A DNA stretch of 64,000 bases from Oscillospiraceae bacterium (GTDB taxonomy: Bacteria; Bacillota; Clostridia; Oscillospirales; Oscillospiraceae), in assembly GCA_021769865.1 (NCBI GenBank), contig JAETSB010000005.1:68219-132218 (forward strand), given 5' to 3'. The translations under genes and the position numbers were made by a program. Below, in pieces: positions 1 to 64,000 of this stretch (the first letter of the stretch is position 1; each line of letters opens with the position of its first letter). The notes beneath the pieces were generated by a model, which did no database searches, was not told the origin of the DNA, and saw nothing but the letters and a program-made list of their open reading frames with translations.

Positions 1-25
1 GTCCGATATGTAGCGTAATCCGCAT
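1..25 (-). CDS. 5' end of an unidentified gene running off the left edge
   Basis: On the minus strand an ATG at 25-23 follows a near-perfect Shine-Dalgarno (AAAGGAGGTGA, nine bases upstream) and opens a frame to the window edge: MRITLHIG, eight codons. It would be transcribed divergently from spoVAF. Nothing can be said about function from eight residues; the call rests on the ribosome-binding site. Confidence 0.5.
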
Positions 26-79
26 ACGGCCTCACCTCCTTTCGGAGGACGTGGCCAGCCGCCTGCCCGCTGCGCAGCG

Positions 80-106
80 TTCCCGCTCCTCTTGAAGGAG
101 CGGGAA
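80..106 (+). terminator. GC-rich hairpin with T-rich tail upstream of spoVAF
   Basis: An 11-bp perfect stem (TTCCCGCTCCT / AGGAGCGGGAA) with a 5-base loop is followed by TATTTTAT. It looks like an intrinsic terminator read on the plus strand, but no plus-strand gene lies to its left in the window, so it may instead be a leader hairpin. Confidence 0.4.
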
Positions 107-208
107 TATTTTATCATCCGGCGGGGAGTTTGTCAAACACCGTCCCGGCTTTTCACGGATAATCCTTCCCCCGCCCGGACATACTACCCACATTCTTGGA
201 GGTGGCGC

Positions 209-1627
209 ATGGGAACCTTATCGGACAATTACGCGGAAAACGTCCGGCTCTTTGACGAGGTGCTGGGCGTGGGCCGCAGCGTGGACATGGTGAGCCGGGA
301 CTATCGTCTCGGCGGCCGCCGGGCCCGCATCTGGGTGGTGGACGGCTACGGCAAGGACGAGACCCTGGAGCGCATGGGGGCCTTCTGGCTCACCCGGCCG
401 GAAAACGCCCTGGAGGGCCTGACGGAGATGCAGGAGTTCGCCGACCGCTTCATCTCCTTTTCCGAGGTGGACGTGAGCTTTGACACGGACGAGATCGTGA
501 CCTCCGTCCTCATGGGAAAGACGCTTTTACTGGTGGAGGGCCTCCGGGGCGGGGCCCAGATCGACGCCAAGGACTACCCCAGCCGGGGCGTGGACGAGCC
601 CCCCGACGGCAAGGTCCTCCGGGGCTCTCACGACGGCTTCGTGGAGGCGGTGGTGCCCAACATGGCCCTGCTCCGCCGCCGCATCCGGGACCCCCACCTC
701 ACTATGGAGGGCTTGAAGGTGGGGAAGCGCTCCCACACCGACGCGGTGCTCTGCTATCTGGACGACAAGGCGGACCCCGCCCTCCTCTCCGCCATCCGGG
801 AGAAGCTGAACGCCATCGACGTGAACTCCCTCTCTATGGCTCAGGAGAGCGTGGCGGAGGCCATCCGGCCCAAGCAGTGGTACAACCCCTTCCCCAAGGT
901 CCGCTACACGGAGCGGCCCGACAGCGCCGCCGCCAGCATCATGGAGGGCAACGTGGTGCTGATGGTGGACAACTCCCCCTCGGTGATGATCCTGCCCACC
1001 ACCTTTTTCGATTTCACCCAGGAGGCCAACGAGTTCTACTTCCCGCCGCTGGTGGGCTCCTACCTCCGCCTGCTGCGGATCGTCGTCTTTGTGATCTCCC
1101 TGCTCATCACCCCCACCTGGTACCTGATGGTGAAGGAGGACGGGCGGCTGCCGGAGTGGCTGAGCTTCCTCTCCTCCCCGGAGCCCGCGGCCCTGGGGCT
1201 TCTGTGGCAGCTGCTGGTGGTGGAGTTCCTGGTGGACGTTTTGAAGCTGGCATCGTTGAACACGCCGGACTCCCTGTCCAATTCCTTCTCCATGCTGGGG
1301 GCCCTGATTTTGGGCGACTTCGCCGTCCAGGCCGGGTGGCTGGGGCCGGAGGTGCTGGTGTATATGGCCTTCGTGTCGGTTGCCAGCTTCGCCCAGCCCA
1401 GCTATGAGATGGGCTACGCCTTCAAACTCCTCCGGGTGGTTCTTCTGCTGCTGACGGCGGCCTTCGACGTCTGGGGCTATGGCCTGGGGCTGCTGGGCAT
1501 CGTCGTCCTGCTGGCTACCACAAAGCCCCTGGTGGGCCGGGGCTACCTTTACCCCCTCATCCCCTTTAACGGCAAGGCTCTCTGGCGGCTGATCGTGCGG
1601 GAGCCCATCAGCCGGGAGAATACGTGA
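209..1627 (+). CDS. spoVAF: Stage V sporulation protein AF-like (GerA-family membrane protein)
   Basis: 472 residues, matching the GerA/SpoVAF family length. The N-terminal soluble half carries the family signature VDEPPDGKVLRGSHDGFVEA followed by RRRIRDPHLT; the C-terminal half has several hydrophobic segments. SpoVAF belongs to the SpoVA group linked to dipicolinic-acid movement in spores; the GerA-like fold also occurs in germinant receptors, and the VAF assignment rests on resemblance and on the absence of adjacent GerB/GerC genes. The ATG at 209 is preferred because GGAGGTG lies just upstream; the same frame is open from 92 but without a ribosome site. No other spoVA gene is in the window. 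Confidence 0.8.
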   Translation: MGTLSDNYAENVRLFDEVLGVGRSVDMVSRDYRLGGRRARIWVVDGYGKDETLERMGAFWLTRPENALEGLTEMQEFADRFISFSEVDVSFDTDEIVTSVLMGKTLLLVEGLRGGAQIDAKDYPSRGVDEPPDGKVLRGSHDGFVEAVVPNMALLRRRIRDPHLTMEGLKVGKRSHTDAVLCYLDDKADPALLSAIREKLNAIDVNSLSMAQESVAEAIRPKQWYNPFPKVRYTERPDSAAASIMEGNVVLMVDNSPSVMILPTTFFDFTQEANEFYFPPLVGSYLRLLRIVVFVISLLITPTWYLMVKEDGRLPEWLSFLSSPEPAALGLLWQLLVVEFLVDVLKLASLNTPDSLSNSFSMLGALILGDFAVQAGWLGPEVLVYMAFVSVASFAQPSYEMGYAFKLLRVVLLLLTAAFDVWGYGLGLLGIVVLLATTKPLVGRGYLYPLIPFNGKALWRLIVREPISRENT

Positions 1628-1685
1628 ATCACCGGGACCGCCCCCTGGGAAGCAATATCATTAAGTCAAGCCCTTTGACCCATCT

Positions 1686-1724
1686 AAAAAATGCCCGCCC
1701 TGTTTGAAAAGGGTGGGCATTTTT
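1686..1724. terminator. Bidirectional terminator between convergent genes
   Basis: A 15-bp stem (AAAAATGCCCGCCCT / AGGGTGGGCATTTTT, one G-T pair) has A/T runs on both sides, so it can stop spoVAF on the plus strand and the frameshifted gene on the minus strand. Confidence 0.8.
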
Positions 1725-1750
1725 AGGAAAACGATATTTGCTTTCAACCG

Positions 1751-2607
1751 CTACCAATTATATTCAGTCAATTCCAATACATATGTCAGCCCGGGAGTAA
1801 TATCATAAATGATAATAGAATCGTCTCTAAACTTATCGCCCTCGCTCAATCCGCTAAGATATATACTACCCGAATCAACCATATAGTCATCACAGTCGTA
1901 CAATTTGTAGCCTACCATATCATAACCTGAAGTATTTGTTCCATATATTTTTGACCGGAAATTGTAATTTCTAACTGGGGCAAATAATCTTTTTCAAAAT
2001 TGTATGCCACATCGTTTCGTTCTTTATGGTCGCGCATGCAGAAAACTCTACTGCACTGTTCGTTAAAAAAGCATGTTTCACAAATTATCTGATTTACTTC
2101 TTGCCTTATCAAATCATCATCGCTTGGCAATTTATAAGCCGTTATCTTTCTAATACTTACCGGATTCCTCAAAGAATAGTCGATCAACTTTCCATTCCCG
2201 GTTTTCACATACCGATACACTTCGGCAGAAAATTCAAGGTAGTCACCAACTTGGAATGACTCAAAACCGGACTTATCCATCCAAACATGATCTTCTTTTC
2301 CATCAAACATCTCCCCATCCGGAAACATACCGCTGACAAAAATTCTTCTGAAACAAACTGTATCTTTTGCCATTTTCTCAATCTGCCCTTTGAATCCCAT
2401 CGGAATTTCAAAATAGCACATCTCAAAAGACGAACGGCATTTTCCAAGAGAACGTATTTGCGTGTCTAAATATTCGTCGTAAGTCATATTCTTCGCACCG
2501 ACAAGCTCTTTCAGACCGTCTGGATCAAAATTAATGTATCCCCCCTCTACCAAAGTGCAGATTTTCTCACCGTAATTTCTCTGTTTGAGTTCAGTAAAGT
2601 CTTCCAT
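1751..2607 (-). pseudogene. Frameshifted AT-rich hypothetical gene (about 285 codons if repaired)
   Basis: The intact frame runs from ATG 2607 (GGAGG nine bases upstream; a TTG at 2616 is also in frame) to a TAG at 1912, 231 residues. Reading on after a one-base shift at the A5 run near 1946-1950 gives a sensible continuation (YGTNTSGYDMVGYKLYDCDD and beyond) to a TAG at 1751-1753. The length is an exact codon multiple if one A is restored (CAA AAA ATA TAT). The middle has a cysteine cluster (CETCFFNEQCSRVFC) and an OB-like beta-rich stretch. I do not recognise the family. Base composition is much more AT-rich than the neighbours, suggesting acquisition. Whether the shift is real, a sequencing error or -1 slippage is open. 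Confidence 0.7.
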
Positions 2608-2687
2608 ATTTTTCAACCTCCGTTAATAAGTGCTGCCAAACAGCAGCCTGACATGTTAACTTCGGCTTTTACTATTAAACGAGCAAA

Positions 2688-2716
2688 ATTATATCAGAAA
2701 ATCCGTCAAAAATCAA
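2688..2716 (-). promoter_or_regulatory. Sigma-A promoter of the frameshifted gene
   Basis: On the minus strand TTGATT, a 17-bp spacer and TATAAT lie about 80 bases before the start codon. Confidence 0.6.
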
Positions 2717-2789
2717 CCTTACTGAGATGTTTATGAAAAGTTCATGGACGATTTACTAAGTTAATAGAATCTGTCTTTCCGGCAAAGCG

Positions 2790-2822
2790 TTAAGGAGCAA
2801 ATGCGCCGCATTTGCTCCTTAA
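2790..2822. repeat. Perfect 16-bp inverted repeat
   Basis: TTAAGGAGCAAATGCG is followed after one base by its exact complement. It sits in a 600-bp spacer without credible genes between the frameshifted gene and carA. No T-run follows, so it is not a clear terminator; it may be a mobile-element end or a protein site. Confidence 0.6.
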
Positions 2823-2918
2823 TCGGCTTATCTTAATGGCATTGCTCTGGGAAGGCGGCCCTTTTTTGGCTGTACCTCACAGGGAGATGGCCCGGCCAGG
2901 GGACCGGGCCCCACACTC

Positions 2919-3071
2919 CTTCTACCGGCAGACCACCTTGTGGGGCCTGACCCTTGGATAGCCGTTAGCGGCTTTGCCGCTTACGGATATCGCATCCTCC
3001 TTGCGGGGGCCGGGTCAGGCCATTCCCCGGGAACTGCCCTTCTCTCGATAGACCACTCTGTGGGGCCTGAG
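2919..3071. repeat. Pair of imperfect direct repeats 120 bp apart
   Basis: The 20-mer at 2931-2950 (GACCACCTTGTGGGGCCTGA) recurs at 3051-3070 with two mismatches, and similarity continues about 12 bases upstream (2919 and 3039). Between them lies a hairpin built on CCGTTAGCGGC / GCCGCTTACGG. The stretch 2617-3154 otherwise holds no gene I can support. Confidence 0.55.
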
Positions 3072-3154
3072 CGGGAGGTCAGGCTTTTTTCCGTTTTCCA
3101 CAAAAAGTAATACCTTTCGCCGCCAAACTTTGCCGCCCGGAAATCAATCCAGGA

Positions 3155-3183
3155 TTGACGGTAAGGACGAAAACCCTCATAAT
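3155..3183 (+). promoter_or_regulatory. Promoter of carAB
   Basis: TTGACG, 17 bp, CATAAT, ending about 40 bases before carA. The short leader leaves no room for a PyrR attenuator. Confidence 0.65.
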
Positions 3184-3224
3184 AAGATAGAAGAAAACGC
3201 GCAATCAAACCGAGGGAGGCATCC

Positions 3225-4288
3225 ATGAAAACAGGCTATTTGGTACTGGCGGACGGCCAGGTGTTCCAGGGACTCCGGTTCGGCGCGGAGACCGATACCA
3301 TGGGCGAGCTGGTGTTCACCACCGGCATGTGCGGCTATGTGGAAACCCTGACGGACCCCAGCTACGCGGGACAGATCGTCCTGCAGACGTATCCCCTTAT
3401 CGGCAACTATGGGATCATCCCGGAGGACTTCGAGGGGGACTGCCATGTGAAGGGCTACGTGGTCCGGGAGCCGTGCGGACACCCCTCCAACTTCCGCAGC
3501 AAGGGGGACCTGGACGGCTTCCTAAAGGAGCGGAACATCCCCGGCCTCTATGGCGTGGACACCCGCCAGCTCACCCGGATCATCCGGGAGTCCGGGGTTA
3601 TGAACGCCATGATCTGCGACCAGGTCCCGGCGGACCTCTCCACCCTGCGAAGCTACGCCGTCACCGGCGTGGTGGAGGCCGTCACCCGCGAGGCTCCCGC
3701 CGTTTTCCCGGCGGAGGGGGAGACCCGCTTCCGGGTGGCCCTGCTGGACTACGGCGCAAAAAACAACATCATCCAGGAACTGCGGAAACGGGGCTGCGAG
3801 GTGACGGTTTACCCCGCCTCCGCGGGGGCGGAGGCCATCCTTTCCACCGCCCCGGACGGCGTCATGCTCTCCAACGGCCCCGGGGACCCGGCGGAGAACG
3901 TCTATCAGATCGAGCAGATTCAGAAAATCCTGGGAAAGGTTCCCCTCTTCGGCATCTGCCTGGGCCACCAGCTCACCGCTCTGGCGGCAGGCGGGACTAC
4001 TTACAAATTGAAGTACGGCCACCGGGGGGTGAACCAGCCCGTCCGGGATTTGAACGGCGTCCGGACCTACATCACCAGCCAGAACCACGGCTACGCCGTG
4101 GACGCCGACTCCGTGAAAATCGGCCGAGCCTCCTTCGCCAACGCCAACGACGGCACCTGCGAGGGCATGGATTACCCCGGCCTCCGGGCCTTCACCGTCC
4201 AGTTCCACCCCGAGGCCCGGGGCGGCCCCCACGACACCGCGTTTTTGTTTGACCGCTTTGTGGAATTGATGAAGGGAGGGGAGCTCTA

Positions 4289-4289
<1 letters not shown>
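3225..4289 (+). CDS. carA: Carbamoyl-phosphate synthase, small (glutaminase) subunit
   Basis: 354 residues, standard length. The N-terminal CarA domain is followed by a class I glutamine amidotransferase domain with the nucleophile elbow GICLGHQ and the FHPE His-Glu pair, so the triad is complete. It hydrolyses glutamine and channels ammonia to CarB for carbamoyl phosphate, used for UMP and arginine synthesis. Start: ATG with GAGGGAGG upstream. Its last base is the first base of carB, so the two are translationally coupled. The rest of the pyrimidine pathway is 47 kb away on the other strand. Confidence 0.97.
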
Positions 4290-8320
<4,031 letters not shown>

Positions 8321-8326
8321 AAAACC

Positions 8327-8355
8327 AACGGGGAGGCCATCTGGCCTCCCCGTTT
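8327..8355 (+). terminator. Terminator of carAB-dapF
   Basis: A 12-bp stem (AACGGGGAGGCC / GGCCTCCCCGTT) with a 4-base loop starts seven bases after the carB stop; the T tail is short. Confidence 0.75.
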
Positions 8356-8361
8356 CGCGCC

Positions 8362-8532
8362 TTATTGGTAACGGTACTGCATCCCCGTGTATTGCTCGAT
8401 GCAGCTGAAAAACAGGTCCCGGTTCCGGAATTCCAGCAGCTTGCAGTCCTCCTCCTCATGGAAGGACACGATGCGGCGGCGGGTGTCGACCCAGACGCGC
8501 CACAGGTTCTGGGCGGTGTTTGTTTGCTCCAT
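8362..8532 (-). CDS. Small hypothetical protein, 56 residues
   Basis: ATG at 8532-8530 with AAAGGAG upstream; the product begins MEQTNTAQNLWRVW and ends TGMQYRYQ. It is rich in charged and aromatic residues with no membrane segment or signal. It lies downstream of the ABC permease on the same strand, 135 bp away, so it could be read with that operon or alone. I do not recognise the family. Support is the ribosome site and coding-like codon use. Confidence 0.65.
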   Translation of the reverse strand: MEQTNTAQNLWRVWVDTRRRIVSFHEEEDCKLLEFRNRDLFFSCIEQYTGMQYRYQ

Positions 8533-8667
8533 AAGGGGGGCTCCTTTCTCTTCGTCTATCTTATAAGACGATTCAGGGGACGGTTTTGTTTCATGGTTTT
8601 ACAAAATTTTTCAAAAAATTTTTCATCGGGTCCCGGCCGCCCCCCAATGCCCGCGCCGGAGCGGGGC

Positions 8668-10710
8668 TCAGTGGAGCGTCGAGGCGTCTACCTCCTCCCC
8701 CGGATAGACATAGGCGTCCATGGGGTAGACCGTGTCGGCGTAACCATAGTACTCGTCGCCATAATACCCGCCGGAGGTGCCCAGGTCCGTGAGCTCCGCG
8801 ATCGCGTCCCGCTCCGCCTGGGTCAGCAGCTTATGCCCCTGGTCCAGGACGCCCAGGTCCTCCAGGGCCTGAAGGGTCTCGGTGCAGTACGTGGACAGGC
8901 CGATGGACACCGTGTCGCTGTAGGTGTAACCCTCCGGGCGGTTGGGGTCGTCCGACCTGGTGAGCGTGTAATACAGCTGGAGCTCGCCGGTGTAGGCGGC
9001 GGAGTCGTACTCCTCATAGGTGGGAAGGTACAGCGTCTTTCCGAAGTGCCCGGCCTGGATGTCCCGGCGGACGGCCTCCTCCACCGCCTGGGCCTGCTCC
9101 AGCGTCAGGTTCAGATTGCCCGTCACCTGGTCCGCCGGGCTGTAGAGGCCGTCGAGATACCCGCCGGTGAGCCGGGCGGAGGTGATATGGTTGTCCTCCG
9201 TGGGAGTTACCCGGTCGAAGATATTGAGCTCCTGAATGTCCGGGTCCGAGGCCAGGGCGGCCATCATCCGGGTGATTCCCTCGTTGGCGGAGAGGGGGAA
9301 GCGGTAATAGCGGTAAACGGGACGGCCCTCCTGGAACCGGTAGGTCACGGTGAAGTGGATATACCCATCGCCATCCGCCTTCCGCATCCGGTCCAGCTGG
9401 TCCGCCTGCTCCGTGATGAGGATGGCAGCGTCCAGAATCTTCTGCTTGGCGACGGGGTCCTCCACCGTGGCGGAGGCCCCCCGGCCATAGGCGCCGTGGA
9501 AGGTGGCGGTCACCGCCGTCACGTCCCCGCTTCCGGGGACCCAGGTCTCCACGCCGAAGGGGTCGGCGGCGACGGCGCAGCAGACGGCCACGGCGGCAAT
9601 TGCCGTTCCCGCCGCGCCCTTGAGGCTGCCCCGGAAGACGGACAGGGACTTGGCCAGCAGCATGGAGGCGATGTAGTAGCCCACGATTCCGGCAACGGCC
9701 ATGCACACGGCCATGGGAACCGGGTTGGCGCACTCGCCCTTCTGGAAGAAGTCCTGGCAGAAGAGGCAGTACAGCAGCGCTCCGCCCCCCGCCGCCGCGC
9801 TGAGGGCCACGCCGTAGCGGAACACGGGCTTCATCCAGCCCACGGCCACCACGTCCCCGGCGCTCTCGCTCCTCCGGCGGCGGTACAGGGCCCAGGCGCA
9901 CCCCAGCAGGACCGCGCCCACCAGGGCGTATACGGCGATGAGCCAGCCGTTGTTCAGTCTGACCCACAGCAGGTTTCCGTCTTCGATCCAGCCGCCGGCG
10001 GTGGGGATCTGCTCATATTGGCCTGTGGCGTGCACGTGCTCCACCAGATGGATGGTGGGGCTCAGGAAGGACACCACGCCCCGGTAGGTCTCGTCCACCC
10101 CGAAGTAGAACAGGTTCATCAGGAAGGTGATCAGCCACTCGGCCAGGAAGCCCAGGAAGTGGAAGACGAAGTAGAGCGCCGCGAAGGCGAAGGGGTTGCC
10201 GGTGACGAAGACCACCGCCGTGGCCGCGGCGAAGTAGAAGAAGGTGTCCCCTAGGACCCCCAGGATGGTCACCAGGACCCCCACGGGCTCGAAGAGCCCC
10301 GCCGCCAGGGAAATCAGCACCGCCAGCCCGCCCACGACGGCGTAGGGAATCAGCATCATGGCCACGCCGGAGAGGAAGCTGGTGGCGAAGAGGCCCTTGC
10401 GGGTGATGGGCAGGGAGTGGTAGAGCCCCACGCTGCGGGCGTTGTACAGCCAGCCCCACACCGCCAGCGCGCAGAGGGCGGCGTAAAACAGGGAGATGAT
10501 GGGCACCACATGGGCCAGGGCCTCGTAGTAAAGCCTTGTGACCTCCAGGCCCTGCCCGGCGGCGGAGCGGAAGCCCCCCTCAATCAGGGCCATCGTCAGA
10601 TACAGGGGGAACAGGGCGCCGATGGCGGACGCGCCGCCCCACAGGGGCCAGAACCGGGTGAGGTTCTTTCGGAACAGCGTGGGATTAAAGTACGATATCT
10701 TTGACCGCAT
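8668..10710 (-). CDS. ABC transporter permease, YtrC/D-like, with large extracytoplasmic C-terminal region
   Basis: 680 residues. The N-terminal 270 or so hold about six hydrophobic segments of ABC-2 type; further membrane segments near 275-295 and 310-385 precede a polar C-terminal part of about 270 residues ending in an acidic tyrosine-rich tail. It overlaps the upstream ATPase by 26 bp, so the two are co-translated. With the GntR gene this forms a regulator-ATPase-permease operon like Bacillus ytrA-F or bcrAB systems, which respond to cell-wall stress or antibiotics. The substrate cannot be inferred. Confidence 0.85.
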   Translation of the reverse strand: MRSKISYFNPTLFRKNLTRFWPLWGGASAIGALFPLYLTMALIEGGFRSAAGQGLEVTRLYYEALAHVVPIISLFYAALCALAVWGWLYNARSVGLYHSLPITRKGLFATSFLSGVAMMLIPYAVVGGLAVLISLAAGLFEPVGVLVTILGVLGDTFFYFAAATAVVFVTGNPFAFAALYFVFHFLGFLAEWLITFLMNLFYFGVDETYRGVVSFLSPTIHLVEHVHATGQYEQIPTAGGWIEDGNLLWVRLNNGWLIAVYALVGAVLLGCAWALYRRRRSESAGDVVAVGWMKPVFRYGVALSAAAGGGALLYCLFCQDFFQKGECANPVPMAVCMAVAGIVGYYIASMLLAKSLSVFRGSLKGAAGTAIAAVAVCCAVAADPFGVETWVPGSGDVTAVTATFHGAYGRGASATVEDPVAKQKILDAAILITEQADQLDRMRKADGDGYIHFTVTYRFQEGRPVYRYYRFPLSANEGITRMMAALASDPDIQELNIFDRVTPTEDNHITSARLTGGYLDGLYSPADQVTGNLNLTLEQAQAVEEAVRRDIQAGHFGKTLYLPTYEEYDSAAYTGELQLYYTLTRSDDPNRPEGYTYSDTVSIGLSTYCTETLQALEDLGVLDQGHKLLTQAERDAIAELTDLGTSGGYYGDEYYGYADTVYPMDAYVYPGEEVDASTLH

Positions 10711-11578
10711 AGTCGGCGCCTCCTAACTCGTAGATGAAAATTTCCTCCAGGGTCAGCGGCACGGCGTCCACCAGCATGGGCTCATAGACCGCCAGACGGT
10801 GCTTGGCCTCCTCCGCGCTCATGCGCATGATGAGGGTGTGGATGCGCCCCACGGCGGAGGCGTGGAGGACCTCCAGGTCCCCGGGGACCCCGCCGCCGTC
10901 CTGGAAGACCACCTGGAGCTTCACCATGTTGTCCTGAAGCTGGGCCAGGGACCGCTCCAGCAGGACCTTCCCGTGGTCCAGGATGCCCACGTGGTCGCAG
11001 ACGTCCTCCAGCTCCCGCAGGTTGTGGGAGGAGACCAGGACGGTGGTTCCCCGCTGGCTGACGTCCCCCAGCACCAGGGACCAGACCTGCCGCCGCATGA
11101 CGGGGTCCAGGCCGTCCACCGGCTCGTCGAGAATCAGATAGTCCGGCATGGCGCTGAGGGTCAGCCAGAAGGCGGCCTGCTTCTGCATGCCCTTGCTCAG
11201 GCGGCGCAGGGACCGCTTCTCGTCGATCTGGAAGACCTCTTTTAATTTCTCGTAGCGCTCCATGGAGAAGCTGGGGTAGAAGCCCCGGTAGAATTTGCAC
11301 ATGTCCCGGATGCTGGCCTGGGGGAAGTAATACCAGTCGTCGGCGATGGCGGCGATCCGGGCCTTCAGGGCCTCGTTCTCCCAGACGGGCTGGCCGTCGA
11401 TGGAAAGCTCTCCCTCGTCCTGGCGGTAGATGCCCGTCAGGCAGCGGATCAGAGTGGACTTTCCCGCGCCGTTGGGGCCGACAAGCCCGTAGACGCTCCC
11501 CGCCGGGACGCTGAGGTTCACGCCGTCCAGGGCGGCGAAGCCGTCGAAGCGCTTGACGGTGTTGGTAACTTGAATCAT
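10685..11578 (-). CDS. ABC transporter ATP-binding protein, YtrB-like
   Basis: 297 residues. Walker A GPNGAGKST, signature LSKGMQKQ (a variant typical of ABC-2 exporters) and Walker B YLILDEPVDGLDP are present, followed by VLVSSHNLRELE with the switch histidine. It would energise the permease encoded just downstream. Start ATG overlaps the GntR stop (ATGA). No unusual features beyond the signature variant. Confidence 0.93.
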   Translation of the reverse strand: MIQVTNTVKRFDGFAALDGVNLSVPAGSVYGLVGPNGAGKSTLIRCLTGIYRQDEGELSIDGQPVWENEALKARIAAIADDWYYFPQASIRDMCKFYRGFYPSFSMERYEKLKEVFQIDEKRSLRRLSKGMQKQAAFWLTLSAMPDYLILDEPVDGLDPVMRRQVWSLVLGDVSQRGTTVLVSSHNLRELEDVCDHVGILDHGKVLLERSLAQLQDNMVKLQVVFQDGGGVPGDLEVLHASAVGRIHTLIMRMSAEEAKHRLAVYEPMLVDAVPLTLEEIFIYELGGADYAVKDIVL

Positions 11579-11973
11579 CGTGTTCCCTCCTTGTGCCCCC
11601 CGGCGGGGGCCCCGCCGGATGGCTCTTCTTGAAGAAGAGCCATAAGCTCTTCCTGGCTGACGCCTAGATACCGCAGCTCCGCCAGAAGCTCTCGGGTCTT
11701 CTCCCAGAGCTCCTCCCGGCGGGATGCGTCGGCGTCCGGGTCCCCGGTGGCGAAGCTGCCCTTGCCGGGGACGGAATAAATGTAGCCCTCGCCCTCCAGT
11801 TCGTTGTAGGCCCGCTGGATGGTGTTGGGGTTGATGGACAGCTGCGTCGCCAGGGACCGGACCGAGGGGAGTTTTTCATCGGTCCCGATGGCCCCGGTGA
11901 CGATCAGCTTGCGGAGCCCGTCCTTGATCTGCTCGTAGATGGGGCGGGAATCCCGGTAATTGAGGCTGATCAC
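11575..11973 (-). CDS. GntR-family transcriptional regulator, YtrA type
   Basis: 132 residues if started at GTG 11973, which has AAGGGAAGG about six bases upstream; the frame is open further upstream but that part is not protein-like. The N-terminus has the GntR winged helix (SRPIYEQIKDGLRK, then LPSVRSLATQLSINPNTIQR), and the C-terminus is the short two-helix dimerisation tail of YtrA regulators with no ligand domain. It probably represses its own operon through the palindrome at 12029-12053. Its stop overlaps the ATPase start. Confidence 0.92.
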   Translation of the reverse strand: MISLNYRDSRPIYEQIKDGLRKLIVTGAIGTDEKLPSVRSLATQLSINPNTIQRAYNELEGEGYIYSVPGKGSFATGDPDADASRREELWEKTRELLAELRYLGVSQEELMALLQEEPSGGAPAGGHKEGTR

Positions 11974-12028
11974 CGCATACCTTCCCTTCCGCGGCGGAGA
12001 CCGCCGCTGTGTCGTTAAAACTGTATTA

Positions 12029-12053
12029 ACTGTATTAATAAAATTAACACAGT
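12029..12053. promoter_or_regulatory. Operator of the YtrA-type operon
   Basis: ACTGTATTAAT, AAA, ATTAACACAGT is an 11-bp inverted repeat with one mismatch covering the -10 region; a third half-site (ACTGTATTAA) abuts it at 12020. A dimeric GntR repressor is the obvious ligand. Confidence 0.7.
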
Positions 12054-12069
12054 ATAGGCGGTTTGTCAA
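12041..12069 (-). promoter_or_regulatory. Promoter of the GntR-ABC operon
   Basis: On the minus strand TTGACA (12069-12064), 17 bp, TAATTT (12046-12041). The operator overlaps the -10 box. Confidence 0.7.
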
Positions 12070-12120
12070 GGGGAAATCAAAATTTCCGGCCCGGAGACCG
12101 GAAAAAACATGAATTGACCC

Positions 12121-12149
12121 TTTACAATGGGAAATCACTATGATATAGT
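12121..12149 (+). promoter_or_regulatory. Promoter of rpsO
   Basis: TTTACA, 17 bp, TATAGT. A leader of about 105 bases follows with a stable hairpin (CCGCCG / CGGCGG near 12158-12172); many bacteria fold the S15 leader for autoregulation, but no known class can be asserted here. Confidence 0.6.
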
Positions 12150-12261
12150 AACGGAGTCCGCCGGTTCGGCGGGAAATACGCCCCGGAGCTTTGTCCCGAG
12201 GAGCTTCACCGGCCCGGAGCACAGCCCCGCGGGGAATTTTTTGAAAGGTGGAAACCACACT

Positions 12262-12528
12262 ATGCTTCGCAAGGAAGAAAAGACCGCGATCATCAACGCG
12301 AACCGGACTCACGAGACCGACACCGGCTCTCCCGAGGTTCAGATCGCCATTCTCACCGAGCGCATCAACGTCCTCACCGAGCACATGCGCCAGAACCCCC
12401 AGGATAAGCACTCCAACCGGGGCCTCCTGAAGATGGTCGGTAAGCGCCGCAGCCTTCTGGACTACCTCCAGAAGAAGGATGTGGAGCGTTACCGCGCCCT
12501 CATCGCCAAGCTGGGCATCCGTAAGTGA
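12262..12528 (+). CDS. rpsO: Ribosomal protein S15
   Basis: 88 residues, the usual length; begins [20 protein letters not shown] and has the family motif TGSPEVQIA. Binds 16S rRNA in assembly of the 30S platform. The ATG at 12262 follows GAAAGGTGG; the frame is open upstream to 12127 but that part is leader RNA. The rpsO-pnp order is the one seen in many bacteria. Confidence 0.98.
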
Positions 12529-12651
12529 GTCGTCGCAAAGTCCGCTTAGCTTCGTTTTTCGCTTTGCGGAAAACTGCGCACGCTCCCTTGCTCCTCCTCT
12601 CCCCGACGAACCCGCTTCGCTGGGCTTCGCCGGGGGTAAAGAAGGTCGTGA

Positions 12652-12769
12652 AGAGCGGCGCGGAGGACCCGCGCCGCTCTTGAAATTTCATAAATCCCCA
12701 TTCAATCGCCGGGAGCCGCCGCTTTTTGTGTTTGAAAGACCGCCCGCCCGGGCCGGACGGCCTTTCAAA
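12652..12769 (+). promoter_or_regulatory. Structured rpsO-pnp spacer with two strong hairpins
   Basis: A 12-bp perfect stem at 12652-12663/12669-12680 (AGAGCGGCGCGG) is followed by a second stem at 12731-12742/12758-12769 (TTTGAAAGACCG, one mismatch). Neither has a good T-run, so read-through is likely. In Escherichia coli the pnp leader is an RNase III/PNPase autoregulation site; a similar role here is inference. No gene is seen between 12529 and 12815. Confidence 0.55.
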
Positions 12770-12815
12770 TACGAAAAGGACCGCTCCCGGACCACAAAAG
12801 AAAAGGAGCGTATCT

Positions 12816-14966
12816 ATGTCTACCATCATCACCCAACGGCAATTCCCCCACTACCGCAAATATGAAATGGAGCTGGCGGGCCGCCCCCTGACCCTGGAGG
12901 TCGGGAAGCTGGCGGAGCTGGCCAACGCCGCCGTCATGGTGGGCTACGGCGACACCCGGGTCCTGGTGTGCGCCACCGCCTCCGCCCGGCCCCGGGACGG
13001 CATCGACTTCTTCCCCCTCAGTGTGGACTTTGAGGAGAAGCTCTACTCCGTGGGCCGCATCCCCGGCAGCTTCAACCGCCGGGAGGGCCGCCCCGGGGAG
13101 AAGGGCGTCCTCACCAGCCGGGTCATCGACCGGCCCATCCGCCCCCTGTTCCCCCACGACTTCCGCAACGACGTCAGCATCATGGCCACGGTCATGAGCG
13201 TGGACCACGACTGCTCCCCCGAGATCTGCGGCCTCATCGGCGCCTCCGCCGCCCTGGCGATTTCCGACATCCCCTGGCACGGCCCCGTGGGCGCGGTGAA
13301 GGTGGGCCTGGTGGACGGGAAGCTCATCTTCAACCCCACCAGCGAGGAGCGGAAAGTGAGTGACCTGGACGTGACGGTGGTTTCCACCGGCAGCAAGGTG
13401 GTCATGATCGAGGCCGGAGCCAACGAGGTGGACAACGACACCATGTTCAAGGCCATCCAAATGGCCCACGAGGAGAACCAGAAGCAGGTGGCCCTCATCA
13501 ACCAGATGGTCTCCGAGATCGGCAAGGAGAAGTTCGACTATCCCCACGCCGATTTCGACGAGGAGCTGTTTGAAAAGATCGTCTCCGCCACCATGGACGA
13601 GGCCAAGGCCGCCATGGACACCGACGACAAGAACGTCCGGGAGACCCGCTGGAACGCCCTCATCGAGAAGTGGCACGAGCTCTTCCTGGACGAGTACCCC
13701 GAGATGGACAAGTACCTGGACGAGATCACCTACAAGTTCCAGAAGAAGATCGTCAAAGCCTGGCTGCTGGAGGGCCACCGGGTGGACGGCCGGCAGAAGA
13801 ACGAGATCCGGCCCCTGGCCTCCGAGGTGGGCGTCCTGCCCCGGGCCCACGGCTCCGGCCTCTTCACCCGGGGACAGACCCAGGTCCTGTCCGTGGTCAC
13901 CCTGGACACCCTCTCCGCCAACCAGAAGCTGGACACCATCTGGGAGGAGACGGAGAAGCGCTATATGCACCACTACAACTTCCCCGGCTACTCCGTGGGC
14001 GAGGCCAAGCCCGCCCGTTCCCCCGGCCGCCGGGAGATCGGCCACGGCGCTCTCGCCGAGCGGGCATTGCTCCCCGTCATCCCCGACGTAGAGAAGTTCC
14101 CCTACGCCATCCGGGTGGTCAGCGAAGTGGTGAGCTCCAACGGCTCCACCTCCCAGGGCTCCGTCTGCGGGTCCACCCTGGCCCTGATGGACGCGGGCGT
14201 GCCCATCTCGGCCCCCGTGGCGGGCATCTCCTGCGGCCTCATCCAGGACGACGACGGCGGCTTCACCACCTTCATCGACATCCAGGGCGTGGAGGACTTC
14301 CACGGCGAGATGGACTTCAAGGTGGCGGGCACCAAGAAGGGCATCACCGCCATCCAGATGGACCTGAAGAACGACGGCTTGACCATGGAGATCATCCGGA
14401 ACGCCCTGGACATCACCTACGACGGGCGCTGCCAGATTCTGGACCAGATCATGCTGCCCGCCATCTCCGAGCCCCGCAAGGACGTGAGCAAGTACGCCCC
14501 CAAGATGCTGACCATGCACATCGATCCCACCCGCATCCGGGAGGTCATCGGCTCCGGCGGCAAGGTGATCCAGAAGATCGTGGCGGACACCGGGGCGAAA
14601 ATCGACATCAACGACGACGGGTCCATCTTCATCGCGGGCGTGGACGCCGCCTCCTGCGACGCGGCGAAAAAGTGCATCGACGACATCGTGTTCGTGCCGG
14701 AGATCGGCGCGCTGTACTACGGCCGGGTGGTCCGGCTCATGACCTTCGGCGCGTTCGTGGAGCTGGCCCCCGGCAAGGACGGGCTGGTGCACATCTCCAA
14801 GCTGGCGGACCACCGGATCGAGAAGGTGGAGGACGCCTGCAAGATCGGCGACATGATGTGGGTGAAGGTCACCGACATCGACGAGAAGGGCCGGGTGAAC
14901 CTGAGCCACAAGGACGCCGTCCGGGAGATCAAGGCCAAGGAGGCCGCCGGCGAGCGGGTCAAATAA
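12816..14966 (+). CDS. pnp: Polyribonucleotide nucleotidyltransferase (PNPase)
   Basis: 716 residues. Two RNase PH-like domains are joined by a helical linker, followed by KH ([20 protein letters not shown]) and S1 ([20 protein letters not shown]) RNA-binding domains, the full PNPase order. It degrades RNA 3' to 5' by phosphorolysis and is part of the RNA decay machinery. The ATG at 12816 (AAAAGGAG upstream) gives the canonical N-terminus; the frame stays open to 12726 through the leader. Confidence 0.97.
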
Positions 14967-14981
14967 GCGGAAAATTTCCCA

Positions 14982-15009
14982 GGGCGGACCGGAAGGTCCG
15001 CCCTTTTTT
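14982..15009 (+). terminator. Terminator of pnp
   Basis: GGGCGGACC, GGAA, GGTCCGCCC, then six T. Confidence 0.9.
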
Positions 15010-15013
15010 GGCC

Positions 15014-15042
15014 TTGCATGGGAGGAAAGTTTGTGCTATGCT
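15014..15042 (+). promoter_or_regulatory. Promoter of the SLH surface-protein gene
   Basis: TTGCAT, 17 bp, TATGCT, directly after the pnp terminator. Confidence 0.6.
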
Positions 15043-15093
15043 GTATCTGTGAAATTGGCGCATGGCGCGCGTTGCGATAAGGAGGAACGAGAG

Positions 15094-18000
15094 ATGAGGC
15101 GTTGGGTTTGGAGAGTTTTGCTGGCGGCGCTGGTTCTGGCGGCGCTGACCGTGGGGGTTTTTGCGGCGGACTCGGTGACCATAGATTGGGATATAATGGA
15201 GGATGGGAACTTCATATATGTGCCTATTTACGTGAGCGGGACTGCAAACTCCAGGGAAAATATCAAGGCCTATCGGGTAGAGCGGTATATCGGAGAGGAA
15301 CGAAAAGAGGTCGCCGTACCGGACCGCTTCCATGGCAAGCCTGTCACGGAAATCGGTGTGGACACCACGGATTTTAACACTCTGAATGAGGCCCAGCTGA
15401 AAGCGGCGTCGGTCTTCGCGGATTCTAAGCTGGAGGGAAGCGTGAGTATTCCCAACAGTATTACGGCCATCAACAGCGGAGCGTTTTCCTATGCACGCAT
15501 GACGGGGGTCGTTATTCCTGGGTCCGTGGAAATGATCGGGACGTATGCTTTTGCGAAATGTTCCAACCTGGTGGATATCCAGATTCTGGACTACGCGGAC
15601 GACAACGGGAAAATTTACCCCAGTCACACCACGATTAAAGCCCACGCATTTGACGGCTGCGGATATATCAAATCCCTGGATATTCCAAACAGCGTTTCAA
15701 CCATCAGCGACAGCGCGTTTAAAGACTGTTCCGGTTTGATAGACCTCGTGCTTCCTTACAGCGTAAAATCGGTCGAGCAGGACGCGTTTGCGGGCTGCCG
15801 GAACCTGCTCAACGTCTCGGTGCTGGCCAGCAACGTGCAATTTGCAGATACTGCTTTTGAGTGGAAGGATATATTCGAGGCCAAGGATACCAAGGCCGGC
15901 GGCTACTTCCACTGCGCGTACTCGGACACGGTCAAAAACGTCGGGGTAAAGCTGGATGCACTGCAGGGACTGGATGGCACAACAATCAAGGAATATAAAT
16001 CCAGGGTCCACGTGATAACCGTGCAGAACGACGGGCTGACCGTGACGGGCCGGACCACCCCCCTCTGCAAATCCTCGGGGACCAACGGCAAGACGACGCT
16101 GACATTTACCTGCGGCGGCTACAATGTGGAGGTTCAAAAGGTCGGCGAAGACGGAAAGCCGGTGCTGGACGACCAGGGAAACCCGGTAATGGAGACCGTA
16201 CACAAGGACTGCACCTGCTTCGACGGCAAGAACTCCTATAACCAGGTCCGTGAGGTTTCCGCGGTGTATCACGACGAACGGCCGGTTTTGGAAAAGGTAG
16301 AGCCGACCTGTGTAACCGCGGGGCGGGAGGGCGGAACCAGGTGCGCCATCTGCGGGGACGATATTGAACCGCCGGAGACAACCCCGGCGACCGGAGACCA
16401 CACCTACGACGAGGACAGCAAGACTGAGGTGGAGGAGCTTTTCCCGGGGCGGTGTGTAAAAGACGGCCCCAGCGAGCCGGGCCAGAACATGATCACCAAG
16501 AAGTGCTCCGTCTGCGGCTACACCCCCGTGTGCTTTAGATGCGAGGAGCTGAAGCTGGCTCTGGAGAAGGCCGACGCCGAGCTGGAGACGGCCCAGACGG
16601 TGCTGGAGGAGGCCCAGGCGAAGCTGGAGGAGGCCAAGACCGCCAAGGAACAGGCGGACGCCGCCCAAACGGCTGCCGCCGACGCCCTGACCGAGGCGAC
16701 GGCGGAGGCAGAAAAGGCCAAGAACGCCTATACGGACGCCCAGGGCAAGACCCAGGAAGCGCAGGATGCCCTGAACAATCTCGGCGCGGACGCCGACGCG
16801 GAAGCGAAGGAAGAGGCTCAGAAAAATCTCGACGAGGCCAAGGACACGGAGAAGAAGGCCCTGGCGGCGCATCAGGCGGCGGAAACCGCCAAGCTCCGGG
16901 CGCAGCTGGAGAAGGAGCGCGCGGACGACGCGGTAACCAAAGCCGACGGGGATCTGACCGCGGCGACGAATGACGAAGCGACCAAGAAGACCGCCAAGGA
17001 AGGAAGGGAAACCGCCGTCTGGTCCGCGCGGGGAACGCTGAAGACACATCTTGAGAATAAAGCGGAACAGAAGGAGTGCGCCGAGTGCCTGAAGCTGCTG
17101 GAGGCCATCCGGTCGGCGAAGGGCGAGTCCGCAAAGACCAAGGCGGAAGCCGCGTATAGGGAGCACCAAAACGCCCCTGCGGACACCACGACCCATAAGC
17201 CGGAGGACATCCCCGAAGGAGCCGTCACCATAAAGGACTCCGGCAAGCCGCCGGAGCACCAGTATGTCACGGTAAGCGTCGAGTGGGAGGGAAATGACGT
17301 CCCCGACTGCTTGACGGGCGTGCCCGTCATAGCGACGAAAGTTGAGAACCAGGTCTGTTCCGTCTGCGGTCAAGAGAATCGGGTTACCACAAGGGAGCTC
17401 CGTGAGCCGAACGGTTTTCATGAGGCGCCCGAAGGCGCCGACATAGTTGATAAGGTGATTCCCGGAGATTGCGAGCACGGGGAGCAGACGGTTTACAAGG
17501 ATTATACCTGCAAAATTTGTGGCGCGGATGTAAAGGGAGATGTAAAGACCGGCGAAATTCCGGGCCATCACTGGGTCGACGCACCGGACGAGATCATCAA
17601 AGAGCCCACCTGCACGGACGGCGGCCTGAAGAACACCTACCAGGTGTGCGACAATGAGAACTGCCCCCTGAAGGGCGTGCCCCAGCTGAAAGAGTCCAAC
17701 GTGCCCATTAATCCCAATCCAGAGGGCCACACGTGGGGCGACTTTAGCCCGAACGAGGGCCAGGACATGACGCCCAACGAAACCTGCGCATCCAAAGAGG
17801 TCACCGGCAAGGTCAAATGCACCGTCTGCGGAGTGGAGGAGGAGCACACGCTTACCATCGAGGGCTTGGGCAAGCACACCTGGGGCGACTGGAAAGCCGA
17901 CGAGGACGGAAAGACGGAAACCCGGACATGTTCCGTCTGCGGGGAGACGGAGACGAAGGACGTCGCCGCCCCGGAGCCGCCCGACGACCCCGACGATCCC

Positions 18001-18933
18001 GACGATCCCAGCGACCCCGACGATCCCGACGATCCCGACAAGCCCACGGAGCCGGAGAAGCCCAAGGACTATCAGGTCAACATCATCCAGGGCAGCAACG
18101 GCACCACCTCCGCCAACCGCACCACGGCCAAAGCCGGGGACCAGGTGACCATCACCGTCTCCCCCGCCTCCGGCTATGAGCTGGATATGCTCCGGGTCAT
18201 CAGCGCCGACGGCAAGGTTTTGAATCTGGAGTCCCTGGGCGGCGGCCGGTATCGCTTCACCATGTCCGCGGCCAACGCGGAGGTCCGGGCGACCTTCTCC
18301 AAGAAGAGCGGCGGCTCCGGGTCCGGCTCCAACTGGGCCAGCGCCCCCGGAGAGGGCTCCAGCAGCACCGACCCCCGGCGGACCACAGACGTGATGCCCA
18401 CCCAGAACCCCACCCAGAGCGTGCCCAAGGCCGGCGCGTCGGAGCAGCGGTTCCGGGATATCCCGACGGGCCACTGGGCGGCGGGAGAAATTGAGTGGGC
18501 CAATCAGATGGGCTATATGAACGGCACGGCGGGGCGCTTCAACCCCAACGGAGTTATCAGCCACCAGCAGATGTGGATGGTCCTGGCCCGGCTCACCGGC
18601 AACCACCCCGCCAACATGGCGGAGGCCCGGCGCTGGGCGGTGGAGCACAGCTTCGCCGACGGGTCCTCCCCCACCGGCGCGGTGGCCCGGCATCAGCTGG
18701 TGACGGCCCTGTACCGCTGCGCGCACCTGATGGGCAGCACCAACCGGAACACCACCAGCCTGGCGGGCTATCCGGACAGCCGCACCGTGCCCGCCGTGGC
18801 CCGGGACGCCTATTCCTGGGCCCTGGCCAACGGCATTGTGAGCGGCACCGCCAACGGGCGGCTGGACCCCAACGGGACCCTGACCCGGGCCCAGTTCGCG
18901 GTGATCCTCTACCGCTACAGCCAGAGAATATAA
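15094..18933 (+). CDS. Large secreted surface protein with leucine-rich repeats, coiled coil, CxxC repeats and SLH anchor
   Basis: 1279 residues from ATG 15094 (AAGGAGG upstream). A signal peptide ([20 protein letters not shown], cut near VFAADS) is followed by BspA-like LRRs at about 115-270, an Ala/Glu/Lys-rich coiled coil at about 480-655, and CxxC-containing modules spread over about 415-955 (CAICG, CSVCG, CKICG, CTVCG). Then come an Asp-Pro linker near 960-985, a beta-rich bacterial repeat domain near 990-1070 and three SLH-type modules at about 1120-1279. SLH domains hold proteins to cell-wall polymers, so the protein should sit on the cell surface, perhaps as an adhesin. Sequence between 15100 and 16300 is less GC-rich than the flanks. 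Confidence 0.85.
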
Positions 18934-18938
18934 CAACC

Positions 18939-18968
18939 GGGGCGGGCGCGGAGCCCGCCCCTCTTTTT
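18939..18968 (+). terminator. Terminator of the SLH gene
   Basis: GGGGCGGGC, five-base loop, GCCCGCCCC, then TCTTTTT. Confidence 0.85.
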
Positions 18969-18982
18969 GAAAGGAGACGCCT

Positions 18983-20380
18983 ATGGATACCATTGCCGCC
19001 ATCGCCGCCGGGGGCCCCTCCGCCATCGGCGTGGTCCGGGTCTCCGGGCCGGACTGCTTCGCCGTGTGCGGGCGGGTCTTCCGGGCCGCCCGGCCCTTCG
19101 GGGAGCAGGAGGCCCGGCGGATGGTCCTGGGAGAGATCCTGGACCGGGAGGGCCGCTGTCTGGACCGGGGGCTGGCGGTCCGCTTCCCCGGGTCCCGCAG
19201 CTACACCGGGGAGGACTCGGCGGAATTCCACTGCCACGGATCCCCGGTGGTCCTCCGGGAGGTGCTGGCGGCCCTCTTCGCCGCCGGAGCACGGCAGGCG
19301 GGGCCGGGGGAGTTTACGAAGCGGGCCTTTTTGAACGGGCGGCTGGACCTGACCCAGGCGGAGGCCGTCATCGACCTCATTGACGCGGAGACCGCCGCCG
19401 CCGCCCGGAATGCCGCCGCCCAGCTGGACGGGGGCCTTCGCCGCCGCCTGGAGCCCATTCAGGAGGCCCTGCTGGACGTGACCAGCCGGTTTTACGCCGT
19501 GGTGGACTACCCGGACGAGGACATTGAAGACGCGGGGCCGGAGGAGATCGCCGCCGCCCTCCGGGGCGCGGAGGAGGCCCTGACGGCCCTGCTGGATACC
19601 TGCCAGCGGGGGAAGGTCCTCAAGCGGGGCGTGCGGACCGCCATCGTGGGCCTGCCCAACGCCGGGAAATCGTCCCTGCTGAATGCCCTGGCGGGCTATG
19701 AGCGGGCCATTGTCACCGACGTGCCCGGCACCACCCGGGACACGGTGGAGGAGTCCGTCCTCTGCGGCGGGGTGCTGCTGCGGCTCGTCGACACGGCGGG
19801 CCTCCGGGAGACGGAGGACCAGGTGGAGAAACTGGGCGTGGAGCGGTCCCGGAGGGCCATGGAGGAGGCGGAGCTGATCCTGCTGGTCCGGGACGGGGCC
19901 GTGGAGGTCTGCCCGGAGAACAAGGCCCACTGGGAGGCGGAGGCGGCTCTTCTGAACCAGGTGGCGCGGACCGGGAAGCCCTGGCTCTGCGTCGAGTCCA
20001 AATGCGACCTCACCGGTCCCCATGCCTTTTCGATCGGGCTTATTGAAAAGCATGCCAACAACCCCGCCGCCTGCCTCTGCGTCTCCTCCGTCACGGGGGA
20101 CGGCCTGGACAAGCTGGAGGAGGCCGTGGCGGCCCTCTTCCCCGCCGGGGACCCGGGGGAGGCGGGGAGCTTCCTGACGGACCAGCGGCAGGAGGACGCC
20201 GCCCGCCGGGCCAGGGACGCCCTCCGCCGGGGCCGGGCGGCCCTGGAGGGCGGATTGACCCCCGACGCGGTGCTCACCGACGCGGAGGAGGCCCTGGACG
20301 CCCTGGGGGAACTGACGGGCCGGACGGCGAAGGAGGAGATCGTAGAGCGGATCTTCTCCCGGTTCTGCGTGGGGAAATAG
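18983..20380 (+). CDS. mnmE: tRNA modification GTPase MnmE
   Basis: 465 residues, usual length. N-terminal formyl-THF-binding domain (TIAAIAAGGPSAIGVVRVSG), central helices, an inserted G domain with P-loop GLPNAGKSS near residue 222, DVPGTTRDT and VDTAGLR, and the C-terminal catalytic cysteine in FCVGK. With MnmG it installs the carboxymethylaminomethyl group on wobble U34 of certain tRNAs; mnmG is not in this window. Start ATG with AAAGGAG upstream. Confidence 0.97.
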   Translation: MDTIAAIAAGGPSAIGVVRVSGPDCFAVCGRVFRAARPFGEQEARRMVLGEILDREGRCLDRGLAVRFPGSRSYTGEDSAEFHCHGSPVVLREVLAALFAAGARQAGPGEFTKRAFLNGRLDLTQAEAVIDLIDAETAAAARNAAAQLDGGLRRRLEPIQEALLDVTSRFYAVVDYPDEDIEDAGPEEIAAALRGAEEALTALLDTCQRGKVLKRGVRTAIVGLPNAGKSSLLNALAGYERAIVTDVPGTTRDTVEESVLCGGVLLRLVDTAGLRETEDQVEKLGVERSRRAMEEAELILLVRDGAVEVCPENKAHWEAEAALLNQVARTGKPWLCVESKCDLTGPHAFSIGLIEKHANNPAACLCVSSVTGDGLDKLEEAVAALFPAGDPGEAGSFLTDQRQEDAARRARDALRRGRAALEGGLTPDAVLTDAEEALDALGELTGRTAKEEIVERIFSRFCVGK

Positions 20381-20427
20381 GGACGGACTTTGTATTGCGC
20401 AAAAGGGCTTTGGAACGGGGGTCCCTC

Positions 20428-20456
20428 TTGACCCGGGGCGGATTTTGCCCTAAAAT
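20428..20456 (+). promoter_or_regulatory. Promoter of pcrA
   Basis: TTGACC, 17 bp, TAAAAT, about 45 bases before the start codon. Confidence 0.65.
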
Positions 20457-20499
20457 AGACAGGATTGCACACACGAACGACAAGGAAACTGGTGACACT

Positions 20500-22962
20500 A
20501 TGAACGACTTCAACCAACGCTACATCGCCGCCCGGCGGAAGGTCATCGCCGGGGACCTCCGCCGCCTGAACCCCATGCAGCGCCAGGCCGCCATGACCAC
20601 CGAGGGACCCCTGCTCCTCCTGGCCGGGGCGGGCAGCGGCAAGACCACCGTCCTGATCCAGCGGGTCTACAACCTCCTGACCTACGGCCGGGGCAGCGAC
20701 TCCGACTTCGTCCCGGAAACCGCCTCGGAGGAGGACCTCCGCTTTCTGGAGACCCTCCCGGAGAACCCCTCCCCGGAGGAGGCGGACCGGGCCCGGCGGC
20801 TCTGCGCCGTGGACGTGCCCCGGCCCTGGGAGATCATCGCCATCACCTTCACCAACAAGGCGGCGGGAGAGCTGAAGGACCGCCTGGCCGCCCGCCTGGG
20901 CCCCGCCGCCAACGACGTTTGGACCTCCACCTTCCACTCCGCCTGCGTCCGCATCCTCCGGCGGGATATCGACCGCCTGGGCTTCGCCAAGGACTTCACC
21001 ATCTACGACACCGACGACGCCCGCCGGGTGGTGAGGGACGTGGTGAAGGAGCTGAACCTGGACGAGAAGACCTTCCAGCCGAAAAGCGTTCTCTCCATCA
21101 TCAGCGCCGCCAAGGACCGCTACCTGGGCCCGGAGGAGTTCGCCGGTCAGCACAACGCCGAGACCGACTGGCGGATGGGCCGCATCGCCAAGATCTACGC
21201 CGCCTACCAGAAGAAGCTGGCCTCCGCCAGCGCCCTGGACTTCGACGACATCATTTTCCACACCGTCACCCTGCTGAAACAGGAGCCAGAGGTCCTGGCC
21301 TACTATCAGAAGAAGTTCCGCTACGTCTGCGTGGACGAGTATCAGGACACGAACCACCTCCAGTACCTTCTGACCGGCCTTCTGGCGGGGGGACACCGGA
21401 ATCTCTGCGTGGTGGGCGACGACGACCAGTCCATCTACCGCTTCCGGGGGGCCAATATCGAGAACATCCTGAACTTTGAACAGCAGTACGAGGACGCCCG
21501 GGTCATCCGCCTGGAGCAGAACTACCGCTCCACCCAGAACATCCTGGACGCGGCCAACGCCGTCATCCGCCACAACACGGGCCGGAAGGGGAAAACCCTC
21601 TGGACGGAAAACGGCGGCGGCGAGAAGGTCGGCGTCCGCACGGTGCTGAACGAACGGGACGAGGCCGCCTTCGTGACGGGGGACATCCTCTCGGAGGTGG
21701 GCCGGGGGGCCCGTTTCCGGGACGCGGCGGTCCTCTACCGGATGAACGCCCAGTCCAACGCCCTGGAATACGCTATGCGCAGCGGCGGCGTCCCTTATAA
21801 AGTAGTAGGGGGCATGAAGTTCTTCGACCGGGCGGAGGTGAAGGACATGCTGGCCTACCTCTGCGTGCTGAACAACCCCCTGGACGACCTGCGCCTGCGG
21901 CGGATCATCAACAACCCGCCCCGGGGCATCGGCGCTGCCACTATAGATAAGGCGGCGGCGCTGGCGGAGCAGCAGGGGGCCTCCCTCTACGAGATCTGCC
22001 GCAACGCGGACCTGTTTCCGGAGCTGAAGACCCCGGCGAAAAAGCTCCTCCAGTTCGCGGACCTCATCGACAGCCTCCGCAAGGCCGGGGGGACCCTGGC
22101 CCTGCCGGAGTTCTACGACGCGGTGTGCGACCAGACGGGCTACACCCAGGCGCTGCGCGACAAGAACGACATGGAGAGCCGGGGCCGCCTGGAGAACGTC
22201 CAGGAATTGAAGTCCAACATTCTGAGCTTCCTGGACCGCCAGCCGGAGGACGCCACCCTCTCCGGCTTCCTGAACGAGATCGCCCTGTACACGGACCTGG
22301 ACTCCCTGGAGAGCGGGGACGACTGCGTGACCCTCATGACCATCCACGCCGCCAAGGGCCTGGAGTTCCCCCTGGTCTACGTGGTGGGCATGGAGGAGGG
22401 GGTCTTCCCCGGCAGCTCCGCCCAGTACGAGGAGGAGGAGCTGGAGGAGGAGCGGCGGCTGTGTTACGTGGCCATGACCCGGGCCAAGCGGCGGCTGACC
22501 CTGCTGAACGCCCGCCAGCGGATGCTCTACGGCAAGACCGCCAGCAACCGCCTGTCCCGCTTCCTGGAGGAGATCCCGGAGGAAACCCTGGACTGGGAGG
22601 GCAAAGACCTCCAGCCCGGCGGCTTCGGCGGGTACGGCGGCTCCGCCTACGGAAGCGGCGCGTACGGCGGCTATGGCGGCGAGTCCTTCGGCGGCTCCCC
22701 CCGCCCCGCGCCCTCCTACAGCCGCCCGGCCCGCCCGGCTTATCAGGAGGCCCGCCGGGCCGCGGCCGCCCAGTCCGCCGCTCCCTCCATCACCCTGAAC
22801 CAGGGAGACCGGGTGGAGCACCGGGTCTTTGGCCAGGGGACGGTGCTGTCCGTGCAGCCCATGGGGGGCGACGCCCTGGTACAGGTGGACTTCGCGGGCA
22901 CGGGCCCGAAAAAGCTGATGCTGAAAGCGGCGGCAAAGCACCTGAAAAAGCTGGATACTTAA
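20500..22962 (+). CDS. pcrA: ATP-dependent DNA helicase PcrA/UvrD
   Basis: 820 residues. Superfamily 1 helicase motifs in order: LNPMQRQA (Q motif), GAGSGKTT (Walker A), DEYQDTNHLQY (Walker B), GDDDQSIYRFRGA (III), then the RecA2 half with TIHAAKGLEFP and VAMTRAKRRL. A Gly/Tyr-rich linker (about 705-730) leads to a C-terminal Tudor-like segment (GDRVEHRVFGQGTVLS) that in PcrA binds RNA polymerase. It unwinds DNA 3' to 5' in repair and replication. Start ATG 20500 has only a weak ribosome site; the frame is open upstream to 20395 without family similarity. Confidence 0.95.
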   Translation: MNDFNQRYIAARRKVIAGDLRRLNPMQRQAAMTTEGPLLLLAGAGSGKTTVLIQRVYNLLTYGRGSDSDFVPETASEEDLRFLETLPENPSPEEADRARRLCAVDVPRPWEIIAITFTNKAAGELKDRLAARLGPAANDVWTSTFHSACVRILRRDIDRLGFAKDFTIYDTDDARRVVRDVVKELNLDEKTFQPKSVLSIISAAKDRYLGPEEFAGQHNAETDWRMGRIAKIYAAYQKKLASASALDFDDIIFHTVTLLKQEPEVLAYYQKKFRYVCVDEYQDTNHLQYLLTGLLAGGHRNLCVVGDDDQSIYRFRGANIENILNFEQQYEDARVIRLEQNYRSTQNILDAANAVIRHNTGRKGKTLWTENGGGEKVGVRTVLNERDEAAFVTGDILSEVGRGARFRDAAVLYRMNAQSNALEYAMRSGGVPYKVVGGMKFFDRAEVKDMLAYLCVLNNPLDDLRLRRIINNPPRGIGAATIDKAAALAEQQGASLYEICRNADLFPELKTPAKKLLQFADLIDSLRKAGGTLALPEFYDAVCDQTGYTQALRDKNDMESRGRLENVQELKSNILSFLDRQPEDATLSGFLNEIALYTDLDSLESGDDCVTLMTIHAAKGLEFPLVYVVGMEEGVFPGSSAQYEEEELEEERRLCYVAMTRAKRRLTLLNARQRMLYGKTASNRLSRFLEEIPEETLDWEGKDLQPGGFGGYGGSAYGSGAYGGYGGESFGGSPRPAPSYSRPARPAYQEARRAAAAQSAAPSITLNQGDRVEHRVFGQGTVLSVQPMGGDALVQVDFAGTGPKKLMLKAAAKHLKKLDT

Positions 22963-22967
22963 AAAGG

Positions 22968-22999
22968 AAGCGCCGGAGGCCAAGCCTCCGGCGCTTTTG
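22968..22999 (+). terminator. Terminator of pcrA
   Basis: A 13-bp stem (AAGCGCCGGAGGC / GCCTCCGGCGCTT) with a three-base loop and T tail. Confidence 0.85.
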
Positions 23000-23075
23000 C
23001 CATGTTTCGTGAAAGTACGGCTCCGTTGCCGTCGCTCCGGCCTGGTAAATCACCAGAACACCAGAGCGCGTTAAA

Positions 23076-23171
23076 GTTCTTTGGATACTTTCCCCTCCGG
23101 GGACGTACTCCACTAAGAGTTTGCTCCGCAAACTCAAGTGTCGTTACAGTCTTTCAAGAAAGTATCAGAAC
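23076..23171. repeat. Structured intergenic element between pcrA and metQ
   Basis: Outer arms GATACTTTC (23084-23092) and GAAAGTATC (23158-23166) are inverted, extended by GTTCT/AGAAC, and enclose a hairpin GAGTTTGC, TCC, GCAAACTC at 23117-23135. The right arm overlaps the metQ stop codon. It may be a terminator for metQ or a dispersed intergenic repeat; no gene is seen in 23000-23164. Confidence 0.5.
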
Positions 23172-24034
23172 GCGGGCACCACCGCGCCGCCGAAGGTGTT
23201 GTTGATATAGTCCTTCACGGCGTCGGACTGGAGGGCCTTCACCAGGGCCTGGACGGCCTCGTTGTTCTCGTTGCCTTCCTTGACCACCAGGACGTTCACG
23301 TAGGGGGAGTCGGAGGACTCGATGACCAGGGCGTCCTCCACAGGGTTCAGGCCCGCGCCCAGGGCGTAGTTGGAGTTGATGGCGGCGATGTCCACCTCAT
23401 CCAGGTTGGCGGGGACGTTGGCGGCTTCCAGCTCCACGAACTCCAGGTTCTTGGGGTTCTCGGCGATGTCCTTGGGGGTGGAGGCCAGGTTGGAGCTGTC
23501 CTTCAGCTTAATGAGCCCCTGGGCCTCCAGCAGCAGCAGGGCCCGGCCCTCGTTGGTGGCGTCGTTGGGGACGGCGACCGTGCCGCCGTCGGGGATGGCG
23601 TCCAGGGACGCGCTCTTGCCCGCGTACAGGCCCATGGGCTCCACGTGGATGCCGGCCACGCTGACCAGATGGGTGCCCCGCTCGGCGTTGAAGTCGTCCA
23701 GATAGGGGACGTGCTGGAAGTAGTTGGCGTCCTCGTCGCCGTCCTCCACGGCGGTGTTGGGCACCACGTAGTCGGAGTACTCGTTGACCACCAGCTCAAT
23801 GCCCTGCTCCGCCAGAATATCCACGCACTGGTTCAGGATCTCGGCGTGGGGGGTGGGGGAGGCGGCGACGCTGAGCTTCACGGTCTCGGCGGGGGCGGAG
23901 CCGGCGGGGGCCTGGGCATCGGCGGAGTCCGCGGGGGCCTGGGTGTCCGCGGGAGCGGCGTCATTGCCGCCGCAGGCGGCCAGGGACAGGGCCAGAATCA
24001 GGGCCAGGGAAAGAGCAAAAATCTTCTTTTTCAT
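23165..24034 (-). CDS. metQ: Methionine ABC transporter substrate-binding lipoprotein
   Basis: 289 residues from ATG 24034 (GGAGGA upstream). The N-terminus is a lipoprotein signal (ALSLAACGG, lipobox Cys), then a low-complexity Ala/Pro/Asp spacer and an NlpA/MetQ fold (SVAASPTPHAEIL, YFQHVPYLDDFN, VPNDATNEGRAL). It binds D- or L-methionine outside the membrane and delivers it to MetNI. It lies 140 bp downstream of metI in a metN-metI-metQ operon under a Met T-box, which supports methionine as the substrate. Confidence 0.93.
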   Translation of the reverse strand: MKKKIFALSLALILALSLAACGGNDAAPADTQAPADSADAQAPAGSAPAETVKLSVAASPTPHAEILNQCVDILAEQGIELVVNEYSDYVVPNTAVEDGDEDANYFQHVPYLDDFNAERGTHLVSVAGIHVEPMGLYAGKSASLDAIPDGGTVAVPNDATNEGRALLLLEAQGLIKLKDSSNLASTPKDIAENPKNLEFVELEAANVPANLDEVDIAAINSNYALGAGLNPVEDALVIESSDSPYVNVLVVKEGNENNEAVQALVKALQSDAVKDYINNTFGGAVVPAF

Positions 24035-24175
24035 GATGTGTTCCTCCAATTTCTAAAAACAATGAGCTTGTTTCCGAATGTCTTCGGTATGTCTGGGTCC
24101 CGTCCTCCGGCGGGCCCTCCGGCCTCTCTGCGCGCGTGAGAGGCTTGAAAGCCGTCGCCAGGGGGAGGTTTCCCT

Positions 24176-24859
24176 TTATTTCAAACGTTTGTCGATGCGC
24201 ACCGACAAGCGGCTGAAAACAGATTGAACCACTTGAACCAAAATAATCAGGAAAATGACGGTAATCCACATCACCGAGGGGACGTTTCGCTGGTGCCCGT
24301 ACCGGATGGCCAGGTCTCCCAGGCCCCCGGCTCCCATGGTGCCCGCCATGGCGGTGTAGCCCACGATGGCGATGAGGACCACGGAGCCCCCCAGCACCAG
24401 GGAGGGCTTCGCCTCCGGCAGGTAGACCTTCCAGACGATCTGGAAGTTGGAAGCCCCCATGGACTGGGCCGCTTCCACGACGCCGGCGTCCACCTCGCTG
24501 AGGGACGTCTCCACCATCCGGGCGATGAAGGGGGCGGCGGAGACCACCAGCGGGACCACGGCCCCCTTAATGCCGATCTTGGTTCCTACGACGAACTTGG
24601 TGAAGGGAAACAGGGCGATCATCAAAATGATGAAGGGCAGGGACCGGCCGATGTTGATAATCCAGCCCAGGACGGCGTTGACGACCCGGTTGGGGCGGAT
24701 GCCGTGGGGCTGGGTCAGGATCATGACCACCCCCATGGGCAGGCCGATGAGATAGGCCAGGAAGGTGGACACCGCCGTCATCATCAGGGTGTCCCAGACG
24801 CCCTCGGCCAAAATGCCGCCGTACTCCGCCCAGAAGGCGGATGTAAAAATCTCAGCCAC
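24176..24859 (-). CDS. metI: Methionine ABC transporter permease
   Basis: 227 residues with about five membrane segments and the BPD_transp_1 coupling region (EAAQSMGASNFQIVWKVYLPEA). Forms the channel of the MetNIQ importer. Its start lies inside the last codons of metN (8-bp overlap). The 3' end has a short basic tail (RIDKRLK). Confidence 0.95.
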   Translation of the reverse strand: MAEIFTSAFWAEYGGILAEGVWDTLMMTAVSTFLAYLIGLPMGVVMILTQPHGIRPNRVVNAVLGWIINIGRSLPFIILMIALFPFTKFVVGTKIGIKGAVVPLVVSAAPFIARMVETSLSEVDAGVVEAAQSMGASNFQIVWKVYLPEAKPSLVLGGSVVLIAIVGYTAMAGTMGAGGLGDLAIRYGHQRNVPSVMWITVIFLIILVQVVQSVFSRLSVRIDKRLK

Positions 24860-25868
24860 GGTACTCCACCTCCTCCACGGTAATGTAAGGCTGGGAACGG
24901 ATATAGCTCAGGGCCCTGGCGGCCTCGTTGGGATCGTCGGGCAGGCTCAGCAGCATGGTCCCCGTGGCCTTGCCGCCCACGCTGCGGGTGTCCGCGCCCA
25001 GGATGCTGACCTTCACCCCGCAGTCGATGGCCAGGGATGCGATCAGGGGCTGGTTCACCGTGCCGCCGTTGAAGGAGACCCGGGCGGCCCGGGTGCCTGC
25101 GGGGTACTGGGAGACGCTGGCCCCGCCGGGATACACCAGCCGCCGGGCGGCGTCGGTAGAGGGGTTGGAGAAGATGTCCTGCACCGGCCCCAGCTCGGCG
25201 ACGCTGCCGCCGTCCAGGATGGCCACCCGGGAGCAGATGGCCTCGATGACGCTCATCTGATGGGTAATGACCACCACGGTGACGCCCAGCTTGGCGTTCA
25301 GATCCTTGAGGAGCTCCAGAATGGAGACGGTGGTGGTGGGGTCCAGGGCGGAGGTGGCCTCGTCGCAGAGGAGAACCTTGGGGTCCGTCGCCAGGGCCCG
25401 GGCCACGGCCACCCGCTGCTTCTGCCCGCCGGAGAGCTGGGCGGGGTAGGCGTTCGCCTTGTCGGCCAGGCCCACCAGCTCCAAAAGCTCCCCGGCCCGC
25501 TTCCTCGCCTGGGCCTTGGGGACCCCGGCGATCTCCATGGGAAAGCAGACGTTTTTCAGGCAGGTCCGCTGCATCAGCAGGTTGAAGCTCTGGAAGATCA
25601 TGGTGATCTTCCGCCGCTGGAGCCGGAGCTCCCCCTCGCTGAGGGCGGTCATGTCCTTCCCGTCCACCAGGACGGTGCCGGAGGTGGGGCGCTCCAGGAG
25701 GTTCATGCACCGGACCAGGGTGGACTTCCCCGCGCCGGAGAGACCGATGATGCCGAAGATCTCCCCCTGCCGGATGTCCAGGTTGATGTCCGCCAGGGCG
25801 TGGACCTCGCCGGGCCCGCCGCCGAAGTTCTTGGTCAGGTGTTGAATTTGGATAATGGATTCGCTCAC
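24852..25868 (-). CDS. metN: Methionine ABC transporter ATP-binding protein
   Basis: 338 residues. ABC motifs GLSGAGKST, LSGGQKQR and LLCDEATSALDP are complete; the last about 90 residues form the NIL domain (VSFNGGTVNQPLIASLAIDC) through which methionine inhibits transport. The start is GTG at 25868 with AAAGGAG eight bases upstream. First gene of the operon after the T-box. Confidence 0.95.
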   Translation of the reverse strand: MSESIIQIQHLTKNFGGGPGEVHALADINLDIRQGEIFGIIGLSGAGKSTLVRCMNLLERPTSGTVLVDGKDMTALSEGELRLQRRKITMIFQSFNLLMQRTCLKNVCFPMEIAGVPKAQARKRAGELLELVGLADKANAYPAQLSGGQKQRVAVARALATDPKVLLCDEATSALDPTTTVSILELLKDLNAKLGVTVVVITHQMSVIEAICSRVAILDGGSVAELGPVQDIFSNPSTDAARRLVYPGGASVSQYPAGTRAARVSFNGGTVNQPLIASLAIDCGVKVSILGADTRSVGGKATGTMLLSLPDDPNEAARALSYIRSQPYITVEEVEYRG

Positions 25869-25900
25869 GTCAGCAGCTCCTTTACGGGGAAGTCACAGGC

Positions 25901-26200
25901 AAATAAAAAAGCCCTTGAAGCGTTCAGCTTCAAGGACGGGCGCAAATTTACGCCGTGGTACCACCTTGATTCGCGCGCCCCCTCGCGGAGGCGGCCTTAC
26001 GGAGTGCCAACACACTCCCGCGCTGTCACGGGCGCTCCCGTCGCGGCCTATGCCTCCCGGCAGTCGGCGGCGCAGCTCCAAGACCATGTTCGGCCGGCCC
26101 TTCTGTACCCCTTTTCACCACCTGGGGCTCTCTTTGACATATCGTCCGGCGTACTCTTCTCTTCATCGCCTTTGCGGCTGTTCAATTGTTTGAAGTGCTT
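25901..26200 (-). promoter_or_regulatory. T-box riboswitch, methionine-specific, upstream of metNIQ
   Basis: On the minus strand the T-box AAGGTGGTACCACG (25967-25954) precedes a terminator stem (CCTTGAAGC / GCTTCAAGG) and a run of six T at 25910-25905. In the upstream stem I region the specifier position reads GAAC-AUG-G (AUG at 26087-26085), matching methionine. Uncharged tRNA-Met would favour the antiterminator and switch the transporter on. Confidence 0.9.
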
Positions 26201-26203
26201 TGT

Positions 26204-26232
26204 AGTTTACACGGTTTCCCCGTCCCTGTCAA
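26204..26232 (-). promoter_or_regulatory. Promoter of the metNIQ T-box transcript
   Basis: TTGACA (26232-26227), 17 bp, TAAACT (26209-26204) on the minus strand. Confidence 0.75.
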
Positions 26233-26338
26233 CGGCGAAGCGCACAGAAAAGCCGTTTCCTCCCTCATAAAATATCAGCGGAATCCACAAAGCCCTTGAA
26301 AAATGGGGAGAAATTTTGCCCGTGAAACAAGAATCGGA

Positions 26339-26367
26339 TTGCAAGTCTCCGGCAAAACTGCTATCAT
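26339..26367 (+). promoter_or_regulatory. Promoter of the DUF368 gene
   Basis: TTGCAA, 17 bp, TATCAT, divergent from the metNIQ promoter. Confidence 0.6.
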
Positions 26368-26413
26368 ATTCCGCGTGATATTCCACGCGTTCAGAGAGGG
26401 GGGAAACCGGAGG

Positions 26414-27253
26414 ATGGACGAGCGAAAACGGCGGCGGGCCCACTGGCTCCGGGACCTTCTCTGCGGCGCGCTGATCGGCGCGGGGGCCATTCTCCCGGGG
26501 GTCTCCGGCGGCGTGCTGGCGGTGGTGTTCGGCATCTACCGGCCCTTTATGGAGGTGCTGACCCGGCCCCGTCAGGCGGCGCCGAAATACTGGCGGATGC
26601 TGATTCCCCTGGGGCTGGGCTGGGCGGCGGGCTTTCTGGGCGTGGCCAAGGGCATCGCCGCCGCCATGACCCTCTCCGACGCGGTGACCTACTGGCTCTT
26701 CATCGGCCTCATCGCGGGCACCGCCCCCTCCCTGTTCCGGGAGGCGGGGAAGGAGGGCCGCTCCCTCTCCGCCTGGGTGAGCTTTCTCCTCTGCGCCGGG
26801 GCGGTGTTCGCCGGGCTGTACTACGTCAGCCGGGTGGCCTGCGTCCAGGTGAAGCCGAGCTTCTGGTGGTACAACTTCTGCGGGGCCCTGTGGGGCATGG
26901 GGGTGGTGATCCCCGGCATGACCTCCTCCTCCGTGATGATGGCCCTGGGGCTCTACCAGCCCATGCTGGAGGGGCTGGCCCGGCTGGACCTCCTGGTCCT
27001 CTCCGCCGCCCTGCCGGGGATGTTCCTGACCATCGCGCTGCTGGCGCGGCTGGTGACCTGGTTCTTCCGGCGGCATTACGCCGCCGCCTTCCACGGCATT
27101 CTGGGCTTCGTGACGGCCTCCACCCTGGTCATTATCCCCACGGAGTACACCGGGGCGGGGGAGATGGCCCTCTCCGCCCTCTGCGCCGCCGCCGGGTTCG
27201 CCCTGGCCTACTTCCTGGCGCGGCTGGACAAGCGGGAGGGAGACGCGGACTGA
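26414..27253 (+). CDS. popT: DUF368 membrane protein, polyprenyl-phosphate translocase family
   Basis: 279 residues with about eight hydrophobic segments. The family signature GALIGAGAILPGVSGGVLAV is followed by the second inverted-repeat copy GMGVVIPGMTSSSVMMALGL. DUF368 proteins (PopT) have been described as undecaprenyl-phosphate recyclers returning the lipid carrier across the membrane for cell-wall synthesis. The ATG at 26414 is chosen because the arginine-rich start (DERKRRRAHWLRD) suits a cytoplasmic N-terminus and AGAGGGGGG lies about ten bases upstream. Single-gene unit. Confidence 0.85.
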   Translation: MDERKRRRAHWLRDLLCGALIGAGAILPGVSGGVLAVVFGIYRPFMEVLTRPRQAAPKYWRMLIPLGLGWAAGFLGVAKGIAAAMTLSDAVTYWLFIGLIAGTAPSLFREAGKEGRSLSAWVSFLLCAGAVFAGLYYVSRVACVQVKPSFWWYNFCGALWGMGVVIPGMTSSSVMMALGLYQPMLEGLARLDLLVLSAALPGMFLTIALLARLVTWFFRRHYAAAFHGILGFVTASTLVIIPTEYTGAGEMALSALCAAAGFALAYFLARLDKREGDAD

Positions 27254-27288
27254 GAGAGGAAGCCCCCTCCCGGTCCGCGTTCCGCCAT

Positions 27289-28644
27289 TCAGCGATTCAA
27301 ATACGCGCTCACCGCGGCCCGGGCCTCCCGGACCGCTTTTTCCTCGTCAATGCCCGTGAGGCGTCCCTCTCGCACGACGACCTTTCCGTTCACGACCGTG
27401 TAATCCACGGGCCCCTTGAAGCCCACGGTGCCCAGCATAGACTTTACATCCAAGTCCGCCCCCACCAGCTCCAGCCGGTCCCGGCGGATCAGGAACAGGT
27501 CCCCGGCCTTGCCAACTTCGAGAGAGCCGACGTCCTCCCGGCCCAGCACCCGGGCGCCACCCCGGGCGGCGATTTTCAGCAGGTCGTACCCGCTGGGGGC
27601 CCTCTCGCTGGAGGTGAGCCGGTGGAGCAGGTAGGCCGCCCGCAGCTCCTCCAGGAGGTTGGACCCGTCGTTGCTGGCGCTGCCGTCCACCGCCAGGCCC
27701 ACGGGGACCCCCAGCCTCAGCATCTCGGGTACCCGGCACACGCCGGAGGACAGCTTCATGTTGGAGATGGGGCAGTGGGCCACGCCGGTACCGGTGTCCG
27801 CCAGCAGCTTCAATTCCCCGTCGTTAAAGTGGATGCCGTGGGCGTACCAGACATCGCTTCCCACCCACTCCAGGTCCTCCATATACGCCAGAGGCCGTTT
27901 TCCATACTTCTCCAGGACGTAGCGTTCCTCGTCCTTGGTCTCGCACAGGTGGGTGTGGAGCCGGACTCCCAGCTCCCGGGCCAGGAGGGCGGACTGGCGG
28001 TAGAGCTCCCGGCTGGCGCTGAAGGGGGAGCAGGGGGCCAGGGCCACCGTGCGCATGGAATTGAAGGAGGGGTCGTGGTACTTCTCCACCGCCGCCTGGG
28101 AATCCCGCAGGATCTCGTCCACCGTCTGGACCACGCTGTCCGGGGGCAGGCCGCCGTCCTTGCGGCTCAAATCCATGCTGCCCCGGGAGGCGGCCATGCG
28201 GATGCCCAGGTCCTCCGCCGCGGCGAACTGGGCGTCCAGCAGGCCGGCGGAGCTTCCGCCGGGGAAGACGTAGTGGTGGTCGAAGCAGGTGGTGCAGCCG
28301 GTTTTCAGCAGCTCCCCCATGCCCACGAGAGAGCTGTGATAGACCGCCTCGCCGTCCAGGTTTTTCCAGATCTCATACAGCGCCCTCAGCCAGTCGAAGA
28401 GCTCCAGATTCTGCACCTGGGGCAGGTTCCGGCTGAAGGTCTGGTAGAGGTGGTGGTGGGTGTTGACGAGGCCCGGATAGACGATACAGCCCGAGGCGTC
28501 CAGGGTCTCGTCCGCCTCCGGGGCCTCGGGGCCCAGATCGGCGATCAGGCCGTCCCGGATCAGGATGCCGGCGTTTTCCAGCACGGTGTCCCCGCCGTCG
28601 CAGGTGACGACGGCCGAGGCGTTTTGAATCAAAAGACTGCTCAT
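27289..28644 (-). CDS. Amidohydrolase: 8-oxoguanine or guanine deaminase
   Basis: 451 residues, COG0402 amidohydrolase. Metal-site motifs are in place: PGLVNTHHHLYQ, LHTHLCE, WYAHGIHF and LAVDGSASND. The stretches ASRGSMDLSRKDGGLPPDSV and VALAPCSPFS are those of Pseudomonas-type 8-oxoguanine deaminase, which also separates it from chlorohydrolases. It would deaminate 8-oxoguanine (to urate) or guanine (to xanthine). A guanine-type riboswitch sits in its leader, supporting a purine substrate. Start ATG with GGGAGGTAGCGC upstream. Confidence 0.85.
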   Translation of the reverse strand: MSSLLIQNASAVVTCDGGDTVLENAGILIRDGLIADLGPEAPEADETLDASGCIVYPGLVNTHHHLYQTFSRNLPQVQNLELFDWLRALYEIWKNLDGEAVYHSSLVGMGELLKTGCTTCFDHHYVFPGGSSAGLLDAQFAAAEDLGIRMAASRGSMDLSRKDGGLPPDSVVQTVDEILRDSQAAVEKYHDPSFNSMRTVALAPCSPFSASRELYRQSALLARELGVRLHTHLCETKDEERYVLEKYGKRPLAYMEDLEWVGSDVWYAHGIHFNDGELKLLADTGTGVAHCPISNMKLSSGVCRVPEMLRLGVPVGLAVDGSASNDGSNLLEELRAAYLLHRLTSSERAPSGYDLLKIAARGGARVLGREDVGSLEVGKAGDLFLIRRDRLELVGADLDVKSMLGTVGFKGPVDYTVVNGKVVVREGRLTGIDEEKAVREARAAVSAYLNR

Positions 28645-28715
28645 GCGCTACCTCCCAAATACGCGGAACCCGCGTGATGATGATACAGGCGGAATAAGCC
28701 CGGAACCGGACAAAC

Positions 28716-28808
28716 AAAAAAGACCACAAGTCTGGGCGGACCCAAAACTTGTAGTCAACTGTTCAGGCAGTTGGTAGAAACGCTCATCCGATCATGAGCT
28801 TATACAAG
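28716..28808 (-). promoter_or_regulatory. Purine riboswitch, guanine class, with terminator
   Basis: The minus strand carries the aptamer 28808-28748: P1 CTTGTA/TACAAG, P2 GCTCAT/ATGAGC, the invariant GTTTCTACC, P3 AACTG/CAGTT with GG and CC in the two loops, and GACTAC closing. The C in GACTA is the residue that selects guanine over adenine. The P1 3' strand is shared with a terminator stem (28756-28722) followed by TTTTTT. The layout predicts transcription shut-off when guanine is bound. Confidence 0.92.
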
Positions 28809-28826
28809 CCGGTATTTACGGCATCT

Positions 28827-28855
28827 ATCGTATCAAACGGCGGCTCTTTTGTCAA
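28827..28855 (-). promoter_or_regulatory. Promoter of the riboswitch-deaminase transcript
   Basis: TTGACA (28855-28850), 17 bp, TACGAT (28832-28827), minus strand. Confidence 0.7.
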
Positions 28856-28971
28856 GTACGCGGTCCTCGAATCCGCGAAAACGCCCCGCGTCCGGCGGGA
28901 GCTTGTGCAAAACAGAGAGGGCCGCCTCCGGGAACAGCGCCCCAACCGAGGGCCGGTCCCCCTCCGCCCGC

Positions 28972-29008
28972 AAACCAACGCGGCGTTTGCGGGCGGAGAG
29001 GGGAGGAA
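28972..29008. terminator. Strong hairpin downstream of the chemoreceptor gene
   Basis: 13-bp perfect stem CTCCGCCCGCAAA / TTTGCGGGCGGAG with an 11-base loop, 44 bases past the chemoreceptor stop. It lacks a T-run, so terminator function is tentative. Confidence 0.5.
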
Positions 29009-29051
29009 TTCCCTCTATAGAGCAGTTTCTCTGTGAACCCAGGGAACCTTA

Positions 29052-31076
29052 TCAAATGCGAAAGCGGCTGATGAGATTGTTCAGCGTCCGCGCCTGTTGG
29101 GACAGCTCCTTGGAGACCGCCGCGCTCTTTTCCGCGGCCATGGAGTTGTCCTGAACCACTGCGGAAATTTCCTTAATCCCGCTCTCCACCAACGAAATCA
29201 TCTCCGACTGCTGGATACTGGCGGCGGCAATTTCATCCATCAGCGTCTTGATGGACTGGATGCAGTCGTGGATGACCCGCATGGCGGAGACCGCCATATC
29301 CGTGGATTTTGTCCCAGTCTTGGCGCTCTCAATGGACCGGCTGATGAGGGCGTTGGTATTCTGCGCGGCCTCGGCGGATTTGGCGGCCAGGCTGCGGACC
29401 TCGTCCGCCACGACCGAAAACCCCTTTCCCGCGCTCCCCGCCCGGGCGGCTTCCACGGCGGCGTTCAGGGCAAGGATGTTGGTCTGGAACGCGATATCCT
29501 CAATGGTTTTGATGATGGTGCCAATCTGGGCGGAGGACTGGTCTATGTTCCGGGTGGCTGCCGTCAGCTGCTCCATTTTTGTGTCCGCCTCGATGGCATA
29601 GCCGGTGGCCCGGTCCACCAGCTCGCTGGCATTGCCGCTGCGCACGGTACTGGTTTGGAGCTGGGCGGTCATGGCCGTCACGTTGGTCATCAGGCCGTCA
29701 ACCGTAGACGCCTGTTCCGTTGTGCCCTGGGCCAAAGCCTGGGCGCCGGAGGATACCCGCTCCGCACCGGTATTTACCTGTCCGGCCACTTGAGAAATAT
29801 CGCGGATGACACGCACCAGGTTCGCGTGGATGGACTGCAGGCTTGTGGATAGGGCTTTGAAGTCGCCGATATAATAGGATTCATTCGCTGTGACGTCAAC
29901 CGCGAGGTTGCCGTCGGCCATTTCGCCCAGGATGCGGCCCACATCGTCGATGGTCTCTCGCAGGCAGCCGCAGACCCGGTGGGTCGTCTGGGCAATCATG
30001 CCGATCTCATCCGACCGGCCATAGAAAGGCTCCAGTTCCTGATCGGCGGAGAGATTCAGATCTCCCAGGCGGCCAATGGCCCGCTCCACCACCATCAGAT
30101 CCCTGCCCTCGCGGCGAAGCATCAGCAGTGTGACCAGGATCACGGCGGCGGCCATGGCCGCGCACAGCGCGCCCACCAAAACCCGCACGGTGGTCACGGC
30201 GGCATAGACCTCCGCGGCGCTGTCCCGGACCATAAAGACCCAGCCGCGGTCTTTCAGGTATTTGTAGACCACCAGCTGTCTGGTTCCATTCTCATCCCGG
30301 TAGGAGTATGTATTGGCCTGGGTGCTTCCGTCCGTCTGAATGCGGCGAATAATCTCCTGATACCCGTTGTCGGAAGTTTCGGTATTCAAAAGCGCGTCAT
30401 CCTCATGGTAAAGATAGACGCCCGTATTCACATTCAAAAACACATATTCGCTGTTGGGCAGGCCCTTCATATCTAAATTCAGCAGGGAGTCCATAAGACG
30501 GCTGGCATAGACGCCGGCCCCCACATAACCGATGCACCGCTCTCCCTCAAAGATGGGGTAGTACATGGACAGGATCATACTGCCGGTCCCGGGAGACTTC
30601 ATGATTCCTAAGTTTGTCAGTTCCCGCTGGGACAAGATCGTATCTTGAAAGGCCTTTAGGGAATCCCCCGATCGGGTGGTCATGCCAATAGCGCCCTGAG
30701 AGGTATGGGTCAGGACATGCGTAACCGGGGTGGCAATATACAGCCCCTCGAACACGCCCTTGACCGCGGCAAAATCCTCGGTATATTTCTGCGCCCGCTT
30801 CAGCAATGCCGGGTCATCCGGGTTCAAAAGCAGATCGTGGACCTCGCTGCTTAGGGCGAACGCCGTCATGTATTCCTCTGCGGAAAGCACATATTCGTTA
30901 ATAATCGCGGCTCTGGACTCCACGGCGTCGGTCATCTGGTTGGTAATGTCACTTTTGACCATAGAGGCGGCGTTCGTGGATACCACCAGCCAAAGCAGAG
31001 CCATCCCGGCCAGGGTGATAATCGTCGTAATAACCCCAATCCGCGCGGCCAGTTTTTTATTCTCTATAAATCGCAT
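29052..31076 (-). CDS. Methyl-accepting chemotaxis protein with extracellular Cache-type sensor
   Basis: 674 residues. A first membrane helix (about 14-36), an extracytoplasmic sensor of about 260 residues resembling dCache (YPIFEGERCIGYVGAGVYAS, VVYKYLKDRGWVFMVRD), a second helix near 308-330, then HAMP and a cytoplasmic signalling coiled coil. The hairpin tip reads IAFQTNILALNAAVEAARAG with VVADEVRSLA after it, the CheA/CheW contact. It would steer flagellar motility toward an unknown ligand. No che or fla genes are nearby, so it is a lone receptor. Confidence 0.92.
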   Translation of the reverse strand: MRFIENKKLAARIGVITTIITLAGMALLWLVVSTNAASMVKSDITNQMTDAVESRAAIINEYVLSAEEYMTAFALSSEVHDLLLNPDDPALLKRAQKYTEDFAAVKGVFEGLYIATPVTHVLTHTSQGAIGMTTRSGDSLKAFQDTILSQRELTNLGIMKSPGTGSMILSMYYPIFEGERCIGYVGAGVYASRLMDSLLNLDMKGLPNSEYVFLNVNTGVYLYHEDDALLNTETSDNGYQEIIRRIQTDGSTQANTYSYRDENGTRQLVVYKYLKDRGWVFMVRDSAAEVYAAVTTVRVLVGALCAAMAAAVILVTLLMLRREGRDLMVVERAIGRLGDLNLSADQELEPFYGRSDEIGMIAQTTHRVCGCLRETIDDVGRILGEMADGNLAVDVTANESYYIGDFKALSTSLQSIHANLVRVIRDISQVAGQVNTGAERVSSGAQALAQGTTEQASTVDGLMTNVTAMTAQLQTSTVRSGNASELVDRATGYAIEADTKMEQLTAATRNIDQSSAQIGTIIKTIEDIAFQTNILALNAAVEAARAGSAGKGFSVVADEVRSLAAKSAEAAQNTNALISRSIESAKTGTKSTDMAVSAMRVIHDCIQSIKTLMDEIAAASIQQSEMISLVESGIKEISAVVQDNSMAAEKSAAVSKELSQQARTLNNLISRFRI

Positions 31077-31104
31077 AAAAATTCTCCTCCATCGGGAAAG
31101 ACTT

Positions 31105-31158
31105 CATGGTCAACGCCTCGCTGACCATGAGTATATCCGATACTTTTCGAGATATCAA
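31105..31158 (-). promoter_or_regulatory. Promoter and possible operator of the chemoreceptor gene
   Basis: Minus strand TTGATA (31158-31153), 17 bp, TATACT (31135-31130). Directly downstream a perfect 8-bp inverted repeat, CATGGTCA / TGACCATG (31105-31112, 31122-31129), would lie at the transcript start and could be a repressor site. The stretch 31160-31346 holds no gene I can support. Confidence 0.55.
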
Positions 31159-31346
31159 GAGTTTTTTGCGCCATGCCGAGTCCAGCCGCCGCCCGATGCT
31201 GCCAAGCCCTGCCACAATGTCGATTGGATTCCGTTCATCCTGGTTCAGATCGTCTTTCTCAGCATCGTATTAACCGATGGCAGGCATCAATATCGGGGCG
31301 TCACAGGGCATCAATTCTTGTTGCTTCACCAAATTGCAACAAGAGA

Positions 31347-31379
31347 AAAGCCTTGAAAACAGAGTGTTTTCAAGGCTTT
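31347..31379 (-). terminator. Terminator behind the host tRNA-Ser gene
   Basis: A 15-bp perfect stem (AAAGCCTTGAAAACA and complement) with a three-base loop starts one base after the encoded CCA of the tRNA 3' half; minus-strand tail TTTTCT. Confidence 0.85.
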
Positions 31380-31380
31380 G

Positions 31381-31438
31381 TGGCGGAGACGGTGGGATTC
31401 GAACCCACGAGCCCTTGCGGACTACCTGATTTCGAGTC
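31381..31438 (-). pseudogene. 3' half of the interrupted host tRNA-Ser(CGA)
   Basis: Read on the minus strand, this is the anticodon loop (CTCGAAA), the 3' anticodon strand TCAGG, a serine-type variable arm, the T arm (GTTCGAATC) and the acceptor 3' strand CGTCTCC-G-CCA. The 5' half is 5.4 kb away at 36840-36881; acceptor (GGAGACG/CGTCTCC) and anticodon (CCTGA/TCAGG) stems pair perfectly between the halves. As it stands the gene is broken at the anticodon loop. Confidence 0.9.
31428..31438. repeat. Left attachment core (att)
   Basis: GATTTCGAGTC, identical to 36840-36850; it spans the tRNA-Ser anticodon loop, a common crossover site for tyrosine integrases. Confidence 0.85.
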
Positions 31439-31589
31439 GTTGGGAGGGGGTGGCTTTTGGCGTCCCGGGGCGGCGCCTGTTAGCTCTTGAAAACGGAGCA
31501 ATCCCTTGCGGCAAGCGGCTTTGCTGGTGCAAGGCCGCTTGTTTCAGTCCGTTCAGGAAGCAAGGGCCAAAAGCACGTTTTTCGGAGAA

Positions 31590-31604
31590 CTGTTAGCAAA
31601 CTGT
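31590..31604 (+). repeat. Putative integrase arm-type site, left end
   Basis: CTGTTAGCAAACTGT, exactly repeated in the same orientation at 36734-36748, about 150 bp inside the left core. Confidence 0.6.
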
Positions 31605-31609
31605 GAGCG

Positions 31610-32653
31610 TCAGGCTCTGGTGTAAAAGGTCGCCCGGCCCCTTCCGTGCTTGACGAGGACGCCCTCGTCGACCAACTGCTTGAGGGAACTTTCTACGGAG
31701 GTTTTGCCCAGCGTCGGGCAGAACTCCAGGATGTCGGTCTTTGTGAATTTCCCGACCTTGCTTTCCACGGCCCGGCGCACGACTTCAATGGCAGGGAGTT
31801 TATCGCTTACCAGCTCCATGCGTTCATCGAAGTCCCGGTAGGCGGCTAAAATCACAGAGAGCAGATACTTGATGAACGGCGTGGGGTCGTCCTGGTCCTC
31901 GTGCCAGCCGCTTTGACTGGCCTCCAGGGCATTGTAGTACAGGTCTTTGTTTTTTGCAACCTTGCTTTCCAGGGAGATATACTTTCCCACATGGTAACCG
32001 GCCCGGTAGAGCAGCAGCGTGGTCAGCAGTCGGCTCATCCTGCCGTTGCCGTCGTTGAAGGGGTGAACGCAGAGAAAGTCGTGAATTGCTACCGGGATCA
32101 GGATTAACGGGTCTATCTCCTGGGTGTCGATGACACGGTTATAACTGTCGCAGATTTTTTCAATCGCCCCCGGCGTCTCATAAGGCGGCAGGGGTGTAAA
32201 CAGCACAAAGGTGTTTCCTGCCGCGTCTGTGGCGCTGATATAGTTTTGCGTGTTCTTGAAGCTGCCGCCGATTCCTTTCTCGGAATAACGGTACAGGTCC
32301 CGGTGAAGCTGGAGAATATAGCTGGGGCGCAAGGGGATGTACTCATGGCTCTCATGGATGGTGTTCAAGACATCCCGGTAGCCCATGATCTCTTTTTCGT
32401 CCCGTGTCCTGGGAGCTGTCTTATCGGCACAAAGCTGTTTCAGGCGCGTGTTCGTCGTGCGGATGCCCTCGATCTCATTGGACGCCTCCGTACTCTGCAC
32501 TTTCGCGATCTCTACCAGCCGTTCTAACTCCAAAGGCTGCTGTTTCAGCAAGATTTGCTGCCGCCCCTTGTACTCATGGATTTGAGCCACAAAGCCTAAA
32601 ATCTCGCTGTCCCAGGTCCGGTCTTTCAATTTTGTGTAGTCGAAGTCCCGCAT
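31610..32653 (-). CDS. Fic-family protein with N-terminal inhibitory motif and C-terminal winged helix
   Basis: 347 residues. The Fic core motif HPFNDGNGRMSR (H197 to R208) is complete, so AMP or nucleotide transfer to a target hydroxyl is possible. An inhibitory motif S58-x3-E62-G63 (SNEIEG) precedes it, making this a self-inhibited class II Fic. The last about 70 residues look like a winged helix (LEFCPTLGKTSVESSLKQLV). The promoter is covered by inverted repeats that the winged helix may bind. It is element cargo; a role in maintenance or defence is inference. No separate antitoxin gene is seen. Confidence 0.92.
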   Translation of the reverse strand: MRDFDYTKLKDRTWDSEILGFVAQIHEYKGRQQILLKQQPLELERLVEIAKVQSTEASNEIEGIRTTNTRLKQLCADKTAPRTRDEKEIMGYRDVLNTIHESHEYIPLRPSYILQLHRDLYRYSEKGIGGSFKNTQNYISATDAAGNTFVLFTPLPPYETPGAIEKICDSYNRVIDTQEIDPLILIPVAIHDFLCVHPFNDGNGRMSRLLTTLLLYRAGYHVGKYISLESKVAKNKDLYYNALEASQSGWHEDQDDPTPFIKYLLSVILAAYRDFDERMELVSDKLPAIEVVRRAVESKVGKFTKTDILEFCPTLGKTSVESSLKQLVDEGVLVKHGRGRATFYTRA

Positions 32654-32675
32654 ACAATCACCCTCGGTCCACTTA

Positions 32676-32715
32676 TTATCTCCCGAATCATATCATATTC
32701 TGGGAGATAATTCAA
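32676..32715 (-). promoter_or_regulatory. fic promoter overlapped by an inverted repeat
   Basis: Minus strand TTGAAT (32715-32710), 17 bp, TATGAT (32692-32687). The repeat TTATCTCCC (32676-32684) / GGGAGATAA (32702-32710) covers it, implying repression. Confidence 0.7.
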
Positions 32716-32730
32716 GGCAGTGCGAAAAGC

Positions 32731-32763
32731 AATCTCCCGAATTGCTATTATATTCGGGAGATT
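32731..32763. promoter_or_regulatory. Second inverted repeat upstream of fic
   Basis: AATCTCCCGAAT / ATTCGGGAGATT, perfect 12-bp arms with a nine-base gap, sharing the ATCTCCC half-site with the promoter repeat. A TTTTCTTTT tail on the plus strand means it could also terminate. Confidence 0.65.
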
Positions 32764-32856
32764 TTTCTTTTATACGCTATGACGGCATCCGCAAAACTGC
32801 GGGCGCCGTTTTTGTTTCTCTGTGATAAACCCTCGTCCACCGTCCCCGTAAAAATC

Positions 32857-32964
32857 AACTGCGAACCCAGCGTAAGCGGTTCGCAGTTGAAGGCGCAGAA
32901 ATTTCCCGTCCGGCGCAGTTTTCGCCGTAAGGCGGAAACGGAGCGGTAAGGGAAATTTCTGCGC
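32857..32964. repeat. Inverted-repeat cluster left of oriT
   Basis: AACTGCGAACC (32857-32867) pairs with 32878-32888, and GCGCAGAAATTTCCC (32893-32907) pairs perfectly with 32950-32964. Such stems are usual around transfer origins. The gene-free stretch 32764-33168 consists mainly of these and oriT. Confidence 0.65.
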
Positions 32965-32991
32965 GGGGTGCCGGGGTGTCCCCGGCCGCAC

Positions 32992-33030
32992 GACCTTGCC
33001 AACGGCAAGGTCTAGTGCGTTATACCGCTC
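32992..33030 (+). other. Putative oriT of the MobV relaxase
   Basis: A 9-bp hairpin GACCTTGCC, AAC, GGCAAGGTC (32992-33012) runs into TAGTGCGTTA, one base different from the pMV158 nick region TAGTGTG/TTA. The predicted nick is between 33019 and 33020, 150 bp upstream of the relaxase gene, as in MobV systems. Confidence 0.75.
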
Positions 33031-33168
33031 CGACAACCGCACGCGCAAACGGCTGGCCCCCCTTTTAAGGGCCGGGCGTTTGCGTGGGCGGGTCCCGCAT
33101 GGCGGGGCGGTATGTGAAAAAGCCCTCGTCTACCGTCTATCTATGTTTTTACGGAAGGAGTTTCTATT

Positions 33169-34140
33169 ATGCCATATGCGATCTTACGATTTGAGAAACG
33201 CAAGGGCGGTCCCGCATCCGCTCTTGAAAAGCACCACGAGCGGAAAAAGGAGCGATACGCCAGCAACCCAGATATTGACAGCAGCCGTTCTCACCTCAAC
33301 TATCATCTGGTGGAACCGCAGTTGAAATACTACGGGGAAATCCAGACTCGTATTGAAAAAGCACAGAGAGAAAACCCGAAGTGCAAGGTGCGAAAGGACA
33401 GCGTGAAATTCATCGACACCATCGTCACTGCATCGCCGGAATTTCTCGCCGCTATGAGTCCCGAGGAGGTCCGCCACTATTTCGAGCGGGCGCTTAAATT
33501 CCTTCAAAAAGAGGTTGGCGCGGAAAACATTTTCTCCGCCGTCGTCCACATGGACGAGCGCAATCCGCATATGCACTTGTGCTTTGTCCCTTTGACCAAA
33601 GACAACCGTCTGTCTGCCAAAGAGATCATGGGCGGTCGGGACAAGCTGGTTCAATGGCAGGACAGATTTCACGACTTCATGGCTGGGGAGTTTCCTCAGC
33701 TGGAACGGGGCCAATCCGCCGCTGTCACCAAGCGGAAACACGTTCCCACCTGGCTTTATAAACAGGCTCACCAGCTGACAGGGGAGATGAAGCAGATTCG
33801 GAAAGAAATCAAAAACATCGGTACGTTGAACGCCGGAAAGCAGAGAGAAAAAATCCTGAAACTGCTGATGGACTGGTATCCTCAAGTCAACGCTTTCGAG
33901 GCCAAGCTGCGGCCCTATGATGCCCAGCTGAAAATCATGGAGCAAAACGAGACGATCCTGCGGCAAAATGAGCAGCGGGCGCAGTGGCTCCAGCAGCAGG
34001 AACGGCAGGAGAAGGAATCACTGCTCTGTGAACTGCGGGAGTATCAGGATTTTATCGAGTCTATTCCGGAGGATGTGTTTGATGAGTTGAAACGGAGATA
34101 TGAGTTGAGCCAGGAGAAGCAGCAAGACCTTGGCCGCTGA
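33169..34140 (+). CDS. MobV-type relaxase (plasmid recombination/Mob_Pre protein)
   Basis: 323 residues. The MobV metal/nicking motif HMDERNPHMH (H127, D129, E130, H134, H136) and the N-terminal block NYHLVEPQ are present; the C-terminal half is coiled-coil rich. It would nick oriT upstream and pilot the strand into a recipient using another element's secretion channel. Start ATG with GGAAGGAG upstream. Shorter than plasmid Mob proteins (often 400-500), with the usual catalytic half intact. Confidence 0.9.
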   Translation: MPYAILRFEKRKGGPASALEKHHERKKERYASNPDIDSSRSHLNYHLVEPQLKYYGEIQTRIEKAQRENPKCKVRKDSVKFIDTIVTASPEFLAAMSPEEVRHYFERALKFLQKEVGAENIFSAVVHMDERNPHMHLCFVPLTKDNRLSAKEIMGGRDKLVQWQDRFHDFMAGEFPQLERGQSAAVTKRKHVPTWLYKQAHQLTGEMKQIRKEIKNIGTLNAGKQREKILKLLMDWYPQVNAFEAKLRPYDAQLKIMEQNETILRQNEQRAQWLQQQERQEKESLLCELREYQDFIESIPEDVFDELKRRYELSQEKQQDLGR

Positions 34141-34250
34141 CAGACACACCTTGCTGTCTCATAGAACGAGGCGGAAAATACACCGCTGTCCTGAATCTCT
34201 ACGATGAAACCGGGAAACGCAGACAAAAGTCGATTGCCCTGGGCATCCCG

Positions 34251-35384
34251 GTGAAGGGTAACAAGCGGAAAGCCCAGGCCCGCCTGGAAGAGCTGAAGCA
34301 GGCATACAGGAGACCAGAAACCGTCCTGGAGCAGACGAAAGCGGAGTCTCCGCTGTTCGCCGATTTTTTGCGGGAGTGGCTGAAGGTCACCGCTCCCACC
34401 ATTGAGCGGACAACGTATCGGAGCTACGAAAACATGATCGACGCCCGGCTGGACCCTTTCTTTCGGGAACGCCGTCTGCGGCTGTGCGACGTCGAGCCGC
34501 GCCATATCCGGGATTTGCACGAGTCCATTTTTCAGGACGGCTGTAACGCGAATACGGTCATCCACTACCATGCGGTAGTCCGCAAAGCCCTGCAATACGC
34601 TGTAAAAAACGAATTGATCCGCGAGAATGCTGCGGATAAGGTGGACCGCCCAAAGAAGGGGAAATACTTGGCGGCGTTCTACTCCAAGGAGGAGCTGGCC
34701 GCTCTGTTTGAAGCCGCCAAGGATGACTCCATGTCCGTGGTCATCCAGCTTGCCGCCTACTACGGCCTCCGCCGCAGCGAGGTGCTGGGCATTCGCTGGA
34801 GCGCCGTGGATTTCGAGCGGGGAACCATCTCCATCAACCACAAGGTGACGGAGGGGAAGGTGGACGGGAAAGAAACGCTCTTTACCGAGGACAAGCTGAA
34901 AACCAAATCCAGTTTCCGCACCCTGCCGCTGATCCCCGCCGTGCGGGAATTGCTTTTAGAGCAGAAAGAAAAACAGGAACGCTTTCGCGCCCTGTTCAAA
35001 AAGTCTTATTGCACCGATTATTTGGATTATGTCTGTGTAGACGAGATGGGCCAGTTGTTCCGGCCTAACTACGTTACGGATCATTTCAAGCTGCTGCTGC
35101 ACCGTCACGGCTTGCGGCATATCCGCTTCCATGATCTCAGGCATAGCTGCGCGTCGCTTTTGCTCAGTCAGGGCATCGCCATGAAGCAGATTCAGGACTG
35201 GCTGGGCCACTCCACCTTCGCCACTACTGCTGATATTTACTCCCATCTGGACTTCAACTCCAAGCAGGAGTCGGCGGAGGCCATTTCTGCGGCGTTCGCG
35301 CCCAGCGCTTCCCCCGGTGAACCCGAGGAAAATGAGGAACCGGAAGAGGATGCGCCGGGCTTCGGGATGTCCATGAGCATGTGA
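34251..35384 (+). CDS. Tyrosine-type site-specific integrase
   Basis: 377 residues from the first conventional start, GTG 34251. The coding frame clearly continues upstream (ERGGKYTAVLNLYDETGKRR, an arm-binding domain) to about 34137, where only CTG, ATA and ATT are available; CTG 34137 overlaps the relaxase stop (CTGA). Core-binding domain (LREWLKVTAPTIERTTYRSY) and catalytic residues GLRRSE (Arg), HDLRHS (His/Arg), LGHST (His) and DIYSH (Tyr) are complete. It should catalyse insertion at the tRNA-Ser anticodon loop. The HTH gene overlaps its stop (ATGA). Confidence 0.93.
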   Translation: MKGNKRKAQARLEELKQAYRRPETVLEQTKAESPLFADFLREWLKVTAPTIERTTYRSYENMIDARLDPFFRERRLRLCDVEPRHIRDLHESIFQDGCNANTVIHYHAVVRKALQYAVKNELIRENAADKVDRPKKGKYLAAFYSKEELAALFEAAKDDSMSVVIQLAAYYGLRRSEVLGIRWSAVDFERGTISINHKVTEGKVDGKETLFTEDKLKTKSSFRTLPLIPAVRELLLEQKEKQERFRALFKKSYCTDYLDYVCVDEMGQLFRPNYVTDHFKLLLHRHGLRHIRFHDLRHSCASLLLSQGIAMKQIQDWLGHSTFATTADIYSHLDFNSKQESAEAISAAFAPSASPGEPEENEEPEEDAPGFGMSMSM

Positions 35385-35983
35385 GGTGCCACATGGGCTA
35401 CGAATACTTACGGGAACAATATCCCGAAATCATCTCCAAAGATCAGCTTTACCGCATCTGCCATATCAGCAAGCGCAAGGCCCGGTGGTTATTGGAAAAC
35501 GGCATCATTCCCTGCGAGGACTCCGGAAAGCAGACCCGGCGGTTTCACATTCGTCTGGAGGATGTGATTATGTTCCTGGAACGACGGGACGCTGGGCTGT
35601 TGCAGGCAGAGATTCCCGTCGGCATCTTCTCCAGCGGAGTCCATTCTTCCGCACAGCCTCGTCAAACGCTGGACAGCGGGGCGCTGTGCGCCTTTCTACT
35701 GGAGCGGTGGGCAGACGCTCCCGATATGCTCACCGTCCAACAAGCGGCCTCCCTGTGCGGCTACAGGTCGGCGGCCATCAACAACTGGATTGGGAAGGGG
35801 CGAATGACGGCTGTTCCATGCCGGGGAAGGAATCTGATTCCCAAGGAATCTCTTGCGGATCGGCTGGCGTCCCGAGAAGTACAGTTATCTTCTAACCGTC
35901 CGGAGTTCTACATCGAATTGCTGAAGGAATTTCAGGCAAAAGAACAAACCAGCGGCATGGAATGGGGGCCCATGTCACTGTAA
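35381..35983 (+). CDS. Two-HTH DNA-binding protein, excisionase-like
   Basis: 200 residues. Two helix-turn-helix segments of the AlpA/excisionase kind are visible: near 22-66 (LYRICHISKRKARWLLENGI) and near 115-155 (MLTVQQAASLCGYRSAAINN). It overlaps the integrase by four bases and probably directs excision or controls the element's genes. A second ATG at 35393 is in frame. Confidence 0.75.
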   Translation: MRCHMGYEYLREQYPEIISKDQLYRICHISKRKARWLLENGIIPCEDSGKQTRRFHIRLEDVIMFLERRDAGLLQAEIPVGIFSSGVHSSAQPRQTLDSGALCAFLLERWADAPDMLTVQQAASLCGYRSAAINNWIGKGRMTAVPCRGRNLIPKESLADRLASREVQLSSNRPEFYIELLKEFQAKEQTSGMEWGPMSL

Positions 35984-36023
35984 AATGACAAAAAGTATCT
36001 TCTGCCTCAAAAGGTAAGGCTTT

Positions 36024-36518
36024 CTATGCCCCTAATTGCCCCAAGAAAATAGCCAAGATTACCACAAATACAACCACGGTTATTCCCACCAAAATGACTG
36101 CCGTTTTGCCAAGTGGCCTCGCTGTCTTTGGATCAGCCCCTTTCTCGTTTGGAAAGTAATGCTGCGTTGGAGAGTACGGCTGTCTTTTTTGGGGCGGCTT
36201 CTGCTCAGCTTTTGCTGCTGCCGCAAGCGGGTCTTGCTGCCTCAAAATACGAGCATGAAACCCCTCAAGCCACTCAATATCACGAGCTTCGCAGTTTACC
36301 GCCGCCATCTCATGCGCGATTTGATTCCGCAGCCATCGAACCCGCTTTAAATTCCGATAGTCTTCGTCCCATGATGGTACCCCGCGCCGTTTATAAGAGG
36401 GGATTTGCTCCATCTCGTCAATATATTTGCTGATGCCATGTCGGCACGAAAATATGTCGCCGCAAATTCTGTCCACCCGTTTAAACTCATCAAACAGTTT
36501 CTCATCATTCTCTAACAT
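36024..36518 (-). CDS. Hypothetical tail-anchored membrane protein
   Basis: 164 residues from ATG 36518 (GGAGGCGGAGAG upstream); a longer in-frame reading would run through the tRNA gene and is rejected. The N-terminal about 95 residues are helical and charged (DEMEQIPSYKRRGVPSWDED), then a Pro/Gln-rich linker and one C-terminal membrane helix (VILVGITVVVFVVILAIFLG) with no signal peptide. I do not recognise the family. It is element cargo, convergent with the HTH gene. Confidence 0.7.
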   Translation of the reverse strand: MLENDEKLFDEFKRVDRICGDIFSCRHGISKYIDEMEQIPSYKRRGVPSWDEDYRNLKRVRWLRNQIAHEMAAVNCEARDIEWLEGFHARILRQQDPLAAAAKAEQKPPQKRQPYSPTQHYFPNEKGADPKTARPLGKTAVILVGITVVVFVVILAIFLGQLGA

Positions 36519-36618
36519 CTCTCCGCCTCCACCCGAAAGATTGGGAGTTGTCCATGTTTTAATATTGCGCCCCTCGGGGATACAAGAAAAGGCACGATTA
36601 TTTCGTGCCCTTTCCTGT

Positions 36619-36710
36619 TGGCGGAGATGGAGAGATTCGAACTCTCGCGCGCTTTTTAGGCGCCTACTGCATTTCGAGTGCAGACCCTTCAACCACTTGG
36701 GTACATCTCC
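36619..36710 (-). tRNA. tRNA-Ser(CGA), complete, carried by the element
   Basis: 92 nt with encoded CCA. Acceptor GGAGATG/CATCTCC, D arm CCC/GGG, anticodon stem CTGCA/TGCAG around CTCGAAA, long serine variable arm, T arm GAGAG/CTCTC with TTCGAAT. All stems pair. It differs at many positions from the split host tRNA-Ser(CGA) but has the same anticodon, so it can supply the decoding function lost by the insertion. Confidence 0.95.
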
Positions 36711-36733
36711 ACATATTTTCTTTTCCGGGACAT

Positions 36734-36748
36734 CTGTTAGCAAACTGT
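36734..36748 (+). repeat. Putative integrase arm-type site, right end
   Basis: CTGTTAGCAAACTGT, same orientation as 31590-31604, about 90 bp inside the right core. Confidence 0.6.
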
Positions 36749-36839
36749 TGGCATTTTAAGAAGTTTCTCGGCAGCGGAAACTGCAAAATCCCTGCTTTTA
36801 TGCGGCTTTGCGGCTTCAGCCCGGACACTTCGCCGTACG

Positions 36840-36881
36840 GATTTCGAGTCAGGCTCGTTATGACCACTTCGATACGTCTCC
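36840..36881 (-). pseudogene. 5' half of the interrupted host tRNA-Ser(CGA), containing the right att core
   Basis: Minus strand from GGAGACG at 36881: acceptor 5' strand, D arm, anticodon 5' strand CCTGA and the loop, ending in the core GACTCGAAATC (36850-36840). Beyond the core the sequence (CGTACGG...) cannot form the anticodon or acceptor stems, so the element does not rebuild this tRNA. Confidence 0.9.
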
Positions 36882-36917
36882 ATAGTATAATTATTCCGTT
36901 TTCGGCACAGATAACAT

Positions 36918-36959
36918 GATTTTGAGTCAGGGCCGTTATAACCACTTCGATACCGCTGC
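36918..36959 (-). pseudogene. 5' half of a tRNA-Leu(CAA), 3' half missing
   Basis: Starts GCAGCGG at 36959, has the same D-arm style as the adjacent serine half, anticodon stem CCTGA and loop CTCAAAA (anticodon CAA), then stops being tRNA-like after GACTCAAAATC, the same position as the serine att core. No matching 3' half is visible in the window. Confidence 0.75.
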
Positions 36960-36972
36960 ATAGATCTTGTTT

Positions 36973-37001
36973 ATTATGCCACACTTTCCCGCCCGTTGCA
37001 A
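36973..37001 (-). promoter_or_regulatory. Promoter of the broken tRNA pair
   Basis: Minus strand TTGCAA (37001-36996), 17 bp, CATAAT (36978-36973), 14 bases before the tRNA-Leu 5' end. Confidence 0.65.
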
Positions 37002-37003
37002 GA

Positions 37004-37031
37004 GGGACGGGAAAATTCCCGTCCCTTTTTT
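37004..37031 (+). terminator. Hairpin with T-run overlapping the methyltransferase stop
   Basis: GGGACGGGAA, AA, TTCCCGTCCC, TTTTTT. The T-run serves plus-strand transcripts leaving the element; on the minus strand the hairpin may still end the methyltransferase message. Confidence 0.7.
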
Positions 37032-38139
37032 ACCTCCCGTAGAAAAACGCGTCGCATTTCAGCATTCCGTTGTACAGCTTCCGCTTCTTATCCGCCGGGC
37101 GGCCGAAGCACCGCTCAAACTCCGTGTGGGAGCTCAGCACGATCACCCGCCACTTGGGCGGCAGGCCCTCCAGCGCCTTGCCGAACGCCTGATACAGCGC
37201 CTCCGCCTCCCGCTTCTCCAGCAGCCGCTCGCCGTAGGGAGGATTCGTCACCAGCTGCCCGTACTCGCTGCTTCGGTGGAACTTCCCCGCGTCCGCCTCC
37301 TCGAAGCGCACGCAGTCCTCCACCCCCGCCAGGGCCGCGTTGTGCCGGGCCAGCTCCACCGCCGCAGGGTCGACGTCCCCGCCCCAGATGTCGTAACGCC
37401 CGTGGAACTCCCTGTCCTGCGCCTCCTCCGCCGCGTCCATCCACAGCTTCGGGTCCATGGACTTCCACCGCTGGGCGGCGAAACGCCGGTCCAGGCCCGG
37501 CGCCCGGTTCTTCGCGATCAGCGCCGCCTCGATGGGAATGGTGCCGGAGCCGCAGAAGGGGTCGCAGAAGGGGTCCTTCCCCCGGTAGCGGGACAGGGTC
37601 ACCAGCGCCGCCGCCAGGGTCTCCCGCAGGGGCGCACCCATATTCTGAGCCCGGTAGCCCCGCTTGTAGAGCCCCTCGCCGGAGGTATCCAGATACAAAG
37701 ACGCCCGGTCCTTGACGATGGCAAACTGGATCTGATACCGGCTCCCCGTCTCCGGCAGGGTCTCACAGCCGTAGGCATTTCCCAGCCGCCGCGCCGCCGC
37801 CTTCTTCACGATGGCCTGGCAGGCGGGGACGGAGTGGAGGGTGGAATTCAGAGAATAGCCCTTCACGGGAAATTCTCCCTCCCGGGGGATGAACTCCTCC
37901 CAGGGCAGGGCCAGCACGCCCTGAAACAGCGACTCGAAGTCCGGGGCGGGGAAGGCCCCCAGTTCCATCAGCACCCGGGCCCCGCAGCGCAGATTGATAT
38001 TCAGCCGGGCAATATCCGCCAGGCCGCCGTCACAGTGGACCCGGCCGTTTTCCGCCCGGACGTTGGGGAGGCCCAGGCGCTTCATCTCGTCGGCCACCAG
38101 GGCTTCCAGGCCCAGCAGGCAGGGAATCGTCAGAATCAA
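37030..38139 (-). CDS. THUMP-domain class I RNA methyltransferase, RlmL/YpsC-like
   Basis: 369 residues. An N-terminal THUMP-type region is followed by a Rossmann methyltransferase with FCDPFCGSGTIPIEAALIA (SAM loop) and TNPPYGERL, the N6A/N2G-type catalytic motif. Homologues methylate 23S rRNA guanine (G2445 in E. coli); YpsC is the Bacillus counterpart. The start ATG is poorly defined but matches the family N-terminus (TIPCLLGLEALVADEMKRLG). Single-gene unit. Confidence 0.9.
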   Translation of the reverse strand: MILTIPCLLGLEALVADEMKRLGLPNVRAENGRVHCDGGLADIARLNINLRCGARVLMELGAFPAPDFESLFQGVLALPWEEFIPREGEFPVKGYSLNSTLHSVPACQAIVKKAAARRLGNAYGCETLPETGSRYQIQFAIVKDRASLYLDTSGEGLYKRGYRAQNMGAPLRETLAAALVTLSRYRGKDPFCDPFCGSGTIPIEAALIAKNRAPGLDRRFAAQRWKSMDPKLWMDAAEEAQDREFHGRYDIWGGDVDPAAVELARHNAALAGVEDCVRFEEADAGKFHRSSEYGQLVTNPPYGERLLEKREAEALYQAFGKALEGLPPKWRVIVLSSHTEFERCFGRPADKKRKLYNGMLKCDAFFYGR

Positions 38140-38282
38140 AGGGGCCGCCTCCTTCCGCTTGGATGGTCTTTGCGCTTAGTATAGCAGGTGTTTTCGGGGT
38201 TTTCAACTCCTTCGACGAGACGCTTTTCGGGGCCTTTGTGAATTGTTACTGAAATGAAACACTTTTTCTCCCCCGGGTATGC

Positions 38283-38288
38283 TATACT
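38283..38288 (+). promoter_or_regulatory. Extended -10 element of the nfeD operon
   Basis: TGCTATACT with TG one base upstream of TATACT; no good -35 box. Confidence 0.5.
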
Positions 38289-38327
38289 GAATATGAAAGC
38301 TGAGGCCCATTGGAAGGGAGGCACTCT

Positions 38328-38798
38328 ATGAACATTTTCATCTGGCTCTGGCTGGGGGCCATCGTCCTCTTCGGCGTGGCCGAGGTGGTCACGGAGAGCA
38401 TGGTCTCCATCTGGTTTGTGGCCGGGTCCCTGGCGGCCCTCGTCACCTGCATGTCCGGCTGGTCCCTGGGCGGGCTGACCCCGGAGGCGACCCAGGTGCT
38501 GGTGTTCGCCGTGGCGTCCGCCGTGACACTGGCGCTCACCCGGCCCCTGGTCCGCCGTTTTCTGACAAAACCCCATATCCCCACCAATTCCGACCGCCTT
38601 CCCGGTATGGTGGCCAAGGTCACCGAGGCCGTGGACAATGAGCGGTCCTCCGGCGCCGTCTACGTGGACGGCAAGACCTGGACCGCCCGCAGCACGGACG
38701 GCTCCGTGATCCCCGCCGGGACCCAGGTAACCGTACAGAAGATCGAGGGCGTCAAGCTCCTGGTCCAATATTCAGAGAAAGTGGAGGCAGTGAAGTAA
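38328..38798 (+). CDS. NfeD-family membrane protein
   Basis: 156 residues from ATG 38328 (GGGAGGCAC upstream). Two to three membrane helices (FIWLWLGAIVLFGVAEVV, then a helix near 45-65) are followed by an OB-fold (SGAVYVDGKTWTARS) typical of short NfeD proteins, which partner SPFH proteins. Its stop overlaps the next start by one base (TAATG), so the pair is co-translated. Function in membrane organisation is inferred from the family. Confidence 0.88.
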   Translation: MNIFIWLWLGAIVLFGVAEVVTESMVSIWFVAGSLAALVTCMSGWSLGGLTPEATQVLVFAVASAVTLALTRPLVRRFLTKPHIPTNSDRLPGMVAKVTEAVDNERSSGAVYVDGKTWTARSTDGSVIPAGTQVTVQKIEGVKLLVQYSEKVEAVK

Positions 38799-39733
38799 TG
38801 TTTTGGATTCCTATTTCGATTGTCATCATCCTGCTGGTCATTCTGATCATCTCCAACGTCCATATCGTCCAGCAGTCCCGGGCCTACGTGGTGGAGTGGC
38901 TGGGCCAGTTCCACGCCGTCTGGAACCAGGGCCCCCACGTCAAGGTCCCCTTCGTCATGCGGGTGGTAAAGAAGGTCTCCCTCAAGGAGCAGGTGGCGGA
39001 CTTCCCGCCCCAGCCCGTCATCACCAAGGACAACGTCACCATGCAGATCGACACGGTGATCTACTTCCAGATCACGGACCCCAAGCTCTACACCTACGGC
39101 GTGGAGCATCCCATGAACGCCATTGAGAACCTGACCGCCACCACCCTGCGGAACATCATCGGCGACATGGATTTGGAGCAGTCCCTCACCAGCCGGGACA
39201 CCATCAACTCCCGGATGCGCGCCATTCTGGACGAGGCCACGGACCCCTGGGGCATCAAGGTCAACCGGGTGGAGCTGAAAAACATCATTCCCCCCAAGGA
39301 CATCCAGAGCGCCATGGAAAAGCAGATGAAGGCTGAGCGGGAACGCCGGGAATCCGTCCTCCAGGCCCAGGGCCAGAAGGAGTCCCAGGTGCTGGTGGCC
39401 CAGGGCGAGAAGGAGGCCGCCGTCCTCCGGGCCACGGCGGCCAAGGAGGCGGCGATCCTCCAGGCGGAGGGCGAGAAGCAGGCCCGCATCATGGCCGCCG
39501 AGGCGGAGGCCGAGGCCATTACGAGGGTCCAGACCGCCCTGGCGGAGTCTCTGCGGCTGCTGAACGCCGCCGCCCCCAACGACCAGGTGGTGAAGCTGAA
39601 GGCCCTGGAGGCCATGCAGAAGGTGGCCGACGGAAAGGCGACGAAGATCATCATTCCCAGCGAGCTCCAGGGTCTGGCGGGCCTTGCCGCCAGCGCCAAG
39701 GCGGTGTTTGAGACCGAGGAGCCGAAAAAGTAA
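38798..39733 (+). CDS. SPFH/band 7 (stomatin-like) membrane protein
   Basis: 311 residues. One N-terminal membrane helix (IVIILLVILIISNVHIV), the band 7 domain (VEWLGQFHAVWNQGPHVKVP, then DNVTMQIDTVIYFQITDPKL), and a long Ala/Glu-rich coiled coil made of repeats such as AQGEKEAAVLRA. Closest to QmcA/paraslipin proteins. It forms oligomeric membrane rings with NfeD encoded upstream. Confidence 0.93.
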   Translation: MFWIPISIVIILLVILIISNVHIVQQSRAYVVEWLGQFHAVWNQGPHVKVPFVMRVVKKVSLKEQVADFPPQPVITKDNVTMQIDTVIYFQITDPKLYTYGVEHPMNAIENLTATTLRNIIGDMDLEQSLTSRDTINSRMRAILDEATDPWGIKVNRVELKNIIPPKDIQSAMEKQMKAERERRESVLQAQGQKESQVLVAQGEKEAAVLRATAAKEAAILQAEGEKQARIMAAEAEAEAITRVQTALAESLRLLNAAAPNDQVVKLKALEAMQKVADGKATKIIIPSELQGLAGLAASAKAVFETEEPKK

Positions 39734-39757
39734 TCCGGTCCCCCATCCGGCAGGAAA

Positions 39758-39789
39758 GGCCCCGTCCATTTGGACGGGGCCCCGTTTTT
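39758..39789 (+). terminator. Terminator of the nfeD-SPFH operon
   Basis: GGCCCCGTCC, ATTT, GGACGGGGCC and a T-run. Confidence 0.85.
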
Positions 39790-39862
39790 GCCGCGTACTC
39801 CCCAATGGGTTTCTCTTCCCGGGCGCCCGTTTCTCTGGAAAGGCCCGCCCGGGGGCCGGGCC

Positions 39863-40042
39863 TCAGCCGATGCTGATGGCGCTGACCGGGCATTCGTCCC
39901 GGGCCGCCTGGGCCGCGTCCATGGCACTGTCGGGGACCTCCCCGCCGTGGGCGAAGCCGTCGTCCCCCATGGTGAAGACCTCCGGGCAGTTCCCGGCGCA
40001 CAGGCCGCAGCCGATGCAGCTTTCATTGACCGTTGCGTTCAT
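39863..40042 (-). CDS. Small [4Fe-4S] ferredoxin
   Basis: 59 residues from ATG 40042 (GGAGAAC upstream). One cluster site: CIGCGLC, GNC and a distal ECP, the pattern of single-cluster ferredoxins (C-x2-C-x2-C-x3-C with the last Cys before Pro, as in CGLCAGNCPEV, plus a C-terminal CPV). It is a soluble electron carrier. It lies downstream of the SCIFF maturase cluster on the same strand, separated by a hairpin, and could donate electrons to the radical-SAM enzyme; that link is inference. Confidence 0.88.
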   Translation of the reverse strand: MNATVNESCIGCGLCAGNCPEVFTMGDDGFAHGGEVPDSAMDAAQAARDECPVSAISIG

Positions 40043-40071
40043 GGTTGTTCTCCTATCCAAGAAAAAGATTT

Positions 40072-40093
40072 GCCCCGTCCCGAGGGACGGGGC
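40072..40093 (-). terminator. Terminator after the PLP decarboxylase gene
   Basis: Ten-bp stem GCCCCGTCCC with a two-base loop; on the minus strand the tail reads AAATCTTTTTC. Confidence 0.65.
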
Positions 40094-40125
40094 GGCAACG
40101 GATAGTGTGCCTCGTTTTTTGATTT

Positions 40126-41466
40126 TCAGTCCTTTAATACGTCTACGGACGTTATGCCGTAATATTGAAACAGCGTCACGGCCTCCATCCCGATCCGTTC
40201 CCCGGACACGGCGACGGGCACCGCCGGGGGACAGCTCACCGTGGGCGCGCCGCAGACGCGGCCCAGGCTCTCCTCCGCCGGGACGGTCTCCTGGGGGGCG
40301 AATAGGGCCTCCCGGACGGACAGGACCCGCTCTCCCCTTGCCAGGGGCAGGGCCTCCGCCGGGGCGGCGGGAGCCCGGTTTACCCCCAGGGCGGCGGAAA
40401 CGCGGATAAGGTCTTCCGGGGCGTTCTCCGGCGTGACCATGAGGACCAGATGGTCCCGGTCCGCGTATTCGCACTCCGCGCCGCCCCGGCGGAGGCGTTC
40501 TGCCAAATCCAAGCCCGTCAGGCCCAGCGGGGCCCGGAGGGTCAGCCGGAGGGGGTCGGAGGGCTCTGTCTGCCAGCCGGCGGCGGTCAGGGTTTCCCGC
40601 AGGGAGTCCAGGCGGCGGACGGTCTCCGCCAGCCGGGCGGGGTAATGTTCGGACAAATAGCGGTTGCACAGGTCCAGGGAAGCCAGGGTCAAGTACGACG
40701 GGCTGGTGGACCCGAAGAGGGCCAGGGCCGCCCTGGCCCGGTCCCGGAGACCCGCCGGGGCGGTTTTAGAGAAGTGCAGGTATGCCCCGCCGGTGAGGAC
40801 CGGCAGGGTCTTGTGGGCGGAGTCGCAGCAGAGGTCCGCCCCCTGGTCCAGGGGGTGGAGGGAGGGTTTCAGAAAGCGGAGATAGGCCCCATGGGCGTTG
40901 TCCACGAAAAGCGGCGTCCCGTGACGGCGGCAGACCTCCGCCAGGGCGGGGATGTCCTGGAGGTTTCCCAGGTAGTCGGGGCTGGTAACATAGACGGCGG
41001 CGGGGGGGGCGGACAGGGCGGAGAGGGTCCGGTCCAGGCCCTCCGCTGTGACGGGACAGGCGCAGAGGGAAGAGCTCGCCCCCTCTTCGGGCCAGAGCCA
41101 AAGGGGCTCAAAGTCCAGCAGGGCGGCGGCGTGGACGAAGGACTTGTGGACGTTCCGGGCGGCGGCGATGACGGGGGGCGTCCCGGCAGGACGGTTCTGG
41201 AGGGCCAGGTGAAGCATGGCCTTCACGCACTGGCTGGAGCCCTCTGTGGAGTAAAACGTGGCGGCGGAGCCGAAGAGGGCGGCGGCGTTTTGCTCGCTCT
41301 CGGCGATGATCCCCGCCGCCTCGTAGAGGGAGTCCGCCCCGTATAGTTCCGTGAGGTCCCACGCCTCACAGCCCAGGGGGCCGGAGCCCTTGTGCCCCGG
41401 CATATGAAGCCGGGCCGTGCGGCCAGCGGCGTAGGCGCGGACAAAGTCCGCCACGGGGGTGGTCAT
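40126..41466 (-). CDS. Orn/Lys/Arg decarboxylase-family PLP enzyme
   Basis: 446 residues from ATG 41466. Fold-type I PLP enzyme of COG1982: N-terminal MPGHKGSGPLG, cofactor Asp in FVDNAHGAY (D189), Schiff-base lysine K219 in DSAHKTLPVLTGGA, and a C-terminal part with PPAVPVAVSGERI. Shorter than the inducible decarboxylases and without their wing domain, like Bacillus YaaO/SpeA. The substrate could be arginine, lysine or ornithine. Its ATG overlaps the scfB stop (ATGA), so it is coupled to the SCIFF maturase. Confidence 0.88.
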   Translation of the reverse strand: MTTPVADFVRAYAAGRTARLHMPGHKGSGPLGCEAWDLTELYGADSLYEAAGIIAESEQNAAALFGSAATFYSTEGSSQCVKAMLHLALQNRPAGTPPVIAAARNVHKSFVHAAALLDFEPLWLWPEEGASSSLCACPVTAEGLDRTLSALSAPPAAVYVTSPDYLGNLQDIPALAEVCRRHGTPLFVDNAHGAYLRFLKPSLHPLDQGADLCCDSAHKTLPVLTGGAYLHFSKTAPAGLRDRARAALALFGSTSPSYLTLASLDLCNRYLSEHYPARLAETVRRLDSLRETLTAAGWQTEPSDPLRLTLRAPLGLTGLDLAERLRRGGAECEYADRDHLVLMVTPENAPEDLIRVSAALGVNRAPAAPAEALPLARGERVLSVREALFAPQETVPAEESLGRVCGAPTVSCPPAVPVAVSGERIGMEAVTLFQYYGITSVDVLKD

Positions 41467-42857
41467 GCCTCCTGGCCCTCCGCGTCCTCCGCCAAGGCCG
41501 CTTGCAGCATGATGGCGCACTCCATCCGCTTGCGGAAGAGCTCGCAGCCCGCCTCGTAGACTCCCCGGATGGACCCGGAGGCGTGGTAGGCGTTGGCGGC
41601 GCAGCCGCCGGAGCAGTAGAGTTTGGCCCAGCAGTCCGCGCACTCCGGGCGGGCGTAGGCGTTGCAGGACCGGAACTCCTCCCGGAGGGCGGTATTTGTC
41701 ACGCCGTTCCACACGTCCCCCAGCTTGTACGCCTCCTCCCCCACGAACTGGTGGCAGGGGTACAGGTCCCCCCAGGGGGTGACGGCCATGTACTCCGTGC
41801 CGGAGCCGCAGCCGGAGACCCGCTTGTAAACGCAGGGCCCGCCGGTCAGGTCCAGCATGTAGTGGTAGAAGGTGATGGGGCGGCCCTCCCTGTGCCGTTT
41901 CAGCATCTCCCTGGCCAGCAGCTCGTACTGGTCCTTGACGATCTCCAGGTCCTCCGCCGTCAGGGCTGCCGGGTCCCCCGGGGCGCAGACCACCGGCTCC
42001 ATGGAGAGCTCGGTAAAGCCCAGGTCCGCCATGTGGAAGAGGTCCTTTGTAAAGTCCGGGTTCCGGTGGGTGAAGGTGCCCCGCATATAATAGCGGGTCC
42101 CTCCCCGGGCCTTCACCAGCTCCTGAAATTTGGGGACGATGCGGTCGTAGCTGCCCCTTCCCGCGTAGTCCACCCGGAGGGCGTCGTGGATCTCCTTTCG
42201 CCCGTCCAGGGAGAGGACCACGTTGTCCATCTCCCGGTTGGCGAAGTCGATGACGTCCTCGTCGATGAGCATTCCGTTGGTGGTGAGGGTGAAGCGGAAG
42301 CGCTTGTGACAGGGCTCCTCCCGAGTCCGGGCGTAGGCCACCAGGTCCTTCACCACCTGCCAGTTCATCAGCGGCTCGCCGCCGAAGAAGTCCACCTCCA
42401 GGTTCGTCCGGCTTCCCGAGTGGGCAATGAGGAAATCCAGGGCCTGCTTTCCCACCTCGAAGTTCATGAGGGCCCGGTCGCCATGATACTTGCCCTGGCT
42501 GGCGAAGCAGTAGGAGCAGTTGAGGTTGCAGGTGTGGGCCACGTGGAGGCAGAGGGCCTTCACCACGTCGCCGGAGCGCTCCTTGAAGGTCCCGGCGATG
42601 TCCGCAAAGGTATCGGGGGTGTAGAGCTGCCCGGAGTTCACCAGGGACTCCACGTCGGCGACGCACTCCCGGAGTTCGGATTCCGTCACGTCGGGGCGGT
42701 CCGGGTATTTCTCCAGCAGGGCCTTTACGATCTCCTCCGGCGTGTGGTCCGGGTAGAGGGCGATGACGTCATAGGCCACCTCGTCCACTACGTGGACGCC
42801 GCCGGAGCAGGTGTCCAGAACGATATTGTATCCGTTGAGCTTGTATTGATGTACCAT
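41463..42857 (-). CDS. scfB: SCIFF peptide maturase, radical SAM/SPASM enzyme
   Basis: 464 residues. An N-terminal peptide-recognition domain (RRE-like, about 1-95), radical-SAM cluster motif C110-x3-C114-x2-C117 (HTCNLNCSYC), FFGGEPLMN, and a C-terminal SPASM region rich in Cys (SGCGSGTEYMAVTPWGDLYPC, ECADCWAKLYCSGGCAAN). It installs thioether (ranthipeptide) cross-links on ScfA encoded just upstream. The RBS AGGAGGAC precedes ATG 42857. A hairpin separates it from scfA. Confidence 0.96.
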   Translation of the reverse strand: MVHQYKLNGYNIVLDTCSGGVHVVDEVAYDVIALYPDHTPEEIVKALLEKYPDRPDVTESELRECVADVESLVNSGQLYTPDTFADIAGTFKERSGDVVKALCLHVAHTCNLNCSYCFASQGKYHGDRALMNFEVGKQALDFLIAHSGSRTNLEVDFFGGEPLMNWQVVKDLVAYARTREEPCHKRFRFTLTTNGMLIDEDVIDFANREMDNVVLSLDGRKEIHDALRVDYAGRGSYDRIVPKFQELVKARGGTRYYMRGTFTHRNPDFTKDLFHMADLGFTELSMEPVVCAPGDPAALTAEDLEIVKDQYELLAREMLKRHREGRPITFYHYMLDLTGGPCVYKRVSGCGSGTEYMAVTPWGDLYPCHQFVGEEAYKLGDVWNGVTNTALREEFRSCNAYARPECADCWAKLYCSGGCAANAYHASGSIRGVYEAGCELFRKRMECAIMLQAALAEDAEGQEA

Positions 42858-42874
42858 GGGAGTCCTCCTATGAA

Positions 42875-42900
42875 AAGCGCCGCCTCACCGGGCGGCGCTT
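42875..42900 (-). terminator. Attenuating hairpin between scfA and scfB
   Basis: AAGCGCCGCC, six bases, GGCGGCGCTT, with TTTTC following on the minus strand. It may let scfA be made in excess over its maturase. Confidence 0.65.
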
Positions 42901-42913
42901 CACGCAATGTTCG

Positions 42914-43054
42914 TTACTTCTGCTCGCACTTCTGATTGGCGACGCCGCAGGAGGTCTTGCAGGCGGACTGGCAGGAGGTCTGGCACTCGCCGCAGCCGCC
43001 CTTCTTGGCGCTCTCGCAGAGGCTGCGGGTCTCCAGGGTCTTGATTCTCTTCAT
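42914..43054 (-). CDS. scfA: SCIFF precursor peptide (six cysteines in forty-five)
   Basis: 46 residues from ATG 43054 (GGGAGACG upstream): MKRIKTLETRSLCESAKKGG at the start, then a Cys-rich core (CGECQTSCQSACKTSC and a last Cys near the C-terminus), seven Cys in all. SCIFF peptides are near-universal in Clostridia and are modified by ScfB; the mature role is not settled. It has its own promoter and the maturase follows 56 bp downstream. Confidence 0.95.
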   Translation of the reverse strand: MKRIKTLETRSLCESAKKGGCGECQTSCQSACKTSCGVANQKCEQK

Positions 43055-43130
43055 ATGAACGTCTCCCATCTGATTGAATTTAAAACGTTCCGCCGTTCTC
43101 CGTGGAAAAAAGCGGCCTGTCATTTTGGAA

Positions 43131-43159
43131 AGCATAGCACAAAGCCGCCGGAAAGTCAA
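43131..43159 (-). promoter_or_regulatory. Promoter of scfA
   Basis: TTGACT (43159-43154), 17 bp, TATGCT (43136-43131); the -35 box overlaps the stop of the flavoprotein gene. Confidence 0.7.
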
Positions 43160-44220
43160 GAGGGCCCTTCGCGGGAGGCCGGAGGCGCCCACTGCGCCAG
43201 CATGTTTTCGGCGAAGCCCTCCAGCCGGGCCTCGATCCCCGGCAGCCTGAGGGCCGCTCCGGCGTCGTTGGCGGTCTCCAGCAGGATGGCGCGGGGAGGC
43301 AGCCGGAAGCCCTTGTTGACGCACAGGGCCGACACCACCTGGCTGGCCACGATGTCCCCGCCGGAGTAGCCGGAGACCACGATGGCGAAGACCGCCTTGT
43401 CCTCGAAGGAGGCGGTACGGTAGAGGGCCGTCAGGCGGTTCACGGCGGCGGTGAGATTGGCGGAGAGGGCGTCGTTGTAGTTGGGACAGAGGAGGACTAC
43501 CCCGTCCGCCTCCCGCAGGGCGGGGAACACCTCCTGGACCATAACGCCGCCGTAAAAACAGCCTCCCCGCTCTCCGAAGTGGAGGCAGGTGGTGTAGGGA
43601 CATCCGGCGCAGTCCTCCAGGGTCCCGTTCCGCAGGCCGATCTCCCGGACCTCGCAAGTCCCCTCGATCCGCTCCCGGACCCGGCCCCAGAGGTCCAGCG
43701 TGTTGGAGGTGGAGCGGCTGGAGGCGTGGAGGGCCAAAATCTTCGGCCGCTCCCGACGGGGAGGCGCGAAGCCCAGCACCCGCCCCGCCAGATCCGACAC
43801 CGCCCGGCGGTACGCCTCCTCCAGGTCACAGCCCCCGTTCCGGGCCTGGACGGTGAAGTTCTGGAGGCCGCCCGTGGCCTCCGCCAGAGGGCGGCCCGGG
43901 AAGGCGCAGCCCGCCATGTTTGCCGCTAGAATCAGCTCCCGCCCCGCCGCTTTGGTGTAGAGGTCCCCGGCCCCGTCGACGACCACGCCGCCCACGCTGC
44001 CCGCTAAGCAGCCCGGGCAGTCCCGCAGCCGGGCCAGGAGGCCGTACAGCTCGGGGCTGACCCCGTTTTCCGGCAGGGAGAAGGCAAAGAGGAGCCGCCG
44101 GTTTTCCAGGGACTCGCCGTCCTGATAAAGCCGGACCGCCCGGTCCGCCAGGGCGGCGCGCAGGGTCTCGCCCAGCCGCCCCTCCAGGGGGCCGGCGACC
44201 AGGGTCAGTTCCCGTTCCAT
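43156..44220 (-). CDS. Iron-sulfur flavoprotein-like NAD(P)H/FMN reductase
   Basis: 354 residues. The C-terminal about 190 residues are an FMN-binding flavodoxin-like fold (ILALHASSRSTSNT phosphate loop, LLCPNYNDALSANLTAAVNR) with a cysteine cluster CAGCPYTTC plus C at GGCFYGG, as in Isf proteins that bind a [4Fe-4S] cluster. The N-terminal about 150 residues form an additional domain I do not recognise (GSVGGVVVDGAGDLYTKAAG). It is the last gene of a three-gene run starting at 50216 and lies 15 bp from the LDH-like gene. Partner and substrate are unknown. Confidence 0.8.
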   Translation of the reverse strand: MERELTLVAGPLEGRLGETLRAALADRAVRLYQDGESLENRRLLFAFSLPENGVSPELYGLLARLRDCPGCLAGSVGGVVVDGAGDLYTKAAGRELILAANMAGCAFPGRPLAEATGGLQNFTVQARNGGCDLEEAYRRAVSDLAGRVLGFAPPRRERPKILALHASSRSTSNTLDLWGRVRERIEGTCEVREIGLRNGTLEDCAGCPYTTCLHFGERGGCFYGGVMVQEVFPALREADGVVLLCPNYNDALSANLTAAVNRLTALYRTASFEDKAVFAIVVSGYSGGDIVASQVVSALCVNKGFRLPPRAILLETANDAGAALRLPGIEARLEGFAENMLAQWAPPASREGPS

Positions 44221-44235
44221 GGCGTCCTCCCGTTC

Positions 44236-45420
44236 TCAGGAAATTTCGTGCAGAGCCCGCTCCGTCTCCCGCAGGCGGGCAAAGAGCGGGTCCGGCAGCT
44301 CTAAGGTCTCCAGCTCCAGGCCCCAGGGCGTGAAGCGGTTTTTGCAGCCGAACCACACGCCCCCCAGGGGCACGGAGCCGCAGTGCCACTCCCCCCGGAG
44401 GGTCAGCAGCAGCTGCATGGCCCCGGAGGCGACGGCGGGGGCCGCGTAGGGCTTAAAGCCCAGGTCCCGGATGCGGAGATTGGCCTCCAGGGTCAGGCGG
44501 GTCAGCTCCTGGGAGAGGGCGTCGTCATAGTGCTGGATGGAGTTGGCGGCCACCAGGCCCTTTCCATGGGGGCCGAAGGTCCGGCCCTGGGTGAGGAAGG
44601 AGGCGAACCGGGGGTCCCGCTTGGCGAAGTAGGCCGCCCGGGCGTTCATCACCCCCAGGCCGAAGCCCTGGACCTGCTCGGGGAGAAGGCCCAGGTGGTC
44701 CGGCTTCCCGTCCGGCCCTAGATTGGAGGCCCGCCACGCCGCCCGGCACAGCGGGTCCACCGGGTCGCTGAGGACGATGAAGAGGCCCTGAAAGCCCGCC
44801 GCCCGGGCCTGCCGGGCGAAGGACTCCGCCAGGGGGCGGTTGGCCTCCAGCTGAGCCATGCGCACGTCCTTGATGCCGCTGCCCACCGCCGGGATGGCCT
44901 TCGTGGCGGCGAACACGAACACGTCGCAGTCGAAAAGGCGTTCCGGGGAAACGGCCTCCACCTCGGGAAGGGCCTGATAATCCCAGGGCCAGGAGATCTG
45001 GCCCATCTCCGCGGTCCACCGGGCCACGGTGTTTTCATTCAGGTCGCAGATGCCGACGGAGGAGATCACATCTCCGCCCAGCAGCTTCACGGCCGTCAGC
45101 AGGGTGCTTCCCACGTCCCCCACGGCCAGGAGGTGGACCCGTTTTTTCCCCGGCTTGGGCGTTACGAAGTCCAGAGCCGCCTCCCGGCGGGGGTGGCGGG
45201 CGTTCACGCCGGTGAGCCGCCCCGCCGCCAGGGCGGCGCGCTGCGCCTCCGTCAGGGCCGGGGCCTCCCCCAGCCGCCGGGGGTCCAGCCAGCGGACGTC
45301 CGCCGCCTCCCCGTTCAGCTGCCGGGGGTCCGTGACGCGCCAGGCGGCGGGGCTCAGGGCGGGGTCCCGCTCTGTGTGATATCGAAAACGTTCAGTCATG
45401 CGCGTCTCATCTCCCGTCAT
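44236..45420 (-). CDS. Lactate/malate dehydrogenase-fold protein with N-terminal extension
   Basis: 394 residues. After about 90 residues of extension comes a Rossmann domain (VHLLAVGDVGSTLLTAVKLL) and the LDH-superfamily landmarks FVFAATKAIPAVGSG, VLSDPVDPLCRAAW, GPHGKGLVAA and a C-terminal half of the right length. The glycine-rich loop is degenerate (GDVGS), and the usual active-site His-Arg-Asp set is not clearly preserved, so it may act on an unusual 2-hydroxyacid or not be a dehydrogenase. Its ATG overlaps the stop of the 1599-residue gene; an alternative ATG is 21 bp downstream. Confidence 0.78.
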   Translation of the reverse strand: MTGDETRMTERFRYHTERDPALSPAAWRVTDPRQLNGEAADVRWLDPRRLGEAPALTEAQRAALAAGRLTGVNARHPRREAALDFVTPKPGKKRVHLLAVGDVGSTLLTAVKLLGGDVISSVGICDLNENTVARWTAEMGQISWPWDYQALPEVEAVSPERLFDCDVFVFAATKAIPAVGSGIKDVRMAQLEANRPLAESFARQARAAGFQGLFIVLSDPVDPLCRAAWRASNLGPDGKPDHLGLLPEQVQGFGLGVMNARAAYFAKRDPRFASFLTQGRTFGPHGKGLVAANSIQHYDDALSQELTRLTLEANLRIRDLGFKPYAAPAVASGAMQLLLTLRGEWHCGSVPLGGVWFGCKNRFTPWGLELETLELPDPLFARLRETERALHEIS

Positions 45421-48400
45421 TTCAAAAGCTCCTTCATCCGGTCCAGCTGCCGCAGGTCGCTCTCCAGACAGATGGAGGCGGAGAGGTTCGGGTCGTATCG
45501 CAGGGCGGCCCCCTTGTCGGGGCTCAGGGGCAGGATCACCGCCTCGCTGAGCCGGGAGAGGGTCAGGTTCCGGGCGTAGCGCTCCCGGTAGGCCCGCTCC
45601 AGGGCCAGGAGAATGTCCCGACTGTTCTCAATGCAGGTCCGGGAGAAGCGGAACACCGCCTCCCGGCCGCACTGGCTGTAAAACCGGGGGAAGGCGTAGG
45701 GCAGGATCAGGTTCACCGCCGGGGTCAGCCCCGGCACGGAGGGGGCCGCCTTGTCCACGGCGTCCCCGCCGATGAAGGGGTACATGGTGGACTCCACAAA
45801 CCAGGCCCGGAGGTCCGGGACGAAGTAGACGCTGTCCACCTTCCTTCCCCGGGCAGCCATCAGGTCCCGGCCCCGGCCGGAGAGAAGGCCCACCACGCAC
45901 CGGTCGATGTCCAGCTTCTCCCGCCGGAAGAGGGGGTCCAGGGCGTTGATGCGGTTGCCGGTGTGGAGCAGGTCGTCCACCAGCATGACGGGGCGGCGGA
46001 AGGAATGAATGGTCCGAATCTGGCTCTCCAGGGGGGCGTAGCCCGGGAAGGGGGCGATGGAGAAGGAGTGGAGGTCCGGGGCAAAGACCTTGTCCGTGTG
46101 GATGGTCTTGGTGACGGTGTTGGGCACGGCGTTGCCCCGGAGAATCTTTCCGAAGGGCACGCACATCTTGGGCCCCAGGACCCGGGGGGTCTGGGGCTCG
46201 GCGGGGACGCCGTTCTCCTCCGTCAGCTTCCGGACCAGGCGGTGGTAGATGACCTCCGCGTTGAGGGACAGCACCAGGGTGCCGGGGTACAAGCCGCACA
46301 CCGCCTCCTGGAGGCGGAGATGGGCCGCCCCCATGGCGGAGAGCACCTGCCGGTCCGAGGCGAAGGGCTCCTTCAAGGTGGTGGGGATGTTCTGCACCAG
46401 CACCGCCGGGGATCGCATGTCCACCAGCAGCAGGGGCTTCGGCGTCTCCAGCCTTGATGGAACGAAGCCCTGGCGGCGGAGTATGTCCAGGCCCGCCGGG
46501 TCCGACGGCCCCCACCAGACGGCGTAGCCGCAGTCGTCCTCCGCCGCCCGGGTCAGGGCCTCCGTCAGCAGGAGCTGGCCGGGGTCGTAGTTCCCCCCGG
46601 GGGCCCTGGCGGCCCAGAGGCCCGTCAGCAGCTGGATCCGACCCGCCGTCCGGGTGCGGACCCAATGGGCCAGCTCCTCGCTGCCGAAGGCGTTGTACAG
46701 CTCTCCCGAGTTGACCACTCGGCCCGTCAAAAAGCCCAGGACCCGGGGCCGGGGACCGTTCGAGCGGAGGAGGAACACGCTGTCCCGGGGGTCCGGGGGC
46801 GGCAGGGGGCCCAGGGCCTCCCCCAGCTCCGCCCAGAGGGCCGGGTCCGGGGCGGCGGCGCGGGCGAAGTCCAGAAGGCTGGCCCGGACCAGCTGCTTGT
46901 ACTGGGGCTCCCGAAGGTAGAGGCTGTTCCGATAGATGAGGTCCTGCACCGTGGGGTCCACCAGGTTGGAGACATCCCGCCCCAGGTCGATGTTCTCCCG
47001 GATGCGGGTGGAGCTGATGTCCTCCAGATGGGTGGGCAGCTGGAGCTGGACCACGCGCCCGGTGATGCAGGAGAGGTCCGCGTCGATCTCCCGGCCCTCG
47101 GCGTCGCTGGAGCGGCGGAAGACAATGTGATTCAGGGAGTGGACGGAGCCCGGGCTGGACGGGGCCCTGTAGGAAGAGGCCCCCGCCACCACGTCGGACC
47201 CCACCACCAGATAGAGCTCCCGGCCCGCGAACACCTGCCGCAGGCGGAGGAGGTCGTCGGGAGTGGCCAGGTTCACGGGGATGTCGTGGGGGAAGAGGTA
47301 CACGCCGAACTCGTCGGCCACGGACATGCTGACGATCTGCCGCCGGATCAGGGAGGGCTGGGCCTTCTTGGACCAGGAGAACTCGTCCACGGCCAGGTAG
47401 ACCTCCATCCCCAGGTCCCGGATGGCGGTGACGATGCCCTTGTGGGAGAGGGAGAAGGGGTCGAAGGTGCCGGGGAAGAAGGCGGCGGCCTTGTCCCGCC
47501 ACTCAAAGCGGAAGGGCCCGCTCTCGATGCGGTGCTTCACGGCGAAGCGGTAGATGTGGGAGAGGGCGGCGGCGGTGTGGAAGAAGGTCAGCTCGCCCCC
47601 CGGCTGCTCGCCGATGAGGAAGAGGAGCTTTTTGGCAATCAGGGTGAAGAGGTCCGTCTTGTCCGCGTAGCTCAGGAAGGGGGAGGCGAAGAGACCCTCG
47701 CCCAGGACCCGCAGGGCCTCCTGCCGCACCGGCTCCATGCAGGAGGCCAGGCCCTTGAGGAGCAGACCCGCCATGCGTTTCCGGCGGCGCTCCAGGGCCT
47801 CCTCCGGCTCGTGAAAGCGCTTGGCGTAGACCCGGTAGTGCTCCAGCAGGGACCCTACGGTCCCCAGGGCCCCCGCCGCCACGCTGGCGCTGGAGGAGGA
47901 GAGGAAGCGCAAGAGCTCGTCCAAGATCTCGTCCAGTTCCCGGGGGGTGAGCCACAGGAGGAACTGCCCCAGGTAGGGGGGAATGTACTGGGAGATCTCC
48001 GACTGGCCGGTCTCCAGGGCCTCGCACAGCTCCACGGCCACCTCGTTGCGCCGGGGGGGCGTCAGCAGGGGGGCCACGTCCAGCAGGGCGCTGCCCGCCA
48101 GGCGGCGGACCACCACGTTTTCGCTGACCTTCATCAGGTTGGAAAAATGGGTGGCAATGTGAAGGGCGGCGGCGGGCTCCCCCCGCCGGGCCTGGTCCAG
48201 CAGGTACTCCACGCCCACGGCCTTCAAAACCCAGGGGGTGGCGGTTTTCAGGTTGTCCAGGAACACGCCGCCGGCGGCGTCCCCCTGGTCCAGCAGTTCC
48301 CGACGGCCGGACGCGTCCAGACCGAGAAGCGTCATCAGCCGGGACTGGAGGTAGAGCAGCGGGGTGGAGGAGGAGCAGTCCGCCGTTTCCACGGCCCGGA

Positions 48401-50216
48401 CGACGGCCTCCCGCTGGGGGAAGTCCGGCTCCAGCACCGGGAGAAGGCGGCGGGCAAGGCGCATGGCGGCGGCCTTCTGGGGGGCCTCGCCGGTCTCCAG
48501 CCACCAGGCGGCGTAGCGGGCCAGCGCCGCCGCGTCCCTGCCGTCGATCCGCTCCATGGGCAGGTTCAGCGCCGTGTTCAGCAGGGCGAAGGCCCCCTCC
48601 GGATCTTCGGCGGCGGGGTCCTGGTAGTGGCGGAAGAGGAGCTCGGAGAACCGGGGAAAGTCCCCGTCGGTGCAGCCGCCAAGCAGTGCGTCCGCCGCCG
48701 TCTTGGCCTGGTAGCGGATCATGCTGATCTGCCGGGGGGTGAGGCGGCGGTCCGGGTGGATGAGCTTTTCCAGGTACTCCGCCCACAGCTCGAAGGGGCG
48801 CTCCTCCTGGGGGCTGGGAGGCGCGCCCTGGGGCAGCTCCTTTTTGTAGCCGGAGAGGAACTTGGAGAGCATCCGACCCATCAGCCCCGCCGCCTGGCGG
48901 CGGATGTCCCCGTCGGGCTGGAGCAGCAGCTCGTAGAGAAATTCCAGGGCCTGCTCCTTCTGCTCCACGGTCCAGTAGGTGAAGTACTCCCGGAACACGG
49001 ACACATAGGCCCGGATGCGGCCGGGGTCCTTCTCCCCCCGGGCCGCCTCCAGGGTGGCGACGAACAGCCGCTCCCGGCTCAGCCGGTGCATCAGGCGGAT
49101 GTTGTGGTCCACCGCCGTCCGCCGCAGGCCCAGGACCACCTCGTCCTCGTTCATCAAAGAGGGGTCCTTCCGGGGCAGGGGCGGCCCCCCGGCGGTCTCC
49201 AGGGTCACATCCGCGCCGAAGCTCTGGAGGTAGCCCTCGAAGTCCCGGAGCTTCACATATACATACTCGTAGCGCCGCCGCTTGGCGGCGTCCACGTTGT
49301 CCAGCTTGGAGAGGATCACGTCAAAGGCGTCCGCCAGGGAGAAGAGCTTCGCCTCCTCCCCGCCGCCGGGGAGGCGCTCCTGTTTCACCCGGAAGTCGGC
49401 GTAGACCAGCACCAACGACTCGGAGGACAGGTTCTCCAGCTCCAGGTCCCAGACGGAGTGATTGGCCGCCACCCGGCCCAGGGCCCCCAGGCCCCGCCAG
49501 GAGAACCACTGGTCCGTGTAGTAGTAGTGGAGATAGGGCACCCGTTCCCCGGGCTTGCAGCCGAACTTGCCGATGTCGTGGCCCGCGGCGGCGGCGGAGA
49601 TGAGCCCCAGGTCGATCTTCCCACCCCCGGCCTTGAAGGCCCGGGAGACCATCATGGACACATGGTGGACTCCGGCAATGTGCTCGCAGGTGCGGAAGGG
49701 GGTGACCTCCCGGCCCAGGCGGAGGAGCTCGTAGACATACTCCTCCCGCCAGCGGCGGAGAAATAAGCGGTAGTCCTCCGCCACGGCGCTTCCCTTCAGC
49801 TCCTCCTCCGTGCAGAAGGCGAAGTCCAGCCAGAAGTCAAAGGGCAGGGACTCCCGCTCCGCGTCGAAGAGGGTCCGCAGGAATTGGAGGAAGCACAGAG
49901 CCCCGTCCCGCTGGACGGGAGTGTGGGCGGGGGCCGCCTGGGGAAAGAGGAGGGAGACCGCCGTCCGGTAGGCGCAGAGGGCCCAGCCCTCCCCCGGCTC
50001 CGGGGCGGCGGCGTCCAGGAGCGGATGGAAGGCCTCCAGCGCCCTTTCACAGGAGATCCGCTCCTCGATGGGCAGCAGGGGGGCCAGCAGGGCGGGCCAG
50101 TCCAGGCCGCCGAAGAGGGCTTCCGCCTCCTCCCGGGGGCGGGAGAGCTTTCGCAGGAACGCCTCTTCCCGGAAGGCGTCTGCCATCGCCGTATACAGGC
50201 TGCTTTGTTGTTCCAT
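45417..50216 (-). CDS. 1599-residue multidomain protein: HD, helical repeats, NadD-like nucleotidyltransferase, GNAT-like and PRTase-like regions
   Basis: An HD phosphohydrolase region lies at about 170-300 (H185, AAGHDIGKF with H213/D214, H253, D274). Residues about 380-890 are helical, HEAT-like. A nucleotidyltransferase follows at about 910-1100, with FFPGTFDPFSLSHKG and ISSTRIREN, the NadD/cytidylyltransferase signature. Residues about 1145-1255 resemble GNAT (ending LRRQGFV). The C-terminal about 250 have a PRPP-binding loop, VMLVDDLLHTGN (1410-1421). All catalytic-looking motifs are present, suggesting nucleotide or NAD-like chemistry, but the reaction is unknown. Start ATG 50216 with GGAGGAAC upstream. 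It leads a run of three closely packed genes. Confidence 0.82.
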   Translation of the reverse strand: MEQQSSLYTAMADAFREEAFLRKLSRPREEAEALFGGLDWPALLAPLLPIEERISCERALEAFHPLLDAAAPEPGEGWALCAYRTAVSLLFPQAAPAHTPVQRDGALCFLQFLRTLFDAERESLPFDFWLDFAFCTEEELKGSAVAEDYRLFLRRWREEYVYELLRLGREVTPFRTCEHIAGVHHVSMMVSRAFKAGGGKIDLGLISAAAAGHDIGKFGCKPGERVPYLHYYYTDQWFSWRGLGALGRVAANHSVWDLELENLSSESLVLVYADFRVKQERLPGGGEEAKLFSLADAFDVILSKLDNVDAAKRRRYEYVYVKLRDFEGYLQSFGADVTLETAGGPPLPRKDPSLMNEDEVVLGLRRTAVDHNIRLMHRLSRERLFVATLEAARGEKDPGRIRAYVSVFREYFTYWTVEQKEQALEFLYELLLQPDGDIRRQAAGLMGRMLSKFLSGYKKELPQGAPPSPQEERPFELWAEYLEKLIHPDRRLTPRQISMIRYQAKTAADALLGGCTDGDFPRFSELLFRHYQDPAAEDPEGAFALLNTALNLPMERIDGRDAAALARYAAWWLETGEAPQKAAAMRLARRLLPVLEPDFPQREAVVRAVETADCSSSTPLLYLQSRLMTLLGLDASGRRELLDQGDAAGGVFLDNLKTATPWVLKAVGVEYLLDQARRGEPAAALHIATHFSNLMKVSENVVVRRLAGSALLDVAPLLTPPRRNEVAVELCEALETGQSEISQYIPPYLGQFLLWLTPRELDEILDELLRFLSSSSASVAAGALGTVGSLLEHYRVYAKRFHEPEEALERRRKRMAGLLLKGLASCMEPVRQEALRVLGEGLFASPFLSYADKTDLFTLIAKKLLFLIGEQPGGELTFFHTAAALSHIYRFAVKHRIESGPFRFEWRDKAAAFFPGTFDPFSLSHKGIVTAIRDLGMEVYLAVDEFSWSKKAQPSLIRRQIVSMSVADEFGVYLFPHDIPVNLATPDDLLRLRQVFAGRELYLVVGSDVVAGASSYRAPSSPGSVHSLNHIVFRRSSDAEGREIDADLSCITGRVVQLQLPTHLEDISSTRIRENIDLGRDVSNLVDPTVQDLIYRNSLYLREPQYKQLVRASLLDFARAAAPDPALWAELGEALGPLPPPDPRDSVFLLRSNGPRPRVLGFLTGRVVNSGELYNAFGSEELAHWVRTRTAGRIQLLTGLWAARAPGGNYDPGQLLLTEALTRAAEDDCGYAVWWGPSDPAGLDILRRQGFVPSRLETPKPLLLVDMRSPAVLVQNIPTTLKEPFASDRQVLSAMGAAHLRLQEAVCGLYPGTLVLSLNAEVIYHRLVRKLTEENGVPAEPQTPRVLGPKMCVPFGKILRGNAVPNTVTKTIHTDKVFAPDLHSFSIAPFPGYAPLESQIRTIHSFRRPVMLVDDLLHTGNRINALDPLFRREKLDIDRCVVGLLSGRGRDLMAARGRKVDSVYFVPDLRAWFVESTMYPFIGGDAVDKAAPSVPGLTPAVNLILPYAFPRFYSQCGREAVFRFSRTCIENSRDILLALERAYRERYARNLTLSRLSEAVILPLSPDKGAALRYDPNLSASICLESDLRQLDRMKELLK

Positions 50217-50320
50217 GGGTTCCTCCGTTCCGCCCGGAGAGGGCCGGTGGTGTTCATATCCACAGTATACCGCAGTTGGCCGCCGGGGGGAAGGGGAAAC
50301 GAGAAAAAACCGCCTTCTTC

Positions 50321-50349
50321 TTGCCGGGCTCCGCCGCGCGTGTTACAAT
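50321..50349 (+). promoter_or_regulatory. Promoter of the DHFR-like gene
   Basis: TTGCCG, 17 bp, TACAAT, divergent from the 1599-residue gene, whose own minus-strand TATACT lies near 50265. Confidence 0.55.
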
Positions 50350-50379
50350 CAGGCAATCATAATTCAGGAGGTTTTGAAG

Positions 50380-50889
50380 ATGAGCGTCTATTTTTACGGC
50401 TGCGTCACCCTGGACGGCTACCTGGCGGCGAAGGACCACAGCCTTCGCTGGCTCCACCAGACCGGGACGGCGGAGGAGACGGGCTATGAGAATTTTTACG
50501 CCCAAATGGACGTGACCCTCATGGGGCGGCGGACCTTCCGGGAGGTGGAGAAGCTGGGGAACCCGGCGGAGGTCTACCCCACGACGGAAAATTATGTCTT
50601 TACCCACCGGCCGCTGGACCGGGCGGGCTTCACCGCCGTCGGCGGAGACCCGGCGGCCTTTGTGGAGGGCCTGGGCCGGGAGAAACACATTTGGGTCGTC
50701 GGCGGGAACACGATTCTGACCCCGCTGCTGGACCGGGACCTGGTGGACCATCTGATCATCCAGGTGGCCCCGGTGCTGCTGGGGGAGGGAATCCCCCTCT
50801 TTACGCAGAGGGAGGCCCTCCGGCGGTTCCGGCTGGAGGCGGCGCGGCAATACGGTCCGTTCGCGGAGCTGGCTTATAGCAGGCTGTAG
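50380..50889 (+). CDS. Dihydrofolate reductase-like protein (RibD C-terminal domain family)
   Basis: 169 residues from ATG 50380 (CAGGAGG upstream). RibD_C fold: MSVYFYGCVTLDGYLAAKD, DVTLMGRRTFRE, IWVVGGNTILTPLL and a strand reading IIQVAPVLLGEGIPLF. Stand-alone members (YyaP/YwjB type) are NADPH-dependent reductases of unknown substrate. It is transcribed alone, divergently from the 1599-residue gene. Confidence 0.88.
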   Translation: MSVYFYGCVTLDGYLAAKDHSLRWLHQTGTAEETGYENFYAQMDVTLMGRRTFREVEKLGNPAEVYPTTENYVFTHRPLDRAGFTAVGGDPAAFVEGLGREKHIWVVGGNTILTPLLDRDLVDHLIIQVAPVLLGEGIPLFTQREALRRFRLEAARQYGPFAELAYSRL

Positions 50890-50912
50890 CTCGCCCGGCC
50901 CATGGAGAACAA

Positions 50913-50946
50913 AACACCGCGCCCCAGCCGGGGTGCGGCGTTTTTT
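50913..50946 (+). terminator. Terminator of the DHFR-like gene
   Basis: An imperfect 13-bp stem (AACACCGCGCCCC with GGGGTGCGGCGTT) and six T; it abuts the purO stop from the other strand. Confidence 0.7.
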
Positions 50947-50950
50947 GATG

Positions 50951-51655
50951 TCAGTACCGGTTCCGGATCACGTCCCGATGGCTCCCATCCTCCAGATCCA
51001 CGAACCGGACGAAGAGGGACACCTTGTTCTCGGGGTGCAGGGCCTCCCAGACCTGGTCCGCCAGGGCCTCCGGCGTCTTGGCGTCCAGGGACACCCGCTC
51101 CGGCTCTCCCTCGAAGGAGGGCAGGGGGGTTCCGTCTCCCATGTAGGTGTGGAGGAAGCGGCCCTCGCCGGGGAGAGGGGCGTCGTAGTGGTAGAAGTAC
51201 CGGCAGCAGCAGGAGGGGTCCCCCTCGGCGCTCTTCAAAATGGAGAGCTGGAAGCTGCCGTCGGGGCTCAGCAGTCCGGAGACGCGGGGGGTGTAATTGG
51301 GCGCGTCCGGCTCAAAGGTCCGGCTTTTCAGGGCCTCGGCAAAGGTGCGGCCCTCCAGGATGTAGTCCCGCACGGTGTCCGTCTGGTCCCCGTTGGTGAC
51401 GATGAGGCCCCGGCCAACCTTCCGCACGGGGTGATAGATGATGAGACTGGGGTCCGTCATCTTGGCGGGATCGTGGGCCTCCGTGCGGATGCCGTCCTCC
51501 GTGGGGACGAAGACCCGGTTCCGGGAGTTCTCGCTGCGGCCCATGATGAAGTACACGGCCACGGCCTGTTTCCCGTCCGCGCTCTTCCCCAGGACGATGC
51601 CCCGCCCGGGGTAGGGGTTGCCTTTCAGCAGGTCGAGAAGGTTCAGCTGTTCCAT
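50951..51655 (-). CDS. purO: IMP cyclohydrolase, PurO type
   Basis: 234 residues from ATG 51655 (GGAGGACGG upstream). PurO family: NPYPGRGIVLGKSADGKQAV, VYFIMGRSENSRNRVF and a C-terminal LFVRFVDLEDGSHRDV. It closes FAICAR to IMP, the last step of purine synthesis, using a fold unrelated to PurH. The enzyme is best known from archaea and also occurs in Clostridia. It ends the pyrimidine operon, 23 bp after a metallopeptidase gene, so purine and pyrimidine steps are co-transcribed. Confidence 0.88.
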   Translation of the reverse strand: MEQLNLLDLLKGNPYPGRGIVLGKSADGKQAVAVYFIMGRSENSRNRVFVPTEDGIRTEAHDPAKMTDPSLIIYHPVRKVGRGLIVTNGDQTDTVRDYILEGRTFAEALKSRTFEPDAPNYTPRVSGLLSPDGSFQLSILKSAEGDPSCCCRYFYHYDAPLPGEGRFLHTYMGDGTPLPSFEGEPERVSLDAKTPEALADQVWEALHPENKVSLFVRFVDLEDGSHRDVIRNRY

Positions 51656-51678
51656 ATCCGTCCTCCGCAGTAAAATAT

Positions 51679-52200
51679 TCAGCTCATGGTGAGCAGTTTT
51701 TTCCGCTCCCGCCAGTCGGGGAGATATTGTTCCAACAGGGCGTAGAATCGGGGCCCGTGGTTCTTCTCGCGGATGTGGCAGAGCTCGTGGACCACCACCA
51801 GTTCTACGGCCTCCTCCGGGCAGTTCATGAGGAAGCAGGAGAAGCAGAGGCTGTTCTTGGCCGAGCAGCTGCCGTAGCGCTTCCGGGCCGTGGTGACCTT
51901 GAAGCCTGTGGGGGCCACGCCCATTGTTTTGCTCCACCATGCGATTTTTTCCGGCAGCTCCGCCCGGGCCCGGGCCTTTAACATCTCGATCTCCGCCGCC
52001 GTGGGGGCGGGCGGGCGCCGGGCGGCCCGTTCCCGCTGGATCGCCACGTGCTTTTCGATCCAGGCGGCGTGAGCGCCGACGAAGGCGTCGATCCGCGCCT
52101 GGGAACAGCGCAGGGGGGCCCGCACCAGCAGCCGCCCGTCGGCGGTAACCTCCAGGGCCAGGGTCCTCCGGCGGGAGCGGATGAGCTCGTAAGGTTCCAT
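51679..52200 (-). CDS. YgjP/SprT-like zinc metallopeptidase (DUF45)
   Basis: 173 residues. The zinc motif VVHELCHIREKNHGPRFY (HExxH plus a downstream His) and a basic N-terminus (YELIRSRRRTLALEV) are those of YgjP-like M48 peptidases. The target is unknown in the family. It starts two bases after the pyrI stop, inside the pyr operon, though nothing links it to nucleotide metabolism. Confidence 0.9.
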   Translation of the reverse strand: MEPYELIRSRRRTLALEVTADGRLLVRAPLRCSQARIDAFVGAHAAWIEKHVAIQRERAARRPPAPTAAEIEMLKARARAELPEKIAWWSKTMGVAPTGFKVTTARKRYGSCSAKNSLCFSCFLMNCPEEAVELVVVHELCHIREKNHGPRFYALLEQYLPDWRERKKLLTMS

Positions 52201-52202
52201 CG

Positions 52203-52631
52203 TTAAAGGTTCTTTTTCCCCTTGGCGGTGTCGCAGTAGGCGCAGCGGTAGACGTGCTTCTCCGGGTCACTGAGGAGGAAGACCGCGTCCAGCTGGGGCT
52301 CCGCCACGGTGATGCACCGGGGGTTCTTGCAGCGGATGATGTTCACCAGCTTCTTCGGCGGCTCCAGGCGGCGCTTCTCCACCCGCTTGCCGTCCCGGAT
52401 GATGTTGACGGTGATCTTGTCGTCGATATAGCCCAGCACGTCCACGTCCACCTCCATGGGGGAGTCGATCTTGATGATGTCTTTTTTCCCCATGCGGCCG
52501 CTGCGTACGTTTTTGATGATGGCCACGGAGCAGTCCAGCCGGTCCAGGTGGAGGTACTTGTAAATGTCCATGCTCTTGCCCGCCTGGATGTGATCCAGGA
52601 CGACGCCGTTTTGGATGCTGTCGATGTTCAT
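52203..52631 (-). CDS. pyrI: Aspartate carbamoyltransferase regulatory subunit
   Basis: 142 residues. N-terminal allosteric domain (NGVVLDHIQAGKSMDIYKYL) and C-terminal zinc domain with CKNPRC and CAYC, the four zinc ligands. It binds nucleotide effectors and holds PyrB trimers together. It lies 17 bp downstream of pyrB. Presence of PyrI indicates feedback control at the enzyme level. Confidence 0.96.
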   Translation of the reverse strand: MNIDSIQNGVVLDHIQAGKSMDIYKYLHLDRLDCSVAIIKNVRSGRMGKKDIIKIDSPMEVDVDVLGYIDDKITVNIIRDGKRVEKRRLEPPKKLVNIIRCKNPRCITVAEPQLDAVFLLSDPEKHVYRCAYCDTAKGKKNL

Positions 52632-52648
52632 AGAGTCCTCCCCTTTCT

Positions 52649-53569
52649 TCAGACGCAGATGTCCAGCAGCTTCAGGATCAGCGCCATGCGGATGAACTTG
52701 CCGTTTTTCACCTGCTTCCAGTAGGCGGCCCGGGGGTCCCTGTCCACCGCCACGGAGATCTCGTTCACCCGGGGCAGGGGGTGGAGGATGGAGAGGTCCG
52801 GCTTGGCGTTTTCCAGCTTCTCCGGGGTGAGGATATAGCTGTCTTTCAGGCGGAGGTAGTCCTCCTCGTTGAAGAAGCGCTCCTTCTGGACCCGGGTCAT
52901 GTAGAGGATGTCCAGGTTCGGGATGACGCTTTCCAGGCTGTCGGTCTGCTGGTAGGGGATGCCCCGCTTTTTCAGGGCCTCCTCCTTCACGTACCGGGGG
53001 AGTTTCAACTCCGTGGGGGAGATGAGGACAAAGTTGATGTTCTCATACCGGCTGAGGGCGTTCACCAGGGAGTGGACCGTCCGGCCGAATTTCAGGTCTC
53101 CGCAGAAACCGATGGTGAAGCCGTCCAGCCGCCCCTTCTCCCGGTGGATGGTCAGCAGGTCCGTCAAAGTCTGGGTGGGGTGGTTGTGCCCGCCGTCCCC
53201 GGCGTTGATGATGGGGACCTCGCTGAACTGAGCGGCGGCGTAGGGCGCGCCCTCTTTCGGGTGGCGCATGGCGATGATGTCGGCGTAGCAGCTCACCGTG
53301 TGGACGGTGTCCCCCACGGTCTCCCCCTTGGCGGTGGAGCTGGAGGCGGCCTCGGAGAAGCCCAGGACGCCGCCCCCCAGGGCCAGCATGGCGGACTCGA
53401 AGGAGAGGCGGGTCCGGGTGGAGGGCTCGAAGAAGAGGGTGGCCAGCTGCTTGTGGGCGCAGGCGTCCTGGTACTTGGCGGGGTTTGCGAGGATGTCCTC
53501 CGCCGTGGCGATCAGCTCGCTGATCTCCTCCACGGTGAGGTCCGTGACGTCAATGATGTTTCTGGGCAT
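52649..53569 (-). CDS. pyrB: Aspartate carbamoyltransferase catalytic subunit
   Basis: 306 residues from ATG 53569 (AAAGGAGCG upstream; the frame is open further but without family similarity). Carbamoyl-phosphate site [15 protein letters not shown], then [20 protein letters not shown] and HPLPRVNEI. Catalyses carbamoyl phosphate plus aspartate to carbamoyl-aspartate. Confidence 0.97.
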
Positions 53570-53592
53570 AGGCGCTCCTTTCTTTGGTCCGG

Positions 53593-54228
53593 TCAATCTC
53601 TCCAGCTTTCGTCCGACGGGTTCGCCCGGAACGCTTTCAGGCGCTGGATGTCCTCCGGTTTGATCTTCCCCTCCGCCGCGGCGATGTCGCACACCGCGTC
53701 GAAGTTGGAGAGGCTGTAATTTGTCACGTTGGCCGCCGCCAGCCGGTCCAGGCCCTTTTGCAGGCCGTAGGTGAAGATGGACACCACGCCCAGCACCTCC
53801 GCCCCGGCCTCCCGCAGGGCTTCCACCACGTCGATACAGCTTCCGGCGGTGGAGATCAGGTCTTCGACAACGACGACCCGCTGTCCGGGCTCCAGCTTCC
53901 CCTCGATGCGGTTCTGCCGCCCGTGGTCCTTGCCGCTGGAGCGGACGTAGCCCATGGGCAGGCCCATGAGGTGGCCCGCGATGGCGGCGTGGGCGATGCC
54001 GGCGGTGGAGGTGCCCATGAGGACCTCCACATTGGGATAGTGCTTGCAGATCAGGTCCACCAGGCCCTCCTCCACGTGGGTCCGGACCTCCGGCGCCGTG
54101 AGGGTCAGGCGGTTGTCGCAGTAGATGGGGCTCTTGATGCCGCTGGCCCAGGTGAAGGGCTCGTCCGGGCGGAGGAACACCGCGCCGATGGAGAGCAGGT
54201 CGTGGGCAATGGTCTGTTCACGGGTCAT
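53593..54228 (-). CDS. pyrE: Orotate phosphoribosyltransferase
   Basis: 211 residues. PRPP loop [20 protein letters not shown] and the flexible-loop signature [17 protein letters not shown] are complete. Converts orotate and PRPP to OMP. Start ATG with AAAGGAGTAC upstream, 16 bp after pyrF. Confidence 0.96.
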
Positions 54229-54244
54229 GAGGAGTACTCCTTTC

Positions 54245-54949
54245 TCATCCTAAAAATTCACTTACCGCCCGGCGGTACGCCTCCACCGGGTCCGGGTCCT
54301 TCGTGATGGGACGGCCCATGACAATGTAGTCACAGCCGTTTTTCGCCGCCTGTTCTGGGGTCATCACCCGCTTCTGGTCCCCCGCGTCCCCGCCGGCGAA
54401 GCGCACGCCGGGGGTGACGGTGCAGAAGCCCGCCCCGCAGCGCTCCTTGACCAGGGCGGCTTCCAGAGGGGAGCAGACCACGCCGTCCAGGCCGCTGGCG
54501 GCGGCGTTTCGGGCGTAGGAGAGGACCGTCTCCGCCATAGGGGTGTCAATCAGCAGCTCGTTTTTCAGGGCCTCCGCGTCGGTGGAGGTGAGCTGGGTGA
54601 CGGCGATGAGCAGGGGCCGCGTTCCGTCGGGCCGGGTCAGGCCCTCCAGGGCCGCCCTCATCATGGCGGAGGTCCCGGCGGCGTGGAGGTTTACCATGTC
54701 CACGTCCAGGCCGGAGAGGACCGCCATGGCCCGCTTCACCGTGTTGGGAATGTCGTGGAGCTTCAGGTCCAGAAAAATCCTGTGTCCCCGGGCCTTGATC
54801 TCCCGGACGACGGACGGGCCCTCGGCGTAGTAAAGCTCCATGCCGATTTTCACAAAGGGTTTTTCCTCCCCGGCGGGAAACCGGTCCAGAAACCGCAGGG
54901 TCTCCTCCCGGGTGGGAAAGTCCAGGGCGATGATGACGTCCTTAGCCAT
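54245..54949 (-). CDS. pyrF: Orotidine 5'-phosphate decarboxylase
   Basis: 234 residues. The catalytic block [16 protein letters not shown] (Asp-x-Lys-x2-Asp) and the phosphate-binding C-terminus ([20 protein letters not shown]) are present. Decarboxylates OMP to UMP. Overlaps pyrD by 8 bp. Confidence 0.96.
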
Positions 54950-55859
54950 GGTGCGCTCCTCCTGTCAAATCAGAAATATGTTCCACGCCCAGCCGCTCAC
55001 AGAGGTTGGGCAGGTCCTCGATGATGGTTTTGCAGGCCCAGGGGTCCCGCAGGTTCGCCGCCCCCACCTCCACGGCGGAGGCCCCCGCCAGCATCATTTC
55101 GGCGGCGGTCTCGGCGCTGTCCACGCCGCCGCAGCCGATGATGGGCAGCTTCACGGCCTCGTACACGTCCCATACCATCCGCAATGCCACCGGGAAGACG
55201 GCGGGGCCGGAGAGGCCCCCGGTGCGGTTGGCGAGAAGGGGCCGCTTCGTGTTCAGGTCGATGCGCATGCCCAGCAGGGTGTTGATGAGGCACAGGCCGT
55301 CGGCCCCTTCCGCTTCACAGGCTCGGGCGATCTCCGCGATGTCCGTCACGTTGGGGCCGAGCTTCAGGAAGACGGGCTTTTTGGTCGCCGTCCGGACGGC
55401 CCGGGTGACGGCGGCGGCGCTGTGGGGGTCCGAGCCGAAGTTCTTCCCCCCGGCGTGAACGTTGGGGCAAGAGATGTTAACCTCCAGGATTTTGACCTGC
55501 TCCGCGTCTTCCAGCATCCTGCAGTTCTCCGCGTACTCCTCCAGGGAGAAGCCGCAGACGTTGGCGATGACCGGGCCGTGGAAGATCTTCGCGATGTTGG
55601 GGAGCTCCTCCCGGAGGACCGCCTCCATGCCGGGGTTCTGGAGGCCCACGGCGTTCAGCATCCCGGCGGCGGACTCAGCGATGCGGGGCTGGGGATTGCC
55701 GGGGCGGGGGGCCCGGGTGGTGCCCTTCCAGGAAAAGGAGCCCAGGATGTCCAGGTCGTACAATTCCGCGAATTCCCGGCCATAGCCGAAGGTCCCGGAG
55801 GCAGGGACAATGGGGTTTTTCAAGGTCACGCCCGCCAGCGTGACGGACAGGTCTACCAT
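54942..55859 (-). CDS. pyrD: Dihydroorotate dehydrogenase, catalytic subunit (class 1B)
   Basis: 305 residues from ATG 55859 (AAAGGAGGAC upstream; an in-frame upstream start at 55898 lies inside pyrK). FMN-barrel enzyme with [33 protein letters not shown] and [20 protein letters not shown]. The cysteine in SCPN is the catalytic base of class 1 enzymes. Works with PyrK, so NAD is the electron acceptor. Confidence 0.96.
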
Positions 55860-56590
55860 ACGATGTCCTCCTTTTGGAACACGGGCCCGTCCTTGCACAC
55901 CCGGCGGGGGCCCTGTTTCGTCTGGATGGTGCAGCCCACGCAGGCCCCGAAGCCGCAGGCCATCCGGGCCTCGAAGCTGAACTGCCCCCCGGAGAGCTGT
56001 GGCAGGGCGTGGACGGCTTTCAGCATGGGCGTGGGGCCGCAGGCCAGGACATACTGCCCTTCCGGCAGGGTTTTCAGCACGTCTGTGACAAAGCCTCTCG
56101 TCCCCAGGCTTCCGTCCTCCGTGGCAATATGGACCTCCAGGCCCAGGGCGGCGAACTCCTCCCGGTAAAATGCGTCCGCTTTCGAGCGGAAGCCCAGGAC
56201 GGCCCTGGGCCGCCGCCCCGCCGCGATCATGCGTTTCGCCAGGCCGTAGAGCGGCGCGATGCCGATGCCGCCGCCTGTCAGGACGGCGTTTTCCGGCACG
56301 GCGGAGAGATCGAAGCCGTTCCCCAGGCCCGACAGCGTGTCCAATTCCGTTCCGGCGGGGAGGCGGACCAGTTGCCTCGTGCCCGCTCCCGCCTCTTTTA
56401 CCAGGAGCAGGAGACGGCCCTCATCCCAGTCGCAGACGGAGATGGGACGGCGAAGGAACTTCCCCGGCAATTCGAGATTGACAAACTGCCCCGGGGCCGT
56501 GACGGCGGAGGTATCCCCGGCGAGGGTCAGCTCCCACACGTCCCCGGTCAACTGCCGGGCTTGTTCCAGAGTAAATGCGGATTTCGTCAT
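55853..56590 (-). CDS. pyrK: Dihydroorotate dehydrogenase electron-transfer subunit
   Basis: 245 residues. Ferredoxin-reductase fold with the FAD motif RPISVCD and a nucleotide-binding stretch NAVLTGGGIGIAPLYGLAKR. The C-terminal [2Fe-2S] site is CGFGACVGC plus a Cys eleven residues on (C-x4-C-x2-C-x11-C). Passes electrons from PyrD FMN to NAD. Overlaps pyrC by four and pyrD by seven bases. Confidence 0.96.
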   Translation of the reverse strand: MTKSAFTLEQARQLTGDVWELTLAGDTSAVTAPGQFVNLELPGKFLRRPISVCDWDEGRLLLLVKEAGAGTRQLVRLPAGTELDTLSGLGNGFDLSAVPENAVLTGGGIGIAPLYGLAKRMIAAGRRPRAVLGFRSKADAFYREEFAALGLEVHIATEDGSLGTRGFVTDVLKTLPEGQYVLACGPTPMLKAVHALPQLSGGQFSFEARMACGFGACVGCTIQTKQGPRRVCKDGPVFQKEDIVW

Positions 56591-57924
56591 GGCTCTCCTC
56601 CTGACCGGCGGTCACGGCCCCGGACAATTCCAATAGTTCCATTGGGAGAGGGTTTCAACCCCTCCGGGAAGACGATGTTCCCATCCACAATGGTCATACA
56701 GACGGCGGCCTCCACCCGCCGCCCGGCGAAGGGCGTGGCCCGGCCCAGGGAACGGAACCCCTCCGGGTTCACCACGCCGCTGCGGTCCAGGGACAGCACC
56801 GCCAAATCGGCGGGCTGGCCCTCCTCAATGGTCCCTCCGGGGAGGCCGAAGATTTTCCGGGGGTTGACGCACAGGGCGTTCAGGATAGTTTCCAGGGGGA
56901 CCTTTCCGGTCTTCACCAGCTCCGTATACAGCACCGGGAAGGCACACTCCAGGCCCACGACCCCGTTAAGGCTGCCCCGGAGGCCCCGGGATTTTTCCTC
57001 CGCCGAGTGGGGGGCGTGGTCCGTGGCGACGCAGTCCACCGTCCCGTCCAGCAGGCCCTCCACCAGGGCGTCCTGGTCGGCGGCGGAACGGATGGGGGGA
57101 TTCATCTTAAACCGCCCGTCGTCCTCCAGGTCCCCGTCGCAGAGGCAGAGGTAGTGGGGCCCGGTTTCGCAGGTGACGGGGAGGCCCTCGGCCTTCGCCC
57201 GCCGGACCAGCCCCACGCTCTCCTTCGTGGAGACATGGCAGACGTGGTAGCGGCAGCCCGTCTCCCGGACCAGTTGAAGATCCCGCTCCACCTGCTTCCA
57301 CTCGCTGGCGGGGTCGTTGCCGGGGAGGCCGTGCTTTTTAGCAAAGGTCCCATCGTGGACGCACCAGCCGGGCCTCAGCAGGGACTCGTCCTCACAGTGA
57401 GCAACGATGGGCCTGTCCAGCTTTTTGGCAAGCAGCATGGCCTGGCGCATCCTCTCCTCCGACTGGACGCCCCGGCCGTCGTCGGAGAAGCCGGGGACAA
57501 AGGGGGCCAGGGCGGCGAAGTCCGCCAGCGCTTCCCCTTTCTCCCCCCGGGTGATGGCCCCGTAGGAGTAGACGCGGACCCGGGCGTCCCGTTCGACGGC
57601 CTCCAGCTCTGGCCGGAGGCGGTCCGGGCTGTCGGGGACCGGGTCCAGGTTCGGCATGGCGCAGACGGCGGTATAGCCTCCCGCCGCCGCCGCCGCCGTG
57701 CCGGAGGCGATGGTCTCCTTATAAGAAAATCCAGGCTCTCGAAGATGAACGTGAACATCAACGAAACCTGGAACGACGAAACAATGATTCAATTCCACGA
57801 CGGCCGCGCCGTCTCGGGGAAGGCGGGGGGAAACGGAAACAATACGCCCTTCGGAAACGGCAATTTCCAGGGGCTGGAATCCCCCGTCGCGAAAGACGGA
57901 CCCGCCGGTCAGCAGCAGACGCAT
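56587..57924 (-). CDS. pyrC: Dihydroorotase (class I)
   Basis: 445 residues. Metal ligands VDVHVHLREPGFSYKE (HxH), IVAHCEDESLL, YHVCHVSTKESVGLV, and the catalytic Asp in CVATDHAPHS. Cyclises carbamoyl-aspartate to dihydroorotate. First gene of the operon pyrC-K-D-F-E-B-I-ygjP-purO; the leader is only about 25 bases, so there is no room for a PyrR attenuator. Confidence 0.95.
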   Translation of the reverse strand: MRLLLTGGSVFRDGGFQPLEIAVSEGRIVSVSPRLPRDGAAVVELNHCFVVPGFVDVHVHLREPGFSYKETIASGTAAAAAGGYTAVCAMPNLDPVPDSPDRLRPELEAVERDARVRVYSYGAITRGEKGEALADFAALAPFVPGFSDDGRGVQSEERMRQAMLLAKKLDRPIVAHCEDESLLRPGWCVHDGTFAKKHGLPGNDPASEWKQVERDLQLVRETGCRYHVCHVSTKESVGLVRRAKAEGLPVTCETGPHYLCLCDGDLEDDGRFKMNPPIRSAADQDALVEGLLDGTVDCVATDHAPHSAEEKSRGLRGSLNGVVGLECAFPVLYTELVKTGKVPLETILNALCVNPRKIFGLPGGTIEEGQPADLAVLSLDRSGVVNPEGFRSLGRATPFAGRRVEAAVCMTIVDGNIVFPEGLKPSPNGTIGIVRGRDRRSGGEP

Positions 57925-57956
57925 AGACGCTCTCCTCTCCAGTTTCTCGAAGAGAC

Positions 57957-57985
57957 ATGATAGCCGAAAACAGGGGCTTTGTCAA
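57957..57985 (-). promoter_or_regulatory. Promoter of the pyr operon
   Basis: Minus strand TTGACA (57985-57980), 17 bp, TATCAT (57962-57957). Confidence 0.8.
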
Positions 57986-57987
57986 CA

Positions 57988-58021
57988 AAAAAATCTCCCG
58001 CCCTGGAGACCGGGGCGGGAG
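57988..58021 (-). terminator. Terminator of the small membrane-protein gene
   Basis: Stem CTCCCGCCC / GGGCGGGAG with a nine-base loop; on the minus strand it is followed by ATTTTTTTG. Confidence 0.85.
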
Positions 58022-58027
58022 GACCGC

Positions 58028-58213
58028 TTATTCGTAAAGTTCCTCGTCGGCGTAGTCGTCGTATTCGGAGCTGAATCTCTGGCTCAGGCGCTTCTTCATG
58101 CCGCAGTATCCCACGCTGAGATCGTGCCAGCCGCCGATCAGCAGGCAGACGAACGCGGCGAAAGCCAGGCTGGCGCCGATGATCTTCATGACCATGCTCG
58201 CGGTTTTGCTCAT
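58028..58213 (-). CDS. Small single-pass membrane protein
   Basis: 61 residues, ATG with TAGGAGGAAG upstream. One hydrophobic segment (IIGASLAFAAFVCLLIGGW) then a basic stretch (MKKRLSQRF) and an acidic, Tyr-rich tail (SSEYDDYADEELYE). I do not recognise the family. It has its own promoter and terminator. Confidence 0.75.
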   Translation of the reverse strand: MSKTASMVMKIIGASLAFAAFVCLLIGGWHDLSVGYCGMKKRLSQRFSSEYDDYADEELYE

Positions 58214-58246
58214 AACAGCTTCCTCCTAATGTCCAAAATCGAATCT

Positions 58247-58275
58247 ATCATACACCATCTTTCCGCCTTTTACAA
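58247..58275 (-). promoter_or_regulatory. Promoter of the small membrane-protein gene
   Basis: TTGTAA (58275-58270), 17 bp, TATGAT (58252-58247), minus strand. Confidence 0.6.
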
Positions 58276-58360
58276 GAGGGAGTTTGCGGGCAGGGGAAAG
58301 AAGGGCCGGTTTCACGATGAAAATGGGGACGAAAATTCGGAGAATTTTCGCGAATACCCC

Positions 58361-58389
58361 TTGAAAACCGGGAAACGTTGTGGTATGAT
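58361..58389 (+). promoter_or_regulatory. Promoter of secG
   Basis: TTGAAA, 17 bp, TATGAT; a TCACGC/GCGTGA hairpin lies in the leader. Confidence 0.65.
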
Positions 58390-58446
58390 AAGAAGCTGTC
58401 AAACACGCTTCACGCTTCGCGTGATTTCATTTGGAGGTAGAACGTC

Positions 58447-58677
58447 TTGAAAATCGCCATCACTGTTTTGCAGCTCCTCTGCGGGCTGGGCATCATCCTC
58501 ATCGTGCTGTTCCAGTCCGGCAAGAGCGCCGGTCTCTCCGGCGCCATCGGCGGCGTGGCCGACTCCTTCCTGGCCAAGAACAAGGCCAAGACCATGGACG
58601 CCAAGCTGGCCCGGGCCACCAAGTGGATCGGGGCCCTGTTCCTGGTCCTGACTCTGGTGCTGCTGATCCTCGGCTGA
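58447..58677 (+). CDS. secG: Protein translocase subunit SecG
   Basis: 76 residues with two membrane helices (ITVLQLLCGLGIILIVLFQS and WIGALFLVLTLVLLIL) around the SecG loop GLSGAIGGVADSFLAKNKAK. Accessory subunit of the SecYEG channel. Start codon is TTG at 58447, fixed by GGAGGT eight bases upstream. Confidence 0.95.
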   Translation: MKIAITVLQLLCGLGIILIVLFQSGKSAGLSGAIGGVADSFLAKNKAKTMDAKLARATKWIGALFLVLTLVLLILG

Positions 58678-58688
58678 GCAACGCAGAC

Positions 58689-58729
58689 AAGCCGCCTCTC
58701 AGGCTTTCCTGGGGGGCGGTTTCCTTTTT
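58689..58729 (+). terminator. Terminator of secG
   Basis: AAGCCGCC pairs with GGCGGTTT around an inner CAGG/CCTG stem, then CCTTTTT. Confidence 0.75.
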
Positions 58730-58740
58730 GAAATTCTTTT

Positions 58741-58754
58741 CAAACAAATGTTTG
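58741..58754. promoter_or_regulatory. SOS-like box of lexA
   Basis: CAAACAAATGTTTG, a perfect palindrome resembling the Gram-positive SOS box CGAACnnnnGTTCG with one changed position per half; it abuts the -35 box. Confidence 0.6.
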
Positions 58755-58780
58755 CTTTTTGTCCTCCGGTGTGCTATACT
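58752..58780 (+). promoter_or_regulatory. Promoter of lexA
   Basis: TTGCTT, 17 bp, TATACT; the -35 overlaps the palindrome, consistent with autorepression. Confidence 0.65.
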
Positions 58781-58823
58781 GAGGAAAATACCTGCGTCCC
58801 GGCGGCGCTCAGGAGGTCCTGTT

Positions 58824-59414
58824 ATGGCGAAGCTCACTCACATGCAGCAGAAGGTCTATGATTATATCGTCTCCTGCATCCAGACCCAGGGCTACCCGCC
58901 CTCCGTCCGGGAGATCGGCGACGCGGTGGGGCTGAAATCCCCCTCCACCGTCCACTTCCACTTAAAACACCTGGAGGAGGCCGGGGTCATCGCCAAGGGC
59001 GCCGGAAAGGGCCGGGCCATCGCCCTCACCGAATCCCCCGTCCCCCGGGACCGGGTGCCCATTGTAGGCAACGTGGCCGCCGGAAGCCCCATCCTGGCGG
59101 AGGAATGCATCGAGGACTACCTCCCCTTCGACGCCGGAGGCCGGGAGGGGGAGTACTTCGCCCTGCGGGTCCGGGGCGAGTCCATGCTGAACGCCGGCAT
59201 CCTGCCCGGGGACCTGGTGGTGGTCCACAGCCAGCCCACCGCCCGGCACGGGGAAATCGTGGTGGCCATGATTGAGGACGAGGCCACGGTCAAGCGCCTC
59301 TCCCTTCGGGGCGGCCAGGTCTGGCTGCTGCCCGAGAACGACGACTACTCCCCCATCGACGGCACCTACGCCCAAATCCTGGGGAAGGTGGCCGCCGTAG
59401 TGCGGCACTATTGA
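58824..59414 (+). CDS. lexA: SOS repressor LexA
   Basis: 196 residues from ATG 58824 (AGGAGGTC upstream). N-terminal winged helix (GYPPSVREIGDAVGLKSPST), self-cleavage bond A86-G87 (VAAGSP), and the Ser-Lys dyad S120 (GESM) and K157 (ATVKRL). Represses DNA-damage genes until RecA-stimulated self-cleavage. Single-gene unit, with a palindrome at its promoter. Confidence 0.97.
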   Translation: MAKLTHMQQKVYDYIVSCIQTQGYPPSVREIGDAVGLKSPSTVHFHLKHLEEAGVIAKGAGKGRAIALTESPVPRDRVPIVGNVAAGSPILAEECIEDYLPFDAGGREGEYFALRVRGESMLNAGILPGDLVVVHSQPTARHGEIVVAMIEDEATVKRLSLRGGQVWLLPENDDYSPIDGTYAQILGKVAAVVRHY

Positions 59415-59442
59415 ATTACTTTTTTCACAAGGTTAAACTTCC

Positions 59443-59484
59443 GGCCGGGGCCGGTCCGGTATTTCCGGACGGCCCCGGCTTTTC
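59443..59484 (+). terminator. Terminator of lexA
   Basis: Long stem with GCCGGGGCCG / CGGCCCCGGC and an inner GTCCGG/CCGGAC, followed by TTTTC. The 105 bases up to the asnB promoter show nothing else. Confidence 0.85.
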
Positions 59485-59589
59485 TTGTTCGCGACCAGGA
59501 GACATCTGTTTTGTGCACACAGAGAAGACATCATACAACTATGTAGAAATATTACCTCTCGGTCCCCCGGGATTTTGGAACTTCCTCCA

Positions 59590-59619
59590 TTGACAGCGGC
59601 CCCGCCCCGGGTGTAAACT
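59590..59619 (+). promoter_or_regulatory. Promoter of the asnB T-box transcript
   Basis: TTGACA, 18 bp, TAAACT. Confidence 0.7.
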
Positions 59620-59625
59620 TCAACA

Positions 59626-59935
59626 CAACAAAGCGATACGGCAAACGGCGTTGATGGAGAAAAGTACCGGAGGGCGTTCCGCCCCAGTGAGCGGGGGACA
59701 GTGGAAACCCCGCGCAAAGAACCCCCGGGAAGAACACTCCGTAGCCCCAAGCTGAACCCGGGGAATCTCTCCCTTCCCCGGCAGTAAGCGCGGCGAGTTG
59801 TGATCGTTACCTCACACGGGCTTGTTGGAGCCTTGAAGGTGACCGTTCCCGGTCCGGCGGGGAGGTAAATTAGGTGGCACCGCGGATAGCAGCTATTCGT
59901 CCTAAGTTTTAGGAGATAGCTGCGTTTTTTGTTTC
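59626..59935 (+). promoter_or_regulatory. T-box riboswitch, asparagine-specific, upstream of asnB
   Basis: The T-box AGGTGGCACCGCGG (59872-59885) is followed by a terminator stem GCAGCTAT / ATAGCTGC enclosing CCTAA/TTAGG and seven T (59889-59936). In stem I the specifier position reads GAAG-AAC-A, with the AAC (Asn) codon at 59733-59735, the same framing as GAAC-AUG-G in the metN T-box. Uncharged tRNA-Asn should induce asnB. Confidence 0.9.
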
Positions 59936-59973
59936 CCGGACAGGGAACCCAATCATTTTCGGAGGTGCTTGTT

Positions 59974-61560
59974 ATGTGTTCCATCATGGGATTTGAGAAA
60001 AAGGAACTCACCAAAGAGGAGCTCCTGCCCTTCTTCGACCGCACGGTCTCCCGGGGGCCCGACATGTCCCGCATTGTCGAAACTCCCTCCGGCTGGCTCT
60101 GCTTCCACCGGCTGGCCATCATGGGCCTGACCCCGGAGGGCATGCAGCCCTTCCAGCTGGGGGAGGACTATCTGGTCTGCAACGGCGAGATTTACGGCTT
60201 CCGGCCCCTGAAGCGGCAGCTCCAGGAGCAGGGCTACACGTTCAAAAGCGGCAGCGACTGCGAGATTCTCCTGCCCCTTTACCGGGAGTACGGTTTGGAG
60301 ATGTTTGCCCGGCTGGACGCGGAGTTCGCCCTGGTCCTCTACGACGGGAAGACGGACTCCCTCATCGCCGCCCGGGACCCCATCGGCATCCGGCCCCTGT
60401 TCTACGGCTACGACCGGGCGGGAGGCATCGTCTTCGCCAGCGAGGCCAAGAACCTGGTGGGGCTGTGCAGGGAGATTCGCCCCTTCCCGCCGGGACACTA
60501 CTACGCCGGAGGGACCTTCGTCCGCTACGCCGACCTCACCACCGTGGACGGCTACTGTCAGGACGACCTGGAGACCGCCTGCAAAAAGATCCGCGACAAG
60601 CTCATCGCCGGCGTCGACAAGCGACTGGACGCCGACGCGCCCCTGGGCTTCCTGCTCTCCGGCGGGCTGGACTCCAGCCTGGTCTGCGCCATCAGCTCCA
60701 TCGTGCTGGGGAAGAAAATCCGCACCTTCGCCATCGGCATGGACAAAGACGCCATCGACCTGAAATACGCCCGGGAGGCGGCGGACTACATCGGGGCGGA
60801 CCACACCGAGGTCTTCATGACCCGGGAGGAGGTGCTGGACACCCTGGACAGCCTGGTGGCCCTGCTGGGCACCTGGGACATCACCACCATCCGGGCCAGT
60901 ATGGGCATGTACCTCTGCTGCAAGGCCATCCACCAGCGGACGGACATCCGGGTGCTGCTGACGGGGGAGATCTCCGACGAGCTCTTCGGCTACAAGTACA
61001 CGGACTTCGCCCCCAGCGGCGAGGAGTTCCAGAAGGAGGCCAAGAAGCGGGTCGACGAGCTGTACATGTACGACGTGCTCCGGGCGGACCGCTGCATCTC
61101 CGTCAACTCCCTGGAGGCCCGGGTCCCCTTCGGCGACCTGAATTTCGTGAGGTACGTCATGTCCCTGGACCCGGAGATGAAGCGGAACACCTACGGCATG
61201 GGGAAATACCTGCTGCGCCACGCCTTTGAGAAAGACCATCTCCTGCCCGATGGCATCCTCTGGCGGCAGAAGGCTGCCTTCTCCGACGCCGTGGGCCACT
61301 CCATGGTGGACGATTTGAAGGCCTACGCCCAGGAGAAGTACACGGACGGGTCGTTCGAGACCCTGCGGCACAGGTACGACTACCACTGCCCGCCCTTCAC
61401 CAAGGAGAGCCTGCTGTACCGGGAGATCTTCGAGAAGCACTACCCCGGCCAGGCGGCGATGATCCGGGACTTCTGGATGCCCAACAAGTCCTGGGAGGGC
61501 TGCGACGTGGACGATCCTTCGGCCCGGGCCCTGAGCAACTACGGCGCCAGCGGACAATGA
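59974..61560 (+). CDS. asnB: Asparagine synthase (glutamine-hydrolysing)
   Basis: 528 residues from ATG 59974 (CGGAGGTGC upstream), which places the nucleophile Cys at position 2 (MCSIMGF). Class II amidotransferase domain, then the synthetase domain with the PP-loop LLSGGLDSSLV and the stretch LLTGEISDELFGYKY. Makes asparagine from aspartate, glutamine and ATP. Controlled by the Asn T-box directly upstream, which agrees with the product. Confidence 0.96.
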   Translation: MCSIMGFEKKELTKEELLPFFDRTVSRGPDMSRIVETPSGWLCFHRLAIMGLTPEGMQPFQLGEDYLVCNGEIYGFRPLKRQLQEQGYTFKSGSDCEILLPLYREYGLEMFARLDAEFALVLYDGKTDSLIAARDPIGIRPLFYGYDRAGGIVFASEAKNLVGLCREIRPFPPGHYYAGGTFVRYADLTTVDGYCQDDLETACKKIRDKLIAGVDKRLDADAPLGFLLSGGLDSSLVCAISSIVLGKKIRTFAIGMDKDAIDLKYAREAADYIGADHTEVFMTREEVLDTLDSLVALLGTWDITTIRASMGMYLCCKAIHQRTDIRVLLTGEISDELFGYKYTDFAPSGEEFQKEAKKRVDELYMYDVLRADRCISVNSLEARVPFGDLNFVRYVMSLDPEMKRNTYGMGKYLLRHAFEKDHLLPDGILWRQKAAFSDAVGHSMVDDLKAYAQEKYTDGSFETLRHRYDYHCPPFTKESLLYREIFEKHYPGQAAMIRDFWMPNKSWEGCDVDDPSARALSNYGASGQ

Positions 61561-61605
61561 ATGTACCCGTTCCAGGCCGGAAGTTTAGAAGTATTACCAA
61601 TTGTG

Positions 61606-61633
61606 TTTGCATCGTTTTATGTTACGATATAGT
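61606..61633 (+). promoter_or_regulatory. Promoter of glnA
   Basis: TTTGCA, 16 bp, TATAGT, about 20 bases before the start codon. Confidence 0.55.
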
Positions 61634-61656
61634 CAGAAATTGAGGAGGAAACGATT

Positions 61657-63744
61657 ATGAGTACCACCTTACATCTCCCCGAGCTCTTCGGAAGCCGGGT
61701 CTTTAACGAGGAGACCATGAAGGACCGCCTCTCCCCCGCGTCCTACGGCGCGTGGAAGAAGTGCGTCACCGAGGGCACGGCCCTGGAACTCTCCACGGCC
61801 AATGAAATCGCCGAGGCCATGAAGCAGTGGGCCGTGGAGCGGGGCGCCACCCACTTCACCCACTGGTTCCAGCCCATGACCGGCGTCACCGCCGAGAAGC
61901 ACGACAGCTTCATCAACCCCATCGGCGGCGGCCGCATCCTGATGGAGTTCTCCGGCAAGGAGCTGGTCCGGGGCGAGCCGGACGCCTCCTCCTTCCCCTC
62001 CGGCGGCCTGCGGGCCACCTTCGAGGCCCGGGGCTACACCGCCTGGGACCCCACCTCCTTCGCCTTTTTGAAGGAGGGCTCCCTCTGCATCCCCACCATC
62101 TTCTGCTCCTATTCCGGCCAGGCCCTGGACAAGAAAATGCCCCTGCTCCGCTCCATTGAGGAGGTCAGCCGTCAGGCAGTCCGCATCCTCCGCCTCTTCG
62201 GGGACACGGAGACCAAAAAGGTCATCGCTCAGGTGGGCCCCGAGCAGGAGTACTTCCTCATTGACAAGGAGCTCTACAACCAGCGCAAGGATCTGCGCAT
62301 GACGGGCCGGACCTTATTCGGCGCCAAGCCCCCCCGGGGCCAGGAGCTGGACGACCACTACTTCGGCGCCATCAAGCCCCGGGTGGCCGCCTACATGAAG
62401 GACCTGGACGAGACCCTCTGGGCCCTGGGCGTGCCCTCCAAGACGAAGCACAACGAGGTGGCCCCCTCCCAGCACGAGATGGCCCCCATCTACACCGACG
62501 CCAACACCGCCTGCGACCAGAACCAGCTGGTGATGGAGGTCATGAAGAAGGTGGCGGACCGCCACGGCCTGGTGTGCCTCCTCCACGAGAAGCCCTTCGC
62601 CGGGGTGAACGGCTCCGGCAAGCACGACAACTGGTCCCTCTCCACCGACACCGGGCGGAACCTCTTCAAGCCCGGCTCCACCCCCAGCCAGAACGCCCGG
62701 TTCCTCCTGTTCCTGGCGGCCTTCGTCAAGGGCGTGGACGACTATCAGGAGTTCCTCCGCACCACCGTGGCCACCGCCGGAAACGACCACCGTCTGGGGG
62801 CCCAGGAGGCCCCGCCCGCCGTCCTCTCCATCTTCCTGGGCGACGAGCTGAACGCCGTGGTGGAGTCCATCATCCATGGCACCGAGTACACGGACGCCAG
62901 CAAGAAGACCCTGGAGATCGGCGTGGACGTGCTGCCCGCCATCCGCCAGGACACCACGGACCGCAACCGCACCTCCCCCATGGCCTTCACCGGCAACAAG
63001 TTCGAGTTCCGCATGCTGGGCTCCTCCCAGTCCATCTCCGGGCCCAACATCGCCCTGAACACCATCATGGCCGAGGAGCTCAGGCAGTTCGCCGACGAGC
63101 TGGAGCCCTCCGCCGACTTCCAGGGGGACCTCCAGAAGCTGATCCGCCGGGTCTTTACGGAGCATCAGCGCATCATCTTTAACGGAAACGGCTACGACGG
63201 CAACTGGATCGCCGAGGCGGAAAAGCGGGGCCTCGCCAACCTCAAGTCCACCGCCGACGCCCTGCCCGCCTATATCGACCCGAAGAACATCGACCTCTTC
63301 GTCAAGCACGGCATCTACACCGAGGAGGAGGTCCGGGCCCGGTACGAGATCCACGTGGAGAACTACCGGACCGTCCTCTCCATCGAGGCCGGCACCATGA
63401 CCGACATGATCCGCCACGAGATCCTCCCCGCCGTCTCCGGCTTTGCCGCGGATCTGTGCGAACGGGCCTTCAAGAAGAAGGAGACCGGGTGCAGCAGCCG
63501 CTATGAGACCGCCACGTCCCAGAAGCTCTCCGCCCTGACGGACACGCTGATGGACGGCTGCGTCAAGCTGGAGGCGGACCTGGCCGCCATTCCCTCCGGG
63601 GCCGAGGCCGCCATGCGCTACTGCCATGACGTGCTGATCCCCGACATGACCGCCGCCCGGGAGACCGCCGACCAGCTGGAAACCCTCACCGGCGGGGCGG
63701 CGTGGCCCTTCCCGGTGTATTCCGAGCTGTTGTTCTCCGTGTAA
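61657..63744 (+). CDS. glnN: Glutamine synthetase, type III
   Basis: 695 residues, the GSIII length (types I and II are about 450 and 370). Motifs include THWFQPMTGVTAEKHDSF, IAQVGPEQEYFLID, NEVAPSQHEMAPIY and FAGVNGSGKHDNWSL, the ATP and glutamate sites of the family. Condenses glutamate and ammonia. GSIII lacks the adenylylation site of type I. It follows asnB but has its own promoter. ATG with GAGGAGG upstream. Confidence 0.96.
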   Translation: MSTTLHLPELFGSRVFNEETMKDRLSPASYGAWKKCVTEGTALELSTANEIAEAMKQWAVERGATHFTHWFQPMTGVTAEKHDSFINPIGGGRILMEFSGKELVRGEPDASSFPSGGLRATFEARGYTAWDPTSFAFLKEGSLCIPTIFCSYSGQALDKKMPLLRSIEEVSRQAVRILRLFGDTETKKVIAQVGPEQEYFLIDKELYNQRKDLRMTGRTLFGAKPPRGQELDDHYFGAIKPRVAAYMKDLDETLWALGVPSKTKHNEVAPSQHEMAPIYTDANTACDQNQLVMEVMKKVADRHGLVCLLHEKPFAGVNGSGKHDNWSLSTDTGRNLFKPGSTPSQNARFLLFLAAFVKGVDDYQEFLRTTVATAGNDHRLGAQEAPPAVLSIFLGDELNAVVESIIHGTEYTDASKKTLEIGVDVLPAIRQDTTDRNRTSPMAFTGNKFEFRMLGSSQSISGPNIALNTIMAEELRQFADELEPSADFQGDLQKLIRRVFTEHQRIIFNGNGYDGNWIAEAEKRGLANLKSTADALPAYIDPKNIDLFVKHGIYTEEEVRARYEIHVENYRTVLSIEAGTMTDMIRHEILPAVSGFAADLCERAFKKKETGCSSRYETATSQKLSALTDTLMDGCVKLEADLAAIPSGAEAAMRYCHDVLIPDMTAARETADQLETLTGGAAWPFPVYSELLFSV

Positions 63745-63759
63745 GCCCTCTCACAAAAG

Positions 63760-63801
63760 CGGGACCTCAAGCGCCGAACGCGCTTGAGGCCCCCGTTTTT
63801 T
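63760..63801 (+). terminator. Terminator of glnA
   Basis: CGGGACCTCAAGCGC pairs with GCGCTTGAGGCCCCCG (one mismatch) followed by six T. Confidence 0.85.
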
Positions 63802-63802
63802 C

Positions 63803-63934
63803 TTATCCCTTTGCCTTGGGCTTGTACTGTTCCTCTCCGCTCTCGACATACTTGATCAAGTTAATGATCTCCTCCGCCGTCCATCCCGCGCTCTGCAGGG
63901 CCTCGATCAGTCGGAAATTCTCCTGCATATTCAC
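63803..63934 (-). CDS. Small hypothetical protein, 43 residues
   Basis: GTG at 63934 with AAGGAGGT nine bases upstream; an ATG two codons later is the alternative start. The product is MQENFRLIEALQSAGWTAEE followed by IINLIKYVESGEEQYK: helical, amphipathic, with no membrane segment. An out-of-frame ATG-AAA-CGG-TGA lies between the ribosome site and the start. I do not recognise it. It is convergent with glnA. Nothing is seen in 63935-64000. Confidence 0.65.
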   Translation of the reverse strand: MNMQENFRLIEALQSAGWTAEEIINLIKYVESGEEQYKPKAKG

Positions 63935-64000
63935 CGTTTCATACCTCCTTACTCCTGCACTCGTCTCTGCTGCATTCACCCGGCAAATTCGTGTGTTGTC

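Follow-up and report, generated by a model that had tools for sequence, protein, structure and literature searches.

Organization of the locus

The window, i.e., the whole 64,000-nucleotide stretch of DNA that was analyzed, carries adjoining genes for a giant protein, an LDH-like protein, and a flavoprotein (Table 1). The start codon of the LDH-like gene lies over the stop codon of the giant gene in a 4-bp overlap (ATGA), and 15 bp separate the LDH-like gene from the flavoprotein gene. An earlier, sequence-only reading of this DNA had described these ORFs, the size of the giant, the overlap, and the gap, and all three ORFs were confirmed at their coordinates on the minus strand.

Table 1. Genes, domains, and motifs of the three-gene locus (positions in the window)
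Feature	Position	Strand	Details	Basis
Giant protein gene	45417-50216	minus	1599 aa, ATG start	ORF, homologues, models
HD metal-dependent phosphohydrolase domain	49347..49739	minus	~residues 160-290; H179, H213-D214, H230, H253, D274	
HEAT/ARM-type helical superhelix	47517..49148	minus	~residues 357-900	AlphaFold2, Foldseek, weak Pfam HEAT matches
NaMN adenylyltransferase (NadD)-type nucleotidyltransferase domain	46911..47495	minus	~residues 908-1102	
GNAT-fold domain, probably without acetyl-CoA chemistry	46416..46877	minus	~residues 1114-1267	
Type I PRTase-like domain	45627..46367	minus	~residues 1284-1530	PNTVTKxxHT and VDDxxHxGxR signatures
LDH-like gene	44236-45420	minus	394 aa, ATG start	
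Flavoprotein gene	43156-44220	minus	354 aa, ATG start	
Four-cysteine motif CX2CX4CX8C	43558..43611	minus	C204, C207, C212, C221; likely Fe-S ligands	

Co-inheritance of the three genes

Of 291 genomes from the class, 25 carry the giant, 24 the LDH-like gene, and 23 the flavoprotein, and neither partner occurred in any of these genomes without the giant. We also collected 200 relatives confirmed in named genomes and kept the best 80 (45-92% identity; contig ends truncate two of these, L075 and L076, and L105 reads with an internal stop); giants of 34-41% identity are present in other families. Sixty-five of the 80 loci had at least 3.5 kb of downstream DNA; the LDH-like gene was present in 55 of these and both partners in 54, with both on the giant's strand in 53. 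The survey of gene neighborhoods showed that the trio recurs across several families and is a true system, rather than three genes adjacent in this genome only. The co-occurrence of the three genes is not due to chance, and they are inherited together almost without exception in some anaerobic clostridia, including gut species. Mirror-tree correlations were 0.92-0.95 (75 taxa) and 0.88-0.94 for 276 pairs that lie outside the named loci; because these values are uncorrected for species phylogeny, we take them as a sign of co-inheritance only. Neighbor clustering in 33 loci gave only these three genes as general partners and no fourth conserved gene, using greedy ORF calling that missed some genes (e.g., L080 shows none of the three, all of which another search finds). 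One giant with intact NadD signatures (L266, genome G674) has no partner within the 50 kb examined, and genome G061 has a giant with no clear LDH-like or flavoprotein gene.

Domain architecture of the giant protein

Family scans and structure comparison upheld the five-domain architecture previously proposed for the giant, which runs from a helical N-terminus through HD, HEAT-type superhelix, NadD-type, GNAT-fold, and PRTase-like parts to a helical tail. No curated family spans the protein, the best NCBIfam matches being 34.1 bits against a cut-off of 150 and 33.8 bits against 112.45, and none of the three proteins had a PADLOC match at E 0.01, on which a phage-defense system was rejected. The earlier reading had likewise known of no characterized pathway with this set. 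That reading had also held all key motifs to be intact, and here it failed for three of the domains, as detailed below. The pattern GSDVxxxAxxY was conserved in 102 of 104 giants.

The HD domain has the H...HD...D metal ligands of its superfamily. PF01966 matched 25 of 46 giant members (best 1.9e-7), and the residues listed in Table 1 were invariant across the 46 aligned members. The HD/HDxGK pattern was found in 103/104 giants (L267 misses it by a Gly and keeps the His and HD), NHSxWDLE in all 104, and YxDFRxK in 101. The superhelix was modeled by AlphaFold2 with a pLDDT of 91.4 and matched HEAT/ARM proteins in Foldseek, while Pfam HEAT matches were weak.

The third domain has the alpha/beta nucleotidyltransferase fold of NaMN adenylyltransferase. 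None of 104 giants has the F[DN]PxHxGH signature; instead, 103 have FFPGxFDPFxx[SG]H[KR], with Ser or another residue in place of the first HxGH His. The I[ST]SxxIR signature occurs in 101/104 (V replaces I in L263 and L267, and in L240 it is degraded), and L297 and L299 are also without it. Homologues devoid of the motifs of the NadD and PRPP regions were mostly absent, the signatures being kept save for the NadD ones in three second-copy giants (L240, L297, and L299). On TIGR00482, 13 giants from 12 genomes scored 31-59 bits (39.3 for the window's own), below the cut-off of 112.45, whereas canonical NadDs scoring 125-204 bits were present in 11 of the 12 genomes. Because these 11 carry a canonical NadD elsewhere, we rejected the giant as the housekeeping NadD. 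The exception, G127, has the giant and one short match only, possibly through assembly loss. In the window's genome, the ordinary NadD lies within a 412-aa frame that also bears an HD domain.

The nearest known arrangement is NadD-YqeK, which likewise joins a NadD-type domain and an HD phosphohydrolase in a single chain; make-and-edit chemistry on a dinucleotide is therefore possible for the giant. However, the giant is ~4x longer, has additional HEAT, GNAT, and PRTase domains, places HD first rather than last, has an altered HxGH, and falls under the TIGR00482 cut-off. The HD-profile scan of the 46 members listed 11 families, including DVU_1551, TIGR00295, and HDIG types, and none named YqeK.

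Structure comparison assigned the fourth domain to the GNAT fold. The acetyl-CoA loop [QR]xxGx[GA] was found in 0 of 98 giants in the columns of residues 1195-1225, and the domain looks non-catalytic. For the C-terminal domain, Foldseek matched the B. subtilis xanthine PRTase (1y0b, 6w1i) with E 6.1e-5, probability 1.00, and TMt 0.48; XPRT/APRT matches ranged over E 6e-5 to 1e-3 and TMt 0.4-0.5. PF00156 was found in 16/46 members (best 0.0012), and a solved-structure search with this region gave only 0.26 at best. Although the fold is shared with the xanthine enzyme, the invariants are others (PNTVTKxxHT and VDDxxHxGxR). The classical PRPP loop D[DE]xxxTGx[TS] occurs in 0/104 giants; the loop actually reads VD[DTE]xx[HNDQ]xGx[RKQ] in 95 of them, and the PRPP-loop Thr is not retained. 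Both the adenylyltransferase loop and the PRPP loop are therefore variant forms, and with these His and Thr residues not kept, adenylylation or PRPP chemistry may be changed or lost. Within the phylum, the domain occurs in 8 of 398 genomes, each time inside a frame of 1573-1667 aa; no standalone copy or different architecture was found among the 398 at E 1e-4.

The two partner proteins

The LDH-like protein is an LDH/MDH-like oxidoreductase with a ~90-residue N-terminal extension. All of its family scores were sub-threshold (PF00056, 22.8 bits with a cut-off of 27; TIGR01771, 30.1 bits with a cut-off of 303.55), and its profile matched L-LDH 4m1q in the PDB (E 1.8e-7), chiefly in the NAD-binding half. 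This Rossmann half is present, with the GDVG loop in 86/86 proteins. Like L-lactate/malate dehydrogenases, the protein conserves an Arg (DvRm) and has a GPHG His downstream of it; in contrast, the catalytic half scarcely aligns, and the Asp of the usual triad is, by eye, presumably Met.

The flavoprotein is of the FMN_red type (PF03358, 71.5 bits with a cut-off of 24), a domain shared with NADPH-dependent FMN reductases and Isf, from which it differs by an additional N-terminal region of ~150 residues. Its four Cys are invariant in a 49-member alignment, and their spacing was found in 76/77 sequences. Isf has a compact Cys motif, starting CX2CX2C. The domain and the four invariant Cys are shared features, but the label "Isf-like" given earlier is loose in view of the CX2CX4CX8C spacing. 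A search of NCBIfam gave no match at E 1; in solved structures, the best value for the single protein was 0.041, and its profile had no match at E 0.01.

Proposed function

Since the three genes are almost never apart across distant clostridial lineages, they probably do one job. The system has no name in the family libraries that we searched, and no family tested fits it as a whole; literature searches for the domain set or the trio yielded no description. The five parts of the giant (HD, HEAT, NadD-type, GNAT-fold, and PRTase-fold) follow one another in a constant order. The sequence-only reading suggested redox steps within a pathway that modifies nucleotides or the NAD cofactor, and this is still the most economical view, with reaction, substrate, and physical complex as predictions. 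Our tentative preference, held at somewhat less than even confidence, is for a specialized synthase and editor of a NAD-like dinucleotide with dedicated redox partners, in which the three genes form one pathway. What the analysis shows are predicted folds, conserved motifs, gene order, and co-inheritance; every reaction given here, and the product itself, is inferred. The PRTase-like domain would couple a free base to PRPP, or handle such a mononucleotide, and the NadD-type domain would move AMP from ATP onto the mononucleotide to give the dinucleotide. The HD metallo-hydrolase could then cut wrong or surplus dinucleotide, a proofreading role reported for the YqeK domain fused to NadD in JCVI-Syn3A (PMC9426524). 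The GNAT-fold domain might be a structural or ligand-binding insert, and the HEAT superhelix may hold the active sites and dock the partner proteins. Finally, redox steps that act on the product or use it would fall to the Fe-S flavoprotein and the NAD(H)-binding LDH-like oxidoreductase. Several points speak against this reading: the variant HxGH and PRPP loops, the use of purines rather than nicotinate by XPRT-like PRTases, the lack of a riboswitch match near the operon and of a fourth conserved gene, and the giants of L266 and G061, which stand without clear partners in the DNA examined. If the giant makes or edits a NAD-type molecule, these anaerobes would run another dinucleotide chemistry alongside that of housekeeping NAD, and a function would be assigned to large proteins of Oscillospiraceae and other families that no curated family covers.

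Neighboring genes in some lineages bring to mind a protein that regulates the metabolism of ammonia, glutamate, or NADPH, i.e., a nucleotide-modifying and -hydrolyzing switch that works like GlnD, with the redox partners reporting redox state. A GDH of the NADP type directly follows the flavoprotein gene in L223, L229, L235 (truncated where its contig stops), and L239. Another type of GDH takes this slot in L238 and in L294, the latter from a later-fetched set, and GDH lies 2-5 kb downstream in L096, L108, L116, L300, and L303. In L221 and L222, a split glutamate synthase stands between the giant and LDH-like genes, with Amt on the opposite strand; directly upstream are a pair made up of GltA and a FAD/NAD-binding gene in L234 and a serine dehydratase in L231-L233. 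These glutamate, ammonium, and serine-deaminase neighbors are a lead noticed post hoc, however, with GDH in 8/106 loci and 3/15 later-fetched loci (all three of one family), and other distant loci have unrelated neighbors. GlnD, like the giant, combines HD and nucleotidyltransferase domains, but its nucleotidyltransferase is of the polymerase-beta type whereas that of the giant has the NadD fold, and family scans of the giant gave no receiver-type or ACT domain. We consider a regulator unlikely, if worth weighing.

In another reading, the acceptor activated by the nucleotidyltransferase would not be a nucleotide, and the PRTase fold would serve merely as a ligand site. GNAT and adenylyltransferase-like domains pair in the coenzyme A and citrate-lyase prosthetic-group pathways; in the giant, the GNAT fold adjoins the NadD-type domain, the PRPP loop is altered, and there are matches to phosphopantetheine adenylyltransferases. 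However, the NadD/NMNAT matches are stronger by fold and by profile cover the ISSxxIR...YI...LY part, and the GNAT motif is absent; we consider this reading quite improbable. The preferred dinucleotide reading can be extended to a previously unknown NAD-like product with a base other than nicotinate, used by the LDH-like enzyme and the Fe-S flavoprotein as a private redox cofactor tied to ammonia/glutamate metabolism in anaerobes; we regard this as speculative and very unlikely. The xanthine PRTase is the nearest fold to the C-terminal domain and is cited here for a non-nicotinate base. Least probable is NAD(P)(H) salvage or damage repair, in which the HD and NadD-type domains would remove or rebuild faulty NAD species while the oxidoreductases re-oxidize abnormal reduced forms: the YqeK precedent for proofreading (PMC9426524) and the NAD-binding LDH-like partner point that way, but so patchy a distribution (25/291 genomes of the class) does not resemble that of housekeeping repair, and this reading leaves the PRTase fold unexplained.

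Other genes and elements near the operon

A link to the SCIFF peptide and maturase, next in the window, was not supported, with the maturase in 0/106 loci. Neither was found in 105 loci, many with little flank (24 have at most ~1.5 kb and others stop at contig ends), and L008, the window's own place, ends before them. A link to the upstream pyrimidine genes, the YgjP-like gene, and IMP cyclohydrolase was rejected; each was near the giant in only 6-7 of the 106 loci, which belong almost entirely to close relatives. In the window and in the 8 distant loci scanned, out of 20 fetched at that stage, Rfam gave no riboswitch match close to the operon at the gathering threshold; the T-box and tRNAs in the distant loci sit away from the operon.

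Conservation of the three-gene arrangement

The sequence-only reading described a 1599-residue giant, an LDH-fold protein, and an Isf-like flavoprotein encoded side by side, and this arrangement was reproduced exactly. The ORFs encode a 1599-aa giant protein (HD, HEAT superhelix, NadD-type, GNAT-fold, and PRTase-like parts), an LDH/MDH-like oxidoreductase (394 aa), and an FMN_red-type flavoprotein (354 aa), with a 4-bp ATGA overlap between the giant and LDH-like genes and a 15-bp gap before the flavoprotein gene. Three of the first relatives' loci listed were Oscillibacter-titled, with 91-92% identity to the window's giant.

Features of the window by position and strand
Feature	Position	Strand	Remarks
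Giant	45417-50216	-	ORF
LDH-like gene	44236-45420	-	ORF
Flavoprotein gene	43156-44220	-	ORF
SCIFF peptide, 46 aa	42914-43054	-	after flavoprotein gene
SCIFF radical SAM maturase	41463-42857	-	TIGR03974, 751 bits; after flavoprotein gene
DUF6548 protein	36024-36743	-	PF20185, family of unknown function
Purine riboswitch aptamer	28732-28827	-	RF00167, 46.6 bits
RibD C-terminal-domain reductase	50068-50889	+	PF01872; divergent, beside giant
IMP cyclohydrolase-like protein	50951-51673	-	PF07826; upstream of giant, same strand
Putative pyrimidine operon	52203-57924	-	assigned by reading, except DHODB-type subunit; upstream, giant's strand

Counting the window's own genome throughout, giants (full or truncated) were present in 25 of 60 related genomes, all inside its own genus (37 genomes). 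The 23 genomes from beyond the genus had none; the remaining matches in this search were to the NadD region only. The giant also occurred in 25 of 291 genomes sampled from the class, a 26th match (G192) being only a 236-aa NadD-like frame. In this sample the LDH-like protein was found in 24 genomes and the flavoprotein in 23, every one a giant carrier (Fisher P = 3e-34 and 4e-32, respectively, uncorrected for relatedness). Both partners were missing from G246, where the giant was partly found, and in G308 the contig stops within the LDH-like gene, hence the missing flavoprotein.

Of the best 80 loci among 200 confirmed relatives in named genomes, 65 had at least 3.5 kb downstream; the LDH-like gene was present in 55 of these, both partners in 54, and both on the giant's strand in 53. 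Searches of whole genomes for the other 11 loci recovered the LDH-like protein and the flavoprotein in 10 each, G061 being the exception for both, and coordinates showed the pair adjoining elsewhere in the genome for 9 of the 10 loci without either partner. The trio was complete in 19 of 20 distant loci (adjacent in 17, with genes inserted in L221 and L222), the exception, L240, being a second giant copy. Outside the class, five of six loci had the trio, and a profile of the PRTase region had matches in 15 of 22, 4 of 6, and 5 of 35 members of three small orders. Loci found later included six with the trio (L294, L295, L296, L303, L304, and L305; the L295 flavoprotein is cut by the contig end), giant and LDH-like genes at a contig end (L298 and L165), LDH-like and flavoprotein genes at a contig start (L300), and contigs stopping inside the giant or just past it (L301 and L302). 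Neighbour clustering showed that only these three genes are generally conserved across loci.

Signatures of the giant and its partners

The motif sets counted here are redundant and mostly from Oscillospiraceae. The NadD-type domain carried FFPGxFDPFxx[SG]H[KR] in 103 of 104 giants, DEF[SA]WSK and GxDVxxxAxxY in 102 each, and I[ST]SxxIR in 101, while the NadD pattern F[DN]PxHxGH was never found in this domain. The best solved-structure profile match, VPA0413 (3h05), likewise has its first His replaced by Ser. NadD has a Trp that packs on the pyridine; the giant has Tyr at its place. The PRTase region retained PNT[VI]TKxxHT (98/104) and VD[DTE]xx[HNDQ]xGx[RKQ] (95/104) but not the classical loop; the usual Thr is not known from xanthine PRTase either. 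The acetyl-CoA loop of GNATs was missing from all 98 giants compared. Motif variation was greater in three distant giants (L263, L267, and L268) than in most.

Second giant copies without redox neighbours occurred in G224 (L240), G267 (L299), and G744 (L297), the last two being among the loci found later. All three lost DEFSWSK, GxDVxxxAxxY, and ISSxxIR, and two also lost FFPGxFDPF, while HD and PRTase-region signatures were retained in all. DEFSWSK and ISSxxIR were kept in all ten other giants compared with them, which were partnered or at a contig end; the strict FFPG pattern was missed in L294, L296, and L304, PNTVTK in L298, and VDD in L304, and L165 has no HD part, its frame being cut. 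Since partnerless copies lost the NadD signatures, the NadD-type domain is the portion linked to these partners. However, the three copies belong to one family, and the loss may have been a single event. Moreover, L266 (G674, outside the class) has intact NadD signatures, yet no partner was seen within 19 kb or in a further 31 kb, and the trio genes were absent from its flanks (L306 and L307).

The LDH-like protein matched LDHs at E = 1.8e-7, chiefly across the NAD-binding half, with GDVG in 86/86, GPHG in 85/86, the DvRm Arg pattern in 81/86, and GLGVM[NH]xR in 76/86. Judged by eye, the protein retains the substrate Arg and the catalytic His of LDHs, and the triad Asp appears to be Met. The flavoprotein (PF03358) has a conserved N-terminal region, and CX2CX4CX8C, whose four Cys are putative Fe-S ligands, was present in 76/77.

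Family membership and proposed function

The giant has the NadD fold but falls below the family cut-off and lacks the HxGH signature; its GNAT fold lacks the motif, and its PRTase fold lacks the classical loop. The LDH-like protein scored under all family cut-offs tested, and the flavoprotein exceeded a Pfam cut-off. We assign the giant and the LDH-like protein to no known family. Every fold is already known; the novelty lies in the system, and no published description of the trio or domain set was found in open-licence literature.

In mycoplasmal NadD-YqeK, the HD domain hydrolyses NaAD analogues which NadD can form (PMC9426524). On this basis, the giant is proposed to make and edit an NAD-like dinucleotide. 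On our favoured reading, rated somewhat less likely than not, the system works most like NadD-YqeK, enlarged by a PRTase and joined by two redox partners. The window's genome also encodes a canonical NadD (C26:81621-82220) inside a 412-aa frame whose downstream part matches HD (C26:81207-81539), a domain pair of the same kind as NadD-YqeK. Canonical NadD was retained in 11 of 12 genomes. G127 (98% complete) has a giant and no NadD above the TIGR00482 cut-off, owing either to loss in assembly or to a different route to NAD.

Neighbouring genes

A pattern of glutamate dehydrogenase (GDH), glutamate synthase, and serine dehydratase genes was noticed post hoc. NADP-type GDH directly follows the flavoprotein gene in L223, L229, L235, and L239; the L229 gene was named from NCBIfam and the other three from their similarity. 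In L238 this position is taken by GDH of another type, and L096, L108, and L116 have GDH 2.4-2.6 kb downstream. Within L223's family, GDH directly follows the flavoprotein gene in L294 and lies 4-5 kb downstream in L300 and L303. Overall, GDH was present at 8 of the first 106 and 3 of the 15 later loci. A split glutamate synthase, two short pieces of which were named by reading (no match at 1e-20), separates the giant and LDH-like genes in L221 and L222, with Amt on the opposite strand. Directly upstream are a serine dehydratase pair in L231-L233 and a GltA plus FAD/NAD-binding subunit pair in L234; L115 has a serine dehydratase further away. Neighbours at the remaining distant loci listed were unrelated.

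The SCIFF maturase was present at none of 106 other giant loci. Few relatives, mostly close ones, have the IMP cyclohydrolase-like and pyrimidine genes in the giant's vicinity, and the RibD C-terminal-domain reductase accompanies 8 of 106 giant loci.
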